Of a DNA stretch of 64,000 nt, positions 1 to 64,000 are shown one piece after another. Below the pieces are notes generated by a model. The model was given only the letters and a program-made list of their open reading frames with translations, was not told the origin of the DNA and did not search any database. The stretch is from positions 1-64,000 of the forward strand of contig JAGRBZ010000002.1 of the NCBI GenBank assembly GCA_020433805.1, read 5' to 3'. The number at the start of each line of letters is the position of its first letter. The first letter of the stretch is position 1. This DNA is from Anaerolineae bacterium. GTDB taxonomy: Bacteria > Chloroflexota > Anaerolineae > 4572-78 > J111. A program made the position numbers and the translations under genes.

Positions 1-151
1 TGTCCAGCGGATAATCGCTCTTTTTGACGGCTGGAACCACCTTTTTCAATGGTTCAAGCACCTCCTGCTGTTGGTAGTAGGCCAACAAGGCCGCGACTGG
101 GCCAAACTGGGTGTTGACTGATTTTTTTGTAAGTTTGAATTTAACTGACAT
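1..151 (-). CDS. Transposase N-terminus, probable (runs off window edge)
   Basis: An open frame on the minus strand begins with ATG at 151 and is open to the window edge, giving 50 residues that start MSVKFKLTKKSVNTQFGPVA and end in ...KKSDYPLD. The wording (FGPVAALLAYY, a polar stretch, then a DYPLD-like segment) resembles the N-terminus of DDE transposases of the IS4/ISNCY kind from Chloroflexi and Cyanobacteria. That is recognition by eye only. It is divergent from the BREX operon, with its start 165 bp from the brxC start. The catalytic part lies outside the window. It could instead be an unrelated small basic protein. Confidence 0.45.
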   Translation of the reverse strand, partial: MSVKFKLTKKSVNTQFGPVAALLAYYQQQEVLEPLKKVVPAVKKSDYPLD

Positions 152-230
152 GGAACCATCCTCACGATCATCTAAGTCTAGCGAACTTTTTTGGGATGTT
201 CCCATTTTACTGAAATTCGGCCATATTTCT

Positions 231-295
231 GAATAGAAACGCTCTCTATGCGCGTCTCACTCGCTTTTTTGAATAGAAACCGCCTCTATGTGCGC
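231..295 (+). repeat. Two-copy direct repeat upstream of brxC
   Basis: GAATAGAAAC followed by a C(T)CTATG(T/C)GCGC-like tail occurs at 231-255 and again at 271-295, a period of exactly 40 bp. The copies differ at a few positions. They lie directly before the brxC ribosome-binding site (307-312), where an operator would be expected. An in-frame ATG at 248 falls inside the first copy, which is why the longer brxC reading frame is not preferred. Confidence 0.6.
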
Positions 296-316
296 TTAAA
301 TAAGGTAGGAGAACCA

Positions 317-3300
317 ATGAGTCAGACAACTAGCAACAATATCGCCGAATTCATTAGAACCAATCCCGGGTATTCTGCCCAAGTTGACCTCAATCTTTGG
401 TTTCGAGACAGCGCCCAAAATCTCTCAACGATGCGACGGTATAAGCCTATAAGATCGCACCGTAAGGCGTTTGAGCAGGTGGCTGGGGCATTGGATAACA
501 AGGATAAACGTGTCTACTTACTAACGGGCAACTACGGCACAGGAAAATCCCATCTTTGCCTGATGTTGGCTAACTTCTTTGCCTATCCACCGGATCAGCC
601 TGATGTTAATCAATTTCTAAAGAACTACGAGGAAGAGGATACAACCGCTGCCAATAAACTACGCGCCAGGCGACAGAAAGGAAATTATCTGGTAGCTTTG
701 TGCGATTATGACAGCACAGACGACTTTGGCGAAGTGGTCTTGCGGGCCGTTCTTGATCCTCTCAAGGATGCCGGACTGGCGGACGTATTAGACACCCCTT
801 ATGAGGAAGCGCGGCGCAAGCTTGAACAGTTGGCTGATGAACAGAAGACAGGTCAAACATTGGTGGATTACTACGGCCTGTTTGAACAGCAATTACCTCA
901 GCACCTATCTGGAATGAGTATGAACGCCTTCCAGGAAAAGCTCTACCCCGGAATGGACCGGACAGCTCTTGATGTTTTTAAACGGATGCATCATGAGATC
1001 CTCCGTTCACCATTTACCTACGAAGCTGGAAATCTGAGCGCTATTCTTCGCTCCACGCTCAAAAGCCAGGCGTTCCTGGATAAGTTCGAGGGAATTGTTG
1101 TATTTTGGGATGAATTTGGCTACACATTGGGTGATCCCAATCGACTTAGTTTGAACGTTTTCCAGCAATTTGCCCAACTATGCGCCGAATTTGACCCCAC
1201 CCGTGGTAAGCTGGCCTTTATTTCCACGGCGCATCGAGATTTCTCAGCCTATGCCCCGGCCTGGGCAGCCGCGGACTATAGCAAAATAAGTGATCGGGTA
1301 CAGCGGGTGAATTTACTCCCCGAAGGATTGGAAGATGTCGTTGGTGCCATTGTTTCTCCTGACAAATCACATCCCCTTTGGAAGAAAGACGTTTTCCCAA
1401 AGGCTAATCCTATCTGGAGCCAATGGATACCTGCCTCTAAGAACAGCGGTATTTTTGACTGGTTGGTTGATAAACCACCCATTTTTCGGGCAAAAATTCT
1501 GGAAGGGATTTACCCTATGCATCCGATGGCCACTTATGGCGTTATCGAACTGGCCAGAGAAGTTGCTTCGCAGAACCGGACTGTTTTTACCTTTTTCTCC
1601 AGTGAGAAAGAAGATGTATATGAAGAAGGCTCCTACCTGTGGTACATCAATAATATTGCGCCAGCCGATACAAATGGGCAGCTCAATTTCTATACAGTTG
1701 ACCGCTTGTTCGATTATTTTCAAACTCGACTTAACACAGCCAACCCCGATCTGACGCCGAGAGCAAAAGAACGCGTCAGCAATTATGAAGCCTCACTTAC
1801 CCAATTACAGCGAGCACGCAATCAGAACCCGATGGCATTGGCCGAAATTGATCGAATTGAACGCATTCTGCGAACAATGTTAGTTTATGATTTGATTGGC
1901 ATTCACACTTCACTGGAAAATATTGCTTTTGGTTTGAACGCCCCACACAGTGAACGCCCGGTGATAGAGAGTCAGTTGGAAGAGTTAGCCAAATTTGGCA
2001 TTGTACATAAGAACCCCACTACTAAACTTTACGAGTTTCGCCGGTCAGACATCTTCGATGTTGACCGAGCGATAGAAGATTATAAACGTGAAGAGGGAGA
2101 CAAACTCGGTAATTTAGCCGTCGAGCTTAACAATCTGGTTCCACTTAAGCGGAAAGACCAATATCTGGAAGCCAAATCGTATAACGCGCAACATAACGAA
2201 GACAAGCGACTAGACCGTCGTATTGTATCACCGGGCGATCTGGCTACAACCCGTACTGTCGACGGTCAAACATTGAATTACTTTGATTTGTTAGAACAAG
2301 AGATAGAGCAAGAAATTAATAAGGATGGCAACTGGGAGGGAATTGCCCTTTATGTGGTGTGTGAGACCCAGGCTGATATTACTAAATCGCGTGATCTAAC
2401 TGCGAAGAACCCATCGCGTCGCGTGGCTGTCGCTATCCCTACTGCACCTATTGCCTTCAAAGAAGCTGCCCTTAATCTAAAGGCTATTGAATACGTTCGA
2501 GGCCTGCCTGAAGCAGAGAGTTTCTCGACCCAAGATAACGCCTTAGTGGTTGATCGAGAAAAAGTATTCCAAAAGCGGTTGGAAGATTTACGCGATCAGT
2601 TGCTCACCCCTGCAAAATTGACCTGGTTAGGTAGTTACGGCAAAGCGTTACCGGTAGAGCCACACAGAGTAGATGACGCCGCTACCAAGTTGATGCAGCA
2701 GCTTTATACTCGGCGCAGTACCTTTAGTCACGATGACTTCAATCAGACACACGACGTTCGTAACTTTACAAAAAAGCATCTTTCTTTGGTTGAAGCTGTT
2801 AATGCTTTGCTAAAATTGGGCCAAGAGCTTACGATCGACACCAAACAGCCGGACAATCGAGGGGAAAAGCGGTATTTGCAAAGATGTCTTTATCAGCGCG
2901 GAGCGCTTAGCAATATTCGTCAGCAGCAAGGCAGTATCCACTACGTTGAGGTTGAGCGAACTCTAGCCAAATTTGAGCAGTTCCTGCCAGCCCTGGCTGA
3001 TATGATTCGAGACGCGCAAGGTTTGGGCGAGAAAGACCGTCTAAATCTGAGAACCTTCATTAATAAATATCGTCAGCCTCCATACGGTTTGGGGGATATT
3101 GCGCTTTCATTGCTTTTCGCAACTCTGCTCCGCTCCTTTGGGGATACTATCAAACTCAAAAAGGATGATGCTGCTATTGGTGACCTATATGTGGCTGATT
3201 TCGAAATGGTTGCTGATATTCTCAAAGGAAACTATCCAGATGCCTTCATTAAGTATCGAGAAATTCAACCTGGTGAAAAAACTCTAATTCACGAGGCTTA

Positions 3301-4471
3301 CAGCCTTTTTACGGGAACGGCCGGGGCTGTTCAAGGAAAAGTGACCGTAACAAATGCCTATGATGCTGTAGCAAGTTGGTATGAAGAGTTGCCCCCAATT
3401 GCCCAAGTTGAAAGTTTTTACAAGAAGTCGGAGAATGGAGAAGCTGTAAGATTTCTAGAGGTACTTGACAGACTTCGAGCTGAGGATCCTCACGCATTTA
3501 TCTTAGGACAATTGCAGACAGTGGTAGGATACGACTCGGACGAATTGGTCACCCCGGAAAGAGCAACGAAAATAATTGAGGCTCTAAAAGCGGCCAAAGA
3601 CCAAATTGAGAGCACACTAGAGCGAGTACAAAGCGGCCTAAGCGACGGTTTGCGTAATATTTTCAATGTGCAAGGTAACACCTGGGATGATTTATCTGAT
3701 GGGGTCAGAGCCTGGTATAATAACCTGGATCCAAACCAACGAAGTACGACGGCTACGTGGCATAATGATGCCAGCAAACCTTTAGTACAACTTTTCCTGG
3801 ATCTCAGTAATCCTCGTGAACTTTTTGTTGATAAATTGCCAGAACGCCCCAGTTATGGGTTTGGACGGGTGCGCAGTTGGAACGCTGATTTGACAGCTGC
3901 CTATTTGGTGAAAATTGAGGATGGCGTGAGACATGTCGAGGAAAATCAAATCAAGGTGCCGTCACCAACTGCTGAACTGTCAGGTCAATATAAAAAACAG
4001 AAAGAAACAATATTTTTCTCAGGGGAGATGACTTTAAAGTTGTCGCATTCTGATCCTGCTGTTCGTATCTTTGTAACTGATACAGGCTATGATCCGATCT
4101 CAGGTGTGAAAGAACGAACTGAATTTCAAGGGGCAAAAACCTTCGATATTCATAGGTTAACTCAAGCTCGGCGCACCAATGTAACCCTTAAGTACGTTCC
4201 GCAAGATGGTGAAGGCAACTGGGGTGTCGTTGAAGAACTCACTTTCATGGATGAAACGCTAGAGAATGAAATCCGTATTCCAAAGATGCTCATCAAAGAA
4301 GGAGCAAAAACCCCAGTTAAATTCGTGTTTCCAACCGATGAAGCTGGCTTTAGAACTGCCTGCCGAACTTTTTTTGAAGGCATTGTCGAAAATGAAGTAA
4401 TTGACAAAACCCAACTCCGTCAGGTTGTAGAAGAAATTCTTGATAGCTTGACCAGTGACAATTCGGAGTAA
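317..4471 (+). CDS. brxC: BREX P-loop ATPase BrxC/PglY
   Basis: A 1384-residue cytoplasmic ATPase of the BrxC/PglY family, a core BREX phage-defence component. A Walker A motif GNYGTGKS lies at residues 71-78 and a Walker B VVFWDEF with D265/E266. The remainder is long, mostly helical and without other recognisable motifs, as is usual for BrxC. The start is ATG 317 (MSQTTSNN), preceded by TAGGAGA at 305-311. An upstream in-frame ATG at 248 lies in a repeat and has no ribosome-binding site. pglZ and brxL follow within 10 bp each, so the three are one operon. Base composition is visibly more A/T-rich than the transfer genes downstream, consistent with separate acquisition. The family call rests on size, P-loop and its two neighbours. 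Confidence 0.85.
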   Translation: MSQTTSNNIAEFIRTNPGYSAQVDLNLWFRDSAQNLSTMRRYKPIRSHRKAFEQVAGALDNKDKRVYLLTGNYGTGKSHLCLMLANFFAYPPDQPDVNQFLKNYEEEDTTAANKLRARRQKGNYLVALCDYDSTDDFGEVVLRAVLDPLKDAGLADVLDTPYEEARRKLEQLADEQKTGQTLVDYYGLFEQQLPQHLSGMSMNAFQEKLYPGMDRTALDVFKRMHHEILRSPFTYEAGNLSAILRSTLKSQAFLDKFEGIVVFWDEFGYTLGDPNRLSLNVFQQFAQLCAEFDPTRGKLAFISTAHRDFSAYAPAWAAADYSKISDRVQRVNLLPEGLEDVVGAIVSPDKSHPLWKKDVFPKANPIWSQWIPASKNSGIFDWLVDKPPIFRAKILEGIYPMHPMATYGVIELAREVASQNRTVFTFFSSEKEDVYEEGSYLWYINNIAPADTNGQLNFYTVDRLFDYFQTRLNTANPDLTPRAKERVSNYEASLTQLQRARNQNPMALAEIDRIERILRTMLVYDLIGIHTSLENIAFGLNAPHSERPVIESQLEELAKFGIVHKNPTTKLYEFRRSDIFDVDRAIEDYKREEGDKLGNLAVELNNLVPLKRKDQYLEAKSYNAQHNEDKRLDRRIVSPGDLATTRTVDGQTLNYFDLLEQEIEQEINKDGNWEGIALYVVCETQADITKSRDLTAKNPSRRVAVAIPTAPIAFKEAALNLKAIEYVRGLPEAESFSTQDNALVVDREKVFQKRLEDLRDQLLTPAKLTWLGSYGKALPVEPHRVDDAATKLMQQLYTRRSTFSHDDFNQTHDVRNFTKKHLSLVEAVNALLKLGQELTIDTKQPDNRGEKRYLQRCLYQRGALSNIRQQQGSIHYVEVERTLAKFEQFLPALADMIRDAQGLGEKDRLNLRTFINKYRQPPYGLGDIALSLLFATLLRSFGDTIKLKKDDAAIGDLYVADFEMVADILKGNYPDAFIKYREIQPGEKTLIHEAYSLFTGTAGAVQGKVTVTNAYDAVASWYEELPPIAQVESFYKKSENGEAVRFLEVLDRLRAEDPHAFILGQLQTVVGYDSDELVTPERATKIIEALKAAKDQIESTLERVQSGLSDGLRNIFNVQGNTWDDLSDGVRAWYNNLDPNQRSTTATWHNDASKPLVQLFLDLSNPRELFVDKLPERPSYGFGRVRSWNADLTAAYLVKIEDGVRHVEENQIKVPSPTAELSGQYKKQKETIFFSGEMTLKLSHSDPAVRIFVTDTGYDPISGVKERTEFQGAKTFDIHRLTQARRTNVTLKYVPQDGEGNWGVVEELTFMDETLENEIRIPKMLIKEGAKTPVKFVFPTDEAGFRTACRTFFEGIVENEVIDKTQLRQVVEEILDSLTSDNSE

Positions 4472-4475
4472 CTTT

Positions 4476-6842
4476 ATGGCAGTAGAGATAACCGGAGATC
4501 CTGCTCAACTATTGTCTCCAACTGAATTTGAATGTGTAGTGAGTGTAGTGCCAGACTATGTGCCGGCAGTACAACGCATCAAACAGGCGGTACGTATCAA
4601 GAAACCTCTACAGATTCTGGTTCAAAACTCTACCTGTACGATCTGGCTGGAAAGATTAGCCAATTCATACGGTGATGAGCAGGTACGATACCAGGCTAGA
4701 ACGGCCCGAGATCTGTTAACTAAACGATGGCAAACCGAAATTCCTGTACACATCACAAACGAAGCTATCTTGGCGTCAGGTTTTTTGGATGCTCAGATCG
4801 TTCCCCGAACCGGACAATCATTTGATGAAATAATTTTGGAGCATTATTGGGGTGAATTTTTCACCTTCGTTCAATTCCCCTTATCTTTGGCCGGTGATTT
4901 AGTTGCCGGTTTGGAACCAGAACGATGGCAAACCAATCGAGATTTACCACTTGTGATGCAGGTGTTGGAGACTCGAAAAAGAAGTTGGCTAGAACAAGAA
5001 ACGCAACCGAATCGCCAAAAGTTAATCCGTGCCGTTTTTGAAGACCCTCGTTCGCTAAAAAATGATTTAAGGCGTTACAAACTCCTACAACACTATCCAT
5101 CAAAATTGGGTCAAACCATAATAGGGGGGAGTTACACCTTATTCAAGAACTTAGGTATGGATCCAAATTCAGTAGACATTAGCGGTCTAAATCTGGGTAA
5201 CACCATTCAACAAATCCAGTATTACCTGAATAGCTTATCCACAAGTATCTCGAGTCTAGCTGACCTGGAAGACGCCCTGGATCAGATGAGTGGTTTATTG
5301 GCCGAAGAATTTGAGTGGGTTACAACGTTACTGAGAGACAAACAAGTTGATTTATTACCCAACCAGCAACTTCTGCAGCGTATTTCTAGCCAATTTCGTC
5401 CTATTCTGCCGCATATTGAGGCTGGTCTGGAAATACTTCAGCTCCTCATTCCACCATCTTACCCCCTTGATCCGGTCAATAATTCCACTGTTGACGATTG
5501 GTTTCAATGGGCGGCGAATCATTATCTTCCATATCGATTTTGGTTGGAGGAAAATGATCAATGGGATGAGATTATAGCCGAGTATGCTAATCGCTATGCC
5601 AATTGGTTCTTTGAAAACTATACGACTAATAAATATCAATACCAGGATCGATGGGTATTTAGCCTGCTAAATCAAGCTGTCGTCAGCCTTGCTCAAGGAC
5701 GCAAAGTCTTATTTATCATCATAGATAATTTTAATTTCAAGTATTTACAAACATTGAAATCCCAATTCAACTATCAGGGGTTTCGCGTTGTTGAAGAAAA
5801 ATCGGTTTGGTCCTTAATACCAACAGCTACTACGGTTTCAAAGCTAGCCTTAGTCGCTGGAGAACCAGACTTGCATGAGGCAAAAGGATATAATTACCCG
5901 GATATTTTGAAGAAGAACTGGCAGGGTCATTTTGCCAAGTATAAAATGACCTATTTATCCAAACTTGGTGATTTGCAGAAACGGAATCGTTTTGACGAAG
6001 ATTTGATCTTATTAAACTACTTACCAATTGATACAACCCTACACGAAGACGAGGAACAGATCGGATCAACCCACAGCGTCGAAATTAGAAGTAAAATCAA
6101 GACATTGGTTGAAGCGACTATTCAGTTTGCTAAACGCGCTCGCGTGGAACAAGATTTGGCAATATATATCGCTTCTGATCATGGTTCTACCAAAATCCCC
6201 TCTGATCTGCATAATCCGATTGATGACAAGTTTTACCGTGAGCAAGCAGAAAGTCGCCATCATCGATATATTTCTGTCACTAAGACTAAGGCAACCAAGC
6301 CGACTGATTATGATAAAACTCACTGTTACATCATTCGAACAGATAGCCATGGTACAAAAGACAATTATTTTATCCCACGTGGGTATGGTCGATTTCTTGC
6401 CACTAATGAAAGCATCTATGTTCATGGTGGTTTGACTCCAGAGGAAACGATTGTTCCCTTTTGTAGATTAGAACGGGTTGAGATTGAAGCCAAACAACCT
6501 GACATTAGTCTTCCTAATAATCTTATTCGCTATTCTGTCAAAGCCAATTTGGTTTTCGTCGTCGGTAACCCCAATGATTATGAAATTACAGATGTCGAGC
6601 TAGATATAACTGAGTCAGATTTACCTGGTGTAATTATTAAAGCTATTCCGGCAGGTAAATCTTCGGAAATCATTATTCCGGTGCGAATAAAACGTCAACC
6701 TGGAAGTCCATCCTTAGAGGCTGTCTTAATTGAAGGAAGCTTCGAACTTCAGGGACAACATTTTACTATCCAACCAATAGCTATCTCGGTCAAAGCTCGT
6801 TCACTTATGGAGAGCAAGACCGAGTTCGATTTCGGGGTATAG
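4476..6842 (+). CDS. pglZ: BREX alkaline-phosphatase-fold protein PglZ
   Basis: A 788-residue PglZ-domain protein. The alkaline-phosphatase-like core shows a first metal-binding Asp in FIIIDNFNF (about residue 415), a second site in YIASDHGS (about 565-570), and DSHGTKDNYFIPRGYGRF plus YVHGGLTPEE, which complete the usual PglZ pattern. PglZ is the signature gene of BREX and may act as a nuclease or phosphodiesterase in the complex. The start is ATG 4476, 4 bp after the brxC stop, with CGGAG at 4463-4467. An in-frame ATG at 4455 inside brxC is less likely. The C-terminal ~150 residues look like an added beta-rich domain. It is co-transcribed with brxC and brxL. Confidence 0.87.
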   Translation: MAVEITGDPAQLLSPTEFECVVSVVPDYVPAVQRIKQAVRIKKPLQILVQNSTCTIWLERLANSYGDEQVRYQARTARDLLTKRWQTEIPVHITNEAILASGFLDAQIVPRTGQSFDEIILEHYWGEFFTFVQFPLSLAGDLVAGLEPERWQTNRDLPLVMQVLETRKRSWLEQETQPNRQKLIRAVFEDPRSLKNDLRRYKLLQHYPSKLGQTIIGGSYTLFKNLGMDPNSVDISGLNLGNTIQQIQYYLNSLSTSISSLADLEDALDQMSGLLAEEFEWVTTLLRDKQVDLLPNQQLLQRISSQFRPILPHIEAGLEILQLLIPPSYPLDPVNNSTVDDWFQWAANHYLPYRFWLEENDQWDEIIAEYANRYANWFFENYTTNKYQYQDRWVFSLLNQAVVSLAQGRKVLFIIIDNFNFKYLQTLKSQFNYQGFRVVEEKSVWSLIPTATTVSKLALVAGEPDLHEAKGYNYPDILKKNWQGHFAKYKMTYLSKLGDLQKRNRFDEDLILLNYLPIDTTLHEDEEQIGSTHSVEIRSKIKTLVEATIQFAKRARVEQDLAIYIASDHGSTKIPSDLHNPIDDKFYREQAESRHHRYISVTKTKATKPTDYDKTHCYIIRTDSHGTKDNYFIPRGYGRFLATNESIYVHGGLTPEETIVPFCRLERVEIEAKQPDISLPNNLIRYSVKANLVFVVGNPNDYEITDVELDITESDLPGVIIKAIPAGKSSEIIIPVRIKRQPGSPSLEAVLIEGSFELQGQHFTIQPIAISVKARSLMESKTEFDFGV

Positions 6843-6851
6843 GAGTTTTCT

Positions 6852-8267
6852 ATGCTTGAGCCTTTTGAACAAAAAGCCTTGGACTACTATGGTGAGGTGA
6901 TTATTAATAAACATCTCATTCATGAGGCGGGCTTTGGTGCGCGATCTATTCCTACCTATGTTGGGGAGTGGATTTTGTCTCACTTTGCCGACGATGGGGG
7001 TCTTACAGAAGAAAGCCGCGAGCGAGTAGCTGCTTTTTTGGGGAAATTTCTACCCACCAAAGGTCAAAAGGATGAAATAAAGAACCAACTTCTAAAATTA
7101 GAGACGGTCCAGATCTTGGACGACTATGGGGTTTCGGTGAACCTGAAAACGGGCCAGCGTTATTTGAGGATACCTCTTCTAGACATTAGCGATGCTTTTA
7201 TTGGTGAGCAAATTGTCGATGAGAACGCATTGTTAGTAACCAGTGGGGTATGGGGTATTGGATCGCTTTTCTATGTTCCCCCGGATGACCCTAAGGAAAG
7301 GGGCAGGGTTTGGATGCGAGAATTCAAACCTTTCCAGATTAGCAGGGTGGATCTTGATTACTATCGTGAGTGTCGCCAAAATTTTACTTTCGATGAATGG
7401 TTAAATTTAATCATTTCAAGCATGGGTTTCAACCCCAATTGTCAAACAGTGACACAAAAGATGATCCTGGTTACTCGGATCATTCCTTTAGCTGAACCCA
7501 GGGTAAACCTCGTTGAGTTGGCCCCCAAAGGAACAGGTAAATCTTTTGTATATGATAACCTGTCTCGCTATGGAAGAGTGGTGGCCGGGGGCAAAGTAAC
7601 GCCTGCAGTCTTATTTCATAATCTGGTAACCCATACACCTGGGCTGATTGCTCGCTACGATGTGATTGTTTTGGATGAAGTACAAAGCATTCGAGGTGAT
7701 AGTGCGGGTGAATTAATCGCTGGCCTAAAAGTTTACCTGGAATCTGGACGTTTCAGTCGTGGTAACACGATGGGAACTTCTGAGGCAGGGTTTATCATGT
7801 TAGGTAATATCACGCTTGACGAAAATCACCGTCCTATACAAGAAGACGAAGGGATATTTCTAGAGATTCCCAACTTTTTGCAGGAAACTGCTTTCATAGA
7901 TCGTATTCACGGATTGATTGCAGGTTGGAAGATGGGGCGTGTTACTAAAGACACCCCATCCCGTTCTATGGGGTTCAAAGGTGATTTCTTCTCCGAAATT
8001 TTACATGCCTTGCGCAGCGATGCCCATTATGGTGAGTATGTGTCTCAGCAGATGCGTTTGGTTAACTGTGATGATCTTCGCGACCGAAAAGCTATTACAC
8101 GTCTGGCAACCGGGTTCTTAAAGCTCCTATTCCCGGATATGAAACCTACAGAAGAACAGTTCAAAGAATACTGTGTTAAACCAGCAGTACAATTGCGACA
8201 AAGAGTACGTGACGAGTTACATAAACTTGATCCGGAGTATGCCAAGGTATCTATTGGGTTTGAGTAG
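6852..8267 (+). CDS. brxL: BREX AAA+ protein BrxL, short form
   Basis: A 471-residue BrxL-family AAA+ protein. Walker A is PKGTGKS (residues 225-231) and Walker B VIVLDEV with D275/E276, embedded in the characteristic GGKVTPAVLFHNL and SGRFSRGN contexts. It ends soon after the AAA+ lid, so the C-terminal Lon-type protease domain of the ~680-residue BrxL is absent. A shorter BrxL subfamily without that domain is known, so this need not be a truncation. TAGGAGTT precedes the ATG and the gap from pglZ is 9 bp. BrxL forms a DNA-binding multimer needed for restriction in other BREX systems. It is the last gene of the defence operon; the next gene has its own promoter. Confidence 0.85.
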   Translation: MLEPFEQKALDYYGEVIINKHLIHEAGFGARSIPTYVGEWILSHFADDGGLTEESRERVAAFLGKFLPTKGQKDEIKNQLLKLETVQILDDYGVSVNLKTGQRYLRIPLLDISDAFIGEQIVDENALLVTSGVWGIGSLFYVPPDDPKERGRVWMREFKPFQISRVDLDYYRECRQNFTFDEWLNLIISSMGFNPNCQTVTQKMILVTRIIPLAEPRVNLVELAPKGTGKSFVYDNLSRYGRVVAGGKVTPAVLFHNLVTHTPGLIARYDVIVLDEVQSIRGDSAGELIAGLKVYLESGRFSRGNTMGTSEAGFIMLGNITLDENHRPIQEDEGIFLEIPNFLQETAFIDRIHGLIAGWKMGRVTKDTPSRSMGFKGDFFSEILHALRSDAHYGEYVSQQMRLVNCDDLRDRKAITRLATGFLKLLFPDMKPTEEQFKEYCVKPAVQLRQRVRDELHKLDPEYAKVSIGFE

Positions 8268-8551
8268 ATCTGTAACCTGCCAGTTGTTGGCGCTTTGATA
8301 TTTTGCAACTCATGGCGTCTTAGATATAATCACCGTTATTAGTCAGTACACTCACAGAGAAGCCCTTCTCTGAGCTCAATCAGCCAAGCTCTGCCAGAAA
8401 TGTCTTAGGCTGATCCGGCTAAATTATTAGTCACGGATCAACGCTCCTCAATTGAGGAAGCCTGGGCATTCCTGGTGGAGCTTTTTGTTTTCCCCCAACC
8501 TGACTTGCTCCCCGGATAGCCCTCAATTACGTTCCAGGGAGGGCAAACCCT
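8268..8551 (+). other. Intergenic leader between BREX and the first regulator
   Basis: No gene is supported in these 284 bases. They contain a promoter (8303-8330) followed by a ~215-nt untranslated leader. The leader holds a near-perfect hairpin CAGAGAAG/CTTCTCTG at 8355-8372, a palindrome CCTCAATTGAGG near 8448-8459, and a short T-run near 8480. A long structured leader before an orphan regulator is compatible with post-transcriptional control, but no known riboswitch was recognised. Confidence 0.5.
8303..8330 (+). promoter_or_regulatory. Sigma-70-type promoter for response regulator 1
   Basis: TTGCAA at 8303-8308 and a perfect TATAAT at 8325-8330 are separated by 16 bp. Transcription would start near 8337, giving a leader of about 215 nt before the regulator at 8552. 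This separates the regulator from the BREX operon, which ends 35 bp upstream. Confidence 0.6.
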
Positions 8552-9358
8552 ATGAAACGGATCCTTATTGTCGATGACGACGTTAATACGCTCGACTTTC
8601 TGCGGTTACTGTTGCAACAGTACGGCTACGAAATCTTCTCTGCCCGCGATGGCTGTGAAGCAATAGAGACACTGGAGACGCAGCCGGTAGACCTCGTCCT
8701 GACCGATGTGGCCATGCCCCGGCTGAACGGCTACCAGCTTTGCCAGCAGGTCAAAAGCGCCGCTAATCCCCACCTGGCCCTCATCCCAGTTGTTCTGATG
8801 AGCTGCCGCACTTTGGACAGCGACATTCGCTACGCCAAAGCCTTGGGCGCCGACGATTACCTGACAAAGCCTTTTGTCATTGAAGATTTACTAGCCGTGG
8901 TGGAAGGTAAGTTGGTAGCCGCCGAGCGCCTCCGGTCTCTATTTGTCCAACAAGCGGGTGGACCACAAATGGTGATATTGATCATCAACCAACACCAGGT
9001 ACGGCTCGACTACCGCCAGCACCGGGCCTGGAGTGGTGAGGTAGAGATTGACCTGACGGCCAGGGAGATGTTCCTGTTTGAACGATTTGCCCGGCAGCCT
9101 AATGAAGTCATCAGTCTGGCTGATCTGGTCAAGGCGACCCACGATCTAACCACCGACTACCAGGAAGCCAGCCAGCTCGTCCGGCCCCTCATCCGCACCC
9201 TGCGGCGCAAGCTGGAATCTCATCTCGGCCACGAGCTCTGCATTAAGAATGTCCGCGCCCGGGGCTATCTGCTGTTCGCTGAACTTCCCAGACTGGATTT
9301 CTCTCCAGTATTAACCCGGCTCAACAGTCCGGGTAGTCCATTTACAGGCCACCAATAG
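8552..9358 (+). CDS. OmpR-family response regulator 1 (orphan)
   Basis: A 268-residue two-component response regulator. The receiver domain (1-120) has the acidic pair D8/D9, phospho-acceptor D52 in LVLTDVAMP, and K106 in the DDYLTKPF motif. A linker is followed by a winged-helix DNA-binding domain (about 150-250), with LTAREMFLFERFARQP and the ending NVRARGYLLF typical of OmpR/PhoB C-terminal domains. No histidine kinase is encoded nearby. It is clearly paralogous to the regulator at 31722. The two bracket the conjugation module, so they probably control transfer genes, but that is inference. GGGAGGGC lies about 10 bp before the start. The product is a cytoplasmic DNA-binding protein. Confidence 0.9.
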   Translation: MKRILIVDDDVNTLDFLRLLLQQYGYEIFSARDGCEAIETLETQPVDLVLTDVAMPRLNGYQLCQQVKSAANPHLALIPVVLMSCRTLDSDIRYAKALGADDYLTKPFVIEDLLAVVEGKLVAAERLRSLFVQQAGGPQMVILIINQHQVRLDYRQHRAWSGEVEIDLTAREMFLFERFARQPNEVISLADLVKATHDLTTDYQEASQLVRPLIRTLRRKLESHLGHELCIKNVRARGYLLFAELPRLDFSPVLTRLNSPGSPFTGHQ

Positions 9359-9790
9359 CACGGATCGCTACCCATAGTTCAGTCATTACCCTTTAACCGC
9401 ATCGTTCCTCACGCATAACGAGCCTATGTGCAGCCTATGGCCAGGCCATCAATAATGGCTTGTTCCATAAGCACCTAGTTAACAGCCGTGAGACAGGTGA
9501 TGTTCAGAACAAGGGATTTGACCCACCGCCTTTCGCCCAGCCGGTACGCGCCGGTTGCAGCAATCCCCAGGCTATAAGCTGGTCATCAATAGCCCGAATG
9601 GTGGCTATTGGCAGCCCGTCTCCAGCTCCCCAGACCAACAAACCCACCCGTTCAACCGCAAGTTCTCCTCTATTTTGGGCGTTTTCGCCCTCAACCAAAA
9701 TCACCCCATTTGCCAACTTGTTTCTCACATTATTTCATCGACGCCAACCAAAAAATCCGGTACGCTAAGGCCATTCAACGGAGCGACATT
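9359..9790 (+). other. Non-coding region with element copy A
   Basis: No convincing gene is present in these 432 bases. The region has the words CAGCCTATG and GGCCAGGCC near 9430-9450, CAGGCTATAAGCTGG at 9568-9582, ACCGCAAGTTCTCC at 9655-9668 and a hairpin GGGCG-TTTT-CGCCC at 9677-9690. Near-identical words occur at 26226-26308 and 55183-55207, so this is one copy of a recurrent non-coding element. A frame through this region (from 9608) joins the sortase-like gene but lacks a ribosome-binding site. Confidence 0.55.
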
Positions 9791-10615
9791 GTGCAATCAA
9801 AAGTGTATCTGGCCCTGATCATCACCCTATCAAGCCTGACCATCCTTACTAGCCCACCTGTGATGCGCCCCTTGTTGCAGCAAGCGCCAACGCCGACCCC
9901 GACCCCGGTCACACCGACCATTACCCCAACGCCGACGATGACGCCGGATCCCTTCGCCAACGTGCCGACAGCCACGCCTCGAACGGATAGCATCATCATC
10001 GAAGTCAACGCCCTGCCGTCACCGGCGCTGGGTGACCTACCGCCAACCTATACCCCGACCCCACTCGCAACGTCTCCTTCATCATCACCGGCCGTTCTCT
10101 TACCTGATCCGTCGCTGACAGACTATCCGGTTGAAGCGTTCCCGGCTCCGACACCGGCGACCTTGCCGCCGGACCACCTGCGCATCCCCCGCTTAGCGTT
10201 GGATGTCCCGGTGGTGCCGGTTGGTATGGTGCCGGTACCGGGGCCGGGAGCTTTCATTAGCCCGGCTATGCCCAACGAGTATGCCGCTGGCTGGCTCAAT
10301 ACCTCCGCCTCTTTTGGCCAGACCGGCAACATGGTCTTGACCGGCCGTCACCAGCTCAAAAAGATGACAGTCCTCCACGGGCTATGGACGCTTGAACCCG
10401 GCGATGAGATTGATTTATATGCCGGCGAGCACATGCAGGGTTATCGGGTGGCCGAGGTTGAAATTGTACCAGAGCAGGACCAGCCAACTGAAGTCCGGCT
10501 GGCCAACACTGAATTCATCCGGCCGACTGAAGATGAACGCCTGACCCTTGTGACCGGCTGGCCGGAGAAAAGCAACAGCCACCGGACAATCGTCATCGCG
10601 TTTCCGGAGGAGTGA
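9791..10615 (+). CDS. Sortase-fold protein lacking catalytic Cys
   Basis: A 274-residue membrane-anchored protein. The start is GTG 9791 with CGGAG at 9778-9782. An N-terminal anchor (about residues 4-22) is followed by a Pro/Thr-rich stalk (about 30-120) and a C-terminal sortase domain that begins near DHLRIPRLALDVPVV. Sortases of this type normally end in LTLVTCWP...HR...VIA. Here the motif reads LTLVTGWPEKSNSHRTIVIA, so the nucleophilic Cys is Gly (codon GGC, one change from TGC). The usual GH of the catalytic His motif is GRH. The Arg is kept. It is therefore probably not a transpeptidase. No LPXTG substrate was found in the window. It is first in the transfer operon and may serve as an extracellular scaffold. 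Confidence 0.75.
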   Translation: MQSKVYLALIITLSSLTILTSPPVMRPLLQQAPTPTPTPVTPTITPTPTMTPDPFANVPTATPRTDSIIIEVNALPSPALGDLPPTYTPTPLATSPSSSPAVLLPDPSLTDYPVEAFPAPTPATLPPDHLRIPRLALDVPVVPVGMVPVPGPGAFISPAMPNEYAAGWLNTSASFGQTGNMVLTGRHQLKKMTVLHGLWTLEPGDEIDLYAGEHMQGYRVAEVEIVPEQDQPTEVRLANTEFIRPTEDERLTLVTGWPEKSNSHRTIVIAFPEE

Positions 10616-10618
10616 TCG

Positions 10619-10753
10619 ATGTTTGAACTACGCCTCAATCGCCTGGTTCTACCGTTGCAATTTGAACTGAAAAAGGATTGGTCGTTCTGCCGGCTGGTGT
10701 GGATGATCACCCTCTCTTTTCTCTGCTTCCACTGGACCATTTTCATCGTTTAG
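10619..10753 (+). CDS. Tiny single-pass membrane protein
   Basis: A 44-residue ORF begins at ATG 10619, just after the sortase-like gene, with a strong GGAGGAG at 10607-10613. It starts MFELRLNRLVLPLQFELKKD and has a hydrophobic C-terminal half (LVWMITLSFLCFHWTIFIV) that would make one transmembrane helix. Position and ribosome-binding site support translation as part of the transfer operon. The function is unknown. Small membrane proteins of this size occur in many T4SS operons. Confidence 0.55.
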   Translation: MFELRLNRLVLPLQFELKKDWSFCRLVWMITLSFLCFHWTIFIV

Positions 10754-10762
10754 GGGGATGAG

Positions 10763-11116
10763 ATGCCATCATTTAACGGGTCATATCCGCTCCGATCCAT
10801 CGTGCTGGTGTTATTCATCGCCAGCGCCTATCTTTGCTTTATTCCCCTCACGTCGCCAGTTGCGGCTCAGACAATTAATATTGTGCCGGTCAGCGAGACA
10901 GGCCCAGTCACCTACGATTGCCTCCATATGGTGTCGTTACAATTACCCCGCTGCCGGGGCAGGCTAATCTTACTGCTCCTCAAACGCTGGGTTGAAACGC
11001 ATGTTGAGTGGGATACCCGTCGTTGGGCACTGCCGGTCTATGTTGAGTTTGATCAGACTGATCGTTGGCAGCGGGTGACCTTGCTATGTTTGCACCTCAA
11101 CAGGAGCGCACCGTGA
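10763..11116 (+). CDS. Small secreted protein, unknown
   Basis: A 117-residue protein with an N-terminal signal peptide: basic start, hydrophobic core SIVLVLFIASAYLCFIPLT and a likely cleavage after PVAAQ. The mature part has a few Cys (VTYDCLHM, LPRCRG) and a basic/aromatic stretch (RWVETHVEWDTRRW). I recognise no domain. AGGGGGATGAG precedes the ATG. The stop overlaps the GTG start of the M23 peptidase gene (GTGA), so the two are translationally coupled. It is probably an extracytoplasmic component of the transfer machinery. Confidence 0.7.
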   Translation: MPSFNGSYPLRSIVLVLFIASAYLCFIPLTSPVAAQTINIVPVSETGPVTYDCLHMVSLQLPRCRGRLILLLLKRWVETHVEWDTRRWALPVYVEFDQTDRWQRVTLLCLHLNRSAP

Positions 11117-11895
11117 GATCACTGCCATTCTCTGTGTTCATTAGCAGATACCATTTTGAGCTGATTCTCATCCTGATCGAGCTGATTGTCTGTGCCATCG
11201 TGGCTTTAACCCTGCTCAAACTACTGGCGCCGGCCGCCGGACTGGTGCTGGCCGCCGAACCACAACCCACAAGCCAGCGACCCTTCAAACGGGTAACCCT
11301 CACACCCCTGCCCACCCCAGCTGCGCTATTCGAACCTGTCGGAATAACCATTGCGATCACCGAACTCCCGACATCGCTGGAAATACTTGAGCCCACCCCG
11401 GTAACCCTTGTTGAAAGGCGCTGGCCGGGTTCAACTTCACCCATCAAAAACTACACGCCGTTAAGTTTCTGGCCGGTACAGGGCGCCATCAGCCAGGACT
11501 TCGGCTGCTCACCCTTTTTCACCGGCATTCCCGGTCAGGGATGTCCGGCGGCGCAGCCCTGGTTTCATGATGGGCTTGATCTGACTACTTGGCCCGGCGC
11601 ACCCGTTCGAGCTGGATTGACCGGCACCGTCAGCTTCGCCGGGCCGGATGGCGATGGGCCGCCATGCGGCGACTTTCGCGGTTATGGCCTGGGCGTCATC
11701 ATTGACAACGGCAGCAGCTGGCAGAGCTTGTACGCCCATTTGTCAGAAATCAAGGTCGTAACAGGCCAACAGGTTACGCCCGACACGGTCATTGGCACCG
11801 TTGGCGACACCGGCTGCGTGACCGGTGCACATCTTCATTTCGGCTTACGGCGAAATGGGGCACTCGTTAATCCGGAGCAATATCTACCGCAATAA
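11113..11895 (+). CDS. Membrane-anchored M23 peptidase (T4SS cell-wall hydrolase)
   Basis: A 260-residue protein with one N-terminal transmembrane helix (about residues 14-40), a Pro/Thr-rich linker, and a C-terminal LytM/M23 metallopeptidase domain. Zinc ligands are visible as FHDGLDL (about residue 151) and HLHFG (about 240), inside the usual GYG..I.H framework. M23 enzymes cleave peptidoglycan peptide bridges and often replace VirB1-type lysozymes in transfer systems. The start is GTG 11113, because it overlaps the previous stop and has AGGAG at 11101-11105. Upstream in-frame TTG 11065 and ATG 11086 are weaker. It likely opens the wall for the transfer channel. Confidence 0.85.
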   Translation: MRSLPFSVFISRYHFELILILIELIVCAIVALTLLKLLAPAAGLVLAAEPQPTSQRPFKRVTLTPLPTPAALFEPVGITIAITELPTSLEILEPTPVTLVERRWPGSTSPIKNYTPLSFWPVQGAISQDFGCSPFFTGIPGQGCPAAQPWFHDGLDLTTWPGAPVRAGLTGTVSFAGPDGDGPPCGDFRGYGLGVIIDNGSSWQSLYAHLSEIKVVTGQQVTPDTVIGTVGDTGCVTGAHLHFGLRRNGALVNPEQYLPQ

Positions 11896-11948
11896 GTAAT
11901 GAGTAAATTTTGCTCATTGTTCCTTGGTTAATTGCTAATTGGAGTAAA

Positions 11949-14900
11949 ATGGACTTCATCGGCGTTACCCGCACCATCGATCAAGCTGTTTATATGCTGC
12001 TCAATGCCCTGGCCATTGTCCTGTGGCGGATCGACTCGGCCATCATCGGTATGTCGCTCTACAGCTACGCCACCCAGGACTGGTTGACCGGCAACGGCGG
12101 TGGCGTCTGGTACATTATGGACTGGTTGCTCGACACCAGCGGCCTGTTTGGGCTGAATACCTGGACCCTCTTCGCCAGCCTGGCTCTCATGCTGTGGGGC
12201 CTGTCCCGCATTGCCCGGCCCTTCATCCCCTCCGCGCCGGTTCATCCCGGCAAGCTGCTGATTTTCTTTGTCATCTCCTACGTGGTCATCAGCCAGGGCA
12301 GCGCCCTGATGCAGGATATTGAACAGTGGCGACTGGATGCCGGCAGCACCATCTACGAGAGCGTCGCCTCCAGCGGCAGCCCGACTATCAGTGTACCCAG
12401 CGTGCCCTCGACTTCTGACCCCCTGGCCGCACCGTCCAACCTGGATGGCCAAAACCCCATCCGGGGCTGGGAAGCGGTGGCCTCGTCCTACTTCCTGGCC
12501 ACCACCACCAGCGACCTGCACCACCCATATCCTCCCCAGGCCTTCCGGGTAGCCTACTGCCTCTACAACCCCGACCAGCCCATCGAAACCCAAACGACCA
12601 CCAACGCTCAGGGCTGTAGCCCGCAACGGGCCTGGGATGAATGGGATGTCAGCAGCCAGAGCATTTTCGATCTGTTTGGCATCGACATTGGCGAACTGAC
12701 CGGTGCCTTTGGCGATTTCTTCAGCTTCTTTGATGACACCATCGATCTGGACAACATCGCCAGCCCAATCCCCTTTGTCGAACACCACCCCGAAAACCGG
12801 GAACTGGGCATTCGCCAGGCCCAGGCCGGGGTGGCCCGCCTGGCCCTGGGCATCATCGTCGCCCTCTTTCCCATTATCGAGGCCAATATCTCGCTGATGT
12901 TGGCCTTGGCGGCCAGCTTCATCTACCTGACCCTGCCGGTGGTGGTGTTGTTCGGTTTCTTCCTGGCCACCGAGTCGATGACCAACCGTCTGTTGATGCA
13001 ATTTGTCTATGTTATCGTCCGCACCCTGATCATCAACGGCATCGTGGCCCTGTTCATGCTCCTCTTAATGAACACCGCTATCAGCGGCAGCCTGACCGCT
13101 TACCTGGGATTGGTCGGGGTCGGCCTGGTCGGCGGTTTCTTTTTGGCCCGTATCGCCGCCTCAACGATGAAAGAAACGTTGAGCCAATCGATGGGCGCGC
13201 TGGGCGCGGTCTGGATGGGCACGACCACCGGATTGCTGGGCAAAGGGGCGGCCCAACCGGCCCGAACCGCCATGGGCATGGCCAAAATGGGCGCTGCAGC
13301 GGCCTTGCTTGGCGCAGGCGGCACCATGAGCGCGATGGACCTGGCCGAGACCAGCTATGAAGGCTTTCGCTCCGGGGCCAAAGATATGCGTGCGGGCGCG
13401 CCAGGCACGATGAATTATCTCGACCGGCAGACCTCCCGCTTACCGGCTTCGCTGGCCCGGATGGCCCAAAGCGGCACAGGCGCTGACGAAGCCTCGGGTT
13501 TGGCTAACCAACTCCCGGATATGATGACCACGCTAGCCGCGCCGCTGGCGGTGGGCGCCCTGGCGGCGCTGTCCCCAACCAAGACAACGACTGACGAGTC
13601 GAACGCAAATGGCCGTCCACCAACAACGCCAGATGCCAACGGTTCTTACTCCAGTCGCTGGCAGGCCAATGCTAGCCCCACCCAGGCCGTGTCAGCCCCA
13701 TCTCAAACCCAAACCAGAAACGATGCCTATCTCCAACGGCAGCGCCAGGCTCAGGTGGCTGGCTGGCTTAGCCAGATGTACCAGGCGCAGCAGACGCAGC
13801 GCGGCCAGAAGCAAGCGCTGGAGCGTGGACGTGACCTGCTGGGTGAAGAGCTGGCCTGGAAAGCCGAACGCGCCCTGGGCCGGCACAGTCAGGCTCAAGT
13901 GAATACTGTCCTGGACACCGTCCGCCAAGTTGCCAATGAGCACGATCGCAGTACGCTCATTCAAAAGGGCCGGCTGACCGGCCAGGCTATCACCGCTATC
14001 CGGGATCAACTGGATGAAGAAACCGCTCAGGCCTTCAGTGGCCAAAAGGGGACCTGGGATCTGGCCGCCCTGACTGCGGTCGCTTTACAGCAGCAGACAG
14101 CTGCCTCTCCTGAAGCCTTTCGCCAGGCCGTAGCCAATGCTGAGAGCGGCTGGGGCCAGGACGCGCCGGGCCAGACCGTCCCCCGTCGCCTGGGGCTGGA
14201 CCCGGTGGCCGCCGGAGCGCATTACACGGCCATCAACCGCTTCACCCGCTTGAGTGAGGAGGCGGGTTTATCCGCCGCCCAGCGGGAACATTTGCTGGCC
14301 GAGGCACAGGTCGGTCAGATTTCGGACGAAACCCGGGCTGAGATTGAGGCCTCGCTCAAGAAACAGCGCGAACAGGGCCGAGGCCAGGGCCTGACCAGCG
14401 AGGCTATTATCGCCGGCGCCCTGGCTATGCCGGCTACCCTGAGTGGGCCGGAGCAGGTTTGGACCACGCCGACCCAGGCTCAATCGCAGCCGGCAGGAGC
14501 CGAACAAAAAGCAGGTCAAGCTGCGGCCAAAAAAGAAACAGGCAAGCCAGGCCCGGTCGGCGAAGCTCAGCGGGTCAGGCCAAACGAAAAGCGAACGGTG
14601 CTCACCCAGACCGGTGAGCAGGTATACCAACCCCCCAACGTGGCCGGCCAGCCGGTACACCTGGGCCAAACGCTCAAAAACTCCTTACGCGACCAACCGC
14701 AGGCAAAGCCGGGCCAGCCAGTGACCGATGGGAAACAAGCGAAGTCCCCCCCAACAGAGACCGAGACCGGAGTAATGAACGGCCAAAATGGTCCTGGTAA
14801 GGGTAATCCAAAGAATGGAACCACACCGCCGCCAAGTCCCACATCACAAAACCAATCTCCACCAAAGAAGAAGTCAGCTTCATCCAAAGCGGGTCAGACG

Positions 14901-15593
14901 CAACCCGCCGCCCAAACAAAGGTGGACTCAGCTGCAACCGCACCGCCACCCACAACGGGAGTGGTTATGCCAATTGCGGCTACTGCTGCCTCCGTAAAAT
15001 CCGGCGCTGATCCCGCCTCAGTTACAACCAAAACCACCAATCTGGGCCAGGACCTCAACGCCGGGGTGAAAGGACAACCGGCGGACACTCCGTCCAATCA
15101 GGCTACAAAACCCGCTCGGACCGAAACCAGACCATCCGCCCCGATCAGTAATTCAAGCGGCAAGCCCGAGGTTGGCCAACCTGCACTCGCAGGCGTGTCA
15201 GATACGCCCGCACCACCAACTACCCAAGGACAAAACCTGCCATCGGCTATGACGCCAGCTAACTCTCAACCCGTCTCACCACGAACTGCCCCGCCTGCAT
15301 CGTCAAGCACCAATCAGCCGGTTCAGCCAATACCGGATCGCTCGTCACCGGTTGGGTCCCAAGCCTCACCACTAAAGGCACCAGAAACACCACGAGCGCC
15401 GGATGCAGCTGCTCCAACACCCGGTTCTGTGAACGATGCGCCGGCGTCCTTGACCTCGGCCCCATTGCCCCCAAAAGAGCCGCCAACCCGTAAGACGGAC
15501 GCTGGGCAACAACAAGAAAGAAGCAGGGCCAAAGCCGCCTCGAATCAGCGTGAACCTTTGAAATCACCTCGCCAAACCGGAGGTCAGTCATGA
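11949..15593 (+). CDS. VirB6/TrbL-like polytopic T4SS protein with ~800-residue tail
   Basis: A 1214-residue protein. The first ~430 residues hold about six or seven hydrophobic segments (for example LLIFFVISYVVISQG, LLMQFVYVIVRTLIINGIV and LGLVGVGLVGGFFLARIAAS), the layout of VirB6/TrbL inner-membrane channel proteins. The remaining ~800 residues are soluble, low in hydrophobics and rich in Gln, Ala, Pro and Thr, with a charged helical part followed by a disordered Pro-rich part. GGAG at 11941-11944 sets ATG 11949; an in-frame TTG at 11910 is less likely. The stop overlaps the next start (ATGA). The family call rests on topology and operon position between the M23 peptidase and VirB2/VirB4 genes. 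Confidence 0.75.
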   Translation: MDFIGVTRTIDQAVYMLLNALAIVLWRIDSAIIGMSLYSYATQDWLTGNGGGVWYIMDWLLDTSGLFGLNTWTLFASLALMLWGLSRIARPFIPSAPVHPGKLLIFFVISYVVISQGSALMQDIEQWRLDAGSTIYESVASSGSPTISVPSVPSTSDPLAAPSNLDGQNPIRGWEAVASSYFLATTTSDLHHPYPPQAFRVAYCLYNPDQPIETQTTTNAQGCSPQRAWDEWDVSSQSIFDLFGIDIGELTGAFGDFFSFFDDTIDLDNIASPIPFVEHHPENRELGIRQAQAGVARLALGIIVALFPIIEANISLMLALAASFIYLTLPVVVLFGFFLATESMTNRLLMQFVYVIVRTLIINGIVALFMLLLMNTAISGSLTAYLGLVGVGLVGGFFLARIAASTMKETLSQSMGALGAVWMGTTTGLLGKGAAQPARTAMGMAKMGAAAALLGAGGTMSAMDLAETSYEGFRSGAKDMRAGAPGTMNYLDRQTSRLPASLARMAQSGTGADEASGLANQLPDMMTTLAAPLAVGALAALSPTKTTTDESNANGRPPTTPDANGSYSSRWQANASPTQAVSAPSQTQTRNDAYLQRQRQAQVAGWLSQMYQAQQTQRGQKQALERGRDLLGEELAWKAERALGRHSQAQVNTVLDTVRQVANEHDRSTLIQKGRLTGQAITAIRDQLDEETAQAFSGQKGTWDLAALTAVALQQQTAASPEAFRQAVANAESGWGQDAPGQTVPRRLGLDPVAAGAHYTAINRFTRLSEEAGLSAAQREHLLAEAQVGQISDETRAEIEASLKKQREQGRGQGLTSEAIIAGALAMPATLSGPEQVWTTPTQAQSQPAGAEQKAGQAAAKKETGKPGPVGEAQRVRPNEKRTVLTQTGEQVYQPPNVAGQPVHLGQTLKNSLRDQPQAKPGQPVTDGKQAKSPPTETETGVMNGQNGPGKGNPKNGTTPPPSPTSQNQSPPKKKSASSKAGQTQPAAQTKVDSAATAPPPTTGVVMPIAATAASVKSGADPASVTTKTTNLGQDLNAGVKGQPADTPSNQATKPARTETRPSAPISNSSGKPEVGQPALAGVSDTPAPPTTQGQNLPSAMTPANSQPVSPRTAPPASSSTNQPVQPIPDRSSPVGSQASPLKAPETPRAPDAAAPTPGSVNDAPASLTSAPLPPKEPPTRKTDAGQQQERSRAKAASNQREPLKSPRQTGGQS

Positions 15594-17152
15594 AACGTGC
15601 CTTATTGATCGGACTTTTACCCCTGCTGCTTATCGGCCTGGCTCTAGCTGTGATCCCGGTCAAGGCCCAGGAAGCGTCGACTCCGACCTCAACCGTGGAA
15701 CCGCCGCCGACAGAAGAACCAACGCCTGAACCGGCCACCGCCACACCCACAGCCACCATTGAACCGACGCCGACTACCCAGGATATTGAAGCAAGCGCGA
15801 CCCCAACGCCAACGATCACCGCTGGTCCCAGCCAAATCTGCGTCGATCCCTATGAACCTAATGACGAATCGGGCAGCGGCGAGGTGCTGATGGCCAACCA
15901 GCCGCTGGTCGGCCTGTCCCTGGCCCCCAGCGGCGACGTGGACGCCTTTCAACTTTGGGTCAAGGCTGGCCGCTACTATCAGGTGGATACTGCTACGGTT
16001 GAAGGGGTCGACACCCGGTTGCGTCTCTTTGATCCGATCGGCAACTTGCTGGCCGAGAATGACGATTATCTGGCCGGTACGCCCGCCAGCCGGCTGAAGT
16101 TTCAGGCCAGCGCCGATGGCTGGCTCTTTGTTAGCGTCGACTCGGTTGTGCCGATTGACTGGGGCTGCCGCTTGTACAATATCGCCATGACCGACGTCTC
16201 AGCACCCACCCCCACCCCGACCACCACGCCAGAACCGCCTGGAACACCCAAGCCAACCTCAGCGCCGCCGGCCAACACGCCTCTTCCCGAACTGTTCGAT
16301 GCCTACGAACCCAACTACGATTTCAGCCTCGCGGCCGACATTGGTGTCAACCAGGTCATTGATCTGAATTTCCATATCTTTCCACCAGGCCATCCCGGTA
16401 TTGATAACGACTTTTTCCGGCTGTATGTCAAAGTCGGGCAGGAACTGCGGATCGAAACGCTAGCGCTGGCGCCGGGGGTCGATACTAATGTCATTCTGTA
16501 TCGGGAAGATGCCGCTTCCATTATTGCCGGCAATGACGACTGCAAACCGGGTGAGCAGCGCAGTTGTCTGACCTGGTCGCCCGATTACACCGGCATGGCC
16601 TACGTTCTGGTTGGGCCGGTCGGGCTGACGCCCAAAGGTATCTCGGCCGAGGCCTTGAGTTACCAGCTCAGCATCACCGATCTGACCGGCCAGCCTACAG
16701 CGACCCCGGTGCAGGCCCCCATCTATGGTGAACCCTTACCCTGGCCGCAAGACCAACCCCCGTTGCCAGCAGACACACCGACACCTGCGCCAACGCAGCC
16801 GCCGCAGCTCCAGGTGCAAACCTTCTCTCTGGCCCCACCAACGCCGACCCCGCAGCCGTTACAGCCAATCGTGGTGCAGTTGACCGTCTATTACGACGAG
16901 AATGACAACCAGGCCCCGGATATCAACGAGGGGGTGAACGGGATCAATATGCAGATTTTGGACAGCCTGACCAACCGGGTGCTGGGCCAGACCTTCACCA
17001 ATCATGAAGGACACGCCACCCTGTTTGTGTCGGCTACCCAGGAAATCCGGCTAACTGTGCCTTATTTGGGCTACAGCCAGCCGGTCAAACCGCCCGGTGG
17101 GGCCTTTGAGATCCGGATACCGGCGATCCACTTGCCAAGTTTGATACCGTGA
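15590..17152 (+). CDS. Secreted protein with two PPC-like domains and a Cna_B/SdrD-like domain
   Basis: A 520-residue exported protein. A signal peptide (about 1-27, ending VKAQ) is followed by Thr/Pro linkers and two beta-sandwich domains. Each domain opens with an acidic YEPN motif (DPYEPNDESGSG near residue 85; DAYEPNYDF near 240), the hallmark of bacterial pre-peptidase C-terminal (PPC) domains. Another Pro/Thr linker leads to a C-terminal SdrD_B/Cna_B-like beta domain containing YYDENDNQAPDINEGVNG. No LPXTG sorting signal and no C-terminal membrane helix are present. ATGA overlap couples it to the VirB6-like gene. It is probably a surface or adhesin-like part of the transfer apparatus. 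Confidence 0.75.
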   Translation: MKRALLIGLLPLLLIGLALAVIPVKAQEASTPTSTVEPPPTEEPTPEPATATPTATIEPTPTTQDIEASATPTPTITAGPSQICVDPYEPNDESGSGEVLMANQPLVGLSLAPSGDVDAFQLWVKAGRYYQVDTATVEGVDTRLRLFDPIGNLLAENDDYLAGTPASRLKFQASADGWLFVSVDSVVPIDWGCRLYNIAMTDVSAPTPTPTTTPEPPGTPKPTSAPPANTPLPELFDAYEPNYDFSLAADIGVNQVIDLNFHIFPPGHPGIDNDFFRLYVKVGQELRIETLALAPGVDTNVILYREDAASIIAGNDDCKPGEQRSCLTWSPDYTGMAYVLVGPVGLTPKGISAEALSYQLSITDLTGQPTATPVQAPIYGEPLPWPQDQPPLPADTPTPAPTQPPQLQVQTFSLAPPTPTPQPLQPIVVQLTVYYDENDNQAPDINEGVNGINMQILDSLTNRVLGQTFTNHEGHATLFVSATQEIRLTVPYLGYSQPVKPPGGAFEIRIPAIHLPSLIP

Positions 17153-17232
17153 ACGTGGGGCGTGGGACGTGGTGCGTAAATGTCATACGCTGACGCAGTA
17201 CGCAATACGTCCCACGTTCTACGAACCACAAA
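17153..17232. repeat. Palindromic intercistronic spacer
   Basis: An imperfect inverted repeat built of GTGGGACGTGGTGCG on the left arm and CGCAATACGTCCCACG on the right, with the arms themselves made of short quasi-repeats (CGTGGG). It fills the gap between two genes just before the ribosome-binding site. There is no T-tract after it, so it is not an obvious intrinsic terminator. It is one of several such spacers in the window. Confidence 0.6.
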
Positions 17233-17242
17233 AGGACTTTAG

Positions 17243-18856
17243 ATGATGGTTAACCAATTGGATATATCGGCCGAGTCGCTCCGGACATTCGAAAATTTCT
17301 ACCAAAAGCGCGTTTCTGAGGCTGGCGGCGCCAGAGAAGATCATGAAGAGTTGGAGATCGCCAAAGATATTCTGGCAGCGGTCGTCAATGATGGCTTGAC
17401 ACCCACCGCCGATGGCGGCGCCTCTTACGTCCGCCGGGGGGCAGTGGACTGGGCCGATCCGGCCACGTTACAGGCGGCTCAGGCCGCGGTTGGCAGCGGA
17501 AGTAACGTCCGTACCTCGAGTAAAAAAGGTAAGCAAGGTCGGAAAGATTTGTTTCAGGGGCTGGGTGTCGTCGTTTTGGCCCTGCTGGCTATTGGCTGGT
17601 TCTTCTGGCCTTCCAGGTCAGACAAGAACAAGACGCAGGATGATGTCGCCCTGGCGGCAGACCGACCGGGTCAAGAAAAAGACGGTGGCCTCTTTGTCCC
17701 TACCCCGACGCCGGTGCCCACCCTGGAAAGTGAACTGCTGGCCGACATTGTCGAGGCCGGCACCAAGACCAAGCAACTGGTCGTCCCCCGCACTCTGGAA
17801 ATCAAGGGGGTCAGTTTTGTGGTCCAGCCGGTCAAGGTCGGGGTCGGTGACTGGCCGCCGCCGGAGGTCGAGCGGGCGGTGAGTTGGGTGTACGGCACGG
17901 TCATCAACTATGTGATGGGACTGGAAGGCACCCCGGCCAACAAAGAACTGCTGGCTTCCTTGCAACCGGGCAATCAACTGCTGCTGCGCATGAGCACCGG
18001 CGTAGTCTATCGCTTTGTCTATGCTGATACGGTCCGGGTCGCCCCCCAGGCTTCAGAGATTTTCTGGCAGACCCGGCCCAGCCTGACCCTGGTGCTGCTG
18101 GGCGATGAGGCGGAAACGCGGGTGGTCATTCGCGCCCTGTATGTGCCGGACTCGGATCTCGCTGTGGCTGATAAATCGCCGGTGACGCGGGCCACGCCCG
18201 GCCAACGGGTGGTGCTGGATGATAAAGTTCGGCTGACTTACCTGGGCAGCCAGCTGGTGCCCGCGCCGGAGACGCTGCGTGGCTACGCCTATCTGGGCGT
18301 CAACGCGGTCGTGGAATACGTCGGTGGCGATTTGCCGTTGCTGACAACTAGTTTCATGCACCATATTGAGATCGAGGGGCTGCTCTATCCGATGGTCTCG
18401 GCGGATGGTGCAGTGCCGCATCCGGCGCTGCCGGAAAGTCTGTCGCCACGCCAACCCTTCACTACGACCATTGTTTATGCCGTGCCGGATCACGTCTTGC
18501 GTCAAGAGATGCGCTGGCAGTTTGCCGCCAACCCGGCTGAGGGGGAGAGAGTACAAGTCATCATCCCACCCTTCGACGGAGAATTGACGCCACAGCTTGT
18601 CGTCAAAAATATTGAACTCGACAATGGGGTGCTGGTCCTGGTTCTGGAAATCAAGGCAGCGCTGCACAACCTCACCCTACAGCCGACTGACATCACCGTG
18701 CAAGGCGGCCACCTTAGTCCCATCGGCAATTATTTTCCCTGGCGCATCCCGACCGGGGAGACAGACGAGTTTATCTTGCTCCTGTCACCGGATGGGAATG
18801 GGCAGGTAGTGGTGACATTATTGGAGCAGGGCATCGAGGTGACGATGGGGGAGTAA
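17243..18856 (+). CDS. Bitopic membrane protein of transfer operon (VirB8 position)
   Basis: A 537-residue protein. A cytoplasmic N-terminal ~105 residues, which include an acidic helical segment, precede one transmembrane helix (LFQGLGVVVLALLAIGWFFW). A Pro/Thr linker (PTPTPVPT) and a ~380-residue extracytoplasmic region rich in beta strands follow. Topology and position between the surface protein and VirB2/VirB4 suggest a VirB8/TcpC-like channel protein, but I see no sequence motif that proves it. AAAGGA at 17230-17235 precedes ATG 17243; ATG 17246 is an equal alternative. Two tandem beta domains may be present in the outer part. Confidence 0.6.
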   Translation: MMVNQLDISAESLRTFENFYQKRVSEAGGAREDHEELEIAKDILAAVVNDGLTPTADGGASYVRRGAVDWADPATLQAAQAAVGSGSNVRTSSKKGKQGRKDLFQGLGVVVLALLAIGWFFWPSRSDKNKTQDDVALAADRPGQEKDGGLFVPTPTPVPTLESELLADIVEAGTKTKQLVVPRTLEIKGVSFVVQPVKVGVGDWPPPEVERAVSWVYGTVINYVMGLEGTPANKELLASLQPGNQLLLRMSTGVVYRFVYADTVRVAPQASEIFWQTRPSLTLVLLGDEAETRVVIRALYVPDSDLAVADKSPVTRATPGQRVVLDDKVRLTYLGSQLVPAPETLRGYAYLGVNAVVEYVGGDLPLLTTSFMHHIEIEGLLYPMVSADGAVPHPALPESLSPRQPFTTTIVYAVPDHVLRQEMRWQFAANPAEGERVQVIIPPFDGELTPQLVVKNIELDNGVLVLVLEIKAALHNLTLQPTDITVQGGHLSPIGNYFPWRIPTGETDEFILLLSPDGNGQVVVTLLEQGIEVTMGE

Positions 18857-18975
18857 AACGTAAAGAAAAAATTACACTGCACGTTTCACGCTCAAGGAGG
18901 TGTTCATTGCCAACATTATAATTCAACATTCGCCCAACCTTTAACATACTCACACAAGCAACAACGGAGGACAAA

Positions 18976-19398
18976 ATGCTCAACAGTGCAATAGTTAGAC
19001 CCAAAATAACATTCCCCACAATGAAAAGCCAGGGACAACAGTTCATAGTTAATCTGCGGATATTGGACCCGGCTACCATTCGACTGATGACCGCCTTGAT
19101 TGTGCTTGGCCTGCTGCTGGTCCTGCCGGCGGGAACGGCGCTGGCTCAGGGTGGCGATGAAATCACCACAGCCTTTAGCGGCGTGGTGGAGACAATTGTC
19201 GGCATTATCCAGGGACTGGCTGTGGTGGTCGGGATTGCTGGCCTGTCAGTTTGGGGTTTGGCCCGGATTGCCCGACCCATCTTTCCCGAACTCAGCAATC
19301 TGACCCAGCAGTACATTGGCTCATTGGTCATCGGCGTGGTAGTGGTCTTTGTGGCCGCCACCGTCGTCGAAGGGCTGGCCAGTGCAGTGGGGGGATAA
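18976..19398 (+). CDS. VirB2/TrbC-like pilin
   Basis: A 140-residue prepilin-like protein. A long basic/hydrophobic leader ends in PAGTALAQGG (cleavage after about residue 57). The mature region, of about 80 residues, has two hydrophobic helices (VETIVGIIQGLAVVVGIAGLS and YIGSLVIGVVVVFVAATVV) joined by a short polar loop. This is the VirB2/TrbC architecture and the gene sits directly before virB4, the usual order. The start is ATG 18976 with CGGAGGA at 18965-18971. The 119 bp upstream hold no gene. Its product would form the transfer pilus or a membrane channel. Confidence 0.8.
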   Translation: MLNSAIVRPKITFPTMKSQGQQFIVNLRILDPATIRLMTALIVLGLLLVLPAGTALAQGGDEITTAFSGVVETIVGIIQGLAVVVGIAGLSVWGLARIARPIFPELSNLTQQYIGSLVIGVVVVFVAATVVEGLASAVGG

Positions 19399-19407
19399 CG
19401 GCCAGGA

Positions 19408-19470
19408 TTAAGGATGAAAGCGGAAGGGTGAATGGATTCTCGATCCTTCCTGACTCATCCTTCATCCTTT
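19408..19470. repeat. Palindromic intercistronic spacer
   Basis: A left arm with AAGGATGAA and GAAGGGTGAATGGATT words pairs with GATCCTTCCTGACTCATCC and TTCATCCTT on the right. It lies between the pilin and virB4 genes and ends just before the AGGAGG ribosome-binding site. No T-tract follows. Confidence 0.55.
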
Positions 19471-19480
19471 AGGAGGTCCG

Positions 19481-21979
19481 ATGTCATATTCTCAGTTAAT
19501 CCAATTTAAACGATTAGAAGAACGCACGCTGATCTTTCTGAACGGCAAGCAGATGATGTTTGCCGTCTTTGGCGGCTTTTCCGGGCTGAGTCTGGCCAAT
19601 ACCCTCGACTTGTCCGGCTGGCCGGTCTGGCTGGCAGTGATTACCGTGACCATCCTGGGGTTGATCATCGGTGCCCGTTTCCGAGGGCTGTATGGCTATC
19701 AGTATCTGGGGCTGCTGGCTCGCGGTCTGACCCGGTTGAACCGCACCGTCGAACCGGCCGAGTTGTATGATCGGCCGGTCGATGCCGACCTGTCTTACGT
19801 GTTGGGCGCACCCGACGGCGGGGCGCTGGTGCTGCGCCAGGCCCCGCCGGCCAGCGAGCGGCAGGTGACCACCTCCTATGAAGCCGCTATCTATCGCCTG
19901 AAGCCGGTCGACCTGGCCCAGTACCATCCCCAGGCGGTGCGGCAGTTGATGCAGCGCTGGAGCGGTTTCTGGGCCGGGGCGCGAGCACCATTACGTTTGT
20001 TGGTGCACTCGACCCCGTTTCACGCCGGGCAGGTGGTCGAAGATGTGCGAGCGGCCGGCCTGGTCGCCCGTGAGGATTGGCGGGCCCGGGCCCTGACTGG
20101 CTACGGTCGCTTTCTGGAGCGGCTAACCCGTGAGGCGGCCATGTACCAGGCCAGCCATGAGATGATTGTCTGGGCCGGTAGCGACGTTGAGGCTCAAGCT
20201 GCCGTTGGCAGTTTGGCCTCCTGGCTGGGCGTCTCGGCTCGCCCGGCTGAACTGACCCCGCTGCTCGAGAGCGAGTATGAACTGAATTTTGACCACCTGG
20301 CTCCGCTCGACCCACGTCAGCCCTACATCGTGCTACTGGTCAGCCACGAGTTCAGCGGCGAGTGGTCTTGGGCCGACCCACTGGTGACCCTGCTGCGCCA
20401 GACCTTTGCCATTTCGGTGGTGGTTGATGTGGAACGCAACCTGAGCGCCAACGAGGCTCTGCGGGAGCTGGTCAAATATGAGAACGTGCTGACCGATGTC
20501 CTGGCCAATGCCCGTAGCCGCGACCCCAAAGCTGAAGGGGCCATGCGCGATGTCCAGTTAGCAATGGCTAAAGCTAACGCCGGGCTGGCCCTGCACTTCA
20601 CGACCGTTGTCGTGGCCGTCAAGGGCACGACCTTAGCCGAGGTCAAGCAGAACGTCGAAGCGGTGCGAACACTCACCGCCGCCCGGTTGTCCTTGGTGGT
20701 GCTGCCCGGTGGGCAAGGCGAGTTACTTAAGTTTTTCACGACCACTCGTCGGCGAGAGATCAACATTCCCGAAATCTCTCACAACGTCACCAGCGACGGC
20801 ATGGCCATCATCAGTGGCCCGCTGGGCTTCCGCCGGCGCAACGAGACGGATGGCATTTTCTGGGGCATTGGCTCGTCCGGCGGTTCCGACACGTATCCCA
20901 TCTGGTGGAACGGGTTTGGCCGCGACCCGGACAAGCCGGCCGCCTATCACGGCATGTTTCTGGGCAAGTCGGGCTACGGCAAAACCGTCTCGATGAACGC
21001 CTTGCTTTACCGGGAGGCGATGCGGGCCACCCAGGTGGTCATGATGGAACCGCAGGGACACTCGAAGCGCCTGGTCGAGTTGGTAGGGGAAGATGGGGCC
21101 AGTTACAACGCCCTGTCGATGGCCGAGATGCAGGTCAATCCGCTCGATCCCATTTACGACGACCTTAATGACCAGAAGAGTTATCTAACCAGCCTCTGCC
21201 GGCTAATGCTCAAACAGGTCGACCCGGAGCGCAACCTCTCCATCCGCGAGTCGGGTCTGCTGGATGCGGCTTTGACGGTGCTGTATGATGGCCTGAGCGA
21301 CCCGCTCCATACCTCGGCCCGTTACGTGCCGCGCCTGGAGCAGCTGTGTCACGAACTGCGCCGGCAGGGGGCTGAACTTTTGGCCGATGACCTGGAACTC
21401 AATTACGTCTACGGTACCCTGGGTCAGGTCTACAACCAGGCCACCAACACCGATGTGGCCCTCGAAGCCAACGTAGTCACCTATGATTTCAAAGATGTGC
21501 CGGAGAGCCACCGCACCCTGATCTACACCTTGGTGCTGGGCCGCATCCAGCGCATTGTCCGTTCGCAGGGACGCCGACGGCGGATCGTGGCCGTGGATGA
21601 ATTCGGCTGGATGGCCCAGGAACCCATTCTGGCCAACATTGTGGCGATGTGGATCAAAACCTTTCGTACCTTTGGCTGCGGCATCTGGCTGGCCGAGCAG
21701 GATCTGATCCGGCTGACCGGTGGGGCGGCTTCGGGCGATTTGTCCGGCCATTCGATTGTCGGCAACAGCGTTTTTCAGTTGTTTTTTCACCACGAGTCGG
21801 CCGCGGCCAGGATGGTCTCCGAGACCTTTCCCAATATGGAACCTTACCTGAATATGATCGAGAGCTTCCCCCGACCCCAGGAGACCGGCATGGCTGAGGC
21901 GGTGCTGCGCATCCCGGATGGGGCCTATCATATGTATATGCTGCTGTCGGATATCGAACGCAGCCTGGTGGGGAGTTAG
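19481..21979 (+). CDS. virB4: VirB4 ATPase with fused N-terminal VirB3-like segment
   Basis: An 832-residue T4SS ATPase. The first ~75 residues hold two transmembrane helices (MMFAVFGGFSGLSLAN and VWLAVITVTILGLIIGA), matching VirB3/PrgI-type proteins that are often fused to VirB4. The ATPase domain has Walker A GKSGYGKT at about residues 495-502 and Walker B IVAVDEFGW at about 700-708, followed by a WLAEQDLIRL motif typical of VirB4/HerA ATPases. It powers pilus assembly and substrate transfer at the membrane. TAGGAGG at 19470-19476 supports ATG 19481. The gene is 2 bp from the next one, so they are coupled. Confidence 0.92.
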   Translation: MSYSQLIQFKRLEERTLIFLNGKQMMFAVFGGFSGLSLANTLDLSGWPVWLAVITVTILGLIIGARFRGLYGYQYLGLLARGLTRLNRTVEPAELYDRPVDADLSYVLGAPDGGALVLRQAPPASERQVTTSYEAAIYRLKPVDLAQYHPQAVRQLMQRWSGFWAGARAPLRLLVHSTPFHAGQVVEDVRAAGLVAREDWRARALTGYGRFLERLTREAAMYQASHEMIVWAGSDVEAQAAVGSLASWLGVSARPAELTPLLESEYELNFDHLAPLDPRQPYIVLLVSHEFSGEWSWADPLVTLLRQTFAISVVVDVERNLSANEALRELVKYENVLTDVLANARSRDPKAEGAMRDVQLAMAKANAGLALHFTTVVVAVKGTTLAEVKQNVEAVRTLTAARLSLVVLPGGQGELLKFFTTTRRREINIPEISHNVTSDGMAIISGPLGFRRRNETDGIFWGIGSSGGSDTYPIWWNGFGRDPDKPAAYHGMFLGKSGYGKTVSMNALLYREAMRATQVVMMEPQGHSKRLVELVGEDGASYNALSMAEMQVNPLDPIYDDLNDQKSYLTSLCRLMLKQVDPERNLSIRESGLLDAALTVLYDGLSDPLHTSARYVPRLEQLCHELRRQGAELLADDLELNYVYGTLGQVYNQATNTDVALEANVVTYDFKDVPESHRTLIYTLVLGRIQRIVRSQGRRRRIVAVDEFGWMAQEPILANIVAMWIKTFRTFGCGIWLAEQDLIRLTGGAASGDLSGHSIVGNSVFQLFFHHESAAARMVSETFPNMEPYLNMIESFPRPQETGMAEAVLRIPDGAYHMYMLLSDIERSLVGS

Positions 21980-21981
21980 CG

Positions 21982-22995
21982 ATGGCCGGTATCTTGTCTG
22001 CCCTGGGTCGAGGAAATCAGAAGAAAGATCCCATGCGGGAGTCGGCCGCGCTGACTACCGTCTACCTGCTGGAGCAGAACCAGAAGTTCGAACAGTTTAT
22101 GCGCCAGAAAGTTGACGACCTGGAGTCGCGGGTGGCGGCCCAGCAAGCGCGGTTGTCAACCCGGGCAGAGGTGGAAGAGCGGGAATTATGGGCGGCGCTG
22201 GAATCCTTTGAAACACACCCCGAAACGGATACGCCAGCAGTATCAATGGCTGATCACCAGCACACCAATGATCAGCTTCAACCGGTGGTGGCAAGCGATA
22301 TATTAGCTGGCGACGAAGGCGGTGATGATGGCGTTGATATTGAAACAAGCTACGAGCCGACTCCCGAGGCTGAACCGGAAGAAATCCCCGACTACCTGGC
22401 CTTGATGAGCGGCGCTGTCACGGCAGCGACGGCCCCGGCTAGCATCGAATGGGACATCGCTCCGCTTGTTATGGACGACCCGTTTGAATCGGATATGGCT
22501 GAGTTTGATGAGTCACATCCGGTCATATCAGGCGATGAAACTGCCCCGTTCATTGAACCGGAAGTTGATCCGGAATTTATTCTTGAGGACGCCCCGTCTC
22601 AAAATGGCTCAGCATCCTGGCCAGATGAGGAAACCGGATTGCCGGCCGACGATGCCGATTGGGCCAATCATCCTGATTGGTTGGAAAATGAAGGCTGGCC
22701 CAGCCAACCCTACGAGACCTTTCAGGTCAACTGGCCCGAAGCCGAGGCTGTCGAAGAGATCTGGCCGGATCTGGCGCTGGCCGAGGAGGTTGAGCTATTA
22801 GGTGGACAACAATCATCCGACAGTGTGGCCAGTATGGAGCAGATTTCCGATTCTCAGCCAACTAAAGTGGCTGAAGATAATGGCACGTCTGCTCAGGAGG
22901 TAACGGAAGGTATTACTGCCGCTCAAGGCGCGACTGATACGGAAGAAGCCTGGCAAACAACCTTGCCGGACGGCCAGAAAGGGGAGTGGACGTGA
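21982..22995 (+). CDS. Acidic coiled-coil protein of the transfer operon
   Basis: A 337-residue protein with no recognised domain. Residues about 20-75 form a likely coiled coil (EQNQKFEQFMRQKVDDLESR). The rest is strongly acidic and low complexity, rich in Asp, Glu, Pro and Trp (for example WPDEETGLPADDADWANHPDW). No signal peptide or membrane segment was seen. It lies 2 bp after virB4, and its stop overlaps the next GTG start (GTGA). Position between two ATPase genes suggests a cytoplasmic adaptor linking VirB4 and the TraG-like proteins. That is inference only. Confidence 0.7.
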   Translation: MAGILSALGRGNQKKDPMRESAALTTVYLLEQNQKFEQFMRQKVDDLESRVAAQQARLSTRAEVEERELWAALESFETHPETDTPAVSMADHQHTNDQLQPVVASDILAGDEGGDDGVDIETSYEPTPEAEPEEIPDYLALMSGAVTAATAPASIEWDIAPLVMDDPFESDMAEFDESHPVISGDETAPFIEPEVDPEFILEDAPSQNGSASWPDEETGLPADDADWANHPDWLENEGWPSQPYETFQVNWPEAEAVEEIWPDLALAEEVELLGGQQSSDSVASMEQISDSQPTKVAEDNGTSAQEVTEGITAAQGATDTEEAWQTTLPDGQKGEWT

Positions 22996-24908
22996 AACGA
23001 GCCACCCACCAGCGCCTGAACCTGATCACCAGCCTCAGTCTCGCTGCCGGTCTGGCCGGAGCCATCGCCTGGAACCTGGCGACCATCTTTATCCGCCTGG
23101 AAATCTGGTGGCCGGCCTTGGTCCTGCCAGTGCCGGGTCTGGCCATCTGGATAGGGCTGGTAACATTGTCGGCACTTTCCGGCCGGAAGACGACACCCCA
23201 TCCTCATAGTTACCGTCTCCTGTACAGCAGCCCACCGGGCTGGGAAGACGCACGGGTGCGGCAGGCACTGCTGACCCTGCTCAAATCCGGCACCGGCCTG
23301 GATATCATCTGGGCCAAAGATGGTACGGCCAGCAATGGCACCGCCAACAATGGCGGCGAGATCGGCTGCTGGCTAACGATTGCCGGTTATCGTGGAGTGC
23401 TGGAGCGTCTGGTCCGGGATGTTTTTCCCAACGGCGCGGTGGAAGCCTCTGACCCGCCCGAGATTGGGCCAGGCATCGTCATTCTGCACTGGCAACAGGC
23501 AGCGCCTGCCCCGGTCGAACTGTGCAAGCAAGCCGGCATCGACGGCGTATATTATCGTTGGGTTAGTGAAAAGACGGCCATCGTGGCCATCTGGGGACCG
23601 GCAACGGGTGATGTTGCCCAACAATTGGCCCAGCCGGAAGATGTGTTAACCGGCCAGGGTTCGGCCCTGCTTTCGCCAAAATTTTCCGGCGATAATCCCT
23701 GGCCAACGCTACCCCCTTTCCCTCAAACTGATACCTATCCGGGTCTGTCAGTGGTCTCAACCCTGGTTAGGTCAGCCCCGACCTTACGCCTCAACGGTCA
23801 ACCGGCACTGAAGATGGGTCAGGACAGCGAGGCGCAGCCTGTTGGTTTCGCCTTACCTGATCTGGATGGGCTGCAGCTGCTGTATATTACGGGGCAGGCG
23901 ACCGAAAGGGTGGTCATCAATATGGTCCAGCAAGCCGTCCAGGCTCGCCGGCCGGTTTTGCTTCTGGACGGTCAGGGGGTGGTGACGACCCGGCTGGCCC
24001 GGCGCTTGCTGCGGGCAGTGGCCACCGAACGGGTATTGCTGTGCGACGTGGAACGGCCGGCCCAGAGCCGCTTCCGGCTCAATCCGTTGTGGCTGCCTGA
24101 GGCGGCGGAGACCAGAGTCAGGGCCCTCTCGCTCGGTTGGCCGGCCTGGCTGCGTGAACAAGGCGTGACCGCTGCCGGACTGGGATTGGCTGCCTTCCGC
24201 CACACCCAGGTGGCAGTCATGTTGACCGCCCTGGTGGCTCAGGAGCGCGGCCTGACCCTGGATGTACCTGGGCTGTGCGAAGCCCTGCACGCGCCCGACT
24301 TTCTGAAGTTAGTAGACCCCGAGATCTGGGCCGGCTGCGGCCTGCTCGATGATGATTTGTGGGACTGGTGGCAACGCGAGGGGCGTCTAACATCCACTTT
24401 TGATATGCATCTGCGGCTGGCCCACCTACGTGACCGGCTCAATGCCCTGTTGGATTTGCCGGAGTACAGCGTCCTGTGGCGCGGCCCTTACTTGGAGCCG
24501 CTGGCAGCCCTCGGCAACGGCCAGAGCCTGTTCTGGCGGTTGCCCGATCCGCGCCGGCGCTTGCCAGCCTACATTATCTCCCAATTGCTGGCCTTGAACA
24601 CACTGCTAACGGCCTGGAGCGAAGTGCACGCGCCTGTGATCTTTCTGCACGAACTCCAGACTGAAGGCTGGCTTGAACGCCTAACTGCGTTTCCAAATGT
24701 CCGCCTGGTTCTGTCGTCAGCGCGGGCCAAGACCAAGCCGGGCTCTGCGCAACCCTCGTCACTGCTGCTATCCCGTCTGGACGAGGTGCCGGCCTGGGTG
24801 CAGCAGTCCCTGCCCGACATTCGCCCGACTGATTTGAAGCGGCTGCCGCCCAATCGGCTGCTGCTCAAATGCAAGGGGGAATTATGTACCGTCGATTTCG
24901 AGCAATGA
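22992..24908 (+). CDS. Degenerate VirD4/TraG-like protein without ATPase motifs
   Basis: A 638-residue protein with two N-terminal transmembrane helices and a soluble domain that can be aligned by eye along its length to the active coupling ATPase at 27138. Examples are VLLLDGQGVVTTRL against VWLQEPHQDLTHKV and RFRLNPLWLP against VIGINPLDVP. At the Walker A position it reads YITGQATERVV (about 296-306), with no GKS/T. At Walker B it reads VIFLHELQ (about 549-556), with His for Asp. It should not hydrolyse ATP. The start is GTG 22992, overlapping the previous stop, with GGGGAG at 22981-22986. It may be a structural partner of VirB4 or VirD4. Confidence 0.75.
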   Translation: MKRATHQRLNLITSLSLAAGLAGAIAWNLATIFIRLEIWWPALVLPVPGLAIWIGLVTLSALSGRKTTPHPHSYRLLYSSPPGWEDARVRQALLTLLKSGTGLDIIWAKDGTASNGTANNGGEIGCWLTIAGYRGVLERLVRDVFPNGAVEASDPPEIGPGIVILHWQQAAPAPVELCKQAGIDGVYYRWVSEKTAIVAIWGPATGDVAQQLAQPEDVLTGQGSALLSPKFSGDNPWPTLPPFPQTDTYPGLSVVSTLVRSAPTLRLNGQPALKMGQDSEAQPVGFALPDLDGLQLLYITGQATERVVINMVQQAVQARRPVLLLDGQGVVTTRLARRLLRAVATERVLLCDVERPAQSRFRLNPLWLPEAAETRVRALSLGWPAWLREQGVTAAGLGLAAFRHTQVAVMLTALVAQERGLTLDVPGLCEALHAPDFLKLVDPEIWAGCGLLDDDLWDWWQREGRLTSTFDMHLRLAHLRDRLNALLDLPEYSVLWRGPYLEPLAALGNGQSLFWRLPDPRRRLPAYIISQLLALNTLLTAWSEVHAPVIFLHELQTEGWLERLTAFPNVRLVLSSARAKTKPGSAQPSSLLLSRLDEVPAWVQQSLPDIRPTDLKRLPPNRLLLKCKGELCTVDFEQ

Positions 24909-24910
24909 AA

Positions 24911-24981
24911 TACTATAGCTATTTACGATTTACGATTTTGGATTTACGAATGGGATCAATCGTAAATCGTCAATCCAAAAT
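24911..24981. repeat. Palindromic intercistronic spacer (TTTACGA words)
   Basis: Tandem-like words TTTACGATTTACGATTTTGG and ATTTACGAATGGGATC are answered by GATCAATCGTAAATCGTC and AATCCAAAATTGG, forming a long imperfect hairpin. It lies between the degenerate TraG gene and the next ribosome-binding site (GGAG 24983-24986). It shares its word set with the spacers at 36506 and 57690. Confidence 0.6.
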
Positions 24982-24992
24982 TGGAGAAAACG

Positions 24993-26012
24993 ATGCCAAT
25001 CACCACCGAACACCAACAGTTAGCCATCAACGCCACCGGCAATGCGGCCAAGATTTTTGCCACCCCGCCGGCCAAAATTGATCGCCAGCAGATCCGCGAG
25101 CAACTGGCCGAACTTCTCAATCGGGGCCGGCTGACCGGCCGGGATGAGGGGCTGGTCGAATGCCTGCGCGAACTCAACGTGCTTAGCCTGGACCAGATCC
25201 GCCGTCTGTGGTGGCCCCAGGCCAAAGAAGCCACCGCCTACAACCGGCTCTACTTCCTGCTCAAGCAGAGTATCATCGGCGGGGCGCGCATGCCCAATGC
25301 CGGTATGACCGAATGGGGGCTGCCGCCACGGAAGGTCTACACCGTCGGCGCGGCCGGCTGGCTGTGGCTCAAGGAAGAGATCAACCCGGCGCTTAGCCAC
25401 CGCCATCTGAAGCGGGACCAGGTCTTGCACGATCTGCTGGTGGCTGAACTTTATGTTCGTTTGACCGAAGCGGTGCGGTTGCGGGGTGACGACTGGTCGG
25501 TAACCTGGGTCGGCGAGCAAGGGGCCAGTTTTTACAACGGCGACAAACCCACGCCGGTCATCGCCCCCGACGGGTTAGCTATTGTTCAGCAGCGGCGCGG
25601 CGAAAAGGTGGCAACCCTACCCCTGTTCATTGAGCTGGATCGCAGCCGGGAAGCCCATGGCCGGCCCAGTTCCGACTGGGGGCGCAAGGTGCAGGGCTAC
25701 AACCGCTTTTACGCCCATAACTGGCAGATGCATCCCCATCTGAGCGATTTGCCGAGCTTTCCCTGGGTGGCCGTGATCACCCACGGCGCCCAGCGGCTGC
25801 TGAACCTGGCCCAGGCCATCCAGAAACATCGCCAGGAGCAGGTCATCTACTATCTGGCTTTGTGGGAGGATTTGATGGGGGACGGCGACATGCTGGCCGC
25901 GCCGGCCTGGCTCATCCTGACCCCAGGAGGCGACGGGCAGCAGGGTGCCCGCGTCATCGGTCTGAAGCGAGAGCAGCGACAGCCCTTGCTGCCCGACAGC
26001 GAAGAGGCATAA
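24993..26012 (+). CDS. Replication-relaxation family protein
   Basis: A 339-residue cytoplasmic protein resembling the replication-relaxation family (Replic_Relax), found beside transfer genes on plasmids and integrative elements of monoderms. Features are an N-terminal winged-helix part with a LSLDQIRRLWWPQ segment and the central H-x-L/RDQVLHDLLVAELYVRL motif. A PD-(D/E)xK-like part follows, with VIAPDGLAIV, LFIELDRSREAH and a Lys-containing WGRKVQGYNRFY. That resemblance to a nuclease fold is my reading. The start is ATG 24993 with GGAG at 24983-24986. No classical MOB relaxase was found in the window, so this is the best candidate for a DNA-processing protein at oriT. Confidence 0.7.
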   Translation: MPITTEHQQLAINATGNAAKIFATPPAKIDRQQIREQLAELLNRGRLTGRDEGLVECLRELNVLSLDQIRRLWWPQAKEATAYNRLYFLLKQSIIGGARMPNAGMTEWGLPPRKVYTVGAAGWLWLKEEINPALSHRHLKRDQVLHDLLVAELYVRLTEAVRLRGDDWSVTWVGEQGASFYNGDKPTPVIAPDGLAIVQQRRGEKVATLPLFIELDRSREAHGRPSSDWGRKVQGYNRFYAHNWQMHPHLSDLPSFPWVAVITHGAQRLLNLAQAIQKHRQEQVIYYLALWEDLMGDGDMLAAPAWLILTPGGDGQQGARVIGLKREQRQPLLPDSEEA

Positions 26013-26363
26013 GCAGGATATGGTGCAGGCTATGAACCCGGGTTTAACCGACGTTGATGGCGTTGAAATTCGTGAACAGCGGAGAAACAGGTCAAGAACA
26101 GCCCAAAGGAGTTATGGGCAGGCCAGTAACAGCCTAGATAGGGTTGGGTCTGACCGCCATTTCATCAGCAGAGCTTATGACCAGAGCGGGGACAGCCCGA
26201 AATGAGGCTCCAACCAGCCATAGTTCAGGCCATAAAGCTGGCGGTCCAATCTCAAGTCACACTTCTGACCGCAAGTTCTCCCTCTTTTCCGTGGCCGGAT
26301 TGCCGGTCACTTCAGAATAGGGGGGATCTGAAAAAAACTGTCCACTTCGCTACAAGGAAGGTA
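26013..26363 (+). other. Non-coding region with element copy B
   Basis: These 351 bases have no supported gene; short frames here lack ribosome-binding sites. They contain words also present upstream of the transfer and replication genes: GCAGGCTATG near 26026, AACAGCCCAAAGG and GGCAGGCCAG near 26100, CAGGCCATAAAGCTGG at 26226-26241, ACCGCAAGTTCTCC at 26268-26281, and a hairpin GGCCGG-ATTG-CCGGTC at 26293-26308. See copies A (9359-9790) and C (54958-55245). Confidence 0.55.
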
Positions 26364-26534
26364 ATGATGTCAAAGGAAAACCACCGCCAAGAAAATATTG
26401 TCCAGCCGTACCCCAAGGCTGTCTGTCCTCGTTACCGTAGGCCAATTTTGGTTCTGGAAACGTGGTCTGACGAAGATGGGTTGACCTGGTGGCGCTGCTA
26501 CCTGTGCCTGGCCTGGCATCTGATAGCAAGTTGA
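26364..26534 (+). CDS. Small zinc-ribbon-like protein
   Basis: A 56-residue ORF from ATG 26364, or 26367, with AAGGAAGG at 26354-26361. It ends in a ribbon-like segment: CPRYRRPILVLETW, then W-W-R-CYLC. Three of the four expected Cys are present (C-P-R-Y in place of CPxC). It lies 18 bp before the membrane hydrolase gene. The function is unknown. The Cys pattern and ribosome-binding site are the evidence that it is a gene. Confidence 0.5.
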   Translation: MMSKENHRQENIVQPYPKAVCPRYRRPILVLETWSDEDGLTWWRCYLCLAWHLIAS

Positions 26535-26552
26535 TAAAGTGAGGTGAGTGAT

Positions 26553-27128
26553 ATGGTTGGCAAAACCCATGTGATGATTGGTCTGGCGACCTTAGCCGGG
26601 GCAGAGGCTGCAACCGGCCTGGTACAGCCGCATCCGGTCAAAGATATTCCGGTTGGCCCCTTTTTGTGTATTATCGCTGTAATTGTAGGCGCACTGGCCC
26701 CCGACATTGACGCCGAGGAATCGCAAATCAAGTATGAGATGGGCGAGGCTGGACTGGCTCTGTCTACCTGGCTGCAATCCTTTGGGGTCGAGCACCGGGG
26801 CCTGACCCACTACGGCTTAACGGGTCTGATTGTCACGGTCAGCAGCGGTTTGCTGGGCTGGTGGCTGGGCTACCCGGATGTGGGCTTGGCCTTTGGCCTG
26901 GGCTATCTCAGCCACATTCTGGCCGACTCGCTGACCCTGACCGGGACGCCGCTGCTGTGGCCCCTGCAAAAAGAGCAAAACTTTCATCTGCTGCCGGCAG
27001 TTCTCAGAATTCGCACCGGCGGGCCGGTCGAGCCGCTGATCTTCATTGCGGTCAGCATCCTGCTACTCTTTTTGCTGCCGGCGTTGGTGCTGCCCGAGTG
27101 GATCAAGACCCTGCGTCACGGGTTATAG
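26553..27128 (+). CDS. YdjM/DUF457-type membrane metal-dependent hydrolase
   Basis: A 191-residue polytopic membrane protein of the YdjM (DUF457, LexA-binding, inner-membrane-associated hydrolase) superfamily. The family's metal-binding residues are seen in KTHVMIGL, LAPDIDAEES, EHRGLTHYGL and YLSHILADSLT. It has four or five hydrophobic helices. The substrate of these proteins is not established. ATG 26553 is chosen because GAGGTGA lies just upstream at 26541-26547; the in-frame GTG at 26544 overlaps that site. It sits 9 bp upstream of the coupling ATPase gene and is probably co-transcribed. Its role in conjugation, if any, is unknown. Confidence 0.82.
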   Translation: MVGKTHVMIGLATLAGAEAATGLVQPHPVKDIPVGPFLCIIAVIVGALAPDIDAEESQIKYEMGEAGLALSTWLQSFGVEHRGLTHYGLTGLIVTVSSGLLGWWLGYPDVGLAFGLGYLSHILADSLTLTGTPLLWPLQKEQNFHLLPAVLRIRTGGPVEPLIFIAVSILLLFLLPALVLPEWIKTLRHGL

Positions 27129-27137
27129 GAGAGCAAA

Positions 27138-30074
27138 ATGTCGCGCCTCGGACCCAAGCAAATCCTGCTTATTTTACTGGCCCTGGCCCTCCTTATCGCC
27201 GGGCTCAGTTTTGGCAGCTATTATTTTTCTGTTGAAGAACTCACGACTCGTCGAGGGGGAATGCTCGGTTTTATTCCCCGAGATTACCGCTTATATCTGG
27301 TCGAATATCGGTTGTTAACAGGCATTGTAGCCACGACAATTGTTATTATCAGCGGCGGCGTCTGGCTAACCGCTGAGCTGATCGCCCGGTTGTGGCAGCG
27401 AGCCCGCAACCGCGAATTGGCCACCAATGCCGTCCTGCTGCGCATCGCCCCCCGGGTTGATGAACGCAGCAAATGGGAGGCAGCCGCCGATATGTGGGCC
27501 GCCATTCACTCGACCCTGGCCCGCCCGGGCAAACAGGTTTGGCTGGGCGCGGGACTGCATATGAGCCTGGAAATCGTACAGCAAGCCGGCGAGCGGATCA
27601 CCTTTTATCTATGGGCGCCCCGCCCGGTAGCGGAGACCTTAGTTCGTCAGTTTCGAGCCACCTATTCAGGGCTGGAGATCGAGACCCTCGTCAAAAGTGG
27701 TGCTGACGGGTCCCCTACTGACGAAATTGATGACTACCTTGACTTGCCCGGTAATGAGTCGACTATTGATTTAGAAAATCGTAAATCTGAATTCGAAAAT
27801 CTCGAAGATACCCGAATGGGTGCAAAATGGGCCTGGGCCGACCTGGGCATCGGCTGGGAGGCATGGCGACCGCTCAGAATCAAATTCGCCGGCGATCCGC
27901 TGCCCTCCCTACTTTCGACGCTGGAGGGTCTGGCCCCGGGCAACCGGTTGGCGGCCATTCATTTTGTGCTGCGTCCGGCCGCCGACGGTTGGCAAAGCGG
28001 CGGTCAACGCTTCATTGGAAAACTGCGCGGCGATAACGTCAAAGCAGGCAAGTCGAAACCCAAACTGGGCAGCCAGGAACGGGAGCTAATCAAACAGATC
28101 GAGCAGAAAGCCCAGGCACGTGGGTACGACCTATGCCTGCGGGTTGTTGTGGCCGGACAGGGAGACGTAGACGGCAACCTGGAGCGGTTGATTCAGGTCT
28201 TCGACCAGTTTGGGGCTGATAACAGTCTGACGGTTCGAGCCAGAGGAACTCGGGAGGAGTTGTACCGGGTCACGGGTCGTTTCCTACCGGCAGGCTGGCG
28301 TAACAGTGTTGTCAGTGATTTGGAACTGGCGGCGCTGGCCCATTTGCCCAATCAGGACATCAGCGGCCTGGCTATCATGCGGGCCCGGGCCCGTTTGGAA
28401 AAGCCCAGTCCGGTCTCCTTTGTCGCGCCTGGCGAGTCGCGGGTCATCATTGGTCGCTTTGCCGATGTGCCCACCTTCGGTAGCCAATTATCAGAGATTG
28501 AATATCCCCTCAGCAGCTTGCGCCGCGCTTTTAAGCTGTCCGCAAACGGCGCGGGTGACAGCAATGGGACGCCGGCAAATATTGAGGCGGAACGACCGGT
28601 AGGCATCAAGCTATTGGACGCCCGCCGCCACTTCCACGTCATTGGCCCGACCGGCGTGGGCAAATCAACCATGTTGCTGCGCATGATTTGGCAATACCTG
28701 GACCAGTTCCCCGAGGCGGCGGTCTGGCTGCAAGAACCGCACCAGGACCTGACCCACAAGGTCATTCAGCGGGTGCCACTCTGGCGAGAGAAAGACATCA
28801 TCTGGCTCGATGTGATGGACCCGGAACGGGTGATTGGCATCAATCCGCTCGATGTGCCGCAGGAGGTCGACGTAGGCGCAGTAGTGGCCGACGTGATGGG
28901 CGTCATCCGCAAGGTAATGGGCGCCAGTTGGGAAACGGCGGTGCAGATGCAGGAAATTCTCAACAACGCCCTGCAAGCGGTTCTCGTGGGTCAACCGCAG
29001 CCGACCTTTGTCCACCTCTTTAAGCTACTCTCCGATGCCGATTACCGCTATGACCTGACCTATAACCTCAAAGACCCTATCGCCGCGCCCTACTGGCAGA
29101 GCCTGGAATTGAAGAAGGAGCGGGAACTGGACCAGATGTTTTCCGTACCTCGCCGCCGGATCAACGCCTTTTTGAGCAATCCCATTGTGCGCCGGATTGT
29201 GGCCCAATCCAGCAGCACTCTGGATTTCCGGCAGGCCATTGACAGCGGCAAGGTCATTCTGGTACAGCTTGATGGTCGTATGGGCGGTGAAAACCGGACC
29301 TTCGTCGGGGCGCTGATGATGTACAAGCTCTTTGGGGCGGTAATGAGCCGCATGGACATTCCCGAGGAGCAGCGGCGGCAGGTGGCCATCTGTGTCGATG
29401 AGTTCCAGACCTTTGTCGCCCAGAGCGGCACCGAGTTTGCCGACATCCTGGAGCAGGCCCGAAAGATGGGGGCCAGCCTGACCCTGGCTCACCAGCACTT
29501 GGGCCAGCTGACCCAAGGCGGCGGCGACCTGATCAGTTCGGTGGCCAATAATACCGGCACCAAAATTGTCTTTCGGGCGGAGTCGGCCGACGCCCCGCAA
29601 TTTTTGAAATGGCTGCCGGAGTTACAGAAGATCGAGGATTTGACCACCCTGGCCAACTACCGCTGTTACGTGCGACCCATGGTCAACGGCAGCCCCCAGC
29701 CGGTCTGCACCCTCTACACCTACGCCGACCCGCCCATCCCCGATCCTGAGGTGGAGCTGCGCCAGGGCCGGCGCGGCGAGCCGGAGCCGTTACCGGAAAA
29801 TCCGGGACAGTCCGCGCTGAACGAATTGAAACGGCTGCGAACGCTGCCCTCCGATGAGGCCCGCAAGGAATATTTGAAGCAACTGCCCGAGGAGGGCTGG
29901 ATAGCCTACCTGGCTGCCCGGCGCTATCACGACGCCCTGCGGCGCAATATGTTGATTGAACAGCCTGAGCTTATGCCGGACAAACTGGAACGGGTCCGCA
30001 CCCTGGTACGGCTGGGCTATGGTACGCCGCATTATGAAACTGAAGCAATGGTCGAGAAAATTCTGGAGCACTGA
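27138..30074 (+). CDS. VirD4/TraG/HerA-like coupling ATPase
   Basis: A 978-residue T4SS coupling protein. Two N-terminal transmembrane helices (ILLILLALALLIAGLSFG; TGIVATTIVIISGGVWLT) are followed by a large N-terminal domain. The ATPase core has Walker A GPTGVGKST (about residues 503-511), Walker B VAICVDEFQTF (about 749-759) and an LTLAHQHLGQL sensor motif. This matches TraG/TraD/VirD4 and HerA-type proteins that bring DNA or protein to the channel. TAGGAG precedes ATG 27138. It is paralogous to the ATPase-dead protein at 22992. Similar VirD4-like proteins with a long N-terminal domain are common in monoderm elements. Confidence 0.9.
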   Translation: MSRLGPKQILLILLALALLIAGLSFGSYYFSVEELTTRRGGMLGFIPRDYRLYLVEYRLLTGIVATTIVIISGGVWLTAELIARLWQRARNRELATNAVLLRIAPRVDERSKWEAAADMWAAIHSTLARPGKQVWLGAGLHMSLEIVQQAGERITFYLWAPRPVAETLVRQFRATYSGLEIETLVKSGADGSPTDEIDDYLDLPGNESTIDLENRKSEFENLEDTRMGAKWAWADLGIGWEAWRPLRIKFAGDPLPSLLSTLEGLAPGNRLAAIHFVLRPAADGWQSGGQRFIGKLRGDNVKAGKSKPKLGSQERELIKQIEQKAQARGYDLCLRVVVAGQGDVDGNLERLIQVFDQFGADNSLTVRARGTREELYRVTGRFLPAGWRNSVVSDLELAALAHLPNQDISGLAIMRARARLEKPSPVSFVAPGESRVIIGRFADVPTFGSQLSEIEYPLSSLRRAFKLSANGAGDSNGTPANIEAERPVGIKLLDARRHFHVIGPTGVGKSTMLLRMIWQYLDQFPEAAVWLQEPHQDLTHKVIQRVPLWREKDIIWLDVMDPERVIGINPLDVPQEVDVGAVVADVMGVIRKVMGASWETAVQMQEILNNALQAVLVGQPQPTFVHLFKLLSDADYRYDLTYNLKDPIAAPYWQSLELKKERELDQMFSVPRRRINAFLSNPIVRRIVAQSSSTLDFRQAIDSGKVILVQLDGRMGGENRTFVGALMMYKLFGAVMSRMDIPEEQRRQVAICVDEFQTFVAQSGTEFADILEQARKMGASLTLAHQHLGQLTQGGGDLISSVANNTGTKIVFRAESADAPQFLKWLPELQKIEDLTTLANYRCYVRPMVNGSPQPVCTLYTYADPPIPDPEVELRQGRRGEPEPLPENPGQSALNELKRLRTLPSDEARKEYLKQLPEEGWIAYLAARRYHDALRRNMLIEQPELMPDKLERVRTLVRLGYGTPHYETEAMVEKILEH

Positions 30075-30077
30075 GCC

Positions 30078-30137
30078 AAGGGTCGCAAGTTGCAAAGTCG
30101 CTATATGCCCTTGTGCCTTACGACTTTGCTACCTCGT
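30078..30137. repeat. Palindromic intercistronic spacer
   Basis: GTCGCAAGTTGCAAAGTCG on the left answers CGACTTTGCTAC on the right, with GCCCTTGTGCCTTA in the loop region. It lies between the coupling ATPase gene and the CooC-like ATPase gene, before GAAAGGAG. No T-tract follows. Confidence 0.5.
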
Positions 30138-30158
30138 TTACTGAAAGGAGTATATGCA

Positions 30159-31046
30159 ATGATCATCACTCTCGCCGGCAAAGGCGGTGTTGGTAAAACT
30201 TCTCTGGCGGGTATCTTGATTGACGAACTGGCCCGCCGTCACTTTAAGCAAAAATTGCTGGTTATTGACGCCGACCCGGCTGCTACGCTGGCCATGACTT
30301 TGGGCATCGACGCGCCGGCGGTCACCCTGGCCGATATCCGCGACAGTACCCCGCTCGATGCCGGGCAGATCAAGCAGCTTCCACCCGGCACCTCGCCGGC
30401 CCGCTTTGTGCGCAACCGGCTGGCCAGCGACGGCGTCATCGCCCGGCGACGGCTGCGCGAGCTCGATTTCGATTTGCTGCTAATGGGTCACGATCAGGGA
30501 CCGGGCTGTTACTGCCGCATTAATCAGGCTCTGACCCAGGCCCTGGCTTCAATCCAGGCTGAATACGATCTGATCCTCATTGATAACGAAGCCGGGTTGG
30601 AGCACATCAGCCGATATCGCCTGAACCGGGTTGATCTGTTTATGCTGGTGCTGACCCCGGGTCAGACCTCATGGCAGGTGGCTAACCGGATCAAAGCTAC
30701 GGCTGAAGCCACCGGTATTTCCATCGGGCAGACCTGGTATCTCTACAATCGAGTCTACGAAACCAGCCGGCTGGGATCGCCCGGCCCGCGCACGTTGCTG
30801 TTGCCTGAATGCTCCAGCCTGATGAAGTTTGATCGCCAGGGTGGACCGCTTCACGCTTTGGCCGGGAACCACCCGCTGCGACTGGCGCTGACGCCGCTCA
30901 TCGAACAGATATTGACCGAAACGATCACAGCGGCAACGCTAACGGCCGTTCCTTTCAATCCTAGCCTACCGGCAGCCAGCGACGATAAACTACCTGAGAT
31001 CGAGCCCGGCATCGAGCCGTTCCGGCGGCCTGACGCGGGGACATAA
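30159..31046 (+). CDS. CooC/MinD-type SIMIBI ATPase
   Basis: A 295-residue P-loop ATPase of the MinD/Mrp/NifH class. The deviant Walker A GKGGVGKT is at residues 7-14, and VIDADPAATLA follows. Two further motifs are those of CooC, the nickel-insertion ATPase of CO dehydrogenase, rather than ParA: GPGCYCRINQAL (a CxC pair that binds metal or bridges the dimer in CooC) and LIDNEAGLEHISR. The start is ATG 30159 with GAAAGGAG at 30143-30150. No CO dehydrogenase gene is nearby; the next gene is a Cys-rich protein. It may be an ATP-driven metallocluster or partition factor for the transfer module. Confidence 0.8.
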   Translation: MIITLAGKGGVGKTSLAGILIDELARRHFKQKLLVIDADPAATLAMTLGIDAPAVTLADIRDSTPLDAGQIKQLPPGTSPARFVRNRLASDGVIARRRLRELDFDLLLMGHDQGPGCYCRINQALTQALASIQAEYDLILIDNEAGLEHISRYRLNRVDLFMLVLTPGQTSWQVANRIKATAEATGISIGQTWYLYNRVYETSRLGSPGPRTLLLPECSSLMKFDRQGGPLHALAGNHPLRLALTPLIEQILTETITAATLTAVPFNPSLPAASDDKLPEIEPGIEPFRRPDAGT

Positions 31047-31051
31047 CTGGC

Positions 31052-31597
31052 ATGTGCGTCTCATATTGCTCACGGCAACAGTGGCTGTTCTGGAACCATG
31101 AGGATTGCAGTCCAATATTTTGTCCGGTCGTGGACGAAGCACACGGTGCCTGTCATACCTGCCGGCACCGCACGGGCGACAGTTGTCACCTGACCCGGGC
31201 CCCACTGCCGGCCAGCGGTGGCTGCTGCCACTGGAATGTGTCGCTGGTCGAAGGGCCGGTGGTGGTGACGCCGGCGTTAGTCGCACCCCTGGCCGGCTTC
31301 TTCGATACGGTGCGCCATATTCTGGCCGAGGTTCCGCATCAGATAATGGATGTCCAGTGGGTCATTGCTGCCAGCCACGTTGAGACCCTCGAGGCGCTGG
31401 GCATTGCATATAAGGTTGGCCCCGGCGGCCTGTGGGTTGATCCGGAGCAGCTGATCCTGACGGTTGATGAACCGGTGAGCGATATTCTGGGCCGGCTAGA
31501 TACGCCGTACCAGTTCGAACCGCAAACCGGTATCATCACGGTCAATCCGCTGCAGCTGCAACTCCCGTTGTGTTTCGGCAAGGGGATGGAGGAATGA
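31052..31597 (+). CDS. Cys-rich protein partnered with the CooC-like ATPase
   Basis: A 181-residue protein. Its N-terminal 60 residues contain nine Cys (positions 2, 6, 19, 24, 34, 37, 44, 58 and 59), including a CHTC pair and CC, a pattern that could hold a zinc or iron-sulfur centre. The C-terminal ~120 residues look like a compact alpha/beta domain with no recognised family. It begins 5 bp after the CooC-like gene and is surely co-transcribed. The ribosome-binding site is weak (GGGGAC). A metal protein matured by its neighbour is an attractive but unproven idea. Confidence 0.65.
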   Translation: MCVSYCSRQQWLFWNHEDCSPIFCPVVDEAHGACHTCRHRTGDSCHLTRAPLPASGGCCHWNVSLVEGPVVVTPALVAPLAGFFDTVRHILAEVPHQIMDVQWVIAASHVETLEALGIAYKVGPGGLWVDPEQLILTVDEPVSDILGRLDTPYQFEPQTGIITVNPLQLQLPLCFGKGMEE

Positions 31598-31698
31598 ACG
31601 ACGCAACCAATATGCCATCACCTTTCACCCAAAAGTCACCGGCTAAATACACGAAACTCATTCACTTTTTCACTGACACTGGTGGAAAAACGGGGTAA
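31594..31698 (+). CDS. Small ORF coupled to the Cys-rich gene
   Basis: A 34-residue frame starts at ATG 31594, overlapping the previous stop (ATGA), with GGATGGAGG just upstream. The product begins MNDATNMPSPFTQKSPAK and is polar and basic with no motif. The overlap and ribosome-binding site suggest real translation. The size and lack of homology leave doubt. It ends 23 bp before the second response regulator gene. Confidence 0.35.
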   Translation: MNDATNMPSPFTQKSPAKYTKLIHFFTDTGGKTG

Positions 31699-31721
31699 GG
31701 TAAGCCAAGGAGGCGGACGAT

Positions 31722-32528
31722 ATGAAGAAAATTCTGGTGGTTGATGATGAACCGGCTGCGCTGACGATGATGGAATTGATCTTGCAGCGGCACGGTTACC
31801 AGCCGCTCCCGGCACGAGATGGTAGCGAGGCTGTCAAGTTGTTGCAGACCCACCGGATTGACCTGATCCTGGCCGACGTGGCTATGCCCGGGCTGAACGG
31901 TTATCAGCTCTGCCAACTGGTCAAAAATTCGAGCGAACCGGACCTGGCCCTGATCCCCTTTATCTTCATCAGCGCTCGCAGCCTGGCCAGCGACATTCGC
32001 TACGGCAAATCCTTAGGCGCGGATGATTACCTGACCAAACCGTTTGACGTGGAGGACCTGCTCGCGGTTATCAAGGGCAAGCTGCGGGCGGCAGAACTGC
32101 TTCATCAGACTTTTACCCAACCGCTACTTGACCAGCCACCTGCGGTTATCAACCTGACCATCGGTGACCGGCAATTGTGGCTTGATCACGATCGGCGGCA
32201 GGCCTGGCTTGATGGGCAGGAATTGCTCTTAACTCGGAAAGAGATGCGTGTGTTGGAATATTTGGCCCGGCGGCCTGGCTGGGTGGTCAGCGATGTGGAA
32301 CTGGTCAAAGCCACCCATAGGTTGGAGCGGGTCAGTAAACAACAGGCCCGCCGTAAATCGGTGCGGGCCATTATCTCTTATCTGCGCCGTAAACTGGCCG
32401 TCCACCTGGCCGGGGTGGCCTGTATCAAAACTGTCCGCGGCCGGGGATATATGTTGTGTCTTAGCGATGAAGCGGGGAAGGATAATCAGCCACAATCTTA
32501 TGAGCGCCAAATCATCCAGACAGCTTGA
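31722..32528 (+). CDS. OmpR-family response regulator 2 (orphan)
   Basis: A 268-residue response regulator, paralogous to that at 8552 and of identical length. The receiver domain has D8/D9, phospho-acceptor D52 in LILADVAMP and K106 in DDYLTKPF. The C-terminal winged helix has LTRKEMRVLEYLARRPGW and TVRGRGYMLC. AAGGAGG precedes the ATG. No histidine kinase is encoded in the window, so both regulators depend on kinases elsewhere or act without phosphorylation. It lies between the transfer module and the MSC-leader gene cluster and may control the latter. Confidence 0.9.
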   Translation: MKKILVVDDEPAALTMMELILQRHGYQPLPARDGSEAVKLLQTHRIDLILADVAMPGLNGYQLCQLVKNSSEPDLALIPFIFISARSLASDIRYGKSLGADDYLTKPFDVEDLLAVIKGKLRAAELLHQTFTQPLLDQPPAVINLTIGDRQLWLDHDRRQAWLDGQELLLTRKEMRVLEYLARRPGWVVSDVELVKATHRLERVSKQQARRKSVRAIISYLRRKLAVHLAGVACIKTVRGRGYMLCLSDEAGKDNQPQSYERQIIQTA

Positions 32529-32535
32529 ACGCCGT

Positions 32536-33135
32536 ATGAATAGGCCTGTTGAATTTTCGGCCTGGGTGCTTAGCACCACGATGACCCGCTTTACAGTGGG
32601 CTGCAGAGCCCTCCTGCCCCATGTACCGCAATTTGGCGATCTGGTCAAGATCGAGACCACTGCTGAAGTTGCTATCTTTGGCCTAATTTACGATGTGTCC
32701 GTTCAGGATGACCTGGTTGTCCGCCAATTAATTTTGGTTGACAACCTGACCCGGGAGGTGGTGCTAGATCAACAAGAAAACCGGCTGGTTCCTATTGAAA
32801 TTAGCGTTCTCATCGTCGGGTACCGGCGTTTTGGAGGGGAGATTAGACAGGGATTACCCCCGCAACCGCCGGCCAGTCTGGACCGGCTCATTATCTGCGA
32901 CGCGGTTGAGGTGCGGTCATTTACGACGCGGCTCGACTATCTCAGCCTGGTTTTAAACACCCCCTGGCTGATGGCTGACGAGTTACTGGTGGCGCATTTG
33001 GTTCGAGCGGCTCTGGTTCGCCCGGCGGAGCAACGCTATTCCTTTGTTGTTGGGGCCGGTCGCCACTTGGCCCGGCTGCTCGACACCGACCTGGTGCAAT
33101 TGGATTACATCCTAAAAAGGTTGAACCCAAGATGA
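32536..33135 (+). CDS. Stand-alone HAS-barrel domain protein
   Basis: A 199-residue protein resembling the HAS-barrel (HerA/ATP-synthase N-terminal beta-barrel) domain as found in HerA N-termini and in cyanobacterial and Chloroflexi stand-alone proteins. Clues are FGDLVKIE...FGLIYDV, DDLVVRQLI, DQQENRLVPIEISVLIVGY and a GLPPQPPASLD segment. ATG 32536 is chosen but its ribosome-binding site is weak. ATG 32500 would overlap the regulator gene. ATGA couples it to the next zinc-ribbon gene. It may serve as a detached N-domain or adaptor for the HerA-like coupling ATPase at 27138. Confidence 0.65.
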   Translation: MNRPVEFSAWVLSTTMTRFTVGCRALLPHVPQFGDLVKIETTAEVAIFGLIYDVSVQDDLVVRQLILVDNLTREVVLDQQENRLVPIEISVLIVGYRRFGGEIRQGLPPQPPASLDRLIICDAVEVRSFTTRLDYLSLVLNTPWLMADELLVAHLVRAALVRPAEQRYSFVVGAGRHLARLLDTDLVQLDYILKRLNPR

Positions 33136-33347
33136 GCGACTATCTCGAACACATATGCCCAAAATACCGGACGGTGACCAGAGCCATTCCTGGTGGAGCG
33201 CCAATTTACCTGACCGACACGATGTGGTTCGAGCAAGGTCAATGGTGGATGGGCGAAGAAGAGATCGTCTGCCCGGTTCGATTTTGCCCCTTCTGTGGAC
33301 TGGAACTGAAAAGCCTGGAACAGGAGAGCGATGACCATGGTCGCTGA
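33132..33347 (+). CDS. Small zinc-ribbon protein
   Basis: A 71-residue protein with ICPKY near the N-terminus and a C-terminal VCPVRFCPFCG segment that gives a compact zinc ribbon. ATG 33132 overlaps the preceding stop (ATGA), so it is translationally coupled to the HAS-barrel gene, and its end overlaps the next start. The function is unknown. Size and motif suggest an adaptor or DNA/RNA-binding ribbon. Confidence 0.65.
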   Translation: MSDYLEHICPKYRTVTRAIPGGAPIYLTDTMWFEQGQWWMGEEEIVCPVRFCPFCGLELKSLEQESDDHGR

Positions 33348-33639
33348 TAACACCATAGCTCCCTACGGTCTGCTGTACAGCCGGGACCCGGACTCGACCG
33401 ATTTTCCGCTGACCGAGATCAAACGGGCCTGCCACTGCTTTCGGCGGCGGCGCGAATTCATTGGGTTAGAGCCGGCCCTTGTCCACTTGCATCCGTCTCA
33501 TCTGCCACTGGTTAACGAGGAGCAACTTGAGCTAACCATTAAGGCCGACATCAGGATTGGCCGGCAATATATCTGGTTGCGGGGCCGGCCCAAAGAAAAT
33601 GATCTTAAGGCCGAGGTGCAAGATGGCTTGCCAGAGTAA
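33331..33639 (+). CDS. Hypothetical protein, 102 residues
   Basis: A 102-residue basic protein without recognised domain. It contains a CHCFRRRREF patch and a C-terminal IRIGRQYIWLRGRP segment. AGGAG at 33322-33326 favours ATG 33331 or the nearby ATG 33337. It overlaps the preceding zinc-ribbon gene by 17 bp, and the next gene starts within its end, so it belongs to the same tightly packed operon. Confidence 0.55.
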   Translation: MTMVADNTIAPYGLLYSRDPDSTDFPLTEIKRACHCFRRRREFIGLEPALVHLHPSHLPLVNEEQLELTIKADIRIGRQYIWLRGRPKENDLKAEVQDGLPE

Positions 33640-34372
33640 CGCAGGACGCATCTCCCAGCTGGCCAGCAGGGTTAGCAGCGGTATCTCGCAATTGTCGAGC
33701 AAGCAAGCCTTCTTCACCGGCCTGGCTGTCGGCGCATCCGGAACCGGGTTAGGGGCGTTACTGGTGACCAACCGGCAGCGGTTGACTAACCTTTTGCAGC
33801 GGACTAAAGCACCACGTCAGGCTCTGGCTGTAAATAGCCAATCCGGGCCGGCCAACGGAACGCCGCGAGTGAAAAAGCAGCCTAAACCGATCCCGGCTCT
33901 GGCTGCCGGCAGTGGGGGTAAGTCCCAACCTAAACCGATCCCCGGCTTAACCAAAAGTGGTTCGAGCCGCTCAACCGCAAAACCCATTCCGGTGCTGGCC
34001 ACTTCACCCACGACCCTGCAAGCTGCCGCCGTTGAAATGAAGACCGGCAGCGATGAACCGTATTTGGCTCAAAACAGCTATCGGGTTGTTCGCGCTGACG
34101 GCAGCGATACCGGCCTGGCTGTCACGCCCTACCTGGACCCCGGCCAAGCCAACGGCAAACCGGCGGTGAAAGCGGATGCCTGGGGCGTGACCCATACCGG
34201 CAGTGGCGCGCTGGTGGATGGCCCCTATGACAACATTGAGCAGGCTCAGGAACTGGCCACAAAATTATCGAACCTGTCCTGGAGCGGGGCCATGTCAATG
34301 CAGGAGGTCAGCCAGGCTCAACGGATTGTGCAGGCCCATCGGAAATCAAGGGCAGGTGATTGTGAGTTGTGA
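33623..34372 (+). CDS. MSC-leader protein 1 with DGSDTGLA domain
   Basis: A 249-residue protein. It opens MACQSNAGRISQL, the leader shared by eight proteins here (M-[SA]-C-x3-[SA]-x-R/x-[IA]...G[IL]...[SG]-[KQ]). A hydrophobic glycine-rich helix (FFTGLAVGASGTGLGALLV) and a linker with three KPIPxL repeats follow. The C-terminal ~90 residues form domain B: YRVVRADGSDTGLAVTP, WGVTHTGSG and an amphipathic tail. Domain B recurs in the proteins at 34362 and 42039. ATG 33623 is supported by GAGGTG just upstream and by the family alignment; upstream in-frame ATG 33557 is rejected. The function is unknown and it is probably membrane-associated. Confidence 0.7.
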   Translation: MACQSNAGRISQLASRVSSGISQLSSKQAFFTGLAVGASGTGLGALLVTNRQRLTNLLQRTKAPRQALAVNSQSGPANGTPRVKKQPKPIPALAAGSGGKSQPKPIPGLTKSGSSRSTAKPIPVLATSPTTLQAAAVEMKTGSDEPYLAQNSYRVVRADGSDTGLAVTPYLDPGQANGKPAVKADAWGVTHTGSGALVDGPYDNIEQAQELATKLSNLSWSGAMSMQEVSQAQRIVQAHRKSRAGDCEL

Positions 34373-35735
34373 ATATGCGGCGGGACGCATCGCCCGGCTT
34401 CGAGCCGGAATTGGACAGTTGGCCAGCAAGCGTGGCTTTTACGCCGGCCTGGCCCTGGGCGGGCTGGGTCTGGTAAGTGCGGGTTTGGTGGCCCTGGCCC
34501 GGCGGCGCAGCGATCCCACGGGAGAGAGCCCATTGAGACAGCAACCCGCCCTGATTGATCCCAATCAGGTGCCGCAACTGCCTGCCCGCACCCAAATTGC
34601 GCCTGCTCGCGCCCTATCGGCAGCGGAACGGTGCCAGACCTGCCAGACACCGGCTCGGAGCAAACAGGGGCCATGGTACAGCATCGGCGGGCGCTCCTAT
34701 TGTCAGGACTGCGCTCCGGCCGCCGCCCGTCAGGCCGATATAGACCTGCTGCTGCCGGCTACATCTGGGCAAAACGGGACGGCAGCGATCAGTAACGTCA
34801 GTGCCGGCGGTGGCAGCAGCCGGGTCAAAGCGGTTCAAGCTGGGGTCGACTATCTTTCCCCGGAGCGCAGGGTTGAAACACGCCTGGTTGAGTCTCGAAT
34901 TGGTCTGAACGTGGGCAATGCCAACGAGCCGGCTCTGTTTGTGGTGGACAAAGCTTATGTCTTGCTCCGACCTGACGGTAGCGACACCGGTCTGGCCCTG
35001 ACACCCAATCTGAAGGCCGAGACCGGCGCTGATGGTCAAGCGGTTATCCGCGAAGATACCGGCCAATGGTGGATCACCCACATTCCCAGCGGGCGGGTGG
35101 TGACCGATCAAGCCTATGGCAACCTGGAAACGGCCCACATGTTGGGCAGCATTCTGGCCCAAATGGATTGGACTCGCGACGAGACCGAGTTCTCCACCGC
35201 CGACTATCGGCGGGCCAGCGCTACGATTACGTTTTTCAACCAGTCGCTGGCCGAGGCCAAACAAGAGGTGGGGCAGGGAAACCGTGCTCTGTCGGGCCAG
35301 CCAATGAAGCCGTCAACGCAGGCTGCCCCCTCCGTCCCAACCGGCACCCGCCGCCTGCCGGATAATGAGTCGCTGGCAGGCAGACTGGTGGCCGACGGCT
35401 ATGGCGGCGTCTCGCGGGTGCTGGAGGATAACGGGGATAAGCTCTTTCTGATTGACAGCCTGGGCAAACGGTACGAAATCTACCGGCAAGGGGCCCGCAC
35501 GCCCGACGAAAGTGATTTCGAAATGTGCCGGGTGGCTATGTCGTTCGATCCGGCCAGGCAGCCGGAAGCCAGTTGTGGCGCCTGCCGGCGATCAACGAAA
35601 GATACCGGCGCCGGTGAGATGTGGTACAAGATGGGCTGGCAAGCCTTTTGTGAAGGCTGCGCCACTGAGTACGCGGCCAACGAGGGCTACATCAAGGAGG
35701 AAGAGATTGACGAGCATATGATGGAGCTAGCGTGA
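34362..35735 (+). CDS. MSC-leader protein 2 with two zinc ribbons and DGSDTGLA domain
   Basis: A 457-residue protein. GTG 34362 gives MSCEYAAGRIARL, matching the family leader, and AGGTGA lies upstream. Order of parts: leader; a hydrophobic helix (FYAGLALGGLGLVSAGLVAL); a zinc ribbon CQTC...YCQDC (about 92-125); domain B with LLRPDGSDTGLALTP and WWITHIPSG (about 200-300); and a C-terminal second ribbon CGACR...FCEGC (about 405-440). It overlaps the previous gene by 11 bp and the next by 4 (GTGA). An ORF extension to 34203 is out of register with the leader and is rejected. The function is unknown. Confidence 0.72.
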   Translation: MSCEYAAGRIARLRAGIGQLASKRGFYAGLALGGLGLVSAGLVALARRRSDPTGESPLRQQPALIDPNQVPQLPARTQIAPARALSAAERCQTCQTPARSKQGPWYSIGGRSYCQDCAPAAARQADIDLLLPATSGQNGTAAISNVSAGGGSSRVKAVQAGVDYLSPERRVETRLVESRIGLNVGNANEPALFVVDKAYVLLRPDGSDTGLALTPNLKAETGADGQAVIREDTGQWWITHIPSGRVVTDQAYGNLETAHMLGSILAQMDWTRDETEFSTADYRRASATITFFNQSLAEAKQEVGQGNRALSGQPMKPSTQAAPSVPTGTRRLPDNESLAGRLVADGYGGVSRVLEDNGDKLFLIDSLGKRYEIYRQGARTPDESDFEMCRVAMSFDPARQPEASCGACRRSTKDTGAGEMWYKMGWQAFCEGCATEYAANEGYIKEEEIDEHMMELA

Positions 35736-36505
35736 GCTGCTCGAGTTCCTCCAGCCTCATTGGACGGGTAGCCGGTCGCTTGGGCATAGCCTGGTTGGGT
35801 AGTAAAAGCGGTTACACCAGCGGCAGCACGGCACAGGTCTCGTTCTTCGACCCGCAGCCGGCGACCAGAACAACGAAGAAAAGACTATCGAAAAAGAGCC
35901 AGGCCCGTAAAACAAAGGTAGGCAGTGCCAATGATCAGATCTCATTCTTCGCTGACAACCAGGCCGCTGCTAGCCAGGAACAACACCACCCTAACGAGAG
36001 GACCGGGCAGTCGCCACTGCCAACCCAACGCCAAATCAAGATTACGAACGATTTTTCAGCGGAGGAGTTGCAGACCATCTCCGTTCAACTCCGGCTCGGT
36101 GTGGCGGCGGTGTCCCGCCAGATCCGGGAATTGAACGGCGGCGCTTTGCGGGGGATTGGCCACAGCGACCCGCGACCGCTGGATTGGGCCCGCTCAGACC
36201 GGAAGAATTTTGAATTTCTGGTCAGCCAACTCGATGAAGCTCGCCGGGGTCGAGGATATCTGGACACTACGGCCTTGAATAAAGCGGAGTTGGTCGACCT
36301 GTGGGACTTTGCCCGCTTCGAGGCCGATCGGGCCATGCGTAACATCGACCACCTCCAGTCGGGCTTAAGCCACCTCAAGGGGCCAACGGCTGAATACCTG
36401 ACCGGGCGGCACCAGCTGGAAGCGCGCTTTTACAGCTTTGTGGCCGGGCAGGTTGAAACGATGATCCCGCCCGAAAAGATCGAAGCTGCGAAAGCGTGGG
36501 AATGA
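35732..36505 (+). CDS. MSC-leader protein 3
   Basis: A 257-residue protein starting GTG 35732 as MSCSSSSSLIGRVAG, with the KSGYTSG element of the shared leader. A basic disordered linker follows, then a helical C-terminal domain unlike the other family members (DPRPLDWARSDRKNFEFL; ALNKAELVDLWDFARFEAD). GTGA overlap couples it to protein 2. There is no hydrophobic segment after the leader. Function unknown. Confidence 0.65.
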   Translation: MSCSSSSSLIGRVAGRLGIAWLGSKSGYTSGSTAQVSFFDPQPATRTTKKRLSKKSQARKTKVGSANDQISFFADNQAAASQEQHHPNERTGQSPLPTQRQIKITNDFSAEELQTISVQLRLGVAAVSRQIRELNGGALRGIGHSDPRPLDWARSDRKNFEFLVSQLDEARRGRGYLDTTALNKAELVDLWDFARFEADRAMRNIDHLQSGLSHLKGPTAEYLTGRHQLEARFYSFVAGQVETMIPPEKIEAAKAWE

Positions 36506-36570
36506 GCGAATCTACGAATTTACGGATTTACGAATGGTGCTCATTCGTCCATTCGTAAATCCGTTTATTC
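36506..36570. repeat. Palindromic intercistronic spacer (TTTACGAA words)
   Basis: Left arm GAATCTACGAATTTACGG plus ATTTACGAATG is answered by CATTCGTCCATTCGTAAATC and CG. The words repeat with a period of about 9 bp. It precedes the AAGGAG of the next gene. A similar right arm occurs near 57690-57720, and related words occur at 24911. Confidence 0.65.
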
Positions 36571-36587
36571 AACAAGGAGTGTGACCT

Positions 36588-37352
36588 ATCAGTTGCAGTA
36601 AGAACAGCGACCGAATTACCGGAACCGCATCGTTGAAAACCGGCATCAGCAACATTTCGGGTAAAGTGAGCAATATCACCGGCCAGATATCCAGCACGGT
36701 CAGTCGTGGCCTGGGCCGGTCGGCCACAGCGGGTATGACCGTGCTGAACAGCATCGATCCGCCCGGCTCGCTTGATGTGCTACTGCCGCTGGCCGCAGTT
36801 GGCGCGCTGCTGGGCGGCAATCAAACCCGGCTGCGGCTGCTGAATACGGTCGGCGCGGCTCAGGTGGCCCGAGCGATCAGCACGGGGTTGGGTACAGGCA
36901 TGGGACGGCTGAGCCGGAACGGCGCTGTCCAATCCCGCAACTTCTTTAACGGCCGGGTGCAAATGCAGAGCTGGCCGTCGCGCCTGACCCCGGCCCTCAA
37001 TGCCCGGGATATCCAGGGCTTGCCCTTGACGGTGCAGGCCAGCCGGGGCCAGATGTTCGAAAGCCGGGGTAAAACCTGGCATTTGGGGGTGACCACAGTT
37101 AAGACAGGCCGAGGCGAACGGACGTTGGGGCACTTACAAAGCCTGGCCGCGCCAGCCAGCCATTACTACTTCAACCGCGCCTTGCCGGAAACAACCGTGG
37201 CGGGGATCATTGGCGGGCAGCGCGAGTTTGAACCAAAAAATCTGCCCGGCTTTGCCGGCGAGGTAACCGAAGTCGAGTCGCTGGTGCCGGCCCTGTCTCA
37301 GGTCAAGAAGTGGCTTATTCAACTGCACGTCTTTTGGGGAGGTCCCTCTTGA
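36588..37352 (+). CDS. MSC-leader protein 4 with WH/THLQS domain (apparent ATC start)
   Basis: The family leader is intact (x-S-C-S-K-N-S-D-R-I), but the codon at the expected start is ATC (36588-36590). It lies 8 nt after AAGGAG (36574-36579), with an in-frame TGA at 36582-36584 just upstream. So translation either starts at AUC or at TTG 36633, which has no ribosome-binding site and would remove the leader. The predicted 254-residue product then has GISNISGKVSNITGQ repeats, a hydrophobic stretch, and domain A (about 145-254): KTWHLGV, RTLGHLQSL, YYFNR, LPGFAGEV. It ends overlapping the next TTG start. Confidence 0.65.
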   Translation: MSCSKNSDRITGTASLKTGISNISGKVSNITGQISSTVSRGLGRSATAGMTVLNSIDPPGSLDVLLPLAAVGALLGGNQTRLRLLNTVGAAQVARAISTGLGTGMGRLSRNGAVQSRNFFNGRVQMQSWPSRLTPALNARDIQGLPLTVQASRGQMFESRGKTWHLGVTTVKTGRGERTLGHLQSLAAPASHYYFNRALPETTVAGIIGGQREFEPKNLPGFAGEVTEVESLVPALSQVKKWLIQLHVFWGGPS

Positions 37353-38371
37353 GCTGCGAAAAACAGTCGGCCCGGATAGCCGCCACGGCGGCGGTCAGTG
37401 CGGGGATCAATACCATCAGCGGCAAAGCCAGCAATGTCATCGGAGCGGTGAGTAACAAAATTGGTGGCCAGATTGCTGGGGCGGTTCAAGCTGGTCAATC
37501 GAGCGGCAAGGCGATGCTGGTCACGGTGCAGCGGCAAGCCGGGGCGGCGGTCGAGCAGTGGGTTGATACTCAGGATACGCTCAACGAGCAGGTGTTGGGC
37601 CGAGTAGCGCCGGTCTCCAATGCCGTACTCCGCAAAGTGGATCGTCCTGCGGTGACCGCAGCCAAAGCCGCGCCTTATATTGCCGGGGCCTTGGCCACAC
37701 TGCGCGTTCGCGGCTACCTGGTCACCCAACAAGGCAGCGCACCCATCGCCGCCGTGGCCGTAGCGCCACGCTCAATGGGCGAGATCATGCGCAACCGGCG
37801 GGTGCTGGGCCAAGCCCGCCGGACTATTGGGGTCGCTGGGGCAGTTAGCGCCCTGTCTGCCTCCGCCGCCGTCTGGGCTACAAAAGATCAGGGCGATGAC
37901 CAAACGTTGACCTTGCAGAAAAATGAAAAAACTCTGGCCGAAGTTACCTTTCAGAAATCGGCCAGGATGACCGGGTTTTTGAATAAGCTGGATTTGATTG
38001 GCTCTCACCGGCTGGGCAAAAACGTGGTTTTCAGCGAGGGCGATGTCCTTCGGGCAGCCAAAGGCGGCGCCTGGCATCGAGGCACCAGCGTGATTGAGAC
38101 ACCTGGTGGGCAGCGCACCATCACCCACTTGCAAAGCCTGAAGCTGCCGGCCCAGCATTTCTACTTTGACCGCAAGCTGTCCGCTGGGGAAGTGGCCGGT
38201 CTGGTTAGCGGCCACACAAAAGCTAACCGGCTGCCGGGGTATGTGGGGGAGGTACATCCTGTAGAGAACCTGGTGCCCAGTTGGGGGACGACCAAGAAAG
38301 CCATGATCACTACCCGTTTATATCATCCCCCGGCTGAGGCAGGCTGGGTGGTCTCGGAGAAAAAAGAATGA
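37349..38371 (+). CDS. MSC-leader protein 5 with WH/THLQS domain
   Basis: A 340-residue protein. TTG 37349 overlaps the previous stop (TTGA) and follows GGGGAGG at 37336-37342. It gives MSCEKQSARIAATA, then GINTISGKASNVIGAVSNKI, closely matching protein 4. A helical middle with little charge is followed by domain A: GGAWHRGTS, RTITHLQSL, FYFDRKL and LPGYVGEV. An in-frame upstream start at 37310 lies inside protein 4 and is rejected. ATGA overlap couples it to protein 6. Function unknown. Confidence 0.72.
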   Translation: MSCEKQSARIAATAAVSAGINTISGKASNVIGAVSNKIGGQIAGAVQAGQSSGKAMLVTVQRQAGAAVEQWVDTQDTLNEQVLGRVAPVSNAVLRKVDRPAVTAAKAAPYIAGALATLRVRGYLVTQQGSAPIAAVAVAPRSMGEIMRNRRVLGQARRTIGVAGAVSALSASAAVWATKDQGDDQTLTLQKNEKTLAEVTFQKSARMTGFLNKLDLIGSHRLGKNVVFSEGDVLRAAKGGAWHRGTSVIETPGGQRTITHLQSLKLPAQHFYFDRKLSAGEVAGLVSGHTKANRLPGYVGEVHPVENLVPSWGTTKKAMITTRLYHPPAEAGWVVSEKKE

Positions 38372-39174
38372 GTTGTTCAACGAATTCGGCACAGGCCGGT
38401 CGGGCTGGGTTGATGGCTGGCCTGTCAAAATTAACCGGCCAGGCCGGCTACACCAGCGGGGTCATCTTCACCCAGGCGACCCAGGCCCTGGATCGGGTGG
38501 GACAGTTGAGCGCGCCGGTAACTAACTTGGCGCTGCGAGCTATCGAGCCGACCGGTTCCCGGGCCGCCAGGAAACGGGCTGCCACGGTCAAATTAACCGG
38601 TACGGCGATTGCCGTAGGAGCCAGGTTGGCCGGACTGGCCTCACCTTTAGCTAAGGTCAAACTGGCGGCCATGGTGAGCGAGAAGGTGACCGGCAAACTT
38701 GGCACAGCAGCAGCCACCCTAAGCGATACCGGCCCGGCCGGCTCGGTGACCACCGAACGTCGCCGCCTGCTGTTTTTTAAATCGAAACAGACGGTAGAAC
38801 TGAATCGCTCCGGCTTAACTGGCTGGCTGAACCGGCGGAACGTGATTGGTCAGCGAGAACTACAAGCCAGTAATGGAATGGTGTTTACCATTGGTCGTAA
38901 AAGCTGGCATCGCGGCACGGTCACCTTTGATGTGGACCAAAACAAGCGCACGATTACCCACCTGCAAAGCCTGAGTTATCCGGCCGAGCATTACTATTTT
39001 GACCGCCGCCTGTCCAACCAGCAGGCGGTGGCGCTGGCCGGCGGCCAAAGTAAACCCGAAACAATCCCCGGCTTTATTGGTCGCATCAGCAAAACTGAGA
39101 TGCTCTGCCCGGCCTGGGCCGGGACGAAAAAGGCTTTGATTTTAGCGCAATTACACTGGCAGGATAAACGATGA
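38368..39174 (+). CDS. MSC-leader protein 6 with WH/THLQS domain
   Basis: A 268-residue protein beginning MSCSTNSAQAGRAGLMAGLS, followed by GQAGYTSG as in protein 3 and an Ala-rich helical region. The C-terminal domain A has KSWHRGTVT, RTITHLQSL, YYFDRRL and IPGFIGRI. It is the shortest member, and its domain A is close to that of protein 5. The ATG overlaps the previous stop (ATGA). After its stop a tiny overlapping frame leads into protein 7. Confidence 0.75.
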   Translation: MSCSTNSAQAGRAGLMAGLSKLTGQAGYTSGVIFTQATQALDRVGQLSAPVTNLALRAIEPTGSRAARKRAATVKLTGTAIAVGARLAGLASPLAKVKLAAMVSEKVTGKLGTAAATLSDTGPAGSVTTERRRLLFFKSKQTVELNRSGLTGWLNRRNVIGQRELQASNGMVFTIGRKSWHRGTVTFDVDQNKRTITHLQSLSYPAEHYYFDRRLSNQQAVALAGGQSKPETIPGFIGRISKTEMLCPAWAGTKKALILAQLHWQDKR

Positions 39175-39239
39175 GTCAAAATATTATTTATCTCTCATCT
39201 TTCATTTTTTATCCTGGGGAGGTTCCGCTTGTCTTGTGA
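39171..39239 (+). CDS. 22-residue linking ORF over a palindromic spacer
   Basis: ATG 39171 overlaps the stop of protein 6, and the frame ends at TGA 39239, 10 bp inside protein 7. The same stretch is an inverted repeat (AGGATAAACGATGAG answered by CTCATC and TTTTTTATCCT), so it is also one of the palindromic spacers. It may be translated only to couple the two genes. No function is claimed for the peptide MSQNIIYLSSFIFYPGEVPL. Confidence 0.3.
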   Translation: MSQNIIYLSSFIFYPGEVPLVL

Positions 39240-40455
39240 AACCTCAGCCCGGGCCGTTGGCAGCGTTGCCCGGCGTAACGGCGTGATGGGCCAGGTCAGT
39301 AAGTATCTCAACACCCTCGGCAATTGGAGTACCTACCGGGATTTGAACAGCGTTGAGGATATTCCCGAACGGGTGGGACAGGTGACGGCCGCTTTTTTTG
39401 GCCTGGAGGGCGGCCTTTCAGGCTTGGGTAAAAATGGTTTTCCAAAACTGGCCGGTATCCTGGGGGCGGTGATGGCGGTTCAAGCCCTGGAACAGGTGAC
39501 CGGGGCTGGGGTCACCTTTGGTGCTCGTCTTTTAGGCCGGGGAGAGCCGGTGGGCAAATATCGCGGCATCATCTTGCGTAAGAGTCCCTTGACGCCCCGC
39601 ATGGCCGGCGCGGTCAACCGGCTGAGCGGCGGGCGATTGCTTGAAGCCAAAGGTTACTATTTTTTTGAGTCAGGCCGTACCTGGCACAGCCAGACGGCCA
39701 CGGTTCAGGTAGGGGATACCCCCAAGACGCTGACCCACGTCCGCAGCTACAGCCTGCCTTACCGGGAATATTACTTTGACCGGGAGTTGTCGCCCCAGAC
39801 CGTGGTCGATGTGGTCAAGGGCGACCGCGACCCCGATACCGTGCCCGGCTTCATCGGCAGCATCAATGAACTGGAGAATACCACCCCGCTGGGTGGGGTC
39901 AAGCGGGCTTTCTTTGCTGCCAACTGGCTGCTGATCGATGAAGGCGAACGAGATGAAGGCGGTCCCGGCTTTATCGATTACGACGCTCTGATCAAGGGCA
40001 GACCGGCCGGCTCGACCAACAGCAGCGGCTATTATCAGGTTTCCCGCGCGCCGGCGTATGCCAATAGTCGCGGTAGTTGGCCCTCGACCACCAGCCAACC
40101 GGTTTCGCCCCTGACCGGGGCCCGGACAGCGCCGGTGAGATCGACCGGCGGCAGCCCGTCGCAACCGTACGGCACGCAATATTTTCGCGGCGGCAATGTA
40201 GCACCGCCCAGTGGTGATCCTTACGAGCGAATCCAGGATCGTTATCGAGCGCCTAACGGCCAGCAGTACCCGCTGCTGGTTCGGGCTCTTAAGACCAACC
40301 CGATCACGATGACCAAGAAAGCCGACGCCATTTATTACGATGGGGAGATGAAACGCTGGCGTGAAATCGTGGATGATGAGGTTCAAGTCGCCCTGGCCCA
40401 AGAGGTTGAGGCCGGCAAACTCAAGGTGACCCAAGATTGGCATAGCCATTTGTGA
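39229..40455 (+). CDS. MSC-leader protein 7 with WH/THLQS domain and C-terminal extension
   Basis: A 408-residue protein. TTG 39229 follows GGGGAGG and gives MSCETSARAVGSVARRNGVM. A region with a hydrophobic helix (LAGILGAVMAVQALEQ) precedes domain A (RTWHSQTAT, KTLTHVRSY, YYFDREL, VPGFIGSI). A Ser/Pro-rich linker and a C-terminal beta-like domain follow (ITMTKKADAIYYDGEMKRWREIVDDE). It is paralogous over its whole length to the protein at 57747, which lacks the MSC leader. Function unknown. Confidence 0.75.
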   Translation: MSCETSARAVGSVARRNGVMGQVSKYLNTLGNWSTYRDLNSVEDIPERVGQVTAAFFGLEGGLSGLGKNGFPKLAGILGAVMAVQALEQVTGAGVTFGARLLGRGEPVGKYRGIILRKSPLTPRMAGAVNRLSGGRLLEAKGYYFFESGRTWHSQTATVQVGDTPKTLTHVRSYSLPYREYYFDRELSPQTVVDVVKGDRDPDTVPGFIGSINELENTTPLGGVKRAFFAANWLLIDEGERDEGGPGFIDYDALIKGRPAGSTNSSGYYQVSRAPAYANSRGSWPSTTSQPVSPLTGARTAPVRSTGGSPSQPYGTQYFRGGNVAPPSGDPYERIQDRYRAPNGQQYPLLVRALKTNPITMTKKADAIYYDGEMKRWREIVDDEVQVALAQEVEAGKLKVTQDWHSHL

Positions 40456-40540
40456 TTTGTCATTTGTCGTTTGTCCTTTGTTATGCGGTACCACGAAGCG
40501 CGCACCAGGCAAGTGACAAATGACCAGTGACCAACAACCA
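40456..40540. repeat. Palindromic intercistronic spacer (ATTTGTC words)
   Basis: The left arm is made of tandem ATTTGTGATTTGTCATTTGT words and the right arm of GTGACAAATGACCAGTGACC and AACAA, around a central GGTACC. It fills the gap before AAAAAGGAG and has no T-tract. Confidence 0.6.
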
Positions 40541-40553
40541 AAAAAAGGAGAAC

Positions 40554-42035
40554 ATGATGACAACTGATGATACAAATCCCACAACAGCCCAAGCCCGTTT
40601 ATTTGACCACCAGGACGAGATTTTTGATGACGTGGTCTTCGAAGAGGAGGCATTTGATCTGGAAGCCTTGCTGGGCTATGAAGAGACGCCGCTGCTGCTG
40701 GTTGATACCGACCCGGAGCGGGCCGTCGCTCGCCAAAAGGAAATGATGGACCACTGTTTTGGCGGCATTGGCGAGGAGCGCAAAGAAGAAAAAAGAATGG
40801 GCCTCGCTATGCAGCAACTGGATATAGAAAATCGTCATTCGCTGCTTTTGCTGTTAACCTACCAAGAACCGGAGGCTTTGATCACGCATCTGGGCCGGTG
40901 TTTGGTTAACCCGGACTACGGCTACGGCGAGCGCGGCTGCAACGGGCGCACGATTGCCCAGGCTATGGTTGCCCTGGCCGAGGGCGATGACTTGAGTGGG
41001 GTGGCCACCGCCTGGCTGACTGCCCATCAGGAGTTCCAGCAACGAGTGTTGAACGGCCAGCCCTTCAGCTTCCGCTCCCTCTTTGACTTTGCCGACATTG
41101 ACGCCTTTGTGCCGGTGGTGCAGCGGGTGGGCGATATGAACTGGCAGCTTGGCGTAGAGGGCGAGGGCAAATCGCGGGTATTTCAAGGTGCGTTTGACGC
41201 CATCTGGCCCGCGTTGTGCGATACCTACGTGGAGTGGTCGGAAGCGGACAATCAGACCTGGCTGGACGATTTACAGCGCCGGGCAGCCCAGCTGCCGGAC
41301 TCGATCCTACGTACCGCCCGGGCTGAGGGATTGCGAAAAGAGTTCAACCGGATTGAGGTGCAGGCTGATCAGGTCATCCTGCATACCGAGCGCCCTTCGA
41401 CGCGCTCAGGACAGGTGGGCGAAGGTTGGCCGCGCAGCCTTATTTTTGGTGACCAGATTGGCCTGAGTCGTTTATCGGGGCATAGCTTCTATGAGCTTGT
41501 GTGGGAGGGTGGGCTGCACGTCCGCCGCTTTGAACTGTCCAGTACCACCCGCAATCGCCTGCCGATTGAACACATCGAACTGGCCACCGCCCTGGCCGAA
41601 ACGTTGGCCCTTGAATACGACATTTCTTTACCCCCAATAACCGCCGAAGCGGTTGAGGCCGCTTATCTGCGCCGGATGAAGGCCAAACGGGCCGAGTTAG
41701 GCGAACCTCAATCACGGGAGTTGCCCCCGGCAATCCAGGGTAAGCCCATGGCCGAATACCGGGTCAATAACATCGTGGCCACCCTGCTGTACGGCGGAGC
41801 GGATTTTGCCTACATTGCGCCGGGCAACAACGGGCAGGAACAAGAGAAGACGGCCATGTTGTTGCAACGAAATGAGCAAAAAGGGGTGATAGTTGCTTTG
41901 CCGGTCGTCAAAGGTCGCCCCCGGCGCGGTAGCCCCTTGATGACTACTCCTCTAGAAGGGATGAATTTACGGGAAGGTGCATGGCTGCGGGCCGTGACCG
42001 CCTGGGGTGCCTGGTTGGTCTCGGTGTCGCCCTAA
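40554..42035 (+). CDS. Unknown cytoplasmic protein, 493 residues
   Basis: A 493-residue protein with no family recognised. The first ~60 residues are acidic (DEIFDDVVFEEEAFDLEALL). The rest is an alpha/beta mixture with several Trp and an ERGCNGRTIAQAM segment. There is no signal peptide or clear membrane helix. AAAGGAG at 40544-40550 gives ATG 40554 (or 40557). Near residue 282 the frame is interrupted by RPSTRSGQVG, encoded by a dispersed repeat (41394-41415) that keeps the frame. It lies between MSC-leader proteins 7 and 8 and so belongs to that cluster. Confidence 0.65.
   Translation: MMTTDDTNPTTAQARLFDHQDEIFDDVVFEEEAFDLEALLGYEETPLLLVDTDPERAVARQKEMMDHCFGGIGEERKEEKRMGLAMQQLDIENRHSLLLLLTYQEPEALITHLGRCLVNPDYGYGERGCNGRTIAQAMVALAEGDDLSGVATAWLTAHQEFQQRVLNGQPFSFRSLFDFADIDAFVPVVQRVGDMNWQLGVEGEGKSRVFQGAFDAIWPALCDTYVEWSEADNQTWLDDLQRRAAQLPDSILRTARAEGLRKEFNRIEVQADQVILHTERPSTRSGQVGEGWPRSLIFGDQIGLSRLSGHSFYELVWEGGLHVRRFELSSTTRNRLPIEHIELATALAETLALEYDISLPPITAEAVEAAYLRRMKAKRAELGEPQSRELPPAIQGKPMAEYRVNNIVATLLYGGADFAYIAPGNNGQEQEKTAMLLQRNEQKGVIVALPVVKGRPRRGSPLMTTPLEGMNLREGAWLRAVTAWGAWLVSVSP
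41394..41415. repeat. Dispersed CTTCGAC-GCTCAGGACA repeat inside a gene
   Basis: CCTTCGAC, CGCGCTCAGGACAGG: a short imperfect-palindromic sequence of the widespread TTCGAC...GCTCAGGACA type. It is inserted in frame in the 493-residue gene, adding about PSTRSGQ. A second copy lies at 56961-56982 inside the primase-helicase gene. Confidence 0.7.
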
Positions 42036-42038
42036 CCG

Positions 42039-42839
42039 ATGGCCTGTGAGTCCCGCTCCAGACAACTGGCCCTGGTCTCCACCGTAGCAGGTATCCCGAC
42101 CACCGCCAGCCAGCGCGGGTTTTATGCGGCGCTGGCCGCCGGAACAGCTTTGGGTGCCTTGCTGCTGGGACGTTGGCTGACCCGTCCAAATAAATCACTA
42201 TCAAACCAACCGGGTTCAGTGCCTACCTTGACCGGGCAGCTTCAACTTGATCCCATCCCCGGTGACCAATTGCAGGACCAACAGTGCTCCGGCTGCCGGT
42301 CAAAAGCCCAGGATAAACGAGGTCTCTGGTATACTATCCGGGGCTCAACCTATTGCCCGGATTGCGCGCCTATAGCCGCCCGCCAGGGCGGTTTTAGTTT
42401 GGGCGTGCGTTCGGCAAGTATGAAGCGTGGCGCCGTGTTCAACCCTGACGATACCCCCTCGGTTGCGATCAAACTCAAACCTGGACGGGTCAGAATCGGG
42501 GTGACCCAGGTTGAAGGTTACACTGTGTTGCGAGCGCGTGACCGCCAGGAAACCGGCTTGACCATTACCCCCGAGTTCAAGATTGATAGCAACGGGCAGG
42601 TACAGGTGAACAAAAACTCCTGGTTTGTGAATTATGACCGGGTAGGTCAGCCGGTGGGTGGCCCTTTTCGGACCCGGCAAGAGGCTGAGGGTCTGGCATC
42701 GGAATTGGCTCGCTTCGATTGGAAGCGGTCTATTGAGGAGTTTAGCGACGAGGAAATCAGGGGGTCGGTCAGCTTGGCCAATAATTATCGAGAAAATCTG
42801 ACCTTCAAGAAATATATGGAGGTAAGCCAGGCATCCTGA
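42039..42839 (+). CDS. MSC-leader protein 8 with zinc ribbon and DGSDTGLA-like domain
   Basis: A 266-residue protein starting MACESRSRQLALVST, with a hydrophobic helix (GFYAALAAGTALGALLLG), a zinc ribbon CSGC...YCPDC (about 87-113), and a divergent domain B (VLRARDRQETGLTITPEF; SWFVNYDRVG). It is a shorter paralogue of protein 2 without the C-terminal ribbon. It begins 3 bp after the previous stop with a poor ribosome-binding site, so it may rely on coupling. It is the last member of the cluster. Function unknown. Confidence 0.7.
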   Translation: MACESRSRQLALVSTVAGIPTTASQRGFYAALAAGTALGALLLGRWLTRPNKSLSNQPGSVPTLTGQLQLDPIPGDQLQDQQCSGCRSKAQDKRGLWYTIRGSTYCPDCAPIAARQGGFSLGVRSASMKRGAVFNPDDTPSVAIKLKPGRVRIGVTQVEGYTVLRARDRQETGLTITPEFKIDSNGQVQVNKNSWFVNYDRVGQPVGGPFRTRQEAEGLASELARFDWKRSIEEFSDEEIRGSVSLANNYRENLTFKKYMEVSQAS

Positions 42840-42880
42840 CTCTGCCGCGATAAAATCGGGTTCTTTGATATTGGCAAAAA

Positions 42881-44440
42881 TTGACTATTTCCAGTCAGGG
42901 GCTTAGCATTGAGCAGTCAATGGTAATTCTCAAAATGGGTGTAGGGGGCTTGACGGCGATGCATACTGAGCAACGAACATGGGGTATTGAGATTAATCGT
43001 CGAGGTTATGGTAATCAGGCCATACCTGACCTATGTCTAGAGTGGGCTACGTGGGCCGACAAAGAAGATTGGGAGAAGAAAGGGGTTGTCGTCTGGAGTC
43101 ATGATGCCCAACGTGTCGAGCGTTTATCGGCCGCTCACGCGCTGCAATATCTCGAACATATACGCACCAACGATGACTGGGAGGTAGATGGAATACCTAT
43201 TCTGCGGCAGTCAACGGTGTTACGGATTGAAGATACCCGCAAGAAAAAAGGAAAGCGTAAGAAAGACGAAGGAGACCTCGACGCTGAAGAACAATCGTCC
43301 AAGGGTGAAACGGTGGTTGAGGAGCGATTTCGTTTATCACCTGACCAGAGTGTTGAATTCTTGAAAACCCTTGAAATGAATGAGGCAACTCTGCAAGAGA
43401 TGGCTGATGAAGATGAGCGGGAGCGATCTAGAGTATTATGGGAGGTTTACAGTCTTATCCTTAAATTTGGGCGCGAACGCGAAGCCGATGAAATTGATTT
43501 TTCGGCAAGACCTTTTAAGTGGGAGAAAGAGCCACTTACAAATAGCTGGATTTGTGACCGTCCACCCAATCGGGGCAGTGCTACCTCGACAAATGACAAC
43601 CTTTACTGGCAGGGGTGTATTGAACGCCCCGATCAATTTAAGCATTATAGTCGTTCCTTTGACAAGCTGGAAGCGGCCTTAACCTGGGTGGAACAGCAAC
43701 TTGAAGCCGCCGAACAGGAGACGGACGAACCAAAAGAAGAGGATACATGGCAACGAGTTCCATTGGTCGAACTCATCGCCCAAAAACAGGAACAGTTGGC
43801 AGACTACTGGATTGATCCGGCGACCTTGGAACCGAAGCGGATCACTTACCAGGCCATCATCAGTCTGGAGTATGCGCCTTATGACTACAAGACAATGGAA
43901 ATGTCATTCGGCAAAGAACTGCGCTACGATGAGAAGTTTGCCTCTCCAACCCAACTGGCCACTGAACTACGATTAGATCCCCAACTCGATATTTATAACC
44001 ACTACAGTGGGTTTTTTACGATTAAGTCTCGAGTGACCTATTATCAACAAGACATCGCTATGGCGCAGGCCCAACGGTTTTGGGATCAGAGTACAATTGT
44101 GCAACAGCATCGAGCAGGCAAAGTAACCCGTGCCGAATACGGGATTGTGGAAGTGGAAACCGGCTACGAGATCATCATGGGCGCGTGTGAGGATCCCGAC
44201 CGACCATATCCGCCCCCACAGAGCCGTGAGGAACACTTGGCTGCGTCAGCATTAGGGGAAACACTGGAGTACGCCCTTGATGTTGAAGGGTATCGTTCCT
44301 ATTTGGGATTTCGTTCCAGTCGCATCAGTGATGAACAGCTATTGGAAATGATGCATAGTCGTCGCGCCAGGTCTTCGCATATCCCTATGGAAGCCCAATT
44401 GGAAAGTGAAAAGTGGTTAAGAGTTAATAAAGTCAAGTAA
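42881..44440 (+). CDS. Unknown protein, ~510 residues
   Basis: An open frame of 519 codons from TTG 42881. ATG 42920 is an equally plausible start, giving MVILKMGVGG, and neither has a good ribosome-binding site. The product has a charged Lys/Glu segment near the middle (RKKKGKRKKDEGDLDAEE) and many aromatic residues, with no recognised domain and no membrane segment. Base composition is more A/T-rich than the MSC cluster. It is followed 23 bp later by a small conserved protein. A phage- or island-type cytoplasmic protein is possible. Confidence 0.6.
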   Translation: MTISSQGLSIEQSMVILKMGVGGLTAMHTEQRTWGIEINRRGYGNQAIPDLCLEWATWADKEDWEKKGVVVWSHDAQRVERLSAAHALQYLEHIRTNDDWEVDGIPILRQSTVLRIEDTRKKKGKRKKDEGDLDAEEQSSKGETVVEERFRLSPDQSVEFLKTLEMNEATLQEMADEDERERSRVLWEVYSLILKFGREREADEIDFSARPFKWEKEPLTNSWICDRPPNRGSATSTNDNLYWQGCIERPDQFKHYSRSFDKLEAALTWVEQQLEAAEQETDEPKEEDTWQRVPLVELIAQKQEQLADYWIDPATLEPKRITYQAIISLEYAPYDYKTMEMSFGKELRYDEKFASPTQLATELRLDPQLDIYNHYSGFFTIKSRVTYYQQDIAMAQAQRFWDQSTIVQQHRAGKVTRAEYGIVEVETGYEIIMGACEDPDRPYPPPQSREEHLAASALGETLEYALDVEGYRSYLGFRSSRISDEQLLEMMHSRRARSSHIPMEAQLESEKWLRVNKVK

Positions 44441-44463
44441 CAGATTCGCTAGTGCTTTAGATT

Positions 44464-44925
44464 ATGGCCAGGAAGAAAAAAGGTAAATCGGACCAGCCAC
44501 CCCAGCGCAAGAGATTGAAGCGAGCCCAACGACTGCAATCGGCCAAAGCCTGGTTGAACATATACCAGGGCCAGAAAATCGTCAAGGATTACCGGCAACG
44601 TTATGGGGTGGATTGGCAGACAGCCTTCACCGAACTGGAGATGCTGGAAGTCCCGATTGATCCTGAATACAAACGATACGTACTACAATCTGCAGAGGCT
44701 CAGTTAGCAGCCAAAAGACGAAAGAAGACAGAGCAAGAGGCTAGGTTACAGGAAGAGCTTGGTCTTGACCAGGATGAGCACTTTGCCTTTATCATCGGGT
44801 ATACTAGTGGAGGCGCTCCCTATGGCCTGACCTGGGAAGAATGGGAACTTATCAAGGAGTCGGAAGAAATCGAATTACTTTATGATGACGATGAATTAGA
44901 CGACGAAGTGCAGGAAGGAGAGTAA
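44464..44925 (+). CDS. Conserved hypothetical protein (KNIVKGYxxxYGVDW type)
   Basis: A 153-residue protein, basic at the N-terminus and acidic at the C-terminus. The centre reads AKAWLNIYQGQKIVKDYRQR then YGVDWQTAFTELEML, a signature of a widespread family of small uncharacterised bacterial proteins. ATG 44464 has only a weak upstream site. It probably shares a transcript with the preceding gene. Function unknown. Confidence 0.6.
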   Translation: MARKKKGKSDQPPQRKRLKRAQRLQSAKAWLNIYQGQKIVKDYRQRYGVDWQTAFTELEMLEVPIDPEYKRYVLQSAEAQLAAKRRKKTEQEARLQEELGLDQDEHFAFIIGYTSGGAPYGLTWEEWELIKESEEIELLYDDDELDDEVQEGE

Positions 44926-45355
44926 GAATAGCGAAATGTATGCTTTGGAAAGAGCATAATTTTGGCTGTGTGAGGTGTTTTGTGCCGTTAACTTTGTGCT
45001 CACCTCTCCTGACGTGGACAAGTTGGTGGTATTGGCGGTCTAACTTGACGCCATCACCGGCGAGGTTTTGGCCGACGAAACGCTGGCCGAGGAACTTACC
45101 CCCCGTGCCCATGCCCTCATTGTCAATTGAGCATTATGGGAGAAGCCGGCAAACCCCATTGTGCCAATAATGGGATGAATAGCTAGAAGTTTTTCCGTTT
45201 TTAATCATCAATCGGCTTCTATGTGAACCCCGTTTGAATATACCAAATCCCCTATAGTGTACTCCGGGGTTCTCACCCTCAAGAAGAAGACACCGACTGC
45301 CTGGCGCGTATGCCCAGGTGGCATGAGCAATATCCAAAGCAACCTTAAATGTCTA
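44926..45355. other. Intergenic region, possible decayed gene fragment
   Basis: No gene is supported in these 430 bases between convergent units. A plus-strand frame around 44985-45129 reads like coding sequence (SPDVDKLVVLAV, one stop, LDAITGEVLADETLAEEL, then a stop) and may be a remnant. Nothing else was identified apart from a weak hairpin near 44939. Confidence 0.4.
44939..44963 (+). terminator. Weak terminator-like hairpin
   Basis: TATGCT (44939-44944) and AGCATA (44953-44958) form a six-base-pair stem with an 8-nt loop, followed by ATTTT. It lies 13 bp after the stop of the preceding plus-strand gene, where a terminator is expected. Confidence 0.35.
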
Positions 45356-45883
45356 TTAAAAAGCGGGATCAGACTCGTCAAATGCATCAGGCGTGATCAA
45401 TCTTGGCAATGTTGCCTGCTGATAAGGGGAACTTAATTGACGCGTCATAGCCGTTAGCCGTCGATGCAAAGTGGTATGGTGGTGTTGATAGCCATTTATC
45501 ATGGCCTGATCATAGGTGACCAAATAATGTGTTCCCAAAATGTGTTCGGTTTCATCCGTACCAAAGGTGGATAAAGCTATCATGCCAGCGTCTTCACGAC
45601 TCAAGCCGCTGGACTCACGCAGGCGTCGTGTCCAGCGCACATAGTAACGGGTTGGAAACAACGTGTCGACTGAGTCCAAAAAAATGTGGACTTCATCAAA
45701 CCGTTGCAGCTGACGCAAAACGCGAAAAGAAGCCCAAATGATAAATAGTTGGGCTTGATGGCGTTCAGCTAGTTGCAAAAAAGAAAGGCTCGAAAATTCA
45801 AGCGCAGAGAGGGGGCGTACCTGGCCATAAAGCAGGCCTTGCAGCACGTAACGGACGATGTTTTTGTCAAGAAGGTAGCGCAT
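45356..45883 (-). CDS. PIN-domain toxin (VapC-like)
   Basis: A 175-residue protein reading MRYLLDKNIVRYVL at the N-terminus, with a conserved first Asp. A central SREDAGMIALSTFG helix and a late YLVTYDQAMINGY segment match the PIN-type ribonuclease layout. ATG 45883 is chosen because it begins at the canonical PIN start and overlaps the upstream gene by 17 bp; a TTG at 45925 would extend it by 14 residues. It is transcribed opposite to all flanking operons and coupled to a probable antitoxin. A VapC-like stability or defence toxin is likely; the substrate is unknown. Confidence 0.65.
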   Translation of the reverse strand: MRYLLDKNIVRYVLQGLLYGQVRPLSALEFSSLSFLQLAERHQAQLFIIWASFRVLRQLQRFDEVHIFLDSVDTLFPTRYYVRWTRRLRESSGLSREDAGMIALSTFGTDETEHILGTHYLVTYDQAMINGYQHHHTTLHRRLTAMTRQLSSPYQQATLPRLITPDAFDESDPAF

Positions 45884-46229
45884 CAGCTTGAACAGGACGT
45901 TCGTCAGCCAGGGTGTAGGTTTCAAACTGGCGATGGGCGTCTTGCCAGGCTCTATCCTGCGCTTCTTCGGGGAGGGTGAAGAATTCCGCCACGGTCAAAT
46001 CACCCACGAAAATGTCATTTGCCTGCAACGGCGTTCGCTGGAGCAACTGCTCCATTTTGGTCTGAAAATAGGCCATCAACTTGATCTGTTCTGCTGGAAT
46101 GTCAACATTCTTGACGGACAAAGCCTGAAGATCAGGCACGAGTTGCAGCAGCCTGATTTTCTGTTCTTGGCTGAAACCTTGAATCAAGCGGGCAACTTGT
46201 TCAACCGGGCTGGATAGATTTCTTGTCAT
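45867..46229 (-). CDS. Probable antitoxin of the PIN toxin
   Basis: A 120-residue protein directly upstream of the PIN gene and overlapping it. It begins MTRNLSSPVEQVARLIQGFS, is helical, and ends in an acidic/Gln-rich tail. I do not recognise a DNA-binding fold. The role is inferred from size, order and overlap. AGGAG (GGAGATTG in minus orientation) lies upstream of the ATG. Confidence 0.55.
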   Translation of the reverse strand: MTRNLSSPVEQVARLIQGFSQEQKIRLLQLVPDLQALSVKNVDIPAEQIKLMAYFQTKMEQLLQRTPLQANDIFVGDLTVAEFFTLPEEAQDRAWQDAHRQFETYTLADERPVQADALPS

Positions 46230-46604
46230 AACAATCTCCTGTTGGAAAAGTTAGCACAGTCACGGCACGCTGTCAAATCCCGGTCCTGTTAGCTGAAGGA
46301 CCGTCAATCAAGCCTCGACTGGGCGAACAGACAGGCTATTAGAGACAGTATCGGGCGAAAAAGGTTGGATAATCCGAGAAAATCAAAGGGGTACGAAACC
46401 CGGAAAATACATTGAAAAATCATTGACAATTCATATAATTCATGATATAATTGTTAATATATCCCCACAAATATCTCCAACAAAATCCATAAATAGATTC
46501 CCCTATTAAGTCAACTGAATACGTTTAAAACCCCTGCCTGAAGAAATAGACCTTCGGGATTATTGTGATTCAATCAATTTTAACCCAAGAAAGGAGTTGT
46601 TCAA
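46230..46604. other. Divergent regulatory region between TA pair and PRTRC operon
   Basis: These 375 bases hold no gene. They carry the start region of the minus-strand toxin-antitoxin pair, an A/T-rich stretch (about 46400-46480) with a consensus promoter for the rightward operon, and a ~150-nt leader. A/T content is far above the neighbours. Confidence 0.6.
46423..46451 (+). promoter_or_regulatory. Consensus sigma-70 promoter for the PRTRC/replication operon
   Basis: TTGACA at 46423-46428 and TATAAT at 46446-46451 are perfect matches to consensus, with an optimal 17-bp spacer. The sequence around it (ATTCATATAATTCATGATAT) contains imperfect inverted repeats that could be an operator. It drives the genes from 46605 onward. 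Confidence 0.8.
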
Positions 46605-47330
46605 ATGACCATCTATCCTATTCCCATTACCGAAGAATATACGTTCGCTGCTGAAAAATCGGTGACTGTCACTGGAGAGGAGACCCTGCTGCTCTCCAGT
46701 GACGAAAAAGAGCAATTGTTGCTGGCCTGGCAGCGGTTGCTGCTGAGTGGGTTCAAAAACCTGTTCTTTACCGAGCCGCTCTACCGTTTTCTCATCCATC
46801 ATTGCCATTTCAGCGCCCATCGCCACCGGGAGCAGTTCTGGAACTTCTATATAAACAGTTCGATTTCCCGGTTTCGTGATTTTCTGGCCCAATTCGGCGC
46901 TGACCGGTACAGTGTTGAACAGGGCAACCATCTCTGGCTCGATGGCCCGGCCGCCGACCTGAAGGAGGCCTTGTGCCGCGAAGCGTCGCGCTTGTATGCG
47001 CCGTTGAACCAGGTCTTGCAAGACCTGGAGATTAAGTATGAGGAGATGATCGCGGCCTGGCACGACTTTGCGGTGGCGGGGAACATCACCGATGCCACCT
47101 TACCCCCGGCTTACCAGATCAGCGAGAACACACGCCATCTGTTGGCCTACGCAGCCTACATTGCCCTGCGGCACCAACGGCCGCTGACCGGCTTACAGCT
47201 GCGGTTTCCGCTGCAGCCGCAACGGTTGTTACCCCCGCCAGCGCGCTTGCAATCGCAGGTGTTGTTGCAGCCGTCGCCGGTTGAGGGCCAGGAAGTTATT
47301 ATCATCAATGGTCAGGGAGGCGGACAATGA
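46605..47330 (+). CDS. Unknown first protein of PRTRC operon
   Basis: A 241-residue protein, first in the operon behind a consensus promoter, with AAAGGAG before the ATG. It is a helical protein with aromatic-rich segments (FTEPLYRFLIHHCHFSAHRH, FWNFYINSSISRFRDFL) and a Pro/Gln-rich C-terminus ending in a glycine-rich tail. PRTRC cassettes usually have protein E (or ParB) in this position, but I see no clear likeness. Its stop overlaps the next start (ATGA). Confidence 0.6.
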   Translation: MTIYPIPITEEYTFAAEKSVTVTGEETLLLSSDEKEQLLLAWQRLLLSGFKNLFFTEPLYRFLIHHCHFSAHRHREQFWNFYINSSISRFRDFLAQFGADRYSVEQGNHLWLDGPAADLKEALCREASRLYAPLNQVLQDLEIKYEEMIAAWHDFAVAGNITDATLPPAYQISENTRHLLAYAAYIALRHQRPLTGLQLRFPLQPQRLLPPPARLQSQVLLQPSPVEGQEVIIINGQGGGQ

Positions 47331-47656
47331 ACCAACAAAAGACAACCCGGCTGTATTGGAAAGACGCTTTACGCCAGGTTCAAATCAGCCTTGACGAGGA
47401 GACGACTATGGGTCGACAGCACAAGTGGGCCATTGCCTTTCACCAGGCCCAGGCCGATCTGAAAGACCCCAGCGCCATCGTCTGGCTGCCGGATGAAATT
47501 GTCGATGTGATCCGAGGTCATTCTGCTCAGGAACCACCTCCGGCACAGACTCGCCGCCAGCGTCTGAAGGCGCTAGTTCTGGCCTTGTTGTTCCTCGTCC
47601 CGGCAGCCATTAGCTACCTGCTGGCCTACCGGCGCATTACCGCGCATCTTCGCTAA
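47327..47656 (+). CDS. Small C-tail-anchored membrane protein
   Basis: A 109-residue protein. The first ~80 residues are soluble (WAIAFHQAQADLKDP; IVWLPDEIVDVIRG) and the C-terminus has one transmembrane helix (ALVLALLFLVPAAISYLLAY). It is coupled to the previous gene by ATGA overlap. No family was recognised. A hairpin with T-tract follows its stop. Confidence 0.55.
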   Translation: MNQQKTTRLYWKDALRQVQISLDEETTMGRQHKWAIAFHQAQADLKDPSAIVWLPDEIVDVIRGHSAQEPPPAQTRRQRLKALVLALLFLVPAAISYLLAYRRITAHLR

Positions 47657-47672
47657 ATCCCCACTTTTTTCC

Positions 47673-47709
47673 GGGTCACGTTTTCCCCGCTGACCCAACC
47701 CCTTTTTTT
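47673..47709 (+). terminator. Terminator-like hairpin with T-tract
   Basis: GGGTCA (47673-47678) pairs with TGACCC (47691-47696) across a 12-nt loop, followed after six bases by seven T residues. It lies 16 bp after the stop of the tail-anchored protein. It may attenuate rather than end transcription, since no new promoter is obvious before 47923. Confidence 0.4.
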
Positions 47710-47922
47710 CCCTGTCAAGTAAATCCCATGACATTCGCACCCTGGCGGAGTGCGCCGTTTTGGCTTGCCTTGAGGCCGGCAGACTGTATCCCATTTTATC
47801 AAACTGAATAGATTGGAGGCAGCCGATGGAACAATGAATAATGAGTAAACCTCCCAAATTACCAACTCTATAAACCCAATACACTCTATAAACTCACTCA
47901 ACTTTATATAAGGAGCTAAACA

Positions 47923-48375
47923 ATGAACACCCCCAAGACACAACAAGCAAATAATGATCAGCGCCGGCCGCGAGTCGGACTGCTCTACTTACAAGGTTTT
48001 GCCACCTATCTCAGCTACCGCCTGCTCGATGTCGGCTATGCGGTCATCCGTCTCCTGACCGCCCCGTTTCGCTACGTCCAGGCGCAGCTTGAAAAGCAGT
48101 GGTTCCGGTTCAAACCGTGGCTGATACGGCACAAACGCCGCCTGATCTGGTCAATTTTGGCCCTGGTATTTCTCTCGCTCGTCGTGGGCGGCGGCATCAC
48201 TCTCTACCTGTGGCGTGAGGAACTGCTGGCCCTGGCGTTGCGCCTGCAAAGATATTTATCCGGCTTGGCGGCTCACCTGCACCGACGAGCCGAGCCGGTT
48301 GTGGTTGTGGCCACGCAGGCTGTCGAAGAAATGCCCGTGCCGGTCATGCCCGGTGTCGACGGCGCGGGGCAGTAG
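47923..48375 (+). CDS. Single-pass membrane protein, unknown
   Basis: A 150-residue protein with a basic amphipathic N-terminal half (LLTAPFRYVQAQLEKQWFRF), one transmembrane helix (LIWSILALVFLSLVVGGGITLYLW) and a Val/Pro-rich C-terminal tail. AAGGAG lies 7 bp before the ATG. No family recognised. It precedes the PRTRC C gene and is probably part of the same transcript. Confidence 0.55.
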   Translation: MNTPKTQQANNDQRRPRVGLLYLQGFATYLSYRLLDVGYAVIRLLTAPFRYVQAQLEKQWFRFKPWLIRHKRRLIWSILALVFLSLVVGGGITLYLWREELLALALRLQRYLSGLAAHLHRRAEPVVVVATQAVEEMPVPVMPGVDGAGQ

Positions 48376-48440
48376 TACAGGTAGCAGATAGCAAGTGGCA
48401 GGTAAATGACTTACAACCTGCCACTTGCCACAGCCGTTAA
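48376..48440. repeat. Palindromic intercistronic spacer (GCAAGTGGCAGGT words)
   Basis: Left arm GTAGCAGATAGCAAGTGGCA plus GGTAAA is answered by TTACAACCTGCCACTTGCCA. The left arm closely resembles that of the spacer at 57640. It lies before the AAGGAG of the PRTRC C gene. Confidence 0.65.
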
Positions 48441-48490
48441 CAAAGTTTGTGCAGATAAACCAATATAACACTTTATAAGGAGCACTAACC

Positions 48491-49345
48491 ATGCAATCCA
48501 ACTTTTTTGACCCATCTCAGCCTGCAAATGATGGCTCGAAGGCGTATCAAACCCCGGATCGACCGGCCACCCGGCGGGTCTTTCTATATGACAATCAGGT
48601 CTTCGAGGATCCGGGAGCAGAATATAGCACGCAGGATGTGCTCAACTTCCTGAGCCAAACTTATCCCGAACTCGGCAACGGCACCTGGACCTCGCGCAAT
48701 CTACCTGACGGTGCGGCTGGAGCCGTTGAGGAAATCACCTTTGTCAAAGTCACCGGAGAAAAGGGCAGCGACGCAACCAAAGGTAGCAAGACTACTACAG
48801 ATAGCGAAGCCAACCTATTTGGCCTGCCGCCCAACCGTCTACTGCTGCCGGGACCGGTCAGCCAACCGGCCCGCCGGGTCTTTCTGTACGATAATCAACT
48901 CTTTGAAGACCCTGGCCCGGAGTACAGTGTGCAGGATGTCTTGAACTTCCTGGCGACCACCTATCCTGAATTGGGCAACGGTACCTGGACTTCCCGCAGC
49001 CTGCCCGACAGCAGCGAGGAGATTACCTTCGTCAAGGTCACCGGCGAGAAAGGGAGCGGAGCCGCGAGACATAACGGCAACACAGTTGCCCCGCGCCACC
49101 TGATCGCCGCCCTGCAGCGCCTGCACCCGACTGAGATCGAGGCCATCACCCTGCTGAACCAAATTACCAACCTTGAGACCGAAGAGACGGCCAAACTGGA
49201 CGCCATGCGCCTCCTGGCGATGACGCCCGCTATCGAGGCCGCCTTGCAGCAAGCCGAACGCATTTCCAATGACAGCCAAAGGATCGTGAGACAATGTTTA
49301 GAATTGACCCCCATCCCCCATCCCAAAGTCCCGCTCGGCTTTTAA
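48491..49345 (+). CDS. PRTRC protein C, tandem ubiquitin-like domains
   Basis: A 284-residue protein containing two near-identical copies, 100 residues apart, of the PRTRC protein C domain. Each copy begins RRVFLYDNQ (residues 28 and 128), continues through FEDPG.EYS.QDVLNFL and YPELGNGTWTSR, and ends in EEITFVKVTGEKGS. PRTRC C is predicted to have a ubiquitin-like beta-grasp fold. A single copy is the norm, so this is a di-ubiquitin-like protein with a C-terminal helical extension (about 195-284). AAGGAG precedes the ATG. E2-like, JAB and E1-like genes follow, as in other PRTRC cassettes. Confidence 0.82.
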   Translation: MQSNFFDPSQPANDGSKAYQTPDRPATRRVFLYDNQVFEDPGAEYSTQDVLNFLSQTYPELGNGTWTSRNLPDGAAGAVEEITFVKVTGEKGSDATKGSKTTTDSEANLFGLPPNRLLLPGPVSQPARRVFLYDNQLFEDPGPEYSVQDVLNFLATTYPELGNGTWTSRSLPDSSEEITFVKVTGEKGSGAARHNGNTVAPRHLIAALQRLHPTEIEAITLLNQITNLETEETAKLDAMRLLAMTPAIEAALQQAERISNDSQRIVRQCLELTPIPHPKVPLGF

Positions 49346-50151
49346 GACCCTGGGCCGTGCTGGAGCGGCTGCGTCCGGCCAGATTAGTCGCCTTTCACCA
49401 GCAATTACGTGAGTACGAGCGACTAAGCCTCGGCCTAAGCCTCATCCAACACCATTTCCCGGCAGCCCTGGTCGACTACGATGACCTGTCCGGTAAAGGC
49501 TGGTGGGAAACCCTGGCCCATTTAGCCAACCTGGTTGAGGAAGTCGAGTGGTTTGAAATCAATTGGCCCATTTTAAACGAAGCCTGGAGCCACTGGATGA
49601 ACGATCCGGAAGAAGAGCAAGGCGACCATCTCGCTGTATTCCTGCATTATCTACCGGTCACCCTGTACGGCTTCACCGACGGCGAGTCCCTATTCGAATT
49701 CCCGCCGATGGAGCTGCTGCACACCCTGCTGGCCCGCTGCGAAATCCAGGCCGTCAGTTCCCAGCTACTGGTCGAAACAGAACTGTATGACAACCTCGAG
49801 CAGTGGGATGAAGGAGACCGGGACTCGGCTTGGAAACTGTTGGAACAGATCGAGGCCGATCCGGGTCGCTATACCGAGCCGGTACGCTGGCTGCCGGAGC
49901 TGGCTCGCTGGGCTTGTCACCGTACCGGCAATGTCATGCTGGATCAAGTGTTCGATCCCTATCACGACGGACCCTGGTTTACCTGGCGCGAAGGTGATCT
50001 GCTGCAAATCAAGACCGCCTGGCGCCGGGCTAAGCCGGTCATCGACGTTTTTCAGCGCTTGCTGCACTGGTATGAAAGAGATACCAGCAACCTGATGAAA
50101 CTGGCAGATTTTATTATGAACGGAGGCAACTGCAATGAGCTTGACTGGTAA
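49294..50151 (+). CDS. PRTRC protein F-like
   Basis: A 285-residue protein between PRTRC C and B, the position of PRTRC protein F in typical C-F-B-A-ThiF cassettes. Its C-terminal part (LARWACHRTGN, LLHWYERDTSN, FIMNGGN) is consistent with that family as I know it. No catalytic motif is evident. It begins 52 bp inside the end of the C gene and ends 17 bp inside the B gene, so it is tightly coupled. AAGGATCG precedes the ATG. The assignment rests mainly on gene order. Confidence 0.6.
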   Translation: MFRIDPHPPSQSPARLLRPWAVLERLRPARLVAFHQQLREYERLSLGLSLIQHHFPAALVDYDDLSGKGWWETLAHLANLVEEVEWFEINWPILNEAWSHWMNDPEEEQGDHLAVFLHYLPVTLYGFTDGESLFEFPPMELLHTLLARCEIQAVSSQLLVETELYDNLEQWDEGDRDSAWKLLEQIEADPGRYTEPVRWLPELARWACHRTGNVMLDQVFDPYHDGPWFTWREGDLLQIKTAWRRAKPVIDVFQRLLHWYERDTSNLMKLADFIMNGGNCNELDW

Positions 50152-50848
50152 CAACAACGGCCGCATGTTGACGGCCATCCCTGATTTGATCTACCCGGCT
50201 ATCCAGTGGGGCGAGTCGGATTACGCCCGGCTGCAAGCCAGAATAGATTTGTATGACGATTTTCTGATGTTGGCCAAGTATCGCCAGGGAGAAGTGACCG
50301 AACAGTTCCTGGTCGACCCGGCCGAGTTGGCCGCGGTGCTGGCCGGGATCAATCTCCACTCCGGCCTGCTACCGCAGGGCTGCCTGTTCTGGAGCAAGCT
50401 GCGCGGCTACGATCGCCTGGCCGTCTACCTGCCGCCTCGGGTCTGGCCGGTGACCATCCGCGATGAAGGGCAGGCCTGGCGCGTACCACTGCCGGGTCTG
50501 CTCTTCACCGGCCACGAATATGACTACAGCGTCTGGGCGGTCAAGGATTACCCGGCCGATGAAAACACCCCCCTCTATCTGGCCCCCTGTCCCAACGTCC
50601 ATCCCGAAGGGGTCTGCCGGGGCAGCGCCCCCTTTCCCCAGGCCGGCCCGGCCACCATCGGCCACGCCGTCGATATTTTCTTCAGCTCCAAGTTTAACCG
50701 TGACCTGTCCAACCAGAAGAGTAAGAAATACCCCAATTGTGTCCTGGATCAGTGGCGCGCCCTACACCAAGCTGGTACGGACACCTATCCGCTGGATGAT
50801 TTAGTGGAAACCAATTTGACCTTAAGGAGGCTCATCAATGTTCAATAA
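50135..50848 (+). CDS. PRTRC protein B (E2-like)
   Basis: A 237-residue protein of the PRTRC B family, predicted to be a prokaryotic E2-like (ubiquitin-conjugating fold) protein. Recognisable parts are YLPPRVWPVTI and PCPNVHPEGVCRGSAPFP, which holds the candidate active-site Cys region, then GHAVDIFFSSKFNRDLSNQK. GGAGG lies 9 bp before the ATG. It overlaps both neighbours by a few bases. With the C, A and ThiF proteins it forms a complete Ubl-E2-JAB-E1 set. Confidence 0.8.
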   Translation: MSLTGNNNGRMLTAIPDLIYPAIQWGESDYARLQARIDLYDDFLMLAKYRQGEVTEQFLVDPAELAAVLAGINLHSGLLPQGCLFWSKLRGYDRLAVYLPPRVWPVTIRDEGQAWRVPLPGLLFTGHEYDYSVWAVKDYPADENTPLYLAPCPNVHPEGVCRGSAPFPQAGPATIGHAVDIFFSSKFNRDLSNQKSKKYPNCVLDQWRALHQAGTDTYPLDDLVETNLTLRRLINVQ

Positions 50849-51539
50849 CAATCTTATCCCGCTGTATCTCTATCTGGGCCAGCCCGTTCCCCGCCCGGCA
50901 AGACTCTACGATTATATAATTTCGGCGCAAGGCATCATAAAACGGCTGGAGACGCAATATGTTTCCGCCGACCAACTGCTGGTGCCCATCGAAACCCCGC
51001 TGACCGGGCTGCGGCTGGCCGACTATCCCCTCCAGCCGGTCCGCTTCAAGCTGCCCCGCATCCCCGGCCAAATGCTGCGCGATGCCCTGGCCGATGCCCG
51101 GCAGAATATTGAGTTGGAATTCATGTACCAATTCAGGCTTGACCCAACCAACCAGCACTGGACCGTGACCCGCCCTGAGCAAGACCAGTCCCGCACCCAC
51201 GTTGGCTACACCTTTGACCCTGCTGGAGTCGTGGTTGACCTGCACTCGCATAACAGGATGCCCGCTTTCTTTTCACCTGTGGATGATCGAGACGAACTTG
51301 GAGGCCGCCTCTATGCGGTTATGGGCCACCTGGAGCGAGAAAATCCGGAGTTGATCTTGAGACTTGGGTTTTATGGCCACTGGCTCTATAACGTGCCGGC
51401 CTTAGCCATCTTCGACGATATCACGCCTTTTGAGGAAATCTATCTCGACACGGTTGACCTGGCCACGGTGGATTATGTCGAACCGCTGGCCGCCCGCGGT
51501 GGCTGGCTAACCAATCTCTTTCAATGGAGGACATCATGA
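50838..51539 (+). CDS. PRTRC protein A (JAB/JAMM metalloprotease-like)
   Basis: A 233-residue protein with an intact JAMM motif: H136-S-H138, seven residues, S146, two residues, D149 (read in VDLHSHNRMPAFFSPVDD). JAB-fold proteins cleave ubiquitin-like proteins from targets or precursors. AAGGAGG precedes the ATG. The stop overlaps the next ATG. In this cassette its obvious substrate is the tandem ubiquitin-like protein C. Confidence 0.85.
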   Translation: MFNNNLIPLYLYLGQPVPRPARLYDYIISAQGIIKRLETQYVSADQLLVPIETPLTGLRLADYPLQPVRFKLPRIPGQMLRDALADARQNIELEFMYQFRLDPTNQHWTVTRPEQDQSRTHVGYTFDPAGVVVDLHSHNRMPAFFSPVDDRDELGGRLYAVMGHLERENPELILRLGFYGHWLYNVPALAIFDDITPFEEIYLDTVDLATVDYVEPLAARGGWLTNLFQWRTS

Positions 51540-52840
51540 ACGCCTATGTTAACTACCTGAAACAACTCGCACGGTACTCGCACCAGAAAATTCTCTCCAA
51601 ACTCCACAAACTCTATGAACGCTATAAACTCCCCTTAAGCACAGCGACCCTCACCAAACTCAATCCGACCAAACCGTACCGCCTTGACATTGGCCATCCC
51701 GACCGCATCGTCATCCTTCTTGTGGGCTGTGGTGGAACAGGGTCGTGGGTCGCTCATATCCTGGCCCAACTGGCTGTTTGGGCCAAAGGGGCGGGCATTG
51801 ACCTGCGGCTCTACTTCATCGATCACGACCATGTGGAAGAGAAAAATCTGGTGCGCCAGAATTTCTGTCCGGCCGAGGTTGGTTATCCCAAGGCCTTTAG
51901 CCTGGCCTGGCGCTATACGGCTGCCTTTGGCCTAACCATCACTCCGGTGGTAGAGCAATTCTCAGCCGAGTTGCTGGAGCGGTACAAGCCGGCGTACTCC
52001 CCCCATGGAACGCTGACCCTGGTTATCGGCGCGGTCGATAACGTCTGTGCCCGGCGTGCCATCGCCGAGGCCATCACCGCCAAATTGGAGCAGAGTTGGG
52101 GCGGTCAGCACAAATATTTCTGGCTCGACGCCGGCAACGAACGCTTTAGCGGCCAAATATTGATCGGCAACAGCCTGGAACCGGAGCCGCTACTTTCGCC
52201 GCTGGGCTACTGCATCGGCCTGCCGCTGCCTCATCTGCAAGAGCCTGGGTTACTTATGGAACGCGAACGCTCGTTGGTGGACTTAAGCTGCGCCGACCTC
52301 AACCTGCTGGGCGAGCAAAGCGCTATGATCAACCGGGCGATGGCTACCATGATTGGGCTGTACTTATATCGCCTCTTGCAGAGCCGGGACTTGTACTGGC
52401 AATCGAGCTGGCTAAACCTGGAGACGGGGGTTACCAAGAGCAACCCCATCAGCGGTGGCCGGGTGGTGGCCCCCAAGCCACCCCAGCGCATTCCGGTGAC
52501 GACTCCGGATCAGCCTCGTCCTGTGGCAGCCCCGCCGGCCGTCCTGGACCCGGAGGCAACCATCTGCCCTCACTGTGATGGCAATCTCATTCAAGGTGAA
52601 GATGAGTGGTCAGGGGTGTTGGTGGGCGTCCGGTTCTGCGATAGCTGCACCTTCCGCGAAGAGTTCTGCCGGGAGTGTGGTGGACAGATCGTGGAAGCCC
52701 AATCCATGATTGACAATGAACCTCAGCCCTCGATTTACTGTATGGAATGTGGCTGGCACGAACCCATTCCACCCCGAACGGCAGCGGCGCCACCTGTGGC
52801 CGCGCCTGATCCTGAGCTGGTAAATGAGGAAACCCGGTAA
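51536..52840 (+). CDS. PRTRC ThiF-family (E1-like) protein with C-terminal zinc ribbons
   Basis: A 434-residue protein. The ThiF/E1 Rossmann domain (about 55-290) has LLVGCGGTGSW for nucleotide binding, YFIDHDHVEEKNLVRQNF with the catalytic Asp/Arg residues, and LDAGNERFSGQ as in PRTRC ThiF proteins. The C-terminal ~95 residues add four CxxC pairs (CPHC, CDSC, CREC, CMEC), forming two zinc ribbons. These are unusual for PRTRC ThiF as I know it. The start is ATG 51536, overlapping the previous stop with GGAGG just upstream; ATG 51524 is rejected. It completes the cassette. Confidence 0.85.
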   Translation: MNAYVNYLKQLARYSHQKILSKLHKLYERYKLPLSTATLTKLNPTKPYRLDIGHPDRIVILLVGCGGTGSWVAHILAQLAVWAKGAGIDLRLYFIDHDHVEEKNLVRQNFCPAEVGYPKAFSLAWRYTAAFGLTITPVVEQFSAELLERYKPAYSPHGTLTLVIGAVDNVCARRAIAEAITAKLEQSWGGQHKYFWLDAGNERFSGQILIGNSLEPEPLLSPLGYCIGLPLPHLQEPGLLMERERSLVDLSCADLNLLGEQSAMINRAMATMIGLYLYRLLQSRDLYWQSSWLNLETGVTKSNPISGGRVVAPKPPQRIPVTTPDQPRPVAAPPAVLDPEATICPHCDGNLIQGEDEWSGVLVGVRFCDSCTFREEFCRECGGQIVEAQSMIDNEPQPSIYCMECGWHEPIPPRTAAAPPVAAPDPELVNEETR

Positions 52841-52903
52841 CCGGTTTTGGAGGTTGTCCATCTAGATTGGGTGGACAGCCTCTCCTTCAGGAGACCTAAT
52901 GCC

Positions 52904-52981
52904 ATGAAACTAAATCATAAACCCGCTCGCCCTGTTTATCTGCGACCCTGTTCTGCCAAGACCTGTTTGAGGCTCAACTGA
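52904..52981 (+). CDS. Short coupled ORF, possible leader peptide
   Basis: A 25-residue frame starting MKLNHKPARPVYLRPCSAKT from ATG 52904 has CAGGAGA upstream at 52888-52894. Its stop overlaps the next start (TGATG at 52979-52983). It probably serves translational coupling to the following gene. The peptide is basic with two Cys. Confidence 0.35.
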   Translation: MKLNHKPARPVYLRPCSAKTCLRLN

Positions 52982-53256
52982 TGGCCAAGTTGGAAATCAC
53001 CGTCAGCCGTAAAGGCAATGACCGGCTGGTCGCCCACGAAACATTCGAGATTAGCCCCGAGCTGGCCCAGGAACTCATCGCCAAAATGGAAGCGATGATG
53101 GCCAAACTGCCGGGCCGGCACCGCATCACCCGCACCGTTCGGCCCGACAGAGCCGACGTGGTTGAAATCGAACTCAATCGAGATGCCCCGCCGCCCATGG
53201 TTCACCCTAACTTTGAAGAGCTTTTTAGACAAAGGAAGAAAGATGATCCCTGTTGA
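52981..53256 (+). CDS. Hypothetical protein, 91 residues
   Basis: A small charged protein starting MAKLEITVSRKGNDRLVAH, with a helical middle (ELAQELIAKMEAMMAKLPG) and a basic C-terminus. No family recognised. It starts immediately on the stop of the short ORF upstream and overlaps the next start by 14 bp. It belongs to the PRTRC/replication operon. Confidence 0.5.
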   Translation: MAKLEITVSRKGNDRLVAHETFEISPELAQELIAKMEAMMAKLPGRHRITRTVRPDRADVVEIELNRDAPPPMVHPNFEELFRQRKKDDPC

Positions 53257-53461
53257 TGACGACTTCAAATTAACCGACCAGACCGTGCAGCGAATGGTTG
53301 ATCTGCTGCAAGACGGCATTTCGGTCGCGTTCATTGTCCAGGGCTTGAAATTCCATCACGTCCGTCCGGCTCTGACCCACTACCTGAAGGGCCCTTTGGT
53401 CTGCTGCCAATCCGGTTTGGTGGATGTGCCGGAGTGGGTGTCAACCGTGGTAAAGGGTTGA
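53243..53461 (+). CDS. Hypothetical protein, 72 residues
   Basis: ATG 53243, with AAAGGAAG at 53231-53238, gives a 72-residue product beginning MIPVDDDFKLTDQTVQRMVD. The middle (GISVAFIVQGLKFHHVRPAL) could be a helix-turn-helix-like unit. An upstream in-frame start at 53162 lies inside the previous gene and is rejected. Function unknown. Confidence 0.5.
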   Translation: MIPVDDDFKLTDQTVQRMVDLLQDGISVAFIVQGLKFHHVRPALTHYLKGPLVCCQSGLVDVPEWVSTVVKG

Positions 53462-53501
53462 ACGGCTGACCGCTATCATAGCCGAACATCGCGCCGGCGA
53501 G

Positions 53502-53912
53502 GTGGGGCAACTCGCCGCTTACGCCGACGTGCTGGCCTATCTCTACCCGGCTGCCGGCGGCCAATTCTTACCAGATAGATGGGACGCCATCTACCGCTAC
53601 ATCCTGCATACCACCCTGGTCCGGCACGAGCTGCCGGCTGATGAAACGACGTCCCAAGCGGCTTGTTTGACCCCTGGTCAAGAAGCCCGGCTCTTTGACC
53701 TGCGGCAAGAGCTGCGCCACTCCATTGTCCGGCTAGCCCGGCTGCGGGAGATTGCCTGGCCGGGGCGACCGTTATCAGGCTCTTCGGACCAACCCTCCTT
53801 TCGGCAGTTAGCCCACCGCCGGCCGGGGCAGACGATTTGTTTGAACGTAACCCAGGAGAAAATTAACCATGACTCAAAAACAGAAATCCCGCCGTTCAGC
53901 CCGCCCCCCTAA
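53502..53912 (+). CDS. Hypothetical helical protein (possible CTG start at 53466)
   Basis: A protein of 136 residues from GTG 53502. The frame upstream stays coding-like (LTAIIAEHRAGE) back to CTG 53466, which follows GGTAAAGGG at 53450-53458 at good spacing, so translation may begin there and give 148 residues. It is rich in Leu, Arg and aromatics (LAYLYPAAGGQFLPDRWDAI). No domain was recognised. Its end overlaps the next gene by 44 bp. Confidence 0.5.
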   Translation: MGQLAAYADVLAYLYPAAGGQFLPDRWDAIYRYILHTTLVRHELPADETTSQAACLTPGQEARLFDLRQELRHSIVRLARLREIAWPGRPLSGSSDQPSFRQLAHRRPGQTICLNVTQEKINHDSKTEIPPFSPPP

Positions 53913-54957
53913 AGCGCGACGCCTGCCGGCCCCCCAAATCCCGGCAACGTTGCGCCCCTTACCCCCACGCCAATCAAGCCCCCTGCCGGTTGACGATCCC
54001 AACGTCACCAAGATTGCCCACTTGCTCGAACAGATGGCCACCGTCTCCGGCCTCAGCTCCTACGTTCTGCTCAGGGACTGGCTGGGCATGCTGGAAAGCG
54101 GCCTGAAGATGTGGCCGGCCAACATGCGGGCCATGGCCTTGGACGGACAGGTCATCGAAGACCCACCGGAAATTCAGATCATCTTCAGCCAGGCTCGCGA
54201 ACGCTATTTGCGCGTTTCAGCCCAGCGTCCGGCCGTCTATCGCCAGATGCAGGAAGCCTTCTCGGAGGCCTTTGCCATATTGTTGGAGAGCTCGACCCCC
54301 GGTCTGGAACAAATCAAGGGCAACCCCGATGTCATCGGCCAGGTTTTTACGACCTGCCTCCAACCCGGCCATGCCTCGCCCTGGTGGTGCTACTTTCCCG
54401 ACTGGTCGACGGCACTGGCCGTTGCTCAGGACACACTGCCAGAGGCTGGCCAACTGGTCTACCTGGTGCTGGCTGAAGCAGCCTTACAGGCTCGCGCTGA
54501 GGGTCAGGCCATTCAGCTCAAACCTGGCGAAAACTTCCCCGACTGGTTCGAAGCAATCTGGCCGTATGTGGAGCCGCTGCGCCTCGGGCCGCCGTTGGTC
54601 TCCTCCAGTGTGGAGCTCCTGGCTACCGCCGCTCAATTTCCGGGCTGGGCGCTCAAGACCGGTGTGGTCACGTTCAGCTGGGATCCAGCTCTTGATCCCC
54701 TAATCCAACAACTTATTAACATTGACGCGATGTTGTATGGCCTGAATGGCTATATCGTCGCTCACTGTGAGGCCCTGATCGACATCCAGGAACAGTTGGC
54801 CCAGGTCGACGCGCAGCTCGTTTCAACCGCTGCCGTGTATCACCTGCCACCGACCCTTGATGAAACCCCGGAACAAGACCCCAACCATCAACAAAAGCGC
54901 CAGCCGGCCACCGGTCAGAGCTTTGCCGATCTGTTTCGCCAAAAGTCCAAACCGTAA
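53869..54957 (+). CDS. Methyltransferase-fold protein, motif I lost (paralogue 1)
   Basis: A 362-residue protein. After a basic disordered N-terminus (about 1-45) it aligns by eye along its length with the protein at 60656: GLSSYVLLRDWLGMLESGLK, EAFSEAFAILLE, and a C-terminal segment DPALDPLIQQLINIDAMLYG. In the paralogue the corresponding region has a SAM-binding motif EPAVGTG; here it reads PPLVSSS (about 241-247), so SAM binding is doubtful. No NPPY catalytic motif is present. AGGAG precedes ATG 53869. It may be a DNA-binding or structural subunit derived from an N6-adenine methyltransferase. Confidence 0.6.
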   Translation: MTQKQKSRRSARPPKARRLPAPQIPATLRPLPPRQSSPLPVDDPNVTKIAHLLEQMATVSGLSSYVLLRDWLGMLESGLKMWPANMRAMALDGQVIEDPPEIQIIFSQARERYLRVSAQRPAVYRQMQEAFSEAFAILLESSTPGLEQIKGNPDVIGQVFTTCLQPGHASPWWCYFPDWSTALAVAQDTLPEAGQLVYLVLAEAALQARAEGQAIQLKPGENFPDWFEAIWPYVEPLRLGPPLVSSSVELLATAAQFPGWALKTGVVTFSWDPALDPLIQQLINIDAMLYGLNGYIVAHCEALIDIQEQLAQVDAQLVSTAAVYHLPPTLDETPEQDPNHQQKRQPATGQSFADLFRQKSKP

Positions 54958-55245
54958 ACAGCCCAGGGCGCAGCCTATAAAACGTCCATTATCCAGGCTG
55001 AGGCCCTGAACAGGGCAGGAACAGCCCAGGTTCAGACTAGCTTCCCAGTAATAGCCCCTAAGCTGCCCAGTTTTGGCCTGCTCAGACGCTGAGCAGGCCC
55101 TGTTCAGCCTAGCCCCAGGCCAGAAGCAGCCCCAGTATAGCTTCCCTAAATCACTGTCCAATCCCACCATCCATTTCAAACTGCAAGTTCTCCACCACTC
55201 CCGGTGGGTAAGTTTGCCCCAATTAGAATGAAAGGATTCTGTCCA
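54958..55245 (+). other. Repeat-rich non-coding region, candidate origin (element copy C)
   Basis: These 288 bases carry no gene but are dense in repeated words: CAGCCTAT/CAGCCTAG near 54971 and 55105, TAGCTTCCC at about 55038 and 55137, AACAGCCCAGG and AACAGGGCAGG near 55010. A perfect 11-bp hairpin GGCCTGCTCAG-ACG-CTGAGCAGGCC lies at 55075-55099. GCAAGTTCTCC at 55183-55193 runs into a CCACC/GGTGG hairpin (55192-55207). It sits directly upstream of the DNA-binding and primase-helicase genes, where a replication origin would be expected. It shares words with regions at 9359 and 26013. Confidence 0.55.
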
Positions 55246-55857
55246 ATGATGCCTACACCCTATCCACAGCAGACTATCTCTGCTGCCAATGATGAAGTTA
55301 TTCCCCACACCATCGTCCGTCGCGTCTATGGTTTACCCCCAAGCTGGCTCCGGCAGCTCGGCCGGCCGGATCAGATCAAAACCCGGCGCCAGGACCATAG
55401 CAAACCTGTCGCTCTGTACCGCCGCCGGCGAGTCGAAGCATTCATTGATGCTCGGCAGCCTGCCTATCTGCAAATGTTGATTCGCCAGGCCAAACAATAT
55501 CGCCGTCGCAGATCCGAAACCTGCCGGCAGGTACACGACCTCATCGCCTGGGCCCGAAATGTCGAGATTGTTGTCACGACTTTACCCCAGACGGTGGCTC
55601 AGCTCGCGCAGGAAACATCCGCCTCTTTTCGGCTAAATTGTGCCGGCGAGAATAGCGACCGGTTTGTCCTGACCCCAAAAGCGATGGTGGCTCACGTGCG
55701 CCATACTTGCACCAACTACCACCAGTTGCTGAGCCAATTGCAGCGAGGTCCCGGTACGACGGTCACCTACCTCATCCTCAAACAACGGGTCAACCAAGTC
55801 GTTCGTGAACGCCTGCGGCAGCAATACGGCGTGGCCCTGGCGGAGGCCCACCGATGA
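55246..55857 (+). CDS. Probable DNA-binding protein of replication module
   Basis: A 203-residue protein. Its N-terminal part, VYGLPPSWLRQLGRPDQIKT then LYRRRRVEAFID, looks like a helix-turn-helix recognition unit of the MerR/excisionase kind. The middle and C-terminus are helical and basic. ATG 55246 is chosen with AAAGGA 10-15 bp upstream; GTG 55204 and ATG 55228 are less likely. ATGA couples it to the primase-helicase gene. It may bind the repeats just upstream. The fold call is tentative. Confidence 0.55.
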   Translation: MMPTPYPQQTISAANDEVIPHTIVRRVYGLPPSWLRQLGRPDQIKTRRQDHSKPVALYRRRRVEAFIDARQPAYLQMLIRQAKQYRRRRSETCRQVHDLIAWARNVEIVVTTLPQTVAQLAQETSASFRLNCAGENSDRFVLTPKAMVAHVRHTCTNYHQLLSQLQRGPGTTVTYLILKQRVNQVVRERLRQQYGVALAEAHR

Positions 55858-57650
55858 ACGCGCCGCAGCTGGCCGCCTCCCATCGCCGGATGCTGGAGCA
55901 GGATTCCGGCATCACGCCGGAGGTCATCGCTGCTCGCGGCTACCGGACCGTCACCTCGGCTGAAGCTCGCCAGTTTGGCTTCAGCGGCCAGCAAGCCCGC
56001 GATGGGCTGCTGCTGCCAGTTCACACCACCGACGGGCAATCCGGCCTCTACGTTTTGCGGCCTGACCAGCCGCGGGTGGTCGAAGACAAGCGTCAGAAAA
56101 AAGACCCACTGACCGGCGACCGGCCCCAGAAAGTCATCAAGTACGAATGGCCCCGCGGCGTTGGCGCTCGGATCGACTGTCCACCGCCTTGCTTCGACCG
56201 GCTCAAGGATGCCCAGACCTCACTCTGGATCACTGAAGGTCAGAAAAAAGGCGACGCCCTGGCTTCATGGGGACTCTGTACCATCGACCTCCCCAACGGC
56301 GTTTGGGGCTGGAAGTCAAAACAGACCGGCATCCTGGCCGACCTGGACTTCATCGTCTGGGCCGAGCGGGAGGTCTACGTCGTATTCGACTCCGACGTTA
56401 TCACCAAGCCGCCGGTAGCCCAGGCCCTGGCCCGGCTGACCAAAATCCTCAGCCGTCGTGGGGCCAGGGTCACGCCAGTACCCTTGCCTCAACAAGGCGA
56501 CGACAAGCTGGGCGTCGATGACTTCAAAGCCCAGGGCGGCACGTTGGCCCAGTTACAATCCTTTGCCGCCCTGGGCCAACTCCTGCCGCTCCAGACCGAT
56601 GGCAAGCGCAGTAACGAAGCCGGCTCGGCCGAATATCTCAAGACGTTGTCAGAGCTGGGTTACAGCTTCAGGATGCGGGCCCTCGATGACCTGATCGAGG
56701 TCAACAACCAGCCCCTGTCCGATCCGCTACGGGCCGAAATCCGCACCCGCATGCGTGATCTGGGTTACAAAGGACTAACGGCTATCGAGGATGCCTACAC
56801 CGCCTGGGCTTACCGCCGCCAGTACCATCCGGTCAAAGACTATCTCAACCAACTCGCCTGGGACGGCCAGAGTCATATCGCCAGCTTGGCCGGCTACTTC
56901 CGAGACGATCATGCAGCCGTTTACCAGGCAGTCATCGGCGAAACCGGCTACACCGGCACGCCTTCGACTTCGCTCAGGACAAGTATGATCTTCTACCTCT
57001 GGCTGCGACGCTGGCTGATCGGGGCCGTTGGTAAAGCCCTGGAGGCCCGGCAGAATGTAATGCTGGTCCTGGATAGCCATCAAGCAGCGGGCAAAAGTTA
57101 TTTCGTGCGCTGGCTGGGCAGTGTCTTGCCCGATTACTTCAGCGAAGCGCCGCTCAATCCCGATGACAAGGATAGTTGGATCCGGCTGATGTCCACCTTT
57201 GTCTGGGAGTTGGGCGAGCTGGGATCGGTCACCCGGCGCAGTGATCGTGAAGCACTCAAGCATCTGATCTCCTCGCGGATAGTGACCGTACGCAAACCCT
57301 ACCACCGCTTCGATACCATCAAGCCGGCCCTGGCCAGCCTGATCGGCACCATCAACAACGAGGCCGGCTTCTTGACCGACCCGACCGGCAACCGCCGCTT
57401 CCTGGTCTGCCGCCTGACCGGCATTGACTGGGCTTATACCAAAAAGATCGATCCCCACCAGGTCTGGGCCGAGGCGGTCACCCTCTACAAAGCCGGTGAA
57501 CCCTGCCTGCCCACCGCCGAAGAAACCAAGCTGCAAAACGCCATTAACGACGAATATATGGTCCCCATGCTGTCTCTGCGCCGCTCAAAACCCAAAGATC
57601 AGGCTCCCACCCAGCTCTGGTTTGAACTGTCAGAACCGGGTAGCAAGTAG
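55854..57650 (+). CDS. DUF3854/TOPRIM + VapE-like primase-helicase
   Basis: A 598-residue replication protein. The N-terminal half has LWITEGQKKGDALASWGLCT and VYVVFDSDV (about 120-190), the TOPRIM-like pattern of DUF3854 primase-associated domains. The C-terminal half is a VapE/virulence-associated-E type SF3-like helicase: Walker A region DSHQAAGKSYFVRWLG (about 405-420), WELGELGSVTRRSDREALKH, and TNNEAGFLTDPTGNRR-type sensor residues. An in-frame dispersed repeat (56961-56982) adds TPSTSLRTS just before the helicase core. It is coupled to the DNA-binding protein gene by ATGA. It is the probable replication initiator or helicase of the element. Confidence 0.82.
   Translation: MNAPQLAASHRRMLEQDSGITPEVIAARGYRTVTSAEARQFGFSGQQARDGLLLPVHTTDGQSGLYVLRPDQPRVVEDKRQKKDPLTGDRPQKVIKYEWPRGVGARIDCPPPCFDRLKDAQTSLWITEGQKKGDALASWGLCTIDLPNGVWGWKSKQTGILADLDFIVWAEREVYVVFDSDVITKPPVAQALARLTKILSRRGARVTPVPLPQQGDDKLGVDDFKAQGGTLAQLQSFAALGQLLPLQTDGKRSNEAGSAEYLKTLSELGYSFRMRALDDLIEVNNQPLSDPLRAEIRTRMRDLGYKGLTAIEDAYTAWAYRRQYHPVKDYLNQLAWDGQSHIASLAGYFRDDHAAVYQAVIGETGYTGTPSTSLRTSMIFYLWLRRWLIGAVGKALEARQNVMLVLDSHQAAGKSYFVRWLGSVLPDYFSEAPLNPDDKDSWIRLMSTFVWELGELGSVTRRSDREALKHLISSRIVTVRKPYHRFDTIKPALASLIGTINNEAGFLTDPTGNRRFLVCRLTGIDWAYTKKIDPHQVWAEAVTLYKAGEPCLPTAEETKLQNAINDEYMVPMLSLRRSKPKDQAPTQLWFELSEPGSK
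56961..56982. repeat. Dispersed CTTCGAC-GCTCAGGACA repeat inside primase-helicase
   Basis: CCTTCGAC, TTCGCTCAGGACAA interrupts the gene in frame near residue 373, between VIGETGYTG and MIFYLWLRRWL. It is the same repeat type as at 41394-41415. Confidence 0.7.
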
Positions 57651-57735
57651 CAGGTGGCAGGTAGCAAGTAAATCATCTGTTTGCTATTCACCATTCGTCC
57701 ATTCGTAAATTCGTGCATTCGCAAATTTTCACCAG
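57640..57735. repeat. Mosaic intercistronic spacer
   Basis: The left half (GGTAGCAAGTAGCAGGTGGC, then AGGTAGCAAGTAAA) matches the left-arm words of the spacer at 48376. The right half (CACCATTCGTCCATTCGTAA, then ATTCGTGCATTCGC) matches the right arm of the spacer at 36506. The two halves do not pair with each other, so this looks like a recombinant of two spacer types. It precedes AGGAGGA of the next gene. Confidence 0.6.
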
Positions 57736-57746
57736 GAGGACAATCT

Positions 57747-58976
57747 ATGATCTACAACCAAAACAGTAACCTGACCTCTCCCCGCAACGGCATCCTGAGC
57801 CAGGTGCATCGTTACCTGAACACCCTGGGTAGTTGGAGCAGCTACCGTGACCTCAATCGTCCTGAAGAGATCCCCCAACGGCTGGCCAATCTCACCACCG
57901 CTTTCTTTGGCCTGGACGGCCTGACCGGTAACGGCTTACCCAAAGTGACCGGTATCCTGGGAGCAATCATGGCCGTTCATGCCCTGGAGCAGGTCAGTGG
58001 CAGCCTGGCCACCTTTGGCATACGGTTGTTGCTGCGGGGCGAACCGCTGGACCAGTATCGAGGGATCGTCCTACGCCGCAGCCCAGTGACGCCGCGAACT
58101 GCCCGCGCTCTGGGCTGGCTCATCGGCAGCCGGCTGGTCGACGCCGAGGGGGTCTACTTCTTCGAGTCGGGTCGAACCTGGCACAGCCAGACGGTGACCG
58201 TCGCGCTGTGGGAGACCCGGCGCACCTTGACCCATCTGCGCAGCCTCAGCCTGCCCTACCGCGAGTTTTATTTTGACCGGGAGGTCGCTCCCCAAACCCT
58301 GGTCGACCTGGTCAAAGGCAGCCGCGCCCCCGACTCAATCCCCGGTTTTATCGGCAGCGTCAATGAGTTGGAGACCATTACCAGCCTGGGCTATCTCAAG
58401 CGGGCTTTCTTCGCCGCTAACTGGCTGCTGATCGAGCCGGGGGAACGGGACGATGGCAGCCCCGGCCCGGTTGATTATGGGGCCTTGATCCGGGGCAAAC
58501 CGCCCGGCAGCGGCGGTCTGGGTAGCAGCGGCTATTCACGACCGCTGGCACCCTTGCCGTTTTCCGGACCTGGCGCCGGCCGTCCCGGCAGTAGCTGGCC
58601 GTCCACGACCCATTACGCCCCAGCCGTTTCAACCCACCCGACTCGGCTGCCAGATGCGGCCAACGGTACCTCCCGCGCCGTACCGCTCTGGCCCAACCCT
58701 GAACCGGTGACCGTTAGCGTCCCCCCGCCGGCCGATGAGCCCTATCTCCGCATCAAGGCTCGCTATCAAACCCCGGATGGCCGCTACCATCCTCTGCTGA
58801 TCCGGGGCATCACCACCCACCCGATTACGCTGGTCAAGAAAGCCGATGCCATTTACTACGACGGTCAGACCCGCCGCTGGTACGAGATTGTGGATGATGA
58901 GGCCCGTCTGGCCCTGGCCAAAGAAGTCGAGGCCGGCACGTTGAACGTTACTGCAGACTGGCAGCATCAGCTCTGA
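57747..58976 (+). CDS. Leaderless paralogue of MSC protein 7 (WH/THLRS domain)
   Basis: A 409-residue protein collinear with that at 39229: QVHRYLNTLGSWSSYRDLN, a hydrophobic TGILGAIMAVHALEQ, domain A (RTWHSQTVT, RTLTHLRSL, FYFDREV, IPGFIGSV), a Ser/Pro linker, and the C-terminal KKADAIYYDGQTRRWYEIVDDE domain. Instead of M-S-C it begins MIYNQNSNLTSPRNG from ATG 57747, which follows AGGAGGA. An upstream in-frame extension to 57681 lies in the spacer and is rejected. It sits far from the family cluster, in the replication operon. Confidence 0.75.
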   Translation: MIYNQNSNLTSPRNGILSQVHRYLNTLGSWSSYRDLNRPEEIPQRLANLTTAFFGLDGLTGNGLPKVTGILGAIMAVHALEQVSGSLATFGIRLLLRGEPLDQYRGIVLRRSPVTPRTARALGWLIGSRLVDAEGVYFFESGRTWHSQTVTVALWETRRTLTHLRSLSLPYREFYFDREVAPQTLVDLVKGSRAPDSIPGFIGSVNELETITSLGYLKRAFFAANWLLIEPGERDDGSPGPVDYGALIRGKPPGSGGLGSSGYSRPLAPLPFSGPGAGRPGSSWPSTTHYAPAVSTHPTRLPDAANGTSRAVPLWPNPEPVTVSVPPPADEPYLRIKARYQTPDGRYHPLLIRGITTHPITLVKKADAIYYDGQTRRWYEIVDDEARLALAKEVEAGTLNVTADWQHQL

Positions 58977-59038
58977 TCTGTCCCTCGTTTTCAATCGTAA
59001 GCAACAAATGACCACTCAAAAATGAAGGAGTAATTTCC

Positions 59039-59269
59039 ATGCAACAGACAATGAATTCACGTTGTTTCACCTGTTCCTTGTTAGAAAAAGACTCGGACCT
59101 GGGGGAATGCTTAACCATAATTACCCTGCGCCGGGTGAACTTTCCCCACACCCCGCTCATCCTGACCTCGTCCGAAGTCAGCGAGCTGCAGAGCCTTTTG
59201 GCCCGCTGGCCGGCGAACGGTGGTCCGACTCAAACCAGGGAGGGCGACGATGCAACAGTTAATAACTGA
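59039..59269 (+). CDS. Small Cys-containing protein, 76 residues
   Basis: A 76-residue protein from ATG 59039 with GAAGGAG upstream. It begins MQQTMNSRCFTCSLLEKDSD and has a CxxC plus a third Cys (DLGECLTI), possibly a small metal site. The rest is polar. It overlaps the next gene by 20 bp. Function unknown. Confidence 0.5.
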   Translation: MQQTMNSRCFTCSLLEKDSDLGECLTIITLRRVNFPHTPLILTSSEVSELQSLLARWPANGGPTQTREGDDATVNN

Positions 59270-59645
59270 ACGTTTGGTTACCATCATCTTCAGCCCGCTT
59301 GATGAAGTGGCGGCGTGGTGTCGCCAGGTCGGCTTGGAGGTACATCGCAAACCAGATGGCGTGGTCGTCATCACCAATCCCCACTTCAACTTCACCACCG
59401 CTATTTACGATGGGCTTGATCCCATCAGCCGGGCGGTCTGCCTGGCCTCGGCAGTGGCCGGCCCTGGCTTCTGGCCTGAAATTTTCCCTCGCCTTTTGGA
59501 TACCGTCAATAAAGAATGGAAAATGCGGGCCAGGTACGAGAAAAGCAGGCAGCAATGGGCTGAGGACAAGGCCCCGGCCAGCCAGGTGCCTGACCGTGGA
59601 GCCGTCAGGCAACCCACCTTCGAAACATTATACAAACGCGCCTGA
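59250..59645 (+). CDS. Hypothetical protein, 131 residues
   Basis: ATG 59250 follows GGAGGG. The 131-residue product begins MQQLITERLVTIIFSPLDEV and is a compact alpha/beta protein (GLEVHRKPDGVVVITNPHF) with a basic helical C-terminus. No family recognised. It is the last gene before a strong terminator. Confidence 0.55.
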   Translation: MQQLITERLVTIIFSPLDEVAAWCRQVGLEVHRKPDGVVVITNPHFNFTTAIYDGLDPISRAVCLASAVAGPGFWPEIFPRLLDTVNKEWKMRARYEKSRQQWAEDKAPASQVPDRGAVRQPTFETLYKRA

Positions 59646-59674
59646 CGTGCTTCCCCAATAACAATATTGACTCT

Positions 59675-59709
59675 GGAGACTGCGGAACTTCCGCAGTCTC
59701 CACTTTTAT
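59675..59709 (+). terminator. Strong intrinsic terminator of PRTRC/replication operon
   Basis: GGAGACTGCGG (59675-59685) pairs perfectly with CCGCAGTCTCC (59691-59701) across AACTT, followed by ACTTTTATT. It lies 29 bp after the last stop. This marks the 3' end of the ~13-kb operon that begins at 46423. Confidence 0.8.
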
Positions 59710-59726
59710 TGCTCGGGAGAATACCC

Positions 59727-60104
59727 ATGAATACCAACAAAAACAGCCGGAAGGCTCTGTTTGCCCCCGGCCAAATCATATATTCATCAGCTTGCCGGAC
59801 GGCCATCAAAGAAAGCGGCGCCAGCGGATTGATGCTGCTGTGCCGGCACATCACCGGCCGCTGGGGCACTATCGATGCCGAGCAGCAAGCCAACAATGAA
59901 GCCGCCATGAATGGTGGGCTGGAGCGGGAGATTGTCTCTCGCCACGCCCTGGCCGATGGTATTGAGATTGTCCTGATTACGAACTACCCCCAAACGCCAT
60001 CACTGCGCTGGACCGAAATCTGTCTGCCGGAGGAGGTCATCCCCGAAAGCGACTATCGCCCTCAGAATGGGCACTTAGTGGAGGACGATGATGTGGAGCT
60101 TTGA
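59727..60104 (+). CDS. Conserved mobile-element protein (RHxxGxWG family)
   Basis: A 125-residue protein with the signature LCRHITGRWGTIDAEQQANN, then SRHALADGIEIVLITNY and EICLPEEV. It matches a widespread family of small plasmid- and integron-associated proteins of unknown function that carry RHxxGDWG and a final TxxLLPxEY. ATG 59727 follows CGGGAG; an in-frame start at 59667 lies in the terminator and is rejected. The next gene overlaps its end. Confidence 0.65.
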   Translation: MNTNKNSRKALFAPGQIIYSSACRTAIKESGASGLMLLCRHITGRWGTIDAEQQANNEAAMNGGLEREIVSRHALADGIEIVLITNYPQTPSLRWTEICLPEEVIPESDYRPQNGHLVEDDDVEL

Positions 60105-60663
60105 GGAAATACAGAGCCATTGCCCCTGGGCGGTTGCTGATATTCCAGCCGCGATCAAGGCGCTCATACCGGAGTTGGACCTGGCCTGTATGGCCGACGA
60201 TGGCGAGTTGGATCGCGGTCTGGCGCTGCACCTGCTCCATGAAGCAATCTATGACTGGCCCGCGCCTGAAACCCCTGAATGGGTGCAGGCTGCCATCGCC
60301 GCCAATCCCGGCACCTGGATCACCCGGCTGTGCCGGGCCAAACACCAACTGCCCGAAACGTATCAATCTATCGCTTACTGTGGGCAATGCCGCTCATTTG
60401 CCAACAGCCGTAAGCGCCGTCGCGCGGCCAACCTCCAACAGGAAGTTTTGCCCGGCTTTGAGCAGATCGGTGGGGCATATCATTTGCACCCACCTTGTAG
60501 TAAACGGGATTTGACCTGGCTGCGCCACCTGATCTATCGCCTGGTCCGGCAGGGGAAGGTGGTCAAAGTTCGAGAAAAGCGGCCTGACCTCCGCCAGGCA
60601 CGAGGCTGGGATTGGATGAGCTGTCTGTATTCCCCAGAGAAAGGAATGATGTTCGATGAGTAG
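60088..60663 (+). CDS. Hypothetical protein, 191 residues
   Basis: A 191-residue protein from ATG 60088 (or 60091) with GAGGACG upstream. It contains a Cys pair IAYCGQCRSF that, with PPCSK further on, may form a zinc site. A C-terminal winged-helix-like part follows (TWLRHLIYRLVRQGKVVKV). Function unknown. It overlaps the previous gene by 17 bp and the next by 8. Confidence 0.55.
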   Translation: MMWSFEEIQSHCPWAVADIPAAIKALIPELDLACMADDGELDRGLALHLLHEAIYDWPAPETPEWVQAAIAANPGTWITRLCRAKHQLPETYQSIAYCGQCRSFANSRKRRRAANLQQEVLPGFEQIGGAYHLHPPCSKRDLTWLRHLIYRLVRQGKVVKVREKRPDLRQARGWDWMSCLYSPEKGMMFDE

Positions 60664-61771
60664 TAAGAAAAGCGTCAAACGAAGAAGAGGCCCCAGGAAA
60701 CAAGCTGTGATACCCTTTGAGCAGCGCGATTTCCCCAAAGAAATTATCAAACGGTTGGAGACGGTAGCCAGTATCTCAGGCCGCCGGCCCAGCGAAATTT
60801 TTTCCGACTGGGTCTTTATCACCGAGGCAACCTTGAAAGCGCTGCCCGACCAGGCTAAAGCGGTGGGCGCCAGCGGCCAGTTCGCCGCAGATGCTCCTGA
60901 GGTGGCCGACACCTTTGCCCGGGCCCGAGGTCATTACGACCCAAAGCACCTCGGTGAAGAGCGGGCCGAGCGGGTCTGGCACAGCTTCGCTGAAGGCTTC
61001 GCCCTGTTGCTCGAAGCAACCGCACCGGGTCTGTGGGGTGAGCATAACAGTCTGAGTGTGGCCGGCATCAGCGGGCCGGATGTACTGGGCTATATCTTCC
61101 AGACCTGGGCCAGCCCGCCGTCAGGCAAAACGTGGCACGGCCAGGTGCTAACCCCCTGGAATGTCGCGTTGATGATGGCCCAGATGTTGAACACCGATAT
61201 TGAACGGATGGTTTATGATCGAGTGAAAGAAGCCTTGTGCCATCCCGACAATGTGTTGGGCGCCGCAGTGCTGCTAGCCTCGCTGGCCATCCCCGAGGAA
61301 GAACCGGGCGCTCACTTTGACTGGTTCCTGAACCGTTGTCTACCGGCGGCGGCGCCCTATCTGAAACCAATCTTGGTGCAAGAACCGGCGGTGGGGACGG
61401 GCGTGATGATCCTGGCCCACGCCGCCGCCAGCCCGGAATGGGCGGTTCGAAATTACCTGATCCGGTATCACGGTCAGGATATCGATCCATTGATGGTTGC
61501 CTGTACCCGTTCATCCCTCATGTTGTATGGTCTCAATACTTACACCCTTCAATTGGAGTCGGCAGTTATGGAAGCGTTGCAGGCCCGGCAGCAACATTCG
61601 GAAAATGGGCTAGTTCTGACTGCATCGTCCCCGGCTGAGGCCGTTCGAGATGTTTACCGGAATGGCAATGGTGTCCTCCAAATTGACGATAGCCAGGCCA
61701 CCTTTGAAGAAATGTTTAGAGCCGCTGCCGTTCGACTGGCACCGGTGGTAGATACCATTGGACGTGAATGA
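60656..61771 (+). CDS. Methyltransferase-fold protein with SAM motif I only (paralogue 2)
   Basis: A 371-residue protein. A basic N-terminus and a helical region (VASISGRRPSEIFSDWVFIT) precede a class I methyltransferase N-terminal part: EPAVGTGVMILAHA (about 243-256, motif I) and YHGQDIDPLMVACTRSSLML (motif II with the acidic residue), as in N6-adenine methyltransferases. The protein ends shortly after, without a DPPY/NPPY catalytic motif, so it may bind SAM but not methylate alone. It is paralogous to the protein at 53869. A terminator follows. Confidence 0.65.
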   Translation: MSSKKSVKRRRGPRKQAVIPFEQRDFPKEIIKRLETVASISGRRPSEIFSDWVFITEATLKALPDQAKAVGASGQFAADAPEVADTFARARGHYDPKHLGEERAERVWHSFAEGFALLLEATAPGLWGEHNSLSVAGISGPDVLGYIFQTWASPPSGKTWHGQVLTPWNVALMMAQMLNTDIERMVYDRVKEALCHPDNVLGAAVLLASLAIPEEEPGAHFDWFLNRCLPAAAPYLKPILVQEPAVGTGVMILAHAAASPEWAVRNYLIRYHGQDIDPLMVACTRSSLMLYGLNTYTLQLESAVMEALQARQQHSENGLVLTASSPAEAVRDVYRNGNGVLQIDDSQATFEEMFRAAAVRLAPVVDTIGRE

Positions 61772-61785
61772 CCAATTGGAATATG

Positions 61786-61822
61786 AAGGCCCTACCTTCT
61801 TGAGAGGGTAGGGCCTTTTTCC
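61786..61822 (+). terminator. Intrinsic terminator
   Basis: AAGGCCCTACC (61786-61796) pairs with GGGTAGGGCCTT (61806-61817) and runs into TTT. It lies 14 bp after the stop of the methyltransferase-fold gene. The opposite strand has no T-run, so it mainly serves the plus strand. Confidence 0.8.
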
Positions 61823-61825
61823 ATC

Positions 61826-62260
61826 TTAAGGGGGTTTTGGAAACGGTGCGATATATAGCCAAAAGTTTGCCATCCCGGCACGCCAGTTAGCCGTAAATTT
61901 AAATACTTTTCCATTCGATGTTAGCCAAAGCCCAGCCCTGTCATGCCCATCTCCACTAACCATAACTGGTACAATCTCACCATCTCCAGCTTCAAAAGAC
62001 TCTAAATCCGTGTCATCTAATCCTGTAATTGTCTCAAATCCTATCATACGGGGGTTCAACGTATTTAAAGCGAGATATGTACCTATATCTTCTATTTCGG
62101 GTCGGCCAGACCACCGAATTGGATGGGGAAGCCCTTGATACTCTTGGATTATTTTGTCATAACTGATTGCCGCATTTTTGTGTATCTCTTGGTGGGTTTC
62201 TAAATCTTTGGGAGCAGACGAATATTGAAGTCCGCACATTGGACATTGCATAGCCTGCAT
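61826..62260 (-). CDS. Zinc-finger hypothetical protein
   Basis: A 144-residue minus-strand protein starting MQAMQCPMCGLQYSSAPKDL, with CPMC...H...H (CxxC and ETHQEIH) suggesting a C2H2-type zinc site. The remainder is a mixed domain ending in a hydrophobic FWLYIAPFP. AGGAG lies upstream of ATG 62260. Lower GC than the plus-strand operons suggests a different origin. Function unknown. Confidence 0.55.
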   Translation of the reverse strand: MQAMQCPMCGLQYSSAPKDLETHQEIHKNAAISYDKIIQEYQGLPHPIRWSGRPEIEDIGTYLALNTLNPRMIGFETITGLDDTDLESFEAGDGEIVPVMVSGDGHDRAGLWLTSNGKVFKFTANWRAGMANFWLYIAPFPKPP

Positions 62261-62298
62261 GATGATTAAACTCTCCTGATTGTTATATCAAATGGATT

Positions 62299-62601
62299 TT
62301 ACCAGATTGGAATTTTCTTGATTTCATTAGTTTTGGTTCCATCATTGTACAAATGATAACAAACACAATATTCTTCCATATCTGCTTCAGGAGTTACCCA
62401 AGACGGTTGTTGCTCTGGTAAAGTCAGCCTAAAACCAGAACGCACTTGGGTATTATTTTTCTTAGCATAATTGACCAACTCTTGTGAAGCATCTTTAAAG
62501 ATTTTTTCATAATTGCGATTGTAAACAACAGATTTTCCATTCTTAGTATGAACAACAAGCATATAAGGCTTTGTCAATTTTAATTCGTCATGTATTCTCA
62601 T
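62299..62601 (-). CDS. Hypothetical protein, 100 residues
   Basis: A 100-residue Lys/Asn-rich protein beginning MRIHDELKLTKPYMLVVHTK. No family recognised. Its ATG overlaps the stop of the preceding membrane protein gene (minus direction), so they form one transcript. A/T-rich. Confidence 0.5.
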   Translation of the reverse strand: MRIHDELKLTKPYMLVVHTKNGKSVVYNRNYEKIFKDASQELVNYAKKNNTQVRSGFRLTLPEQQPSWVTPEADMEEYCVCYHLYNDGTKTNEIKKIPIW

Positions 62602-63011
62602 ATTAATTTTCTCATTCTAGACGGCCTGATTATATCAACAATCGTGTTTACCATTAACGCTACCCCAATCAACATTATCAAATTACCGTAAGTTACTTTG
62701 TATCCGGGTTGCTGGAATAGAATTACAATAAATATTGGAATAGCTACCAGCATCGTGTAAGGAGCAGTTTCTGCAGTTATCATGGAAAGCGAAATCCCAA
62801 AGCAGCTTCCAAACGCTAAACCAACAGATGCCATAATCAAAACAGTTTCTTCCAATGATAAATAGATTGCAACACCTCGTCCTAATAATAGTCCACAAGC
62901 TCCGAAATATAAGATATATACTACACCTATAACTGCTGCCGAAGAAGGGCGTAAAGTTTTAGCTTGATCACGTTTTGTTGTCTTGCATAAAGTCGTGCCC
63001 CCAAGGGGCAT
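62598..63011 (-). CDS. Membrane protein with IS-derived N-terminus (probably truncated)
   Basis: A frame of 137 codons with four hydrophobic helices (AAVIGVVYILYFGACGLLL, TVLIMASVGLAFGSCFGISL, PYTMLVAIPIFIVILF, LIMLIGVALMVNTIVDII). The annotated start, ATG 63011, lies inside the terminal repeats of the adjacent IS, so the first ~10 residues (MPLGGTTLCK) come from the IS. The original N-terminus has probably been lost. No ribosome-binding site is seen. The native family is unknown. Confidence 0.5.
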   Translation of the reverse strand: MPLGGTTLCKTTKRDQAKTLRPSSAAVIGVVYILYFGACGLLLGRGVAIYLSLEETVLIMASVGLAFGSCFGISLSMITAETAPYTMLVAIPIFIVILFQQPGYKVTYGNLIMLIGVALMVNTIVDIIRPSRMRKLI

Positions 63012-63030
63012 TGCAGAAAGTCATACCCCC
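62983..63030. repeat. IS end with tandem transposase-binding repeats
   Basis: TTGCATAAAGTCGTGCCCCC (62983-63002) and TTGCAGAAAGTCATACCCCC (63011-63030) are direct repeats, 28 bp apart, at the 3' end of the transposase gene. Tandem subterminal repeats of this kind are typical transposase-binding sites. The outer copy probably marks the IS boundary. Confidence 0.6.
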
Positions 63031-64000
63031 TGCTCGATAGGTTCAGGGTCGTACATTAACAAGGGTAACATCAGTTGCCGGGTCGGCAACTCGGTCAGGG
63101 TCAGGGGCAAGCCGGTCAACTCTTCGATACTTAAACCTTTGGCAACGAGCCGGATTGGCCCCAGTTCGAGTTGGGGTCGGCGTCGGTTGTTTTGAGGGTG
63201 GAGCGGGGTAAAGACAAATTGGTGGGCTGATGGCTCAAACTGAATGGTGACCGTTTGCCCGGCCCAGGCTAGGCCTAAGCCATACCGATACCCGCCAAGC
63301 GAGACTTGACCGACCTGACTGACGACCCGCAGCCAATTTTGGTGGGCCAGATAAGCCTCAACCCGGTTCAGGTCGAATAAGGCCGCCTCCCATTCAGGAT
63401 GGTAAGGCCGCCGTGGGCACAGCAGTTCGGGATGAGCCAGCAGTGGCGGTTGACCGCCGCAGCCTTTGGCCCGGGACGGACATTCGGTGTTAAGTTCATG
63501 CCAGTCAGCATCGATCTGTCGTTGCAAGTGGTCAACCCCGTCGAATTGCTGGTGGCTCAGGGTTCGTTCATCCAGGGTCCGATGGCTCCGTTCCACCGCG
63601 CCATTGCGTTTGGGCGTATGGCGCGGGATCAGCCGAGGCTCAATACCCAGACCGATCCACCACAAGGCCAATCGGGTCGGGTAGGGGGTAGGATCTTTAT
63701 CCAGAAAAATGGGGGCTCGGTCAGTTTGGACGGCATCCGGCAAGCCCCATTGACTAAAGGCAATGCGGCAGTCTTGCTGTACTTGTTCTGTCGTCAGCTT
63801 GACCACCCGTTGCTCCGGCGCTGAGGCCGGATGGACCCGGTGTATGACCGTGGCTCGGCCAAATTCATCTCGGGCCTGATGGATGGTGACCACCCCCACC
63901 CCAGCCACCGGGACTGACTCTTTGGCATCCATCTGCCACACCCCGTGCGCCACCCCAGCTTGGGGCAACTTGGCTTCGGTCGGTTGGCGTTTGGGCCATA
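63021..64000 (-). CDS. DDE transposase, IS481-like rve family (partial, runs off window)
   Basis: At least 325 codons of an integrase-core transposase; the frame stays open to the window edge, so the N-terminus is missing. The catalytic triad is visible as WQMDAKE, VQTDRAPIF and KRNGAVERSHRTLDERTLS, followed by a C-terminal beta domain. The rve layout and the WQMDAKE context fit IS481-like transposases. The likely stop is at 63021, inside the terminal repeat. It is transcribed on the minus strand into the element. Confidence 0.8.
   Translation of the reverse strand, partial: WPKRQPTEAKLPQAGVAHGVWQMDAKESVPVAGVGVVTIHQARDEFGRATVIHRVHPASAPEQRVVKLTTEQVQQDCRIAFSQWGLPDAVQTDRAPIFLDKDPTPYPTRLALWWIGLGIEPRLIPRHTPKRNGAVERSHRTLDERTLSHQQFDGVDHLQRQIDADWHELNTECPSRAKGCGGQPPLLAHPELLCPRRPYHPEWEAALFDLNRVEAYLAHQNWLRVVSQVGQVSLGGYRYGLGLAWAGQTVTIQFEPSAHQFVFTPLHPQNNRRRPQLELGPIRLVAKGLSIEELTGLPLTLTELPTRQLMLPLLMYDPEPIEQGV

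Follow-up and report, generated by a model that had tools for sequence, protein, structure and literature searches.

Gene content of the window

The window, by which we mean the whole 64,000-nucleotide stretch analysed here (Anaerolineae bacterium assembly GCA_020433805.1, contig JAGRBZ010000002.1), contains a conjugative-type region with genes for a VirB4-like ATPase, a TraG-like ATPase, an M23 peptidase, a sortase, a ParA-like protein and Replic_Relax. Adjoining this region, as the original prediction from sequence had it, is a cluster of eight genes whose products begin with the same short N-terminal peptide, called the leader below. The genes of the cluster and those discussed with them are as follows.

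33623..34372, + strand: leader protein B1; the leader (33623-33736) is followed by a marginal hydrophobic segment, a basic linker and a 'TGLAVTP' domain
34362..35735, + strand: leader protein B2; starts at GTG; behind the leader come a hydrophobic segment, zinc-ribbon-like CxxC pairs, a TGL..TP domain, a predicted SH3/Tudor-like barrel and a second CxxC pair
35732..36505, + strand: leader protein C; starts at a GTG that overlaps the preceding stop; the leader and a basic linker precede a soluble domain, which is conserved in the C354 and G296 clusters described below
36588..37352, + strand: leader protein A1; starts, apparently, at ATC; has a HYYFDR-type domain
37349..38371, + strand: leader protein A2; TTG start overlapping the preceding stop
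38368..39174, + strand: leader protein A3; ATG start overlapping the preceding stop
39229..40455, + strand: leader protein A4; TTG start; HYYFDR-type domain and an additional C-terminal domain
40527..42035, + strand: leaderless 502-aa protein within the cluster; candidate partner of the leader
42039..42839, + strand: leader protein B3; ATG start, stop one codon upstream
57744..58976, + strand: leaderless A4 paralogue outside the cluster, downstream of the PRTRC genes; keeps RNGI..Q..RYLNTLG, lacks M-S-C
19481..21979, + strand: VirB4-like ATPase; shares 74% identity with its counterpart in the G296 element
27138..30074, + strand: TraG/VirD4-like coupling ATPase; shares 69% identity with its counterpart in the G296 element

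The transfer region opens with the sortase-family gene (9608-10615). Also present in the window are a BREX-like trio (248-8267) encoding a BrxC/SspC-like ATPase, PglZ and BrxL, with no methylase recognised among the sequence read, and a ubiquitin-like PRTRC operon (48491-52840), in which the gene for a Ub protein composed of two tandem Prok_Ub domains is followed by E2-like, JAB and E1 genes.

Sequence and conservation of the leader

Translated from their starts, all of the eight proteins (8/8) begin [MVLI]-[SA]-C, and in each the leader occupies about 36 residues, in which these first three are followed by a short polar tip, a small-residue stretch and then the motif G[IVL]..[LA].[SG]K..[FY].[AS]G, or in a narrower form GI..[LA].[SG]K..[FY].[AS]G, which forms the C-terminal end of the leader. 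The starts of four of the genes overlap the preceding stop codon. The N-terminus had been described as M/V/L-[SA]-C, which holds for seven genes; the eighth, at 36588, reads I-S-C from an ATC codon located one codon past a stop and preceded at about 8 nt by AAGGAG. Ordinary start codons begin only at 36633, within the leader, and from the sequence context ATC appears to be the actual start, although it could be a sequencing error of ATG.

Beyond the window there are further copies of the leader, all with the cysteine at position 3. Six are on another contig of the source genome (C354, L009), with gene order as in the window; twelve are on contig C8 of a related genome, Anaerolineales bacterium H5_CFX7 (G296); and four more, single or paired, were found on contig C770 of the source genome and in genomes G261 and G200, giving a set of 30 leaders with those of the window. 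Cys3 is present in 30/30, encoded by TGC in 14 and TGT in 16. Residue 2 is serine in 27 and alanine in 3, spread over eight codons, and the start codons are GTG (13), ATG (10), TTG (6) and ATC (1). Such free variation in the start, Ser2 and Cys3 codons led us to reject the idea that the start is conserved for reasons at the DNA or RNA level. An in-frame stop interrupts two of the leaders (TAA in L021 8666 and TAG in L112 3448), through either decay or assembly error.

Profiles built with one protein family left out found the leaders of the held-out family, with best E values of 4e-10 for B, 3e-10 for C, 7e-14 for G and 2e-8 for A, where some individual members scored weakly, including in family A, and the two copies with in-frame stops were left unscored. 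These searches and the additional copies bear out the claim that one leader is shared by all eight window proteins. A profile of columns 4-36, from which M-S-C had been removed, also found the leaders, and [SA]C stood just upstream in every one, untrained copies included; the one non-leader ORF within the score range (L116) lacked the motif and came from a genome chosen as a top match among 396. In the G296 element, codon usage predicts that 50.2% of identical leader residues share the same codon; the observed figure is 47.6%, and this absence of excess codon sharing indicates that selection acts on the peptide and excludes recent DNA copying.

The columns of the leader differ in what they follow. 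At residues 4-9, identity is 36% among different proteins of one element and 18% among orthologues across elements (permutation p=0.0005), whereas the other columns follow orthology (39% versus 30%). The within-element signal at residues 4-9 comes chiefly from G296 (0.45), is weak in the window (0.24) and is absent from C354 (0.12). Such likeness within an element is what one would predict for a tip that adapts to a partner specific to the element.

Protein bodies carrying the leader

Behind the leader are bodies of at least eight unrelated families, designated A, B, C, WYL-like, E, G, H and helicase, between which BLASTP gave no match at E ≤ 0.01 and profile-profile comparison gave probabilities of ≤ 4.4%. 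The window holds three of them, A (36588, 37349, 38368 and 39229), B (33623, 34362 and 42039) and C (35732), mutually unmatched, in agreement with the prediction of at least three unrelated C-terminal architectures. What the sequences show is one short peptide, maintained by selection at the protein level, on no fewer than eight unrelated proteins belonging to a single family of conjugative-type elements.

Families A and B are tandem paralogues, A with a HYYFDR-type domain and B with zinc-ribbon-like and TGL..TP domains. The WYL-like body matches Pfam WYL at E 0.0079, below the cut-off. The suggestion that the leader proteins are envelope components suits families B, E and G, which have marginal hydrophobic segments after the leader, and H, a membrane protein whose glycine zippers match below the cut-off, but does not suit family C, the WYL-like protein and the helicase, which do not resemble membrane proteins. 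In G296, the leader and a ResIII/DEAD-type helicase occupy different frames; we infer that this leader belongs to the helicase via frameshifts, because the stretch leading into the long helicase frame is a continuation of the N-terminal module that belongs to the helicase family itself. Several further genes of the G296 element are broken, pointing to assembly errors or a decaying element.

Among curated families, the window leader proteins had only sub-threshold matches in Pfam, none among the NCBIfam and PADLOC models scanned, and only weak ones in PHROGs. AlphaFold models of an A and a B protein both gave the leader a pLDDT <50. For the family A model, the top Foldseek match was DcrB (E 0.26), and fold matches were scattered, with CapZ at Z 6.4 and 4.5 Å, the TnsE C-domain at Z 5.5, and DcrB at Z 4.5 over 81 residues by VIA-align (DcrB/PsbP-like fold). 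The family B model contains a Tudor/SH3-like barrel, a small and common fold, at residues 336-382 (Z 7.2 over 48 residues). These fold searches of the A and B models yielded no functional match, and the leader profile searched against PDB sequences gave chance-level matches only.

Leaderless copies of the A body are found in the window (57744), in G221 and in G296; they lack M-S-C, retain RNG[IL]..Q..RYL[ND]TLG and adjoin PRTRC genes. Genome G051 encodes a leaderless fused protein with A- and B-like parts. These copies indicate that the bodies can exist without the tag.

Distribution

Among 396 genomes drawn across the class, the leader profile found the source genome (G000), G296, G200 and G261, along with two matches in G171 and G066 that we attribute to chance, one lacking M-S-C and the other lying in a stop-containing frame. 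From 400 genomes drawn across the phylum it returned the source genome only. The genome scan scores limited candidates per genome, such that this rarity may be overstated; the few genomes in which the tag was seen imply few independent lineages behind it. No leader was found at E <0.5 in G269, a near-complete assembly of a genus-mate of H5_CFX7, suggesting that the tag comes with the element. H5_CFX7 was the sole relative found in the named genome collection, and searches of viral contigs (families C and B), plasmids (A4) and phages (C) found none. On its contig C8 (L021 9951-15048), the element's own gyrase B- and A-like genes adjoin the leader genes.

Co-occurrence of the leader with VirB4 and TraG genes, which had been put forward as a check, is seen on both long leader-bearing contigs (the window and G296 C8), whose VirB4 and TraG genes are of the same type. 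In G200 there is a broken remnant with no TraG match, the contigs of G261 and C354 are short, and C354, C663 and C110 are too short or degraded to show such linkage. TraG homologues (E 1e-10) are present in 36 of the 396 genomes, including three of the four with leaders, and numerous genomes that lack the leader encode distant TraG homologues.

Comparison with known systems and alternative explanations

That no described system has this pattern, as first stated, agrees with our searches of family libraries, which gave no match above cut-off, and of the literature, in which we found no description of the leader or of the H5_CFX7 element. The leader does resemble several known signals in part. 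Lipoproteins processed through Lgt and LspA likewise have a small residue followed by cysteine near the N-terminus, but they require an n-region and a hydrophobic h-region ahead of the lipobox [LVI][ASTVI][GAS]C, and the leader has neither a signal peptide nor a hydrophobic core: its cysteine is residue 3, preceded by two residues, and the genes 36588 and 42039 have a stop one codon ahead of the start, which makes a signal peptide with a hydrophobic core impossible. The classical lipidation of Cys3 once proposed for these proteins is thereby contradicted. A prepilin-like class III signal would need a hydrophobic helix right behind the cleavage motif in every protein; a hydrophobic stretch lies there in several B, E and G proteins only and is absent from C and the WYL-like protein. 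Targeting peptides of bacterial compartments are similar in that unrelated cargo proteins reach a common structure by means of a single short peptide; those encapsulation and targeting peptides are not known to carry an invariant Cys3, and the leader is accompanied by no recognised shell protein. The prePAAR motif of T6SS effectors, which serves loading, is another short conserved N-terminal motif placed before hydrophobic segments and varied C-terminal parts, but it consists of AARxxDxxxH, is followed by a PAAR domain and occurs with Eag chaperones (PMC7773334). AARxxDxxxH is absent from the 30 leaders, which have M-[SA]-C instead, Pfam finds no PAAR domain in the window members, the bodies are not toxin-like, and the neighbourhood is of the T4SS type.

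The leader could be a translocation signal by which the coupling ATPase sends these proteins into the recipient along with DNA, which is the main rival reading, though we consider it unlikely. It would accord with the position of the cluster after the transfer genes and with the presence of the tag on helicase-type and WYL-like proteins. It is supported by the analogy of F-type conjugation, which moves many plasmid and host proteins alongside DNA (PMC8406263, PMC11288057), and by one artificial Legionella substrate that has a proven N-terminal type IV secretion signal (PMC10100965). The known signals of conjugative substrates are, however, mostly C-terminal or internal and have no single common sequence (PMC11288057); the hydrophobic or glycine-zipper segments of several tagged proteins make channel passage less likely, and many distant T4SS loci lack the tag. 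Lower still we place a membrane anchor, in which Cys3 would be acylated by a non-lipoprotein route, the Lgt/LspA route being excluded, or a weakly amphipathic helix would insert. The net charge of residues 1-35 (+1 to +5), amphipathic stretches in several members with a hydrophobic moment of up to 0.58, and the hydrophobic segments behind the leader in B, E and G are consistent with this, but the moment is low (0.16-0.3) in many, and C and the WYL-like protein have no hydrophobic segment. We know of no bacterial enzyme that acylates the cysteine of a non-exported N-terminus.

It is improbable that the leader is a propeptide removed by an element-encoded protease, for example near K.[AG][FY].[AS]G. 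Its end is a conserved small-residue motif, which in family B resembles a prepilin-like K-G/A-F junction ahead of a hydrophobic stretch, but the motif is loose in family A, no such stretch follows it in C, the WYL-like protein or the helicase, and cleavage there would leave the conservation of Cys3, far from the putative cut, unexplained. It is very improbable that the leader is targeted by the ubiquitin-like pathway encoded in the PRTRC operon (tandem Prok_Ub, E1, E2-like and JAB): the pathway lies in the same window and beside leaderless A paralogues, yet it is precisely the A copies linked to PRTRC that have no leader. PRTRC systems are present in other bacteria (PMC7466150, among other reports), and the leader was not seen in bacteria known to have them. 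Most disfavoured of all is a functionless leftover from tandem duplication of one ancestral gene start. Tandem paralogy within A and B would suit such an origin, but the bodies are unrelated, codons are randomised at identical residues, Cys3 is invariant, and the linkers directly behind the leader have diverged while the leader itself has not.

A proposed docking tag and its candidate partner

Neither a signal peptide, a lipobox nor a prepilin signal suits every member. The simplest reading of the leader is a modular N-terminal docking tag that gathers element proteins through a putative element-encoded partner near the conjugation machinery, to which we give an even chance of being correct. 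The partner would bind the leader, with Cys3 and the residues just behind it as the probable contact site, where Cys3 might serve as a thiol contact or metal ligand, form a disulfide or be covalently modified. Membrane-associated and soluble element proteins would thus gather in a single complex, which most likely sits at the conjugation machinery or close to it. A bolder form of the docking-tag reading, which we put forward tentatively, is an undescribed Cys3-dependent N-terminal sorting code by which the element might label unrelated proteins, DNA enzymes and membrane proteins among them, for one element-specific receptor, with the tip co-evolving within each element. It is rare for a short N-terminal tag to sort many unrelated proteins, and where one does it usually points to a machine or a compartment. 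If the leader is a docking or transfer code, it would reveal the way in which a conjugative element of a monoderm host organises its proteome or exports it, and it would provide a ready fusion tag together with a clear candidate receptor.

That candidate is the leaderless protein encoded at 40527, with the VirB4/TraG complex as the second choice for the docking partner. Homologues of 40527 were found in exactly G000, G261 and G296 among 337 genomes, which are the three with intact clusters, although 40527 sits in the same gene cluster and linkage alone could explain the co-occurrence. A protein of unknown function encoded at 32410-33132, an extra copy of which is on the element, had also been considered as a partner and was dropped because it is present in all 12 family genomes.
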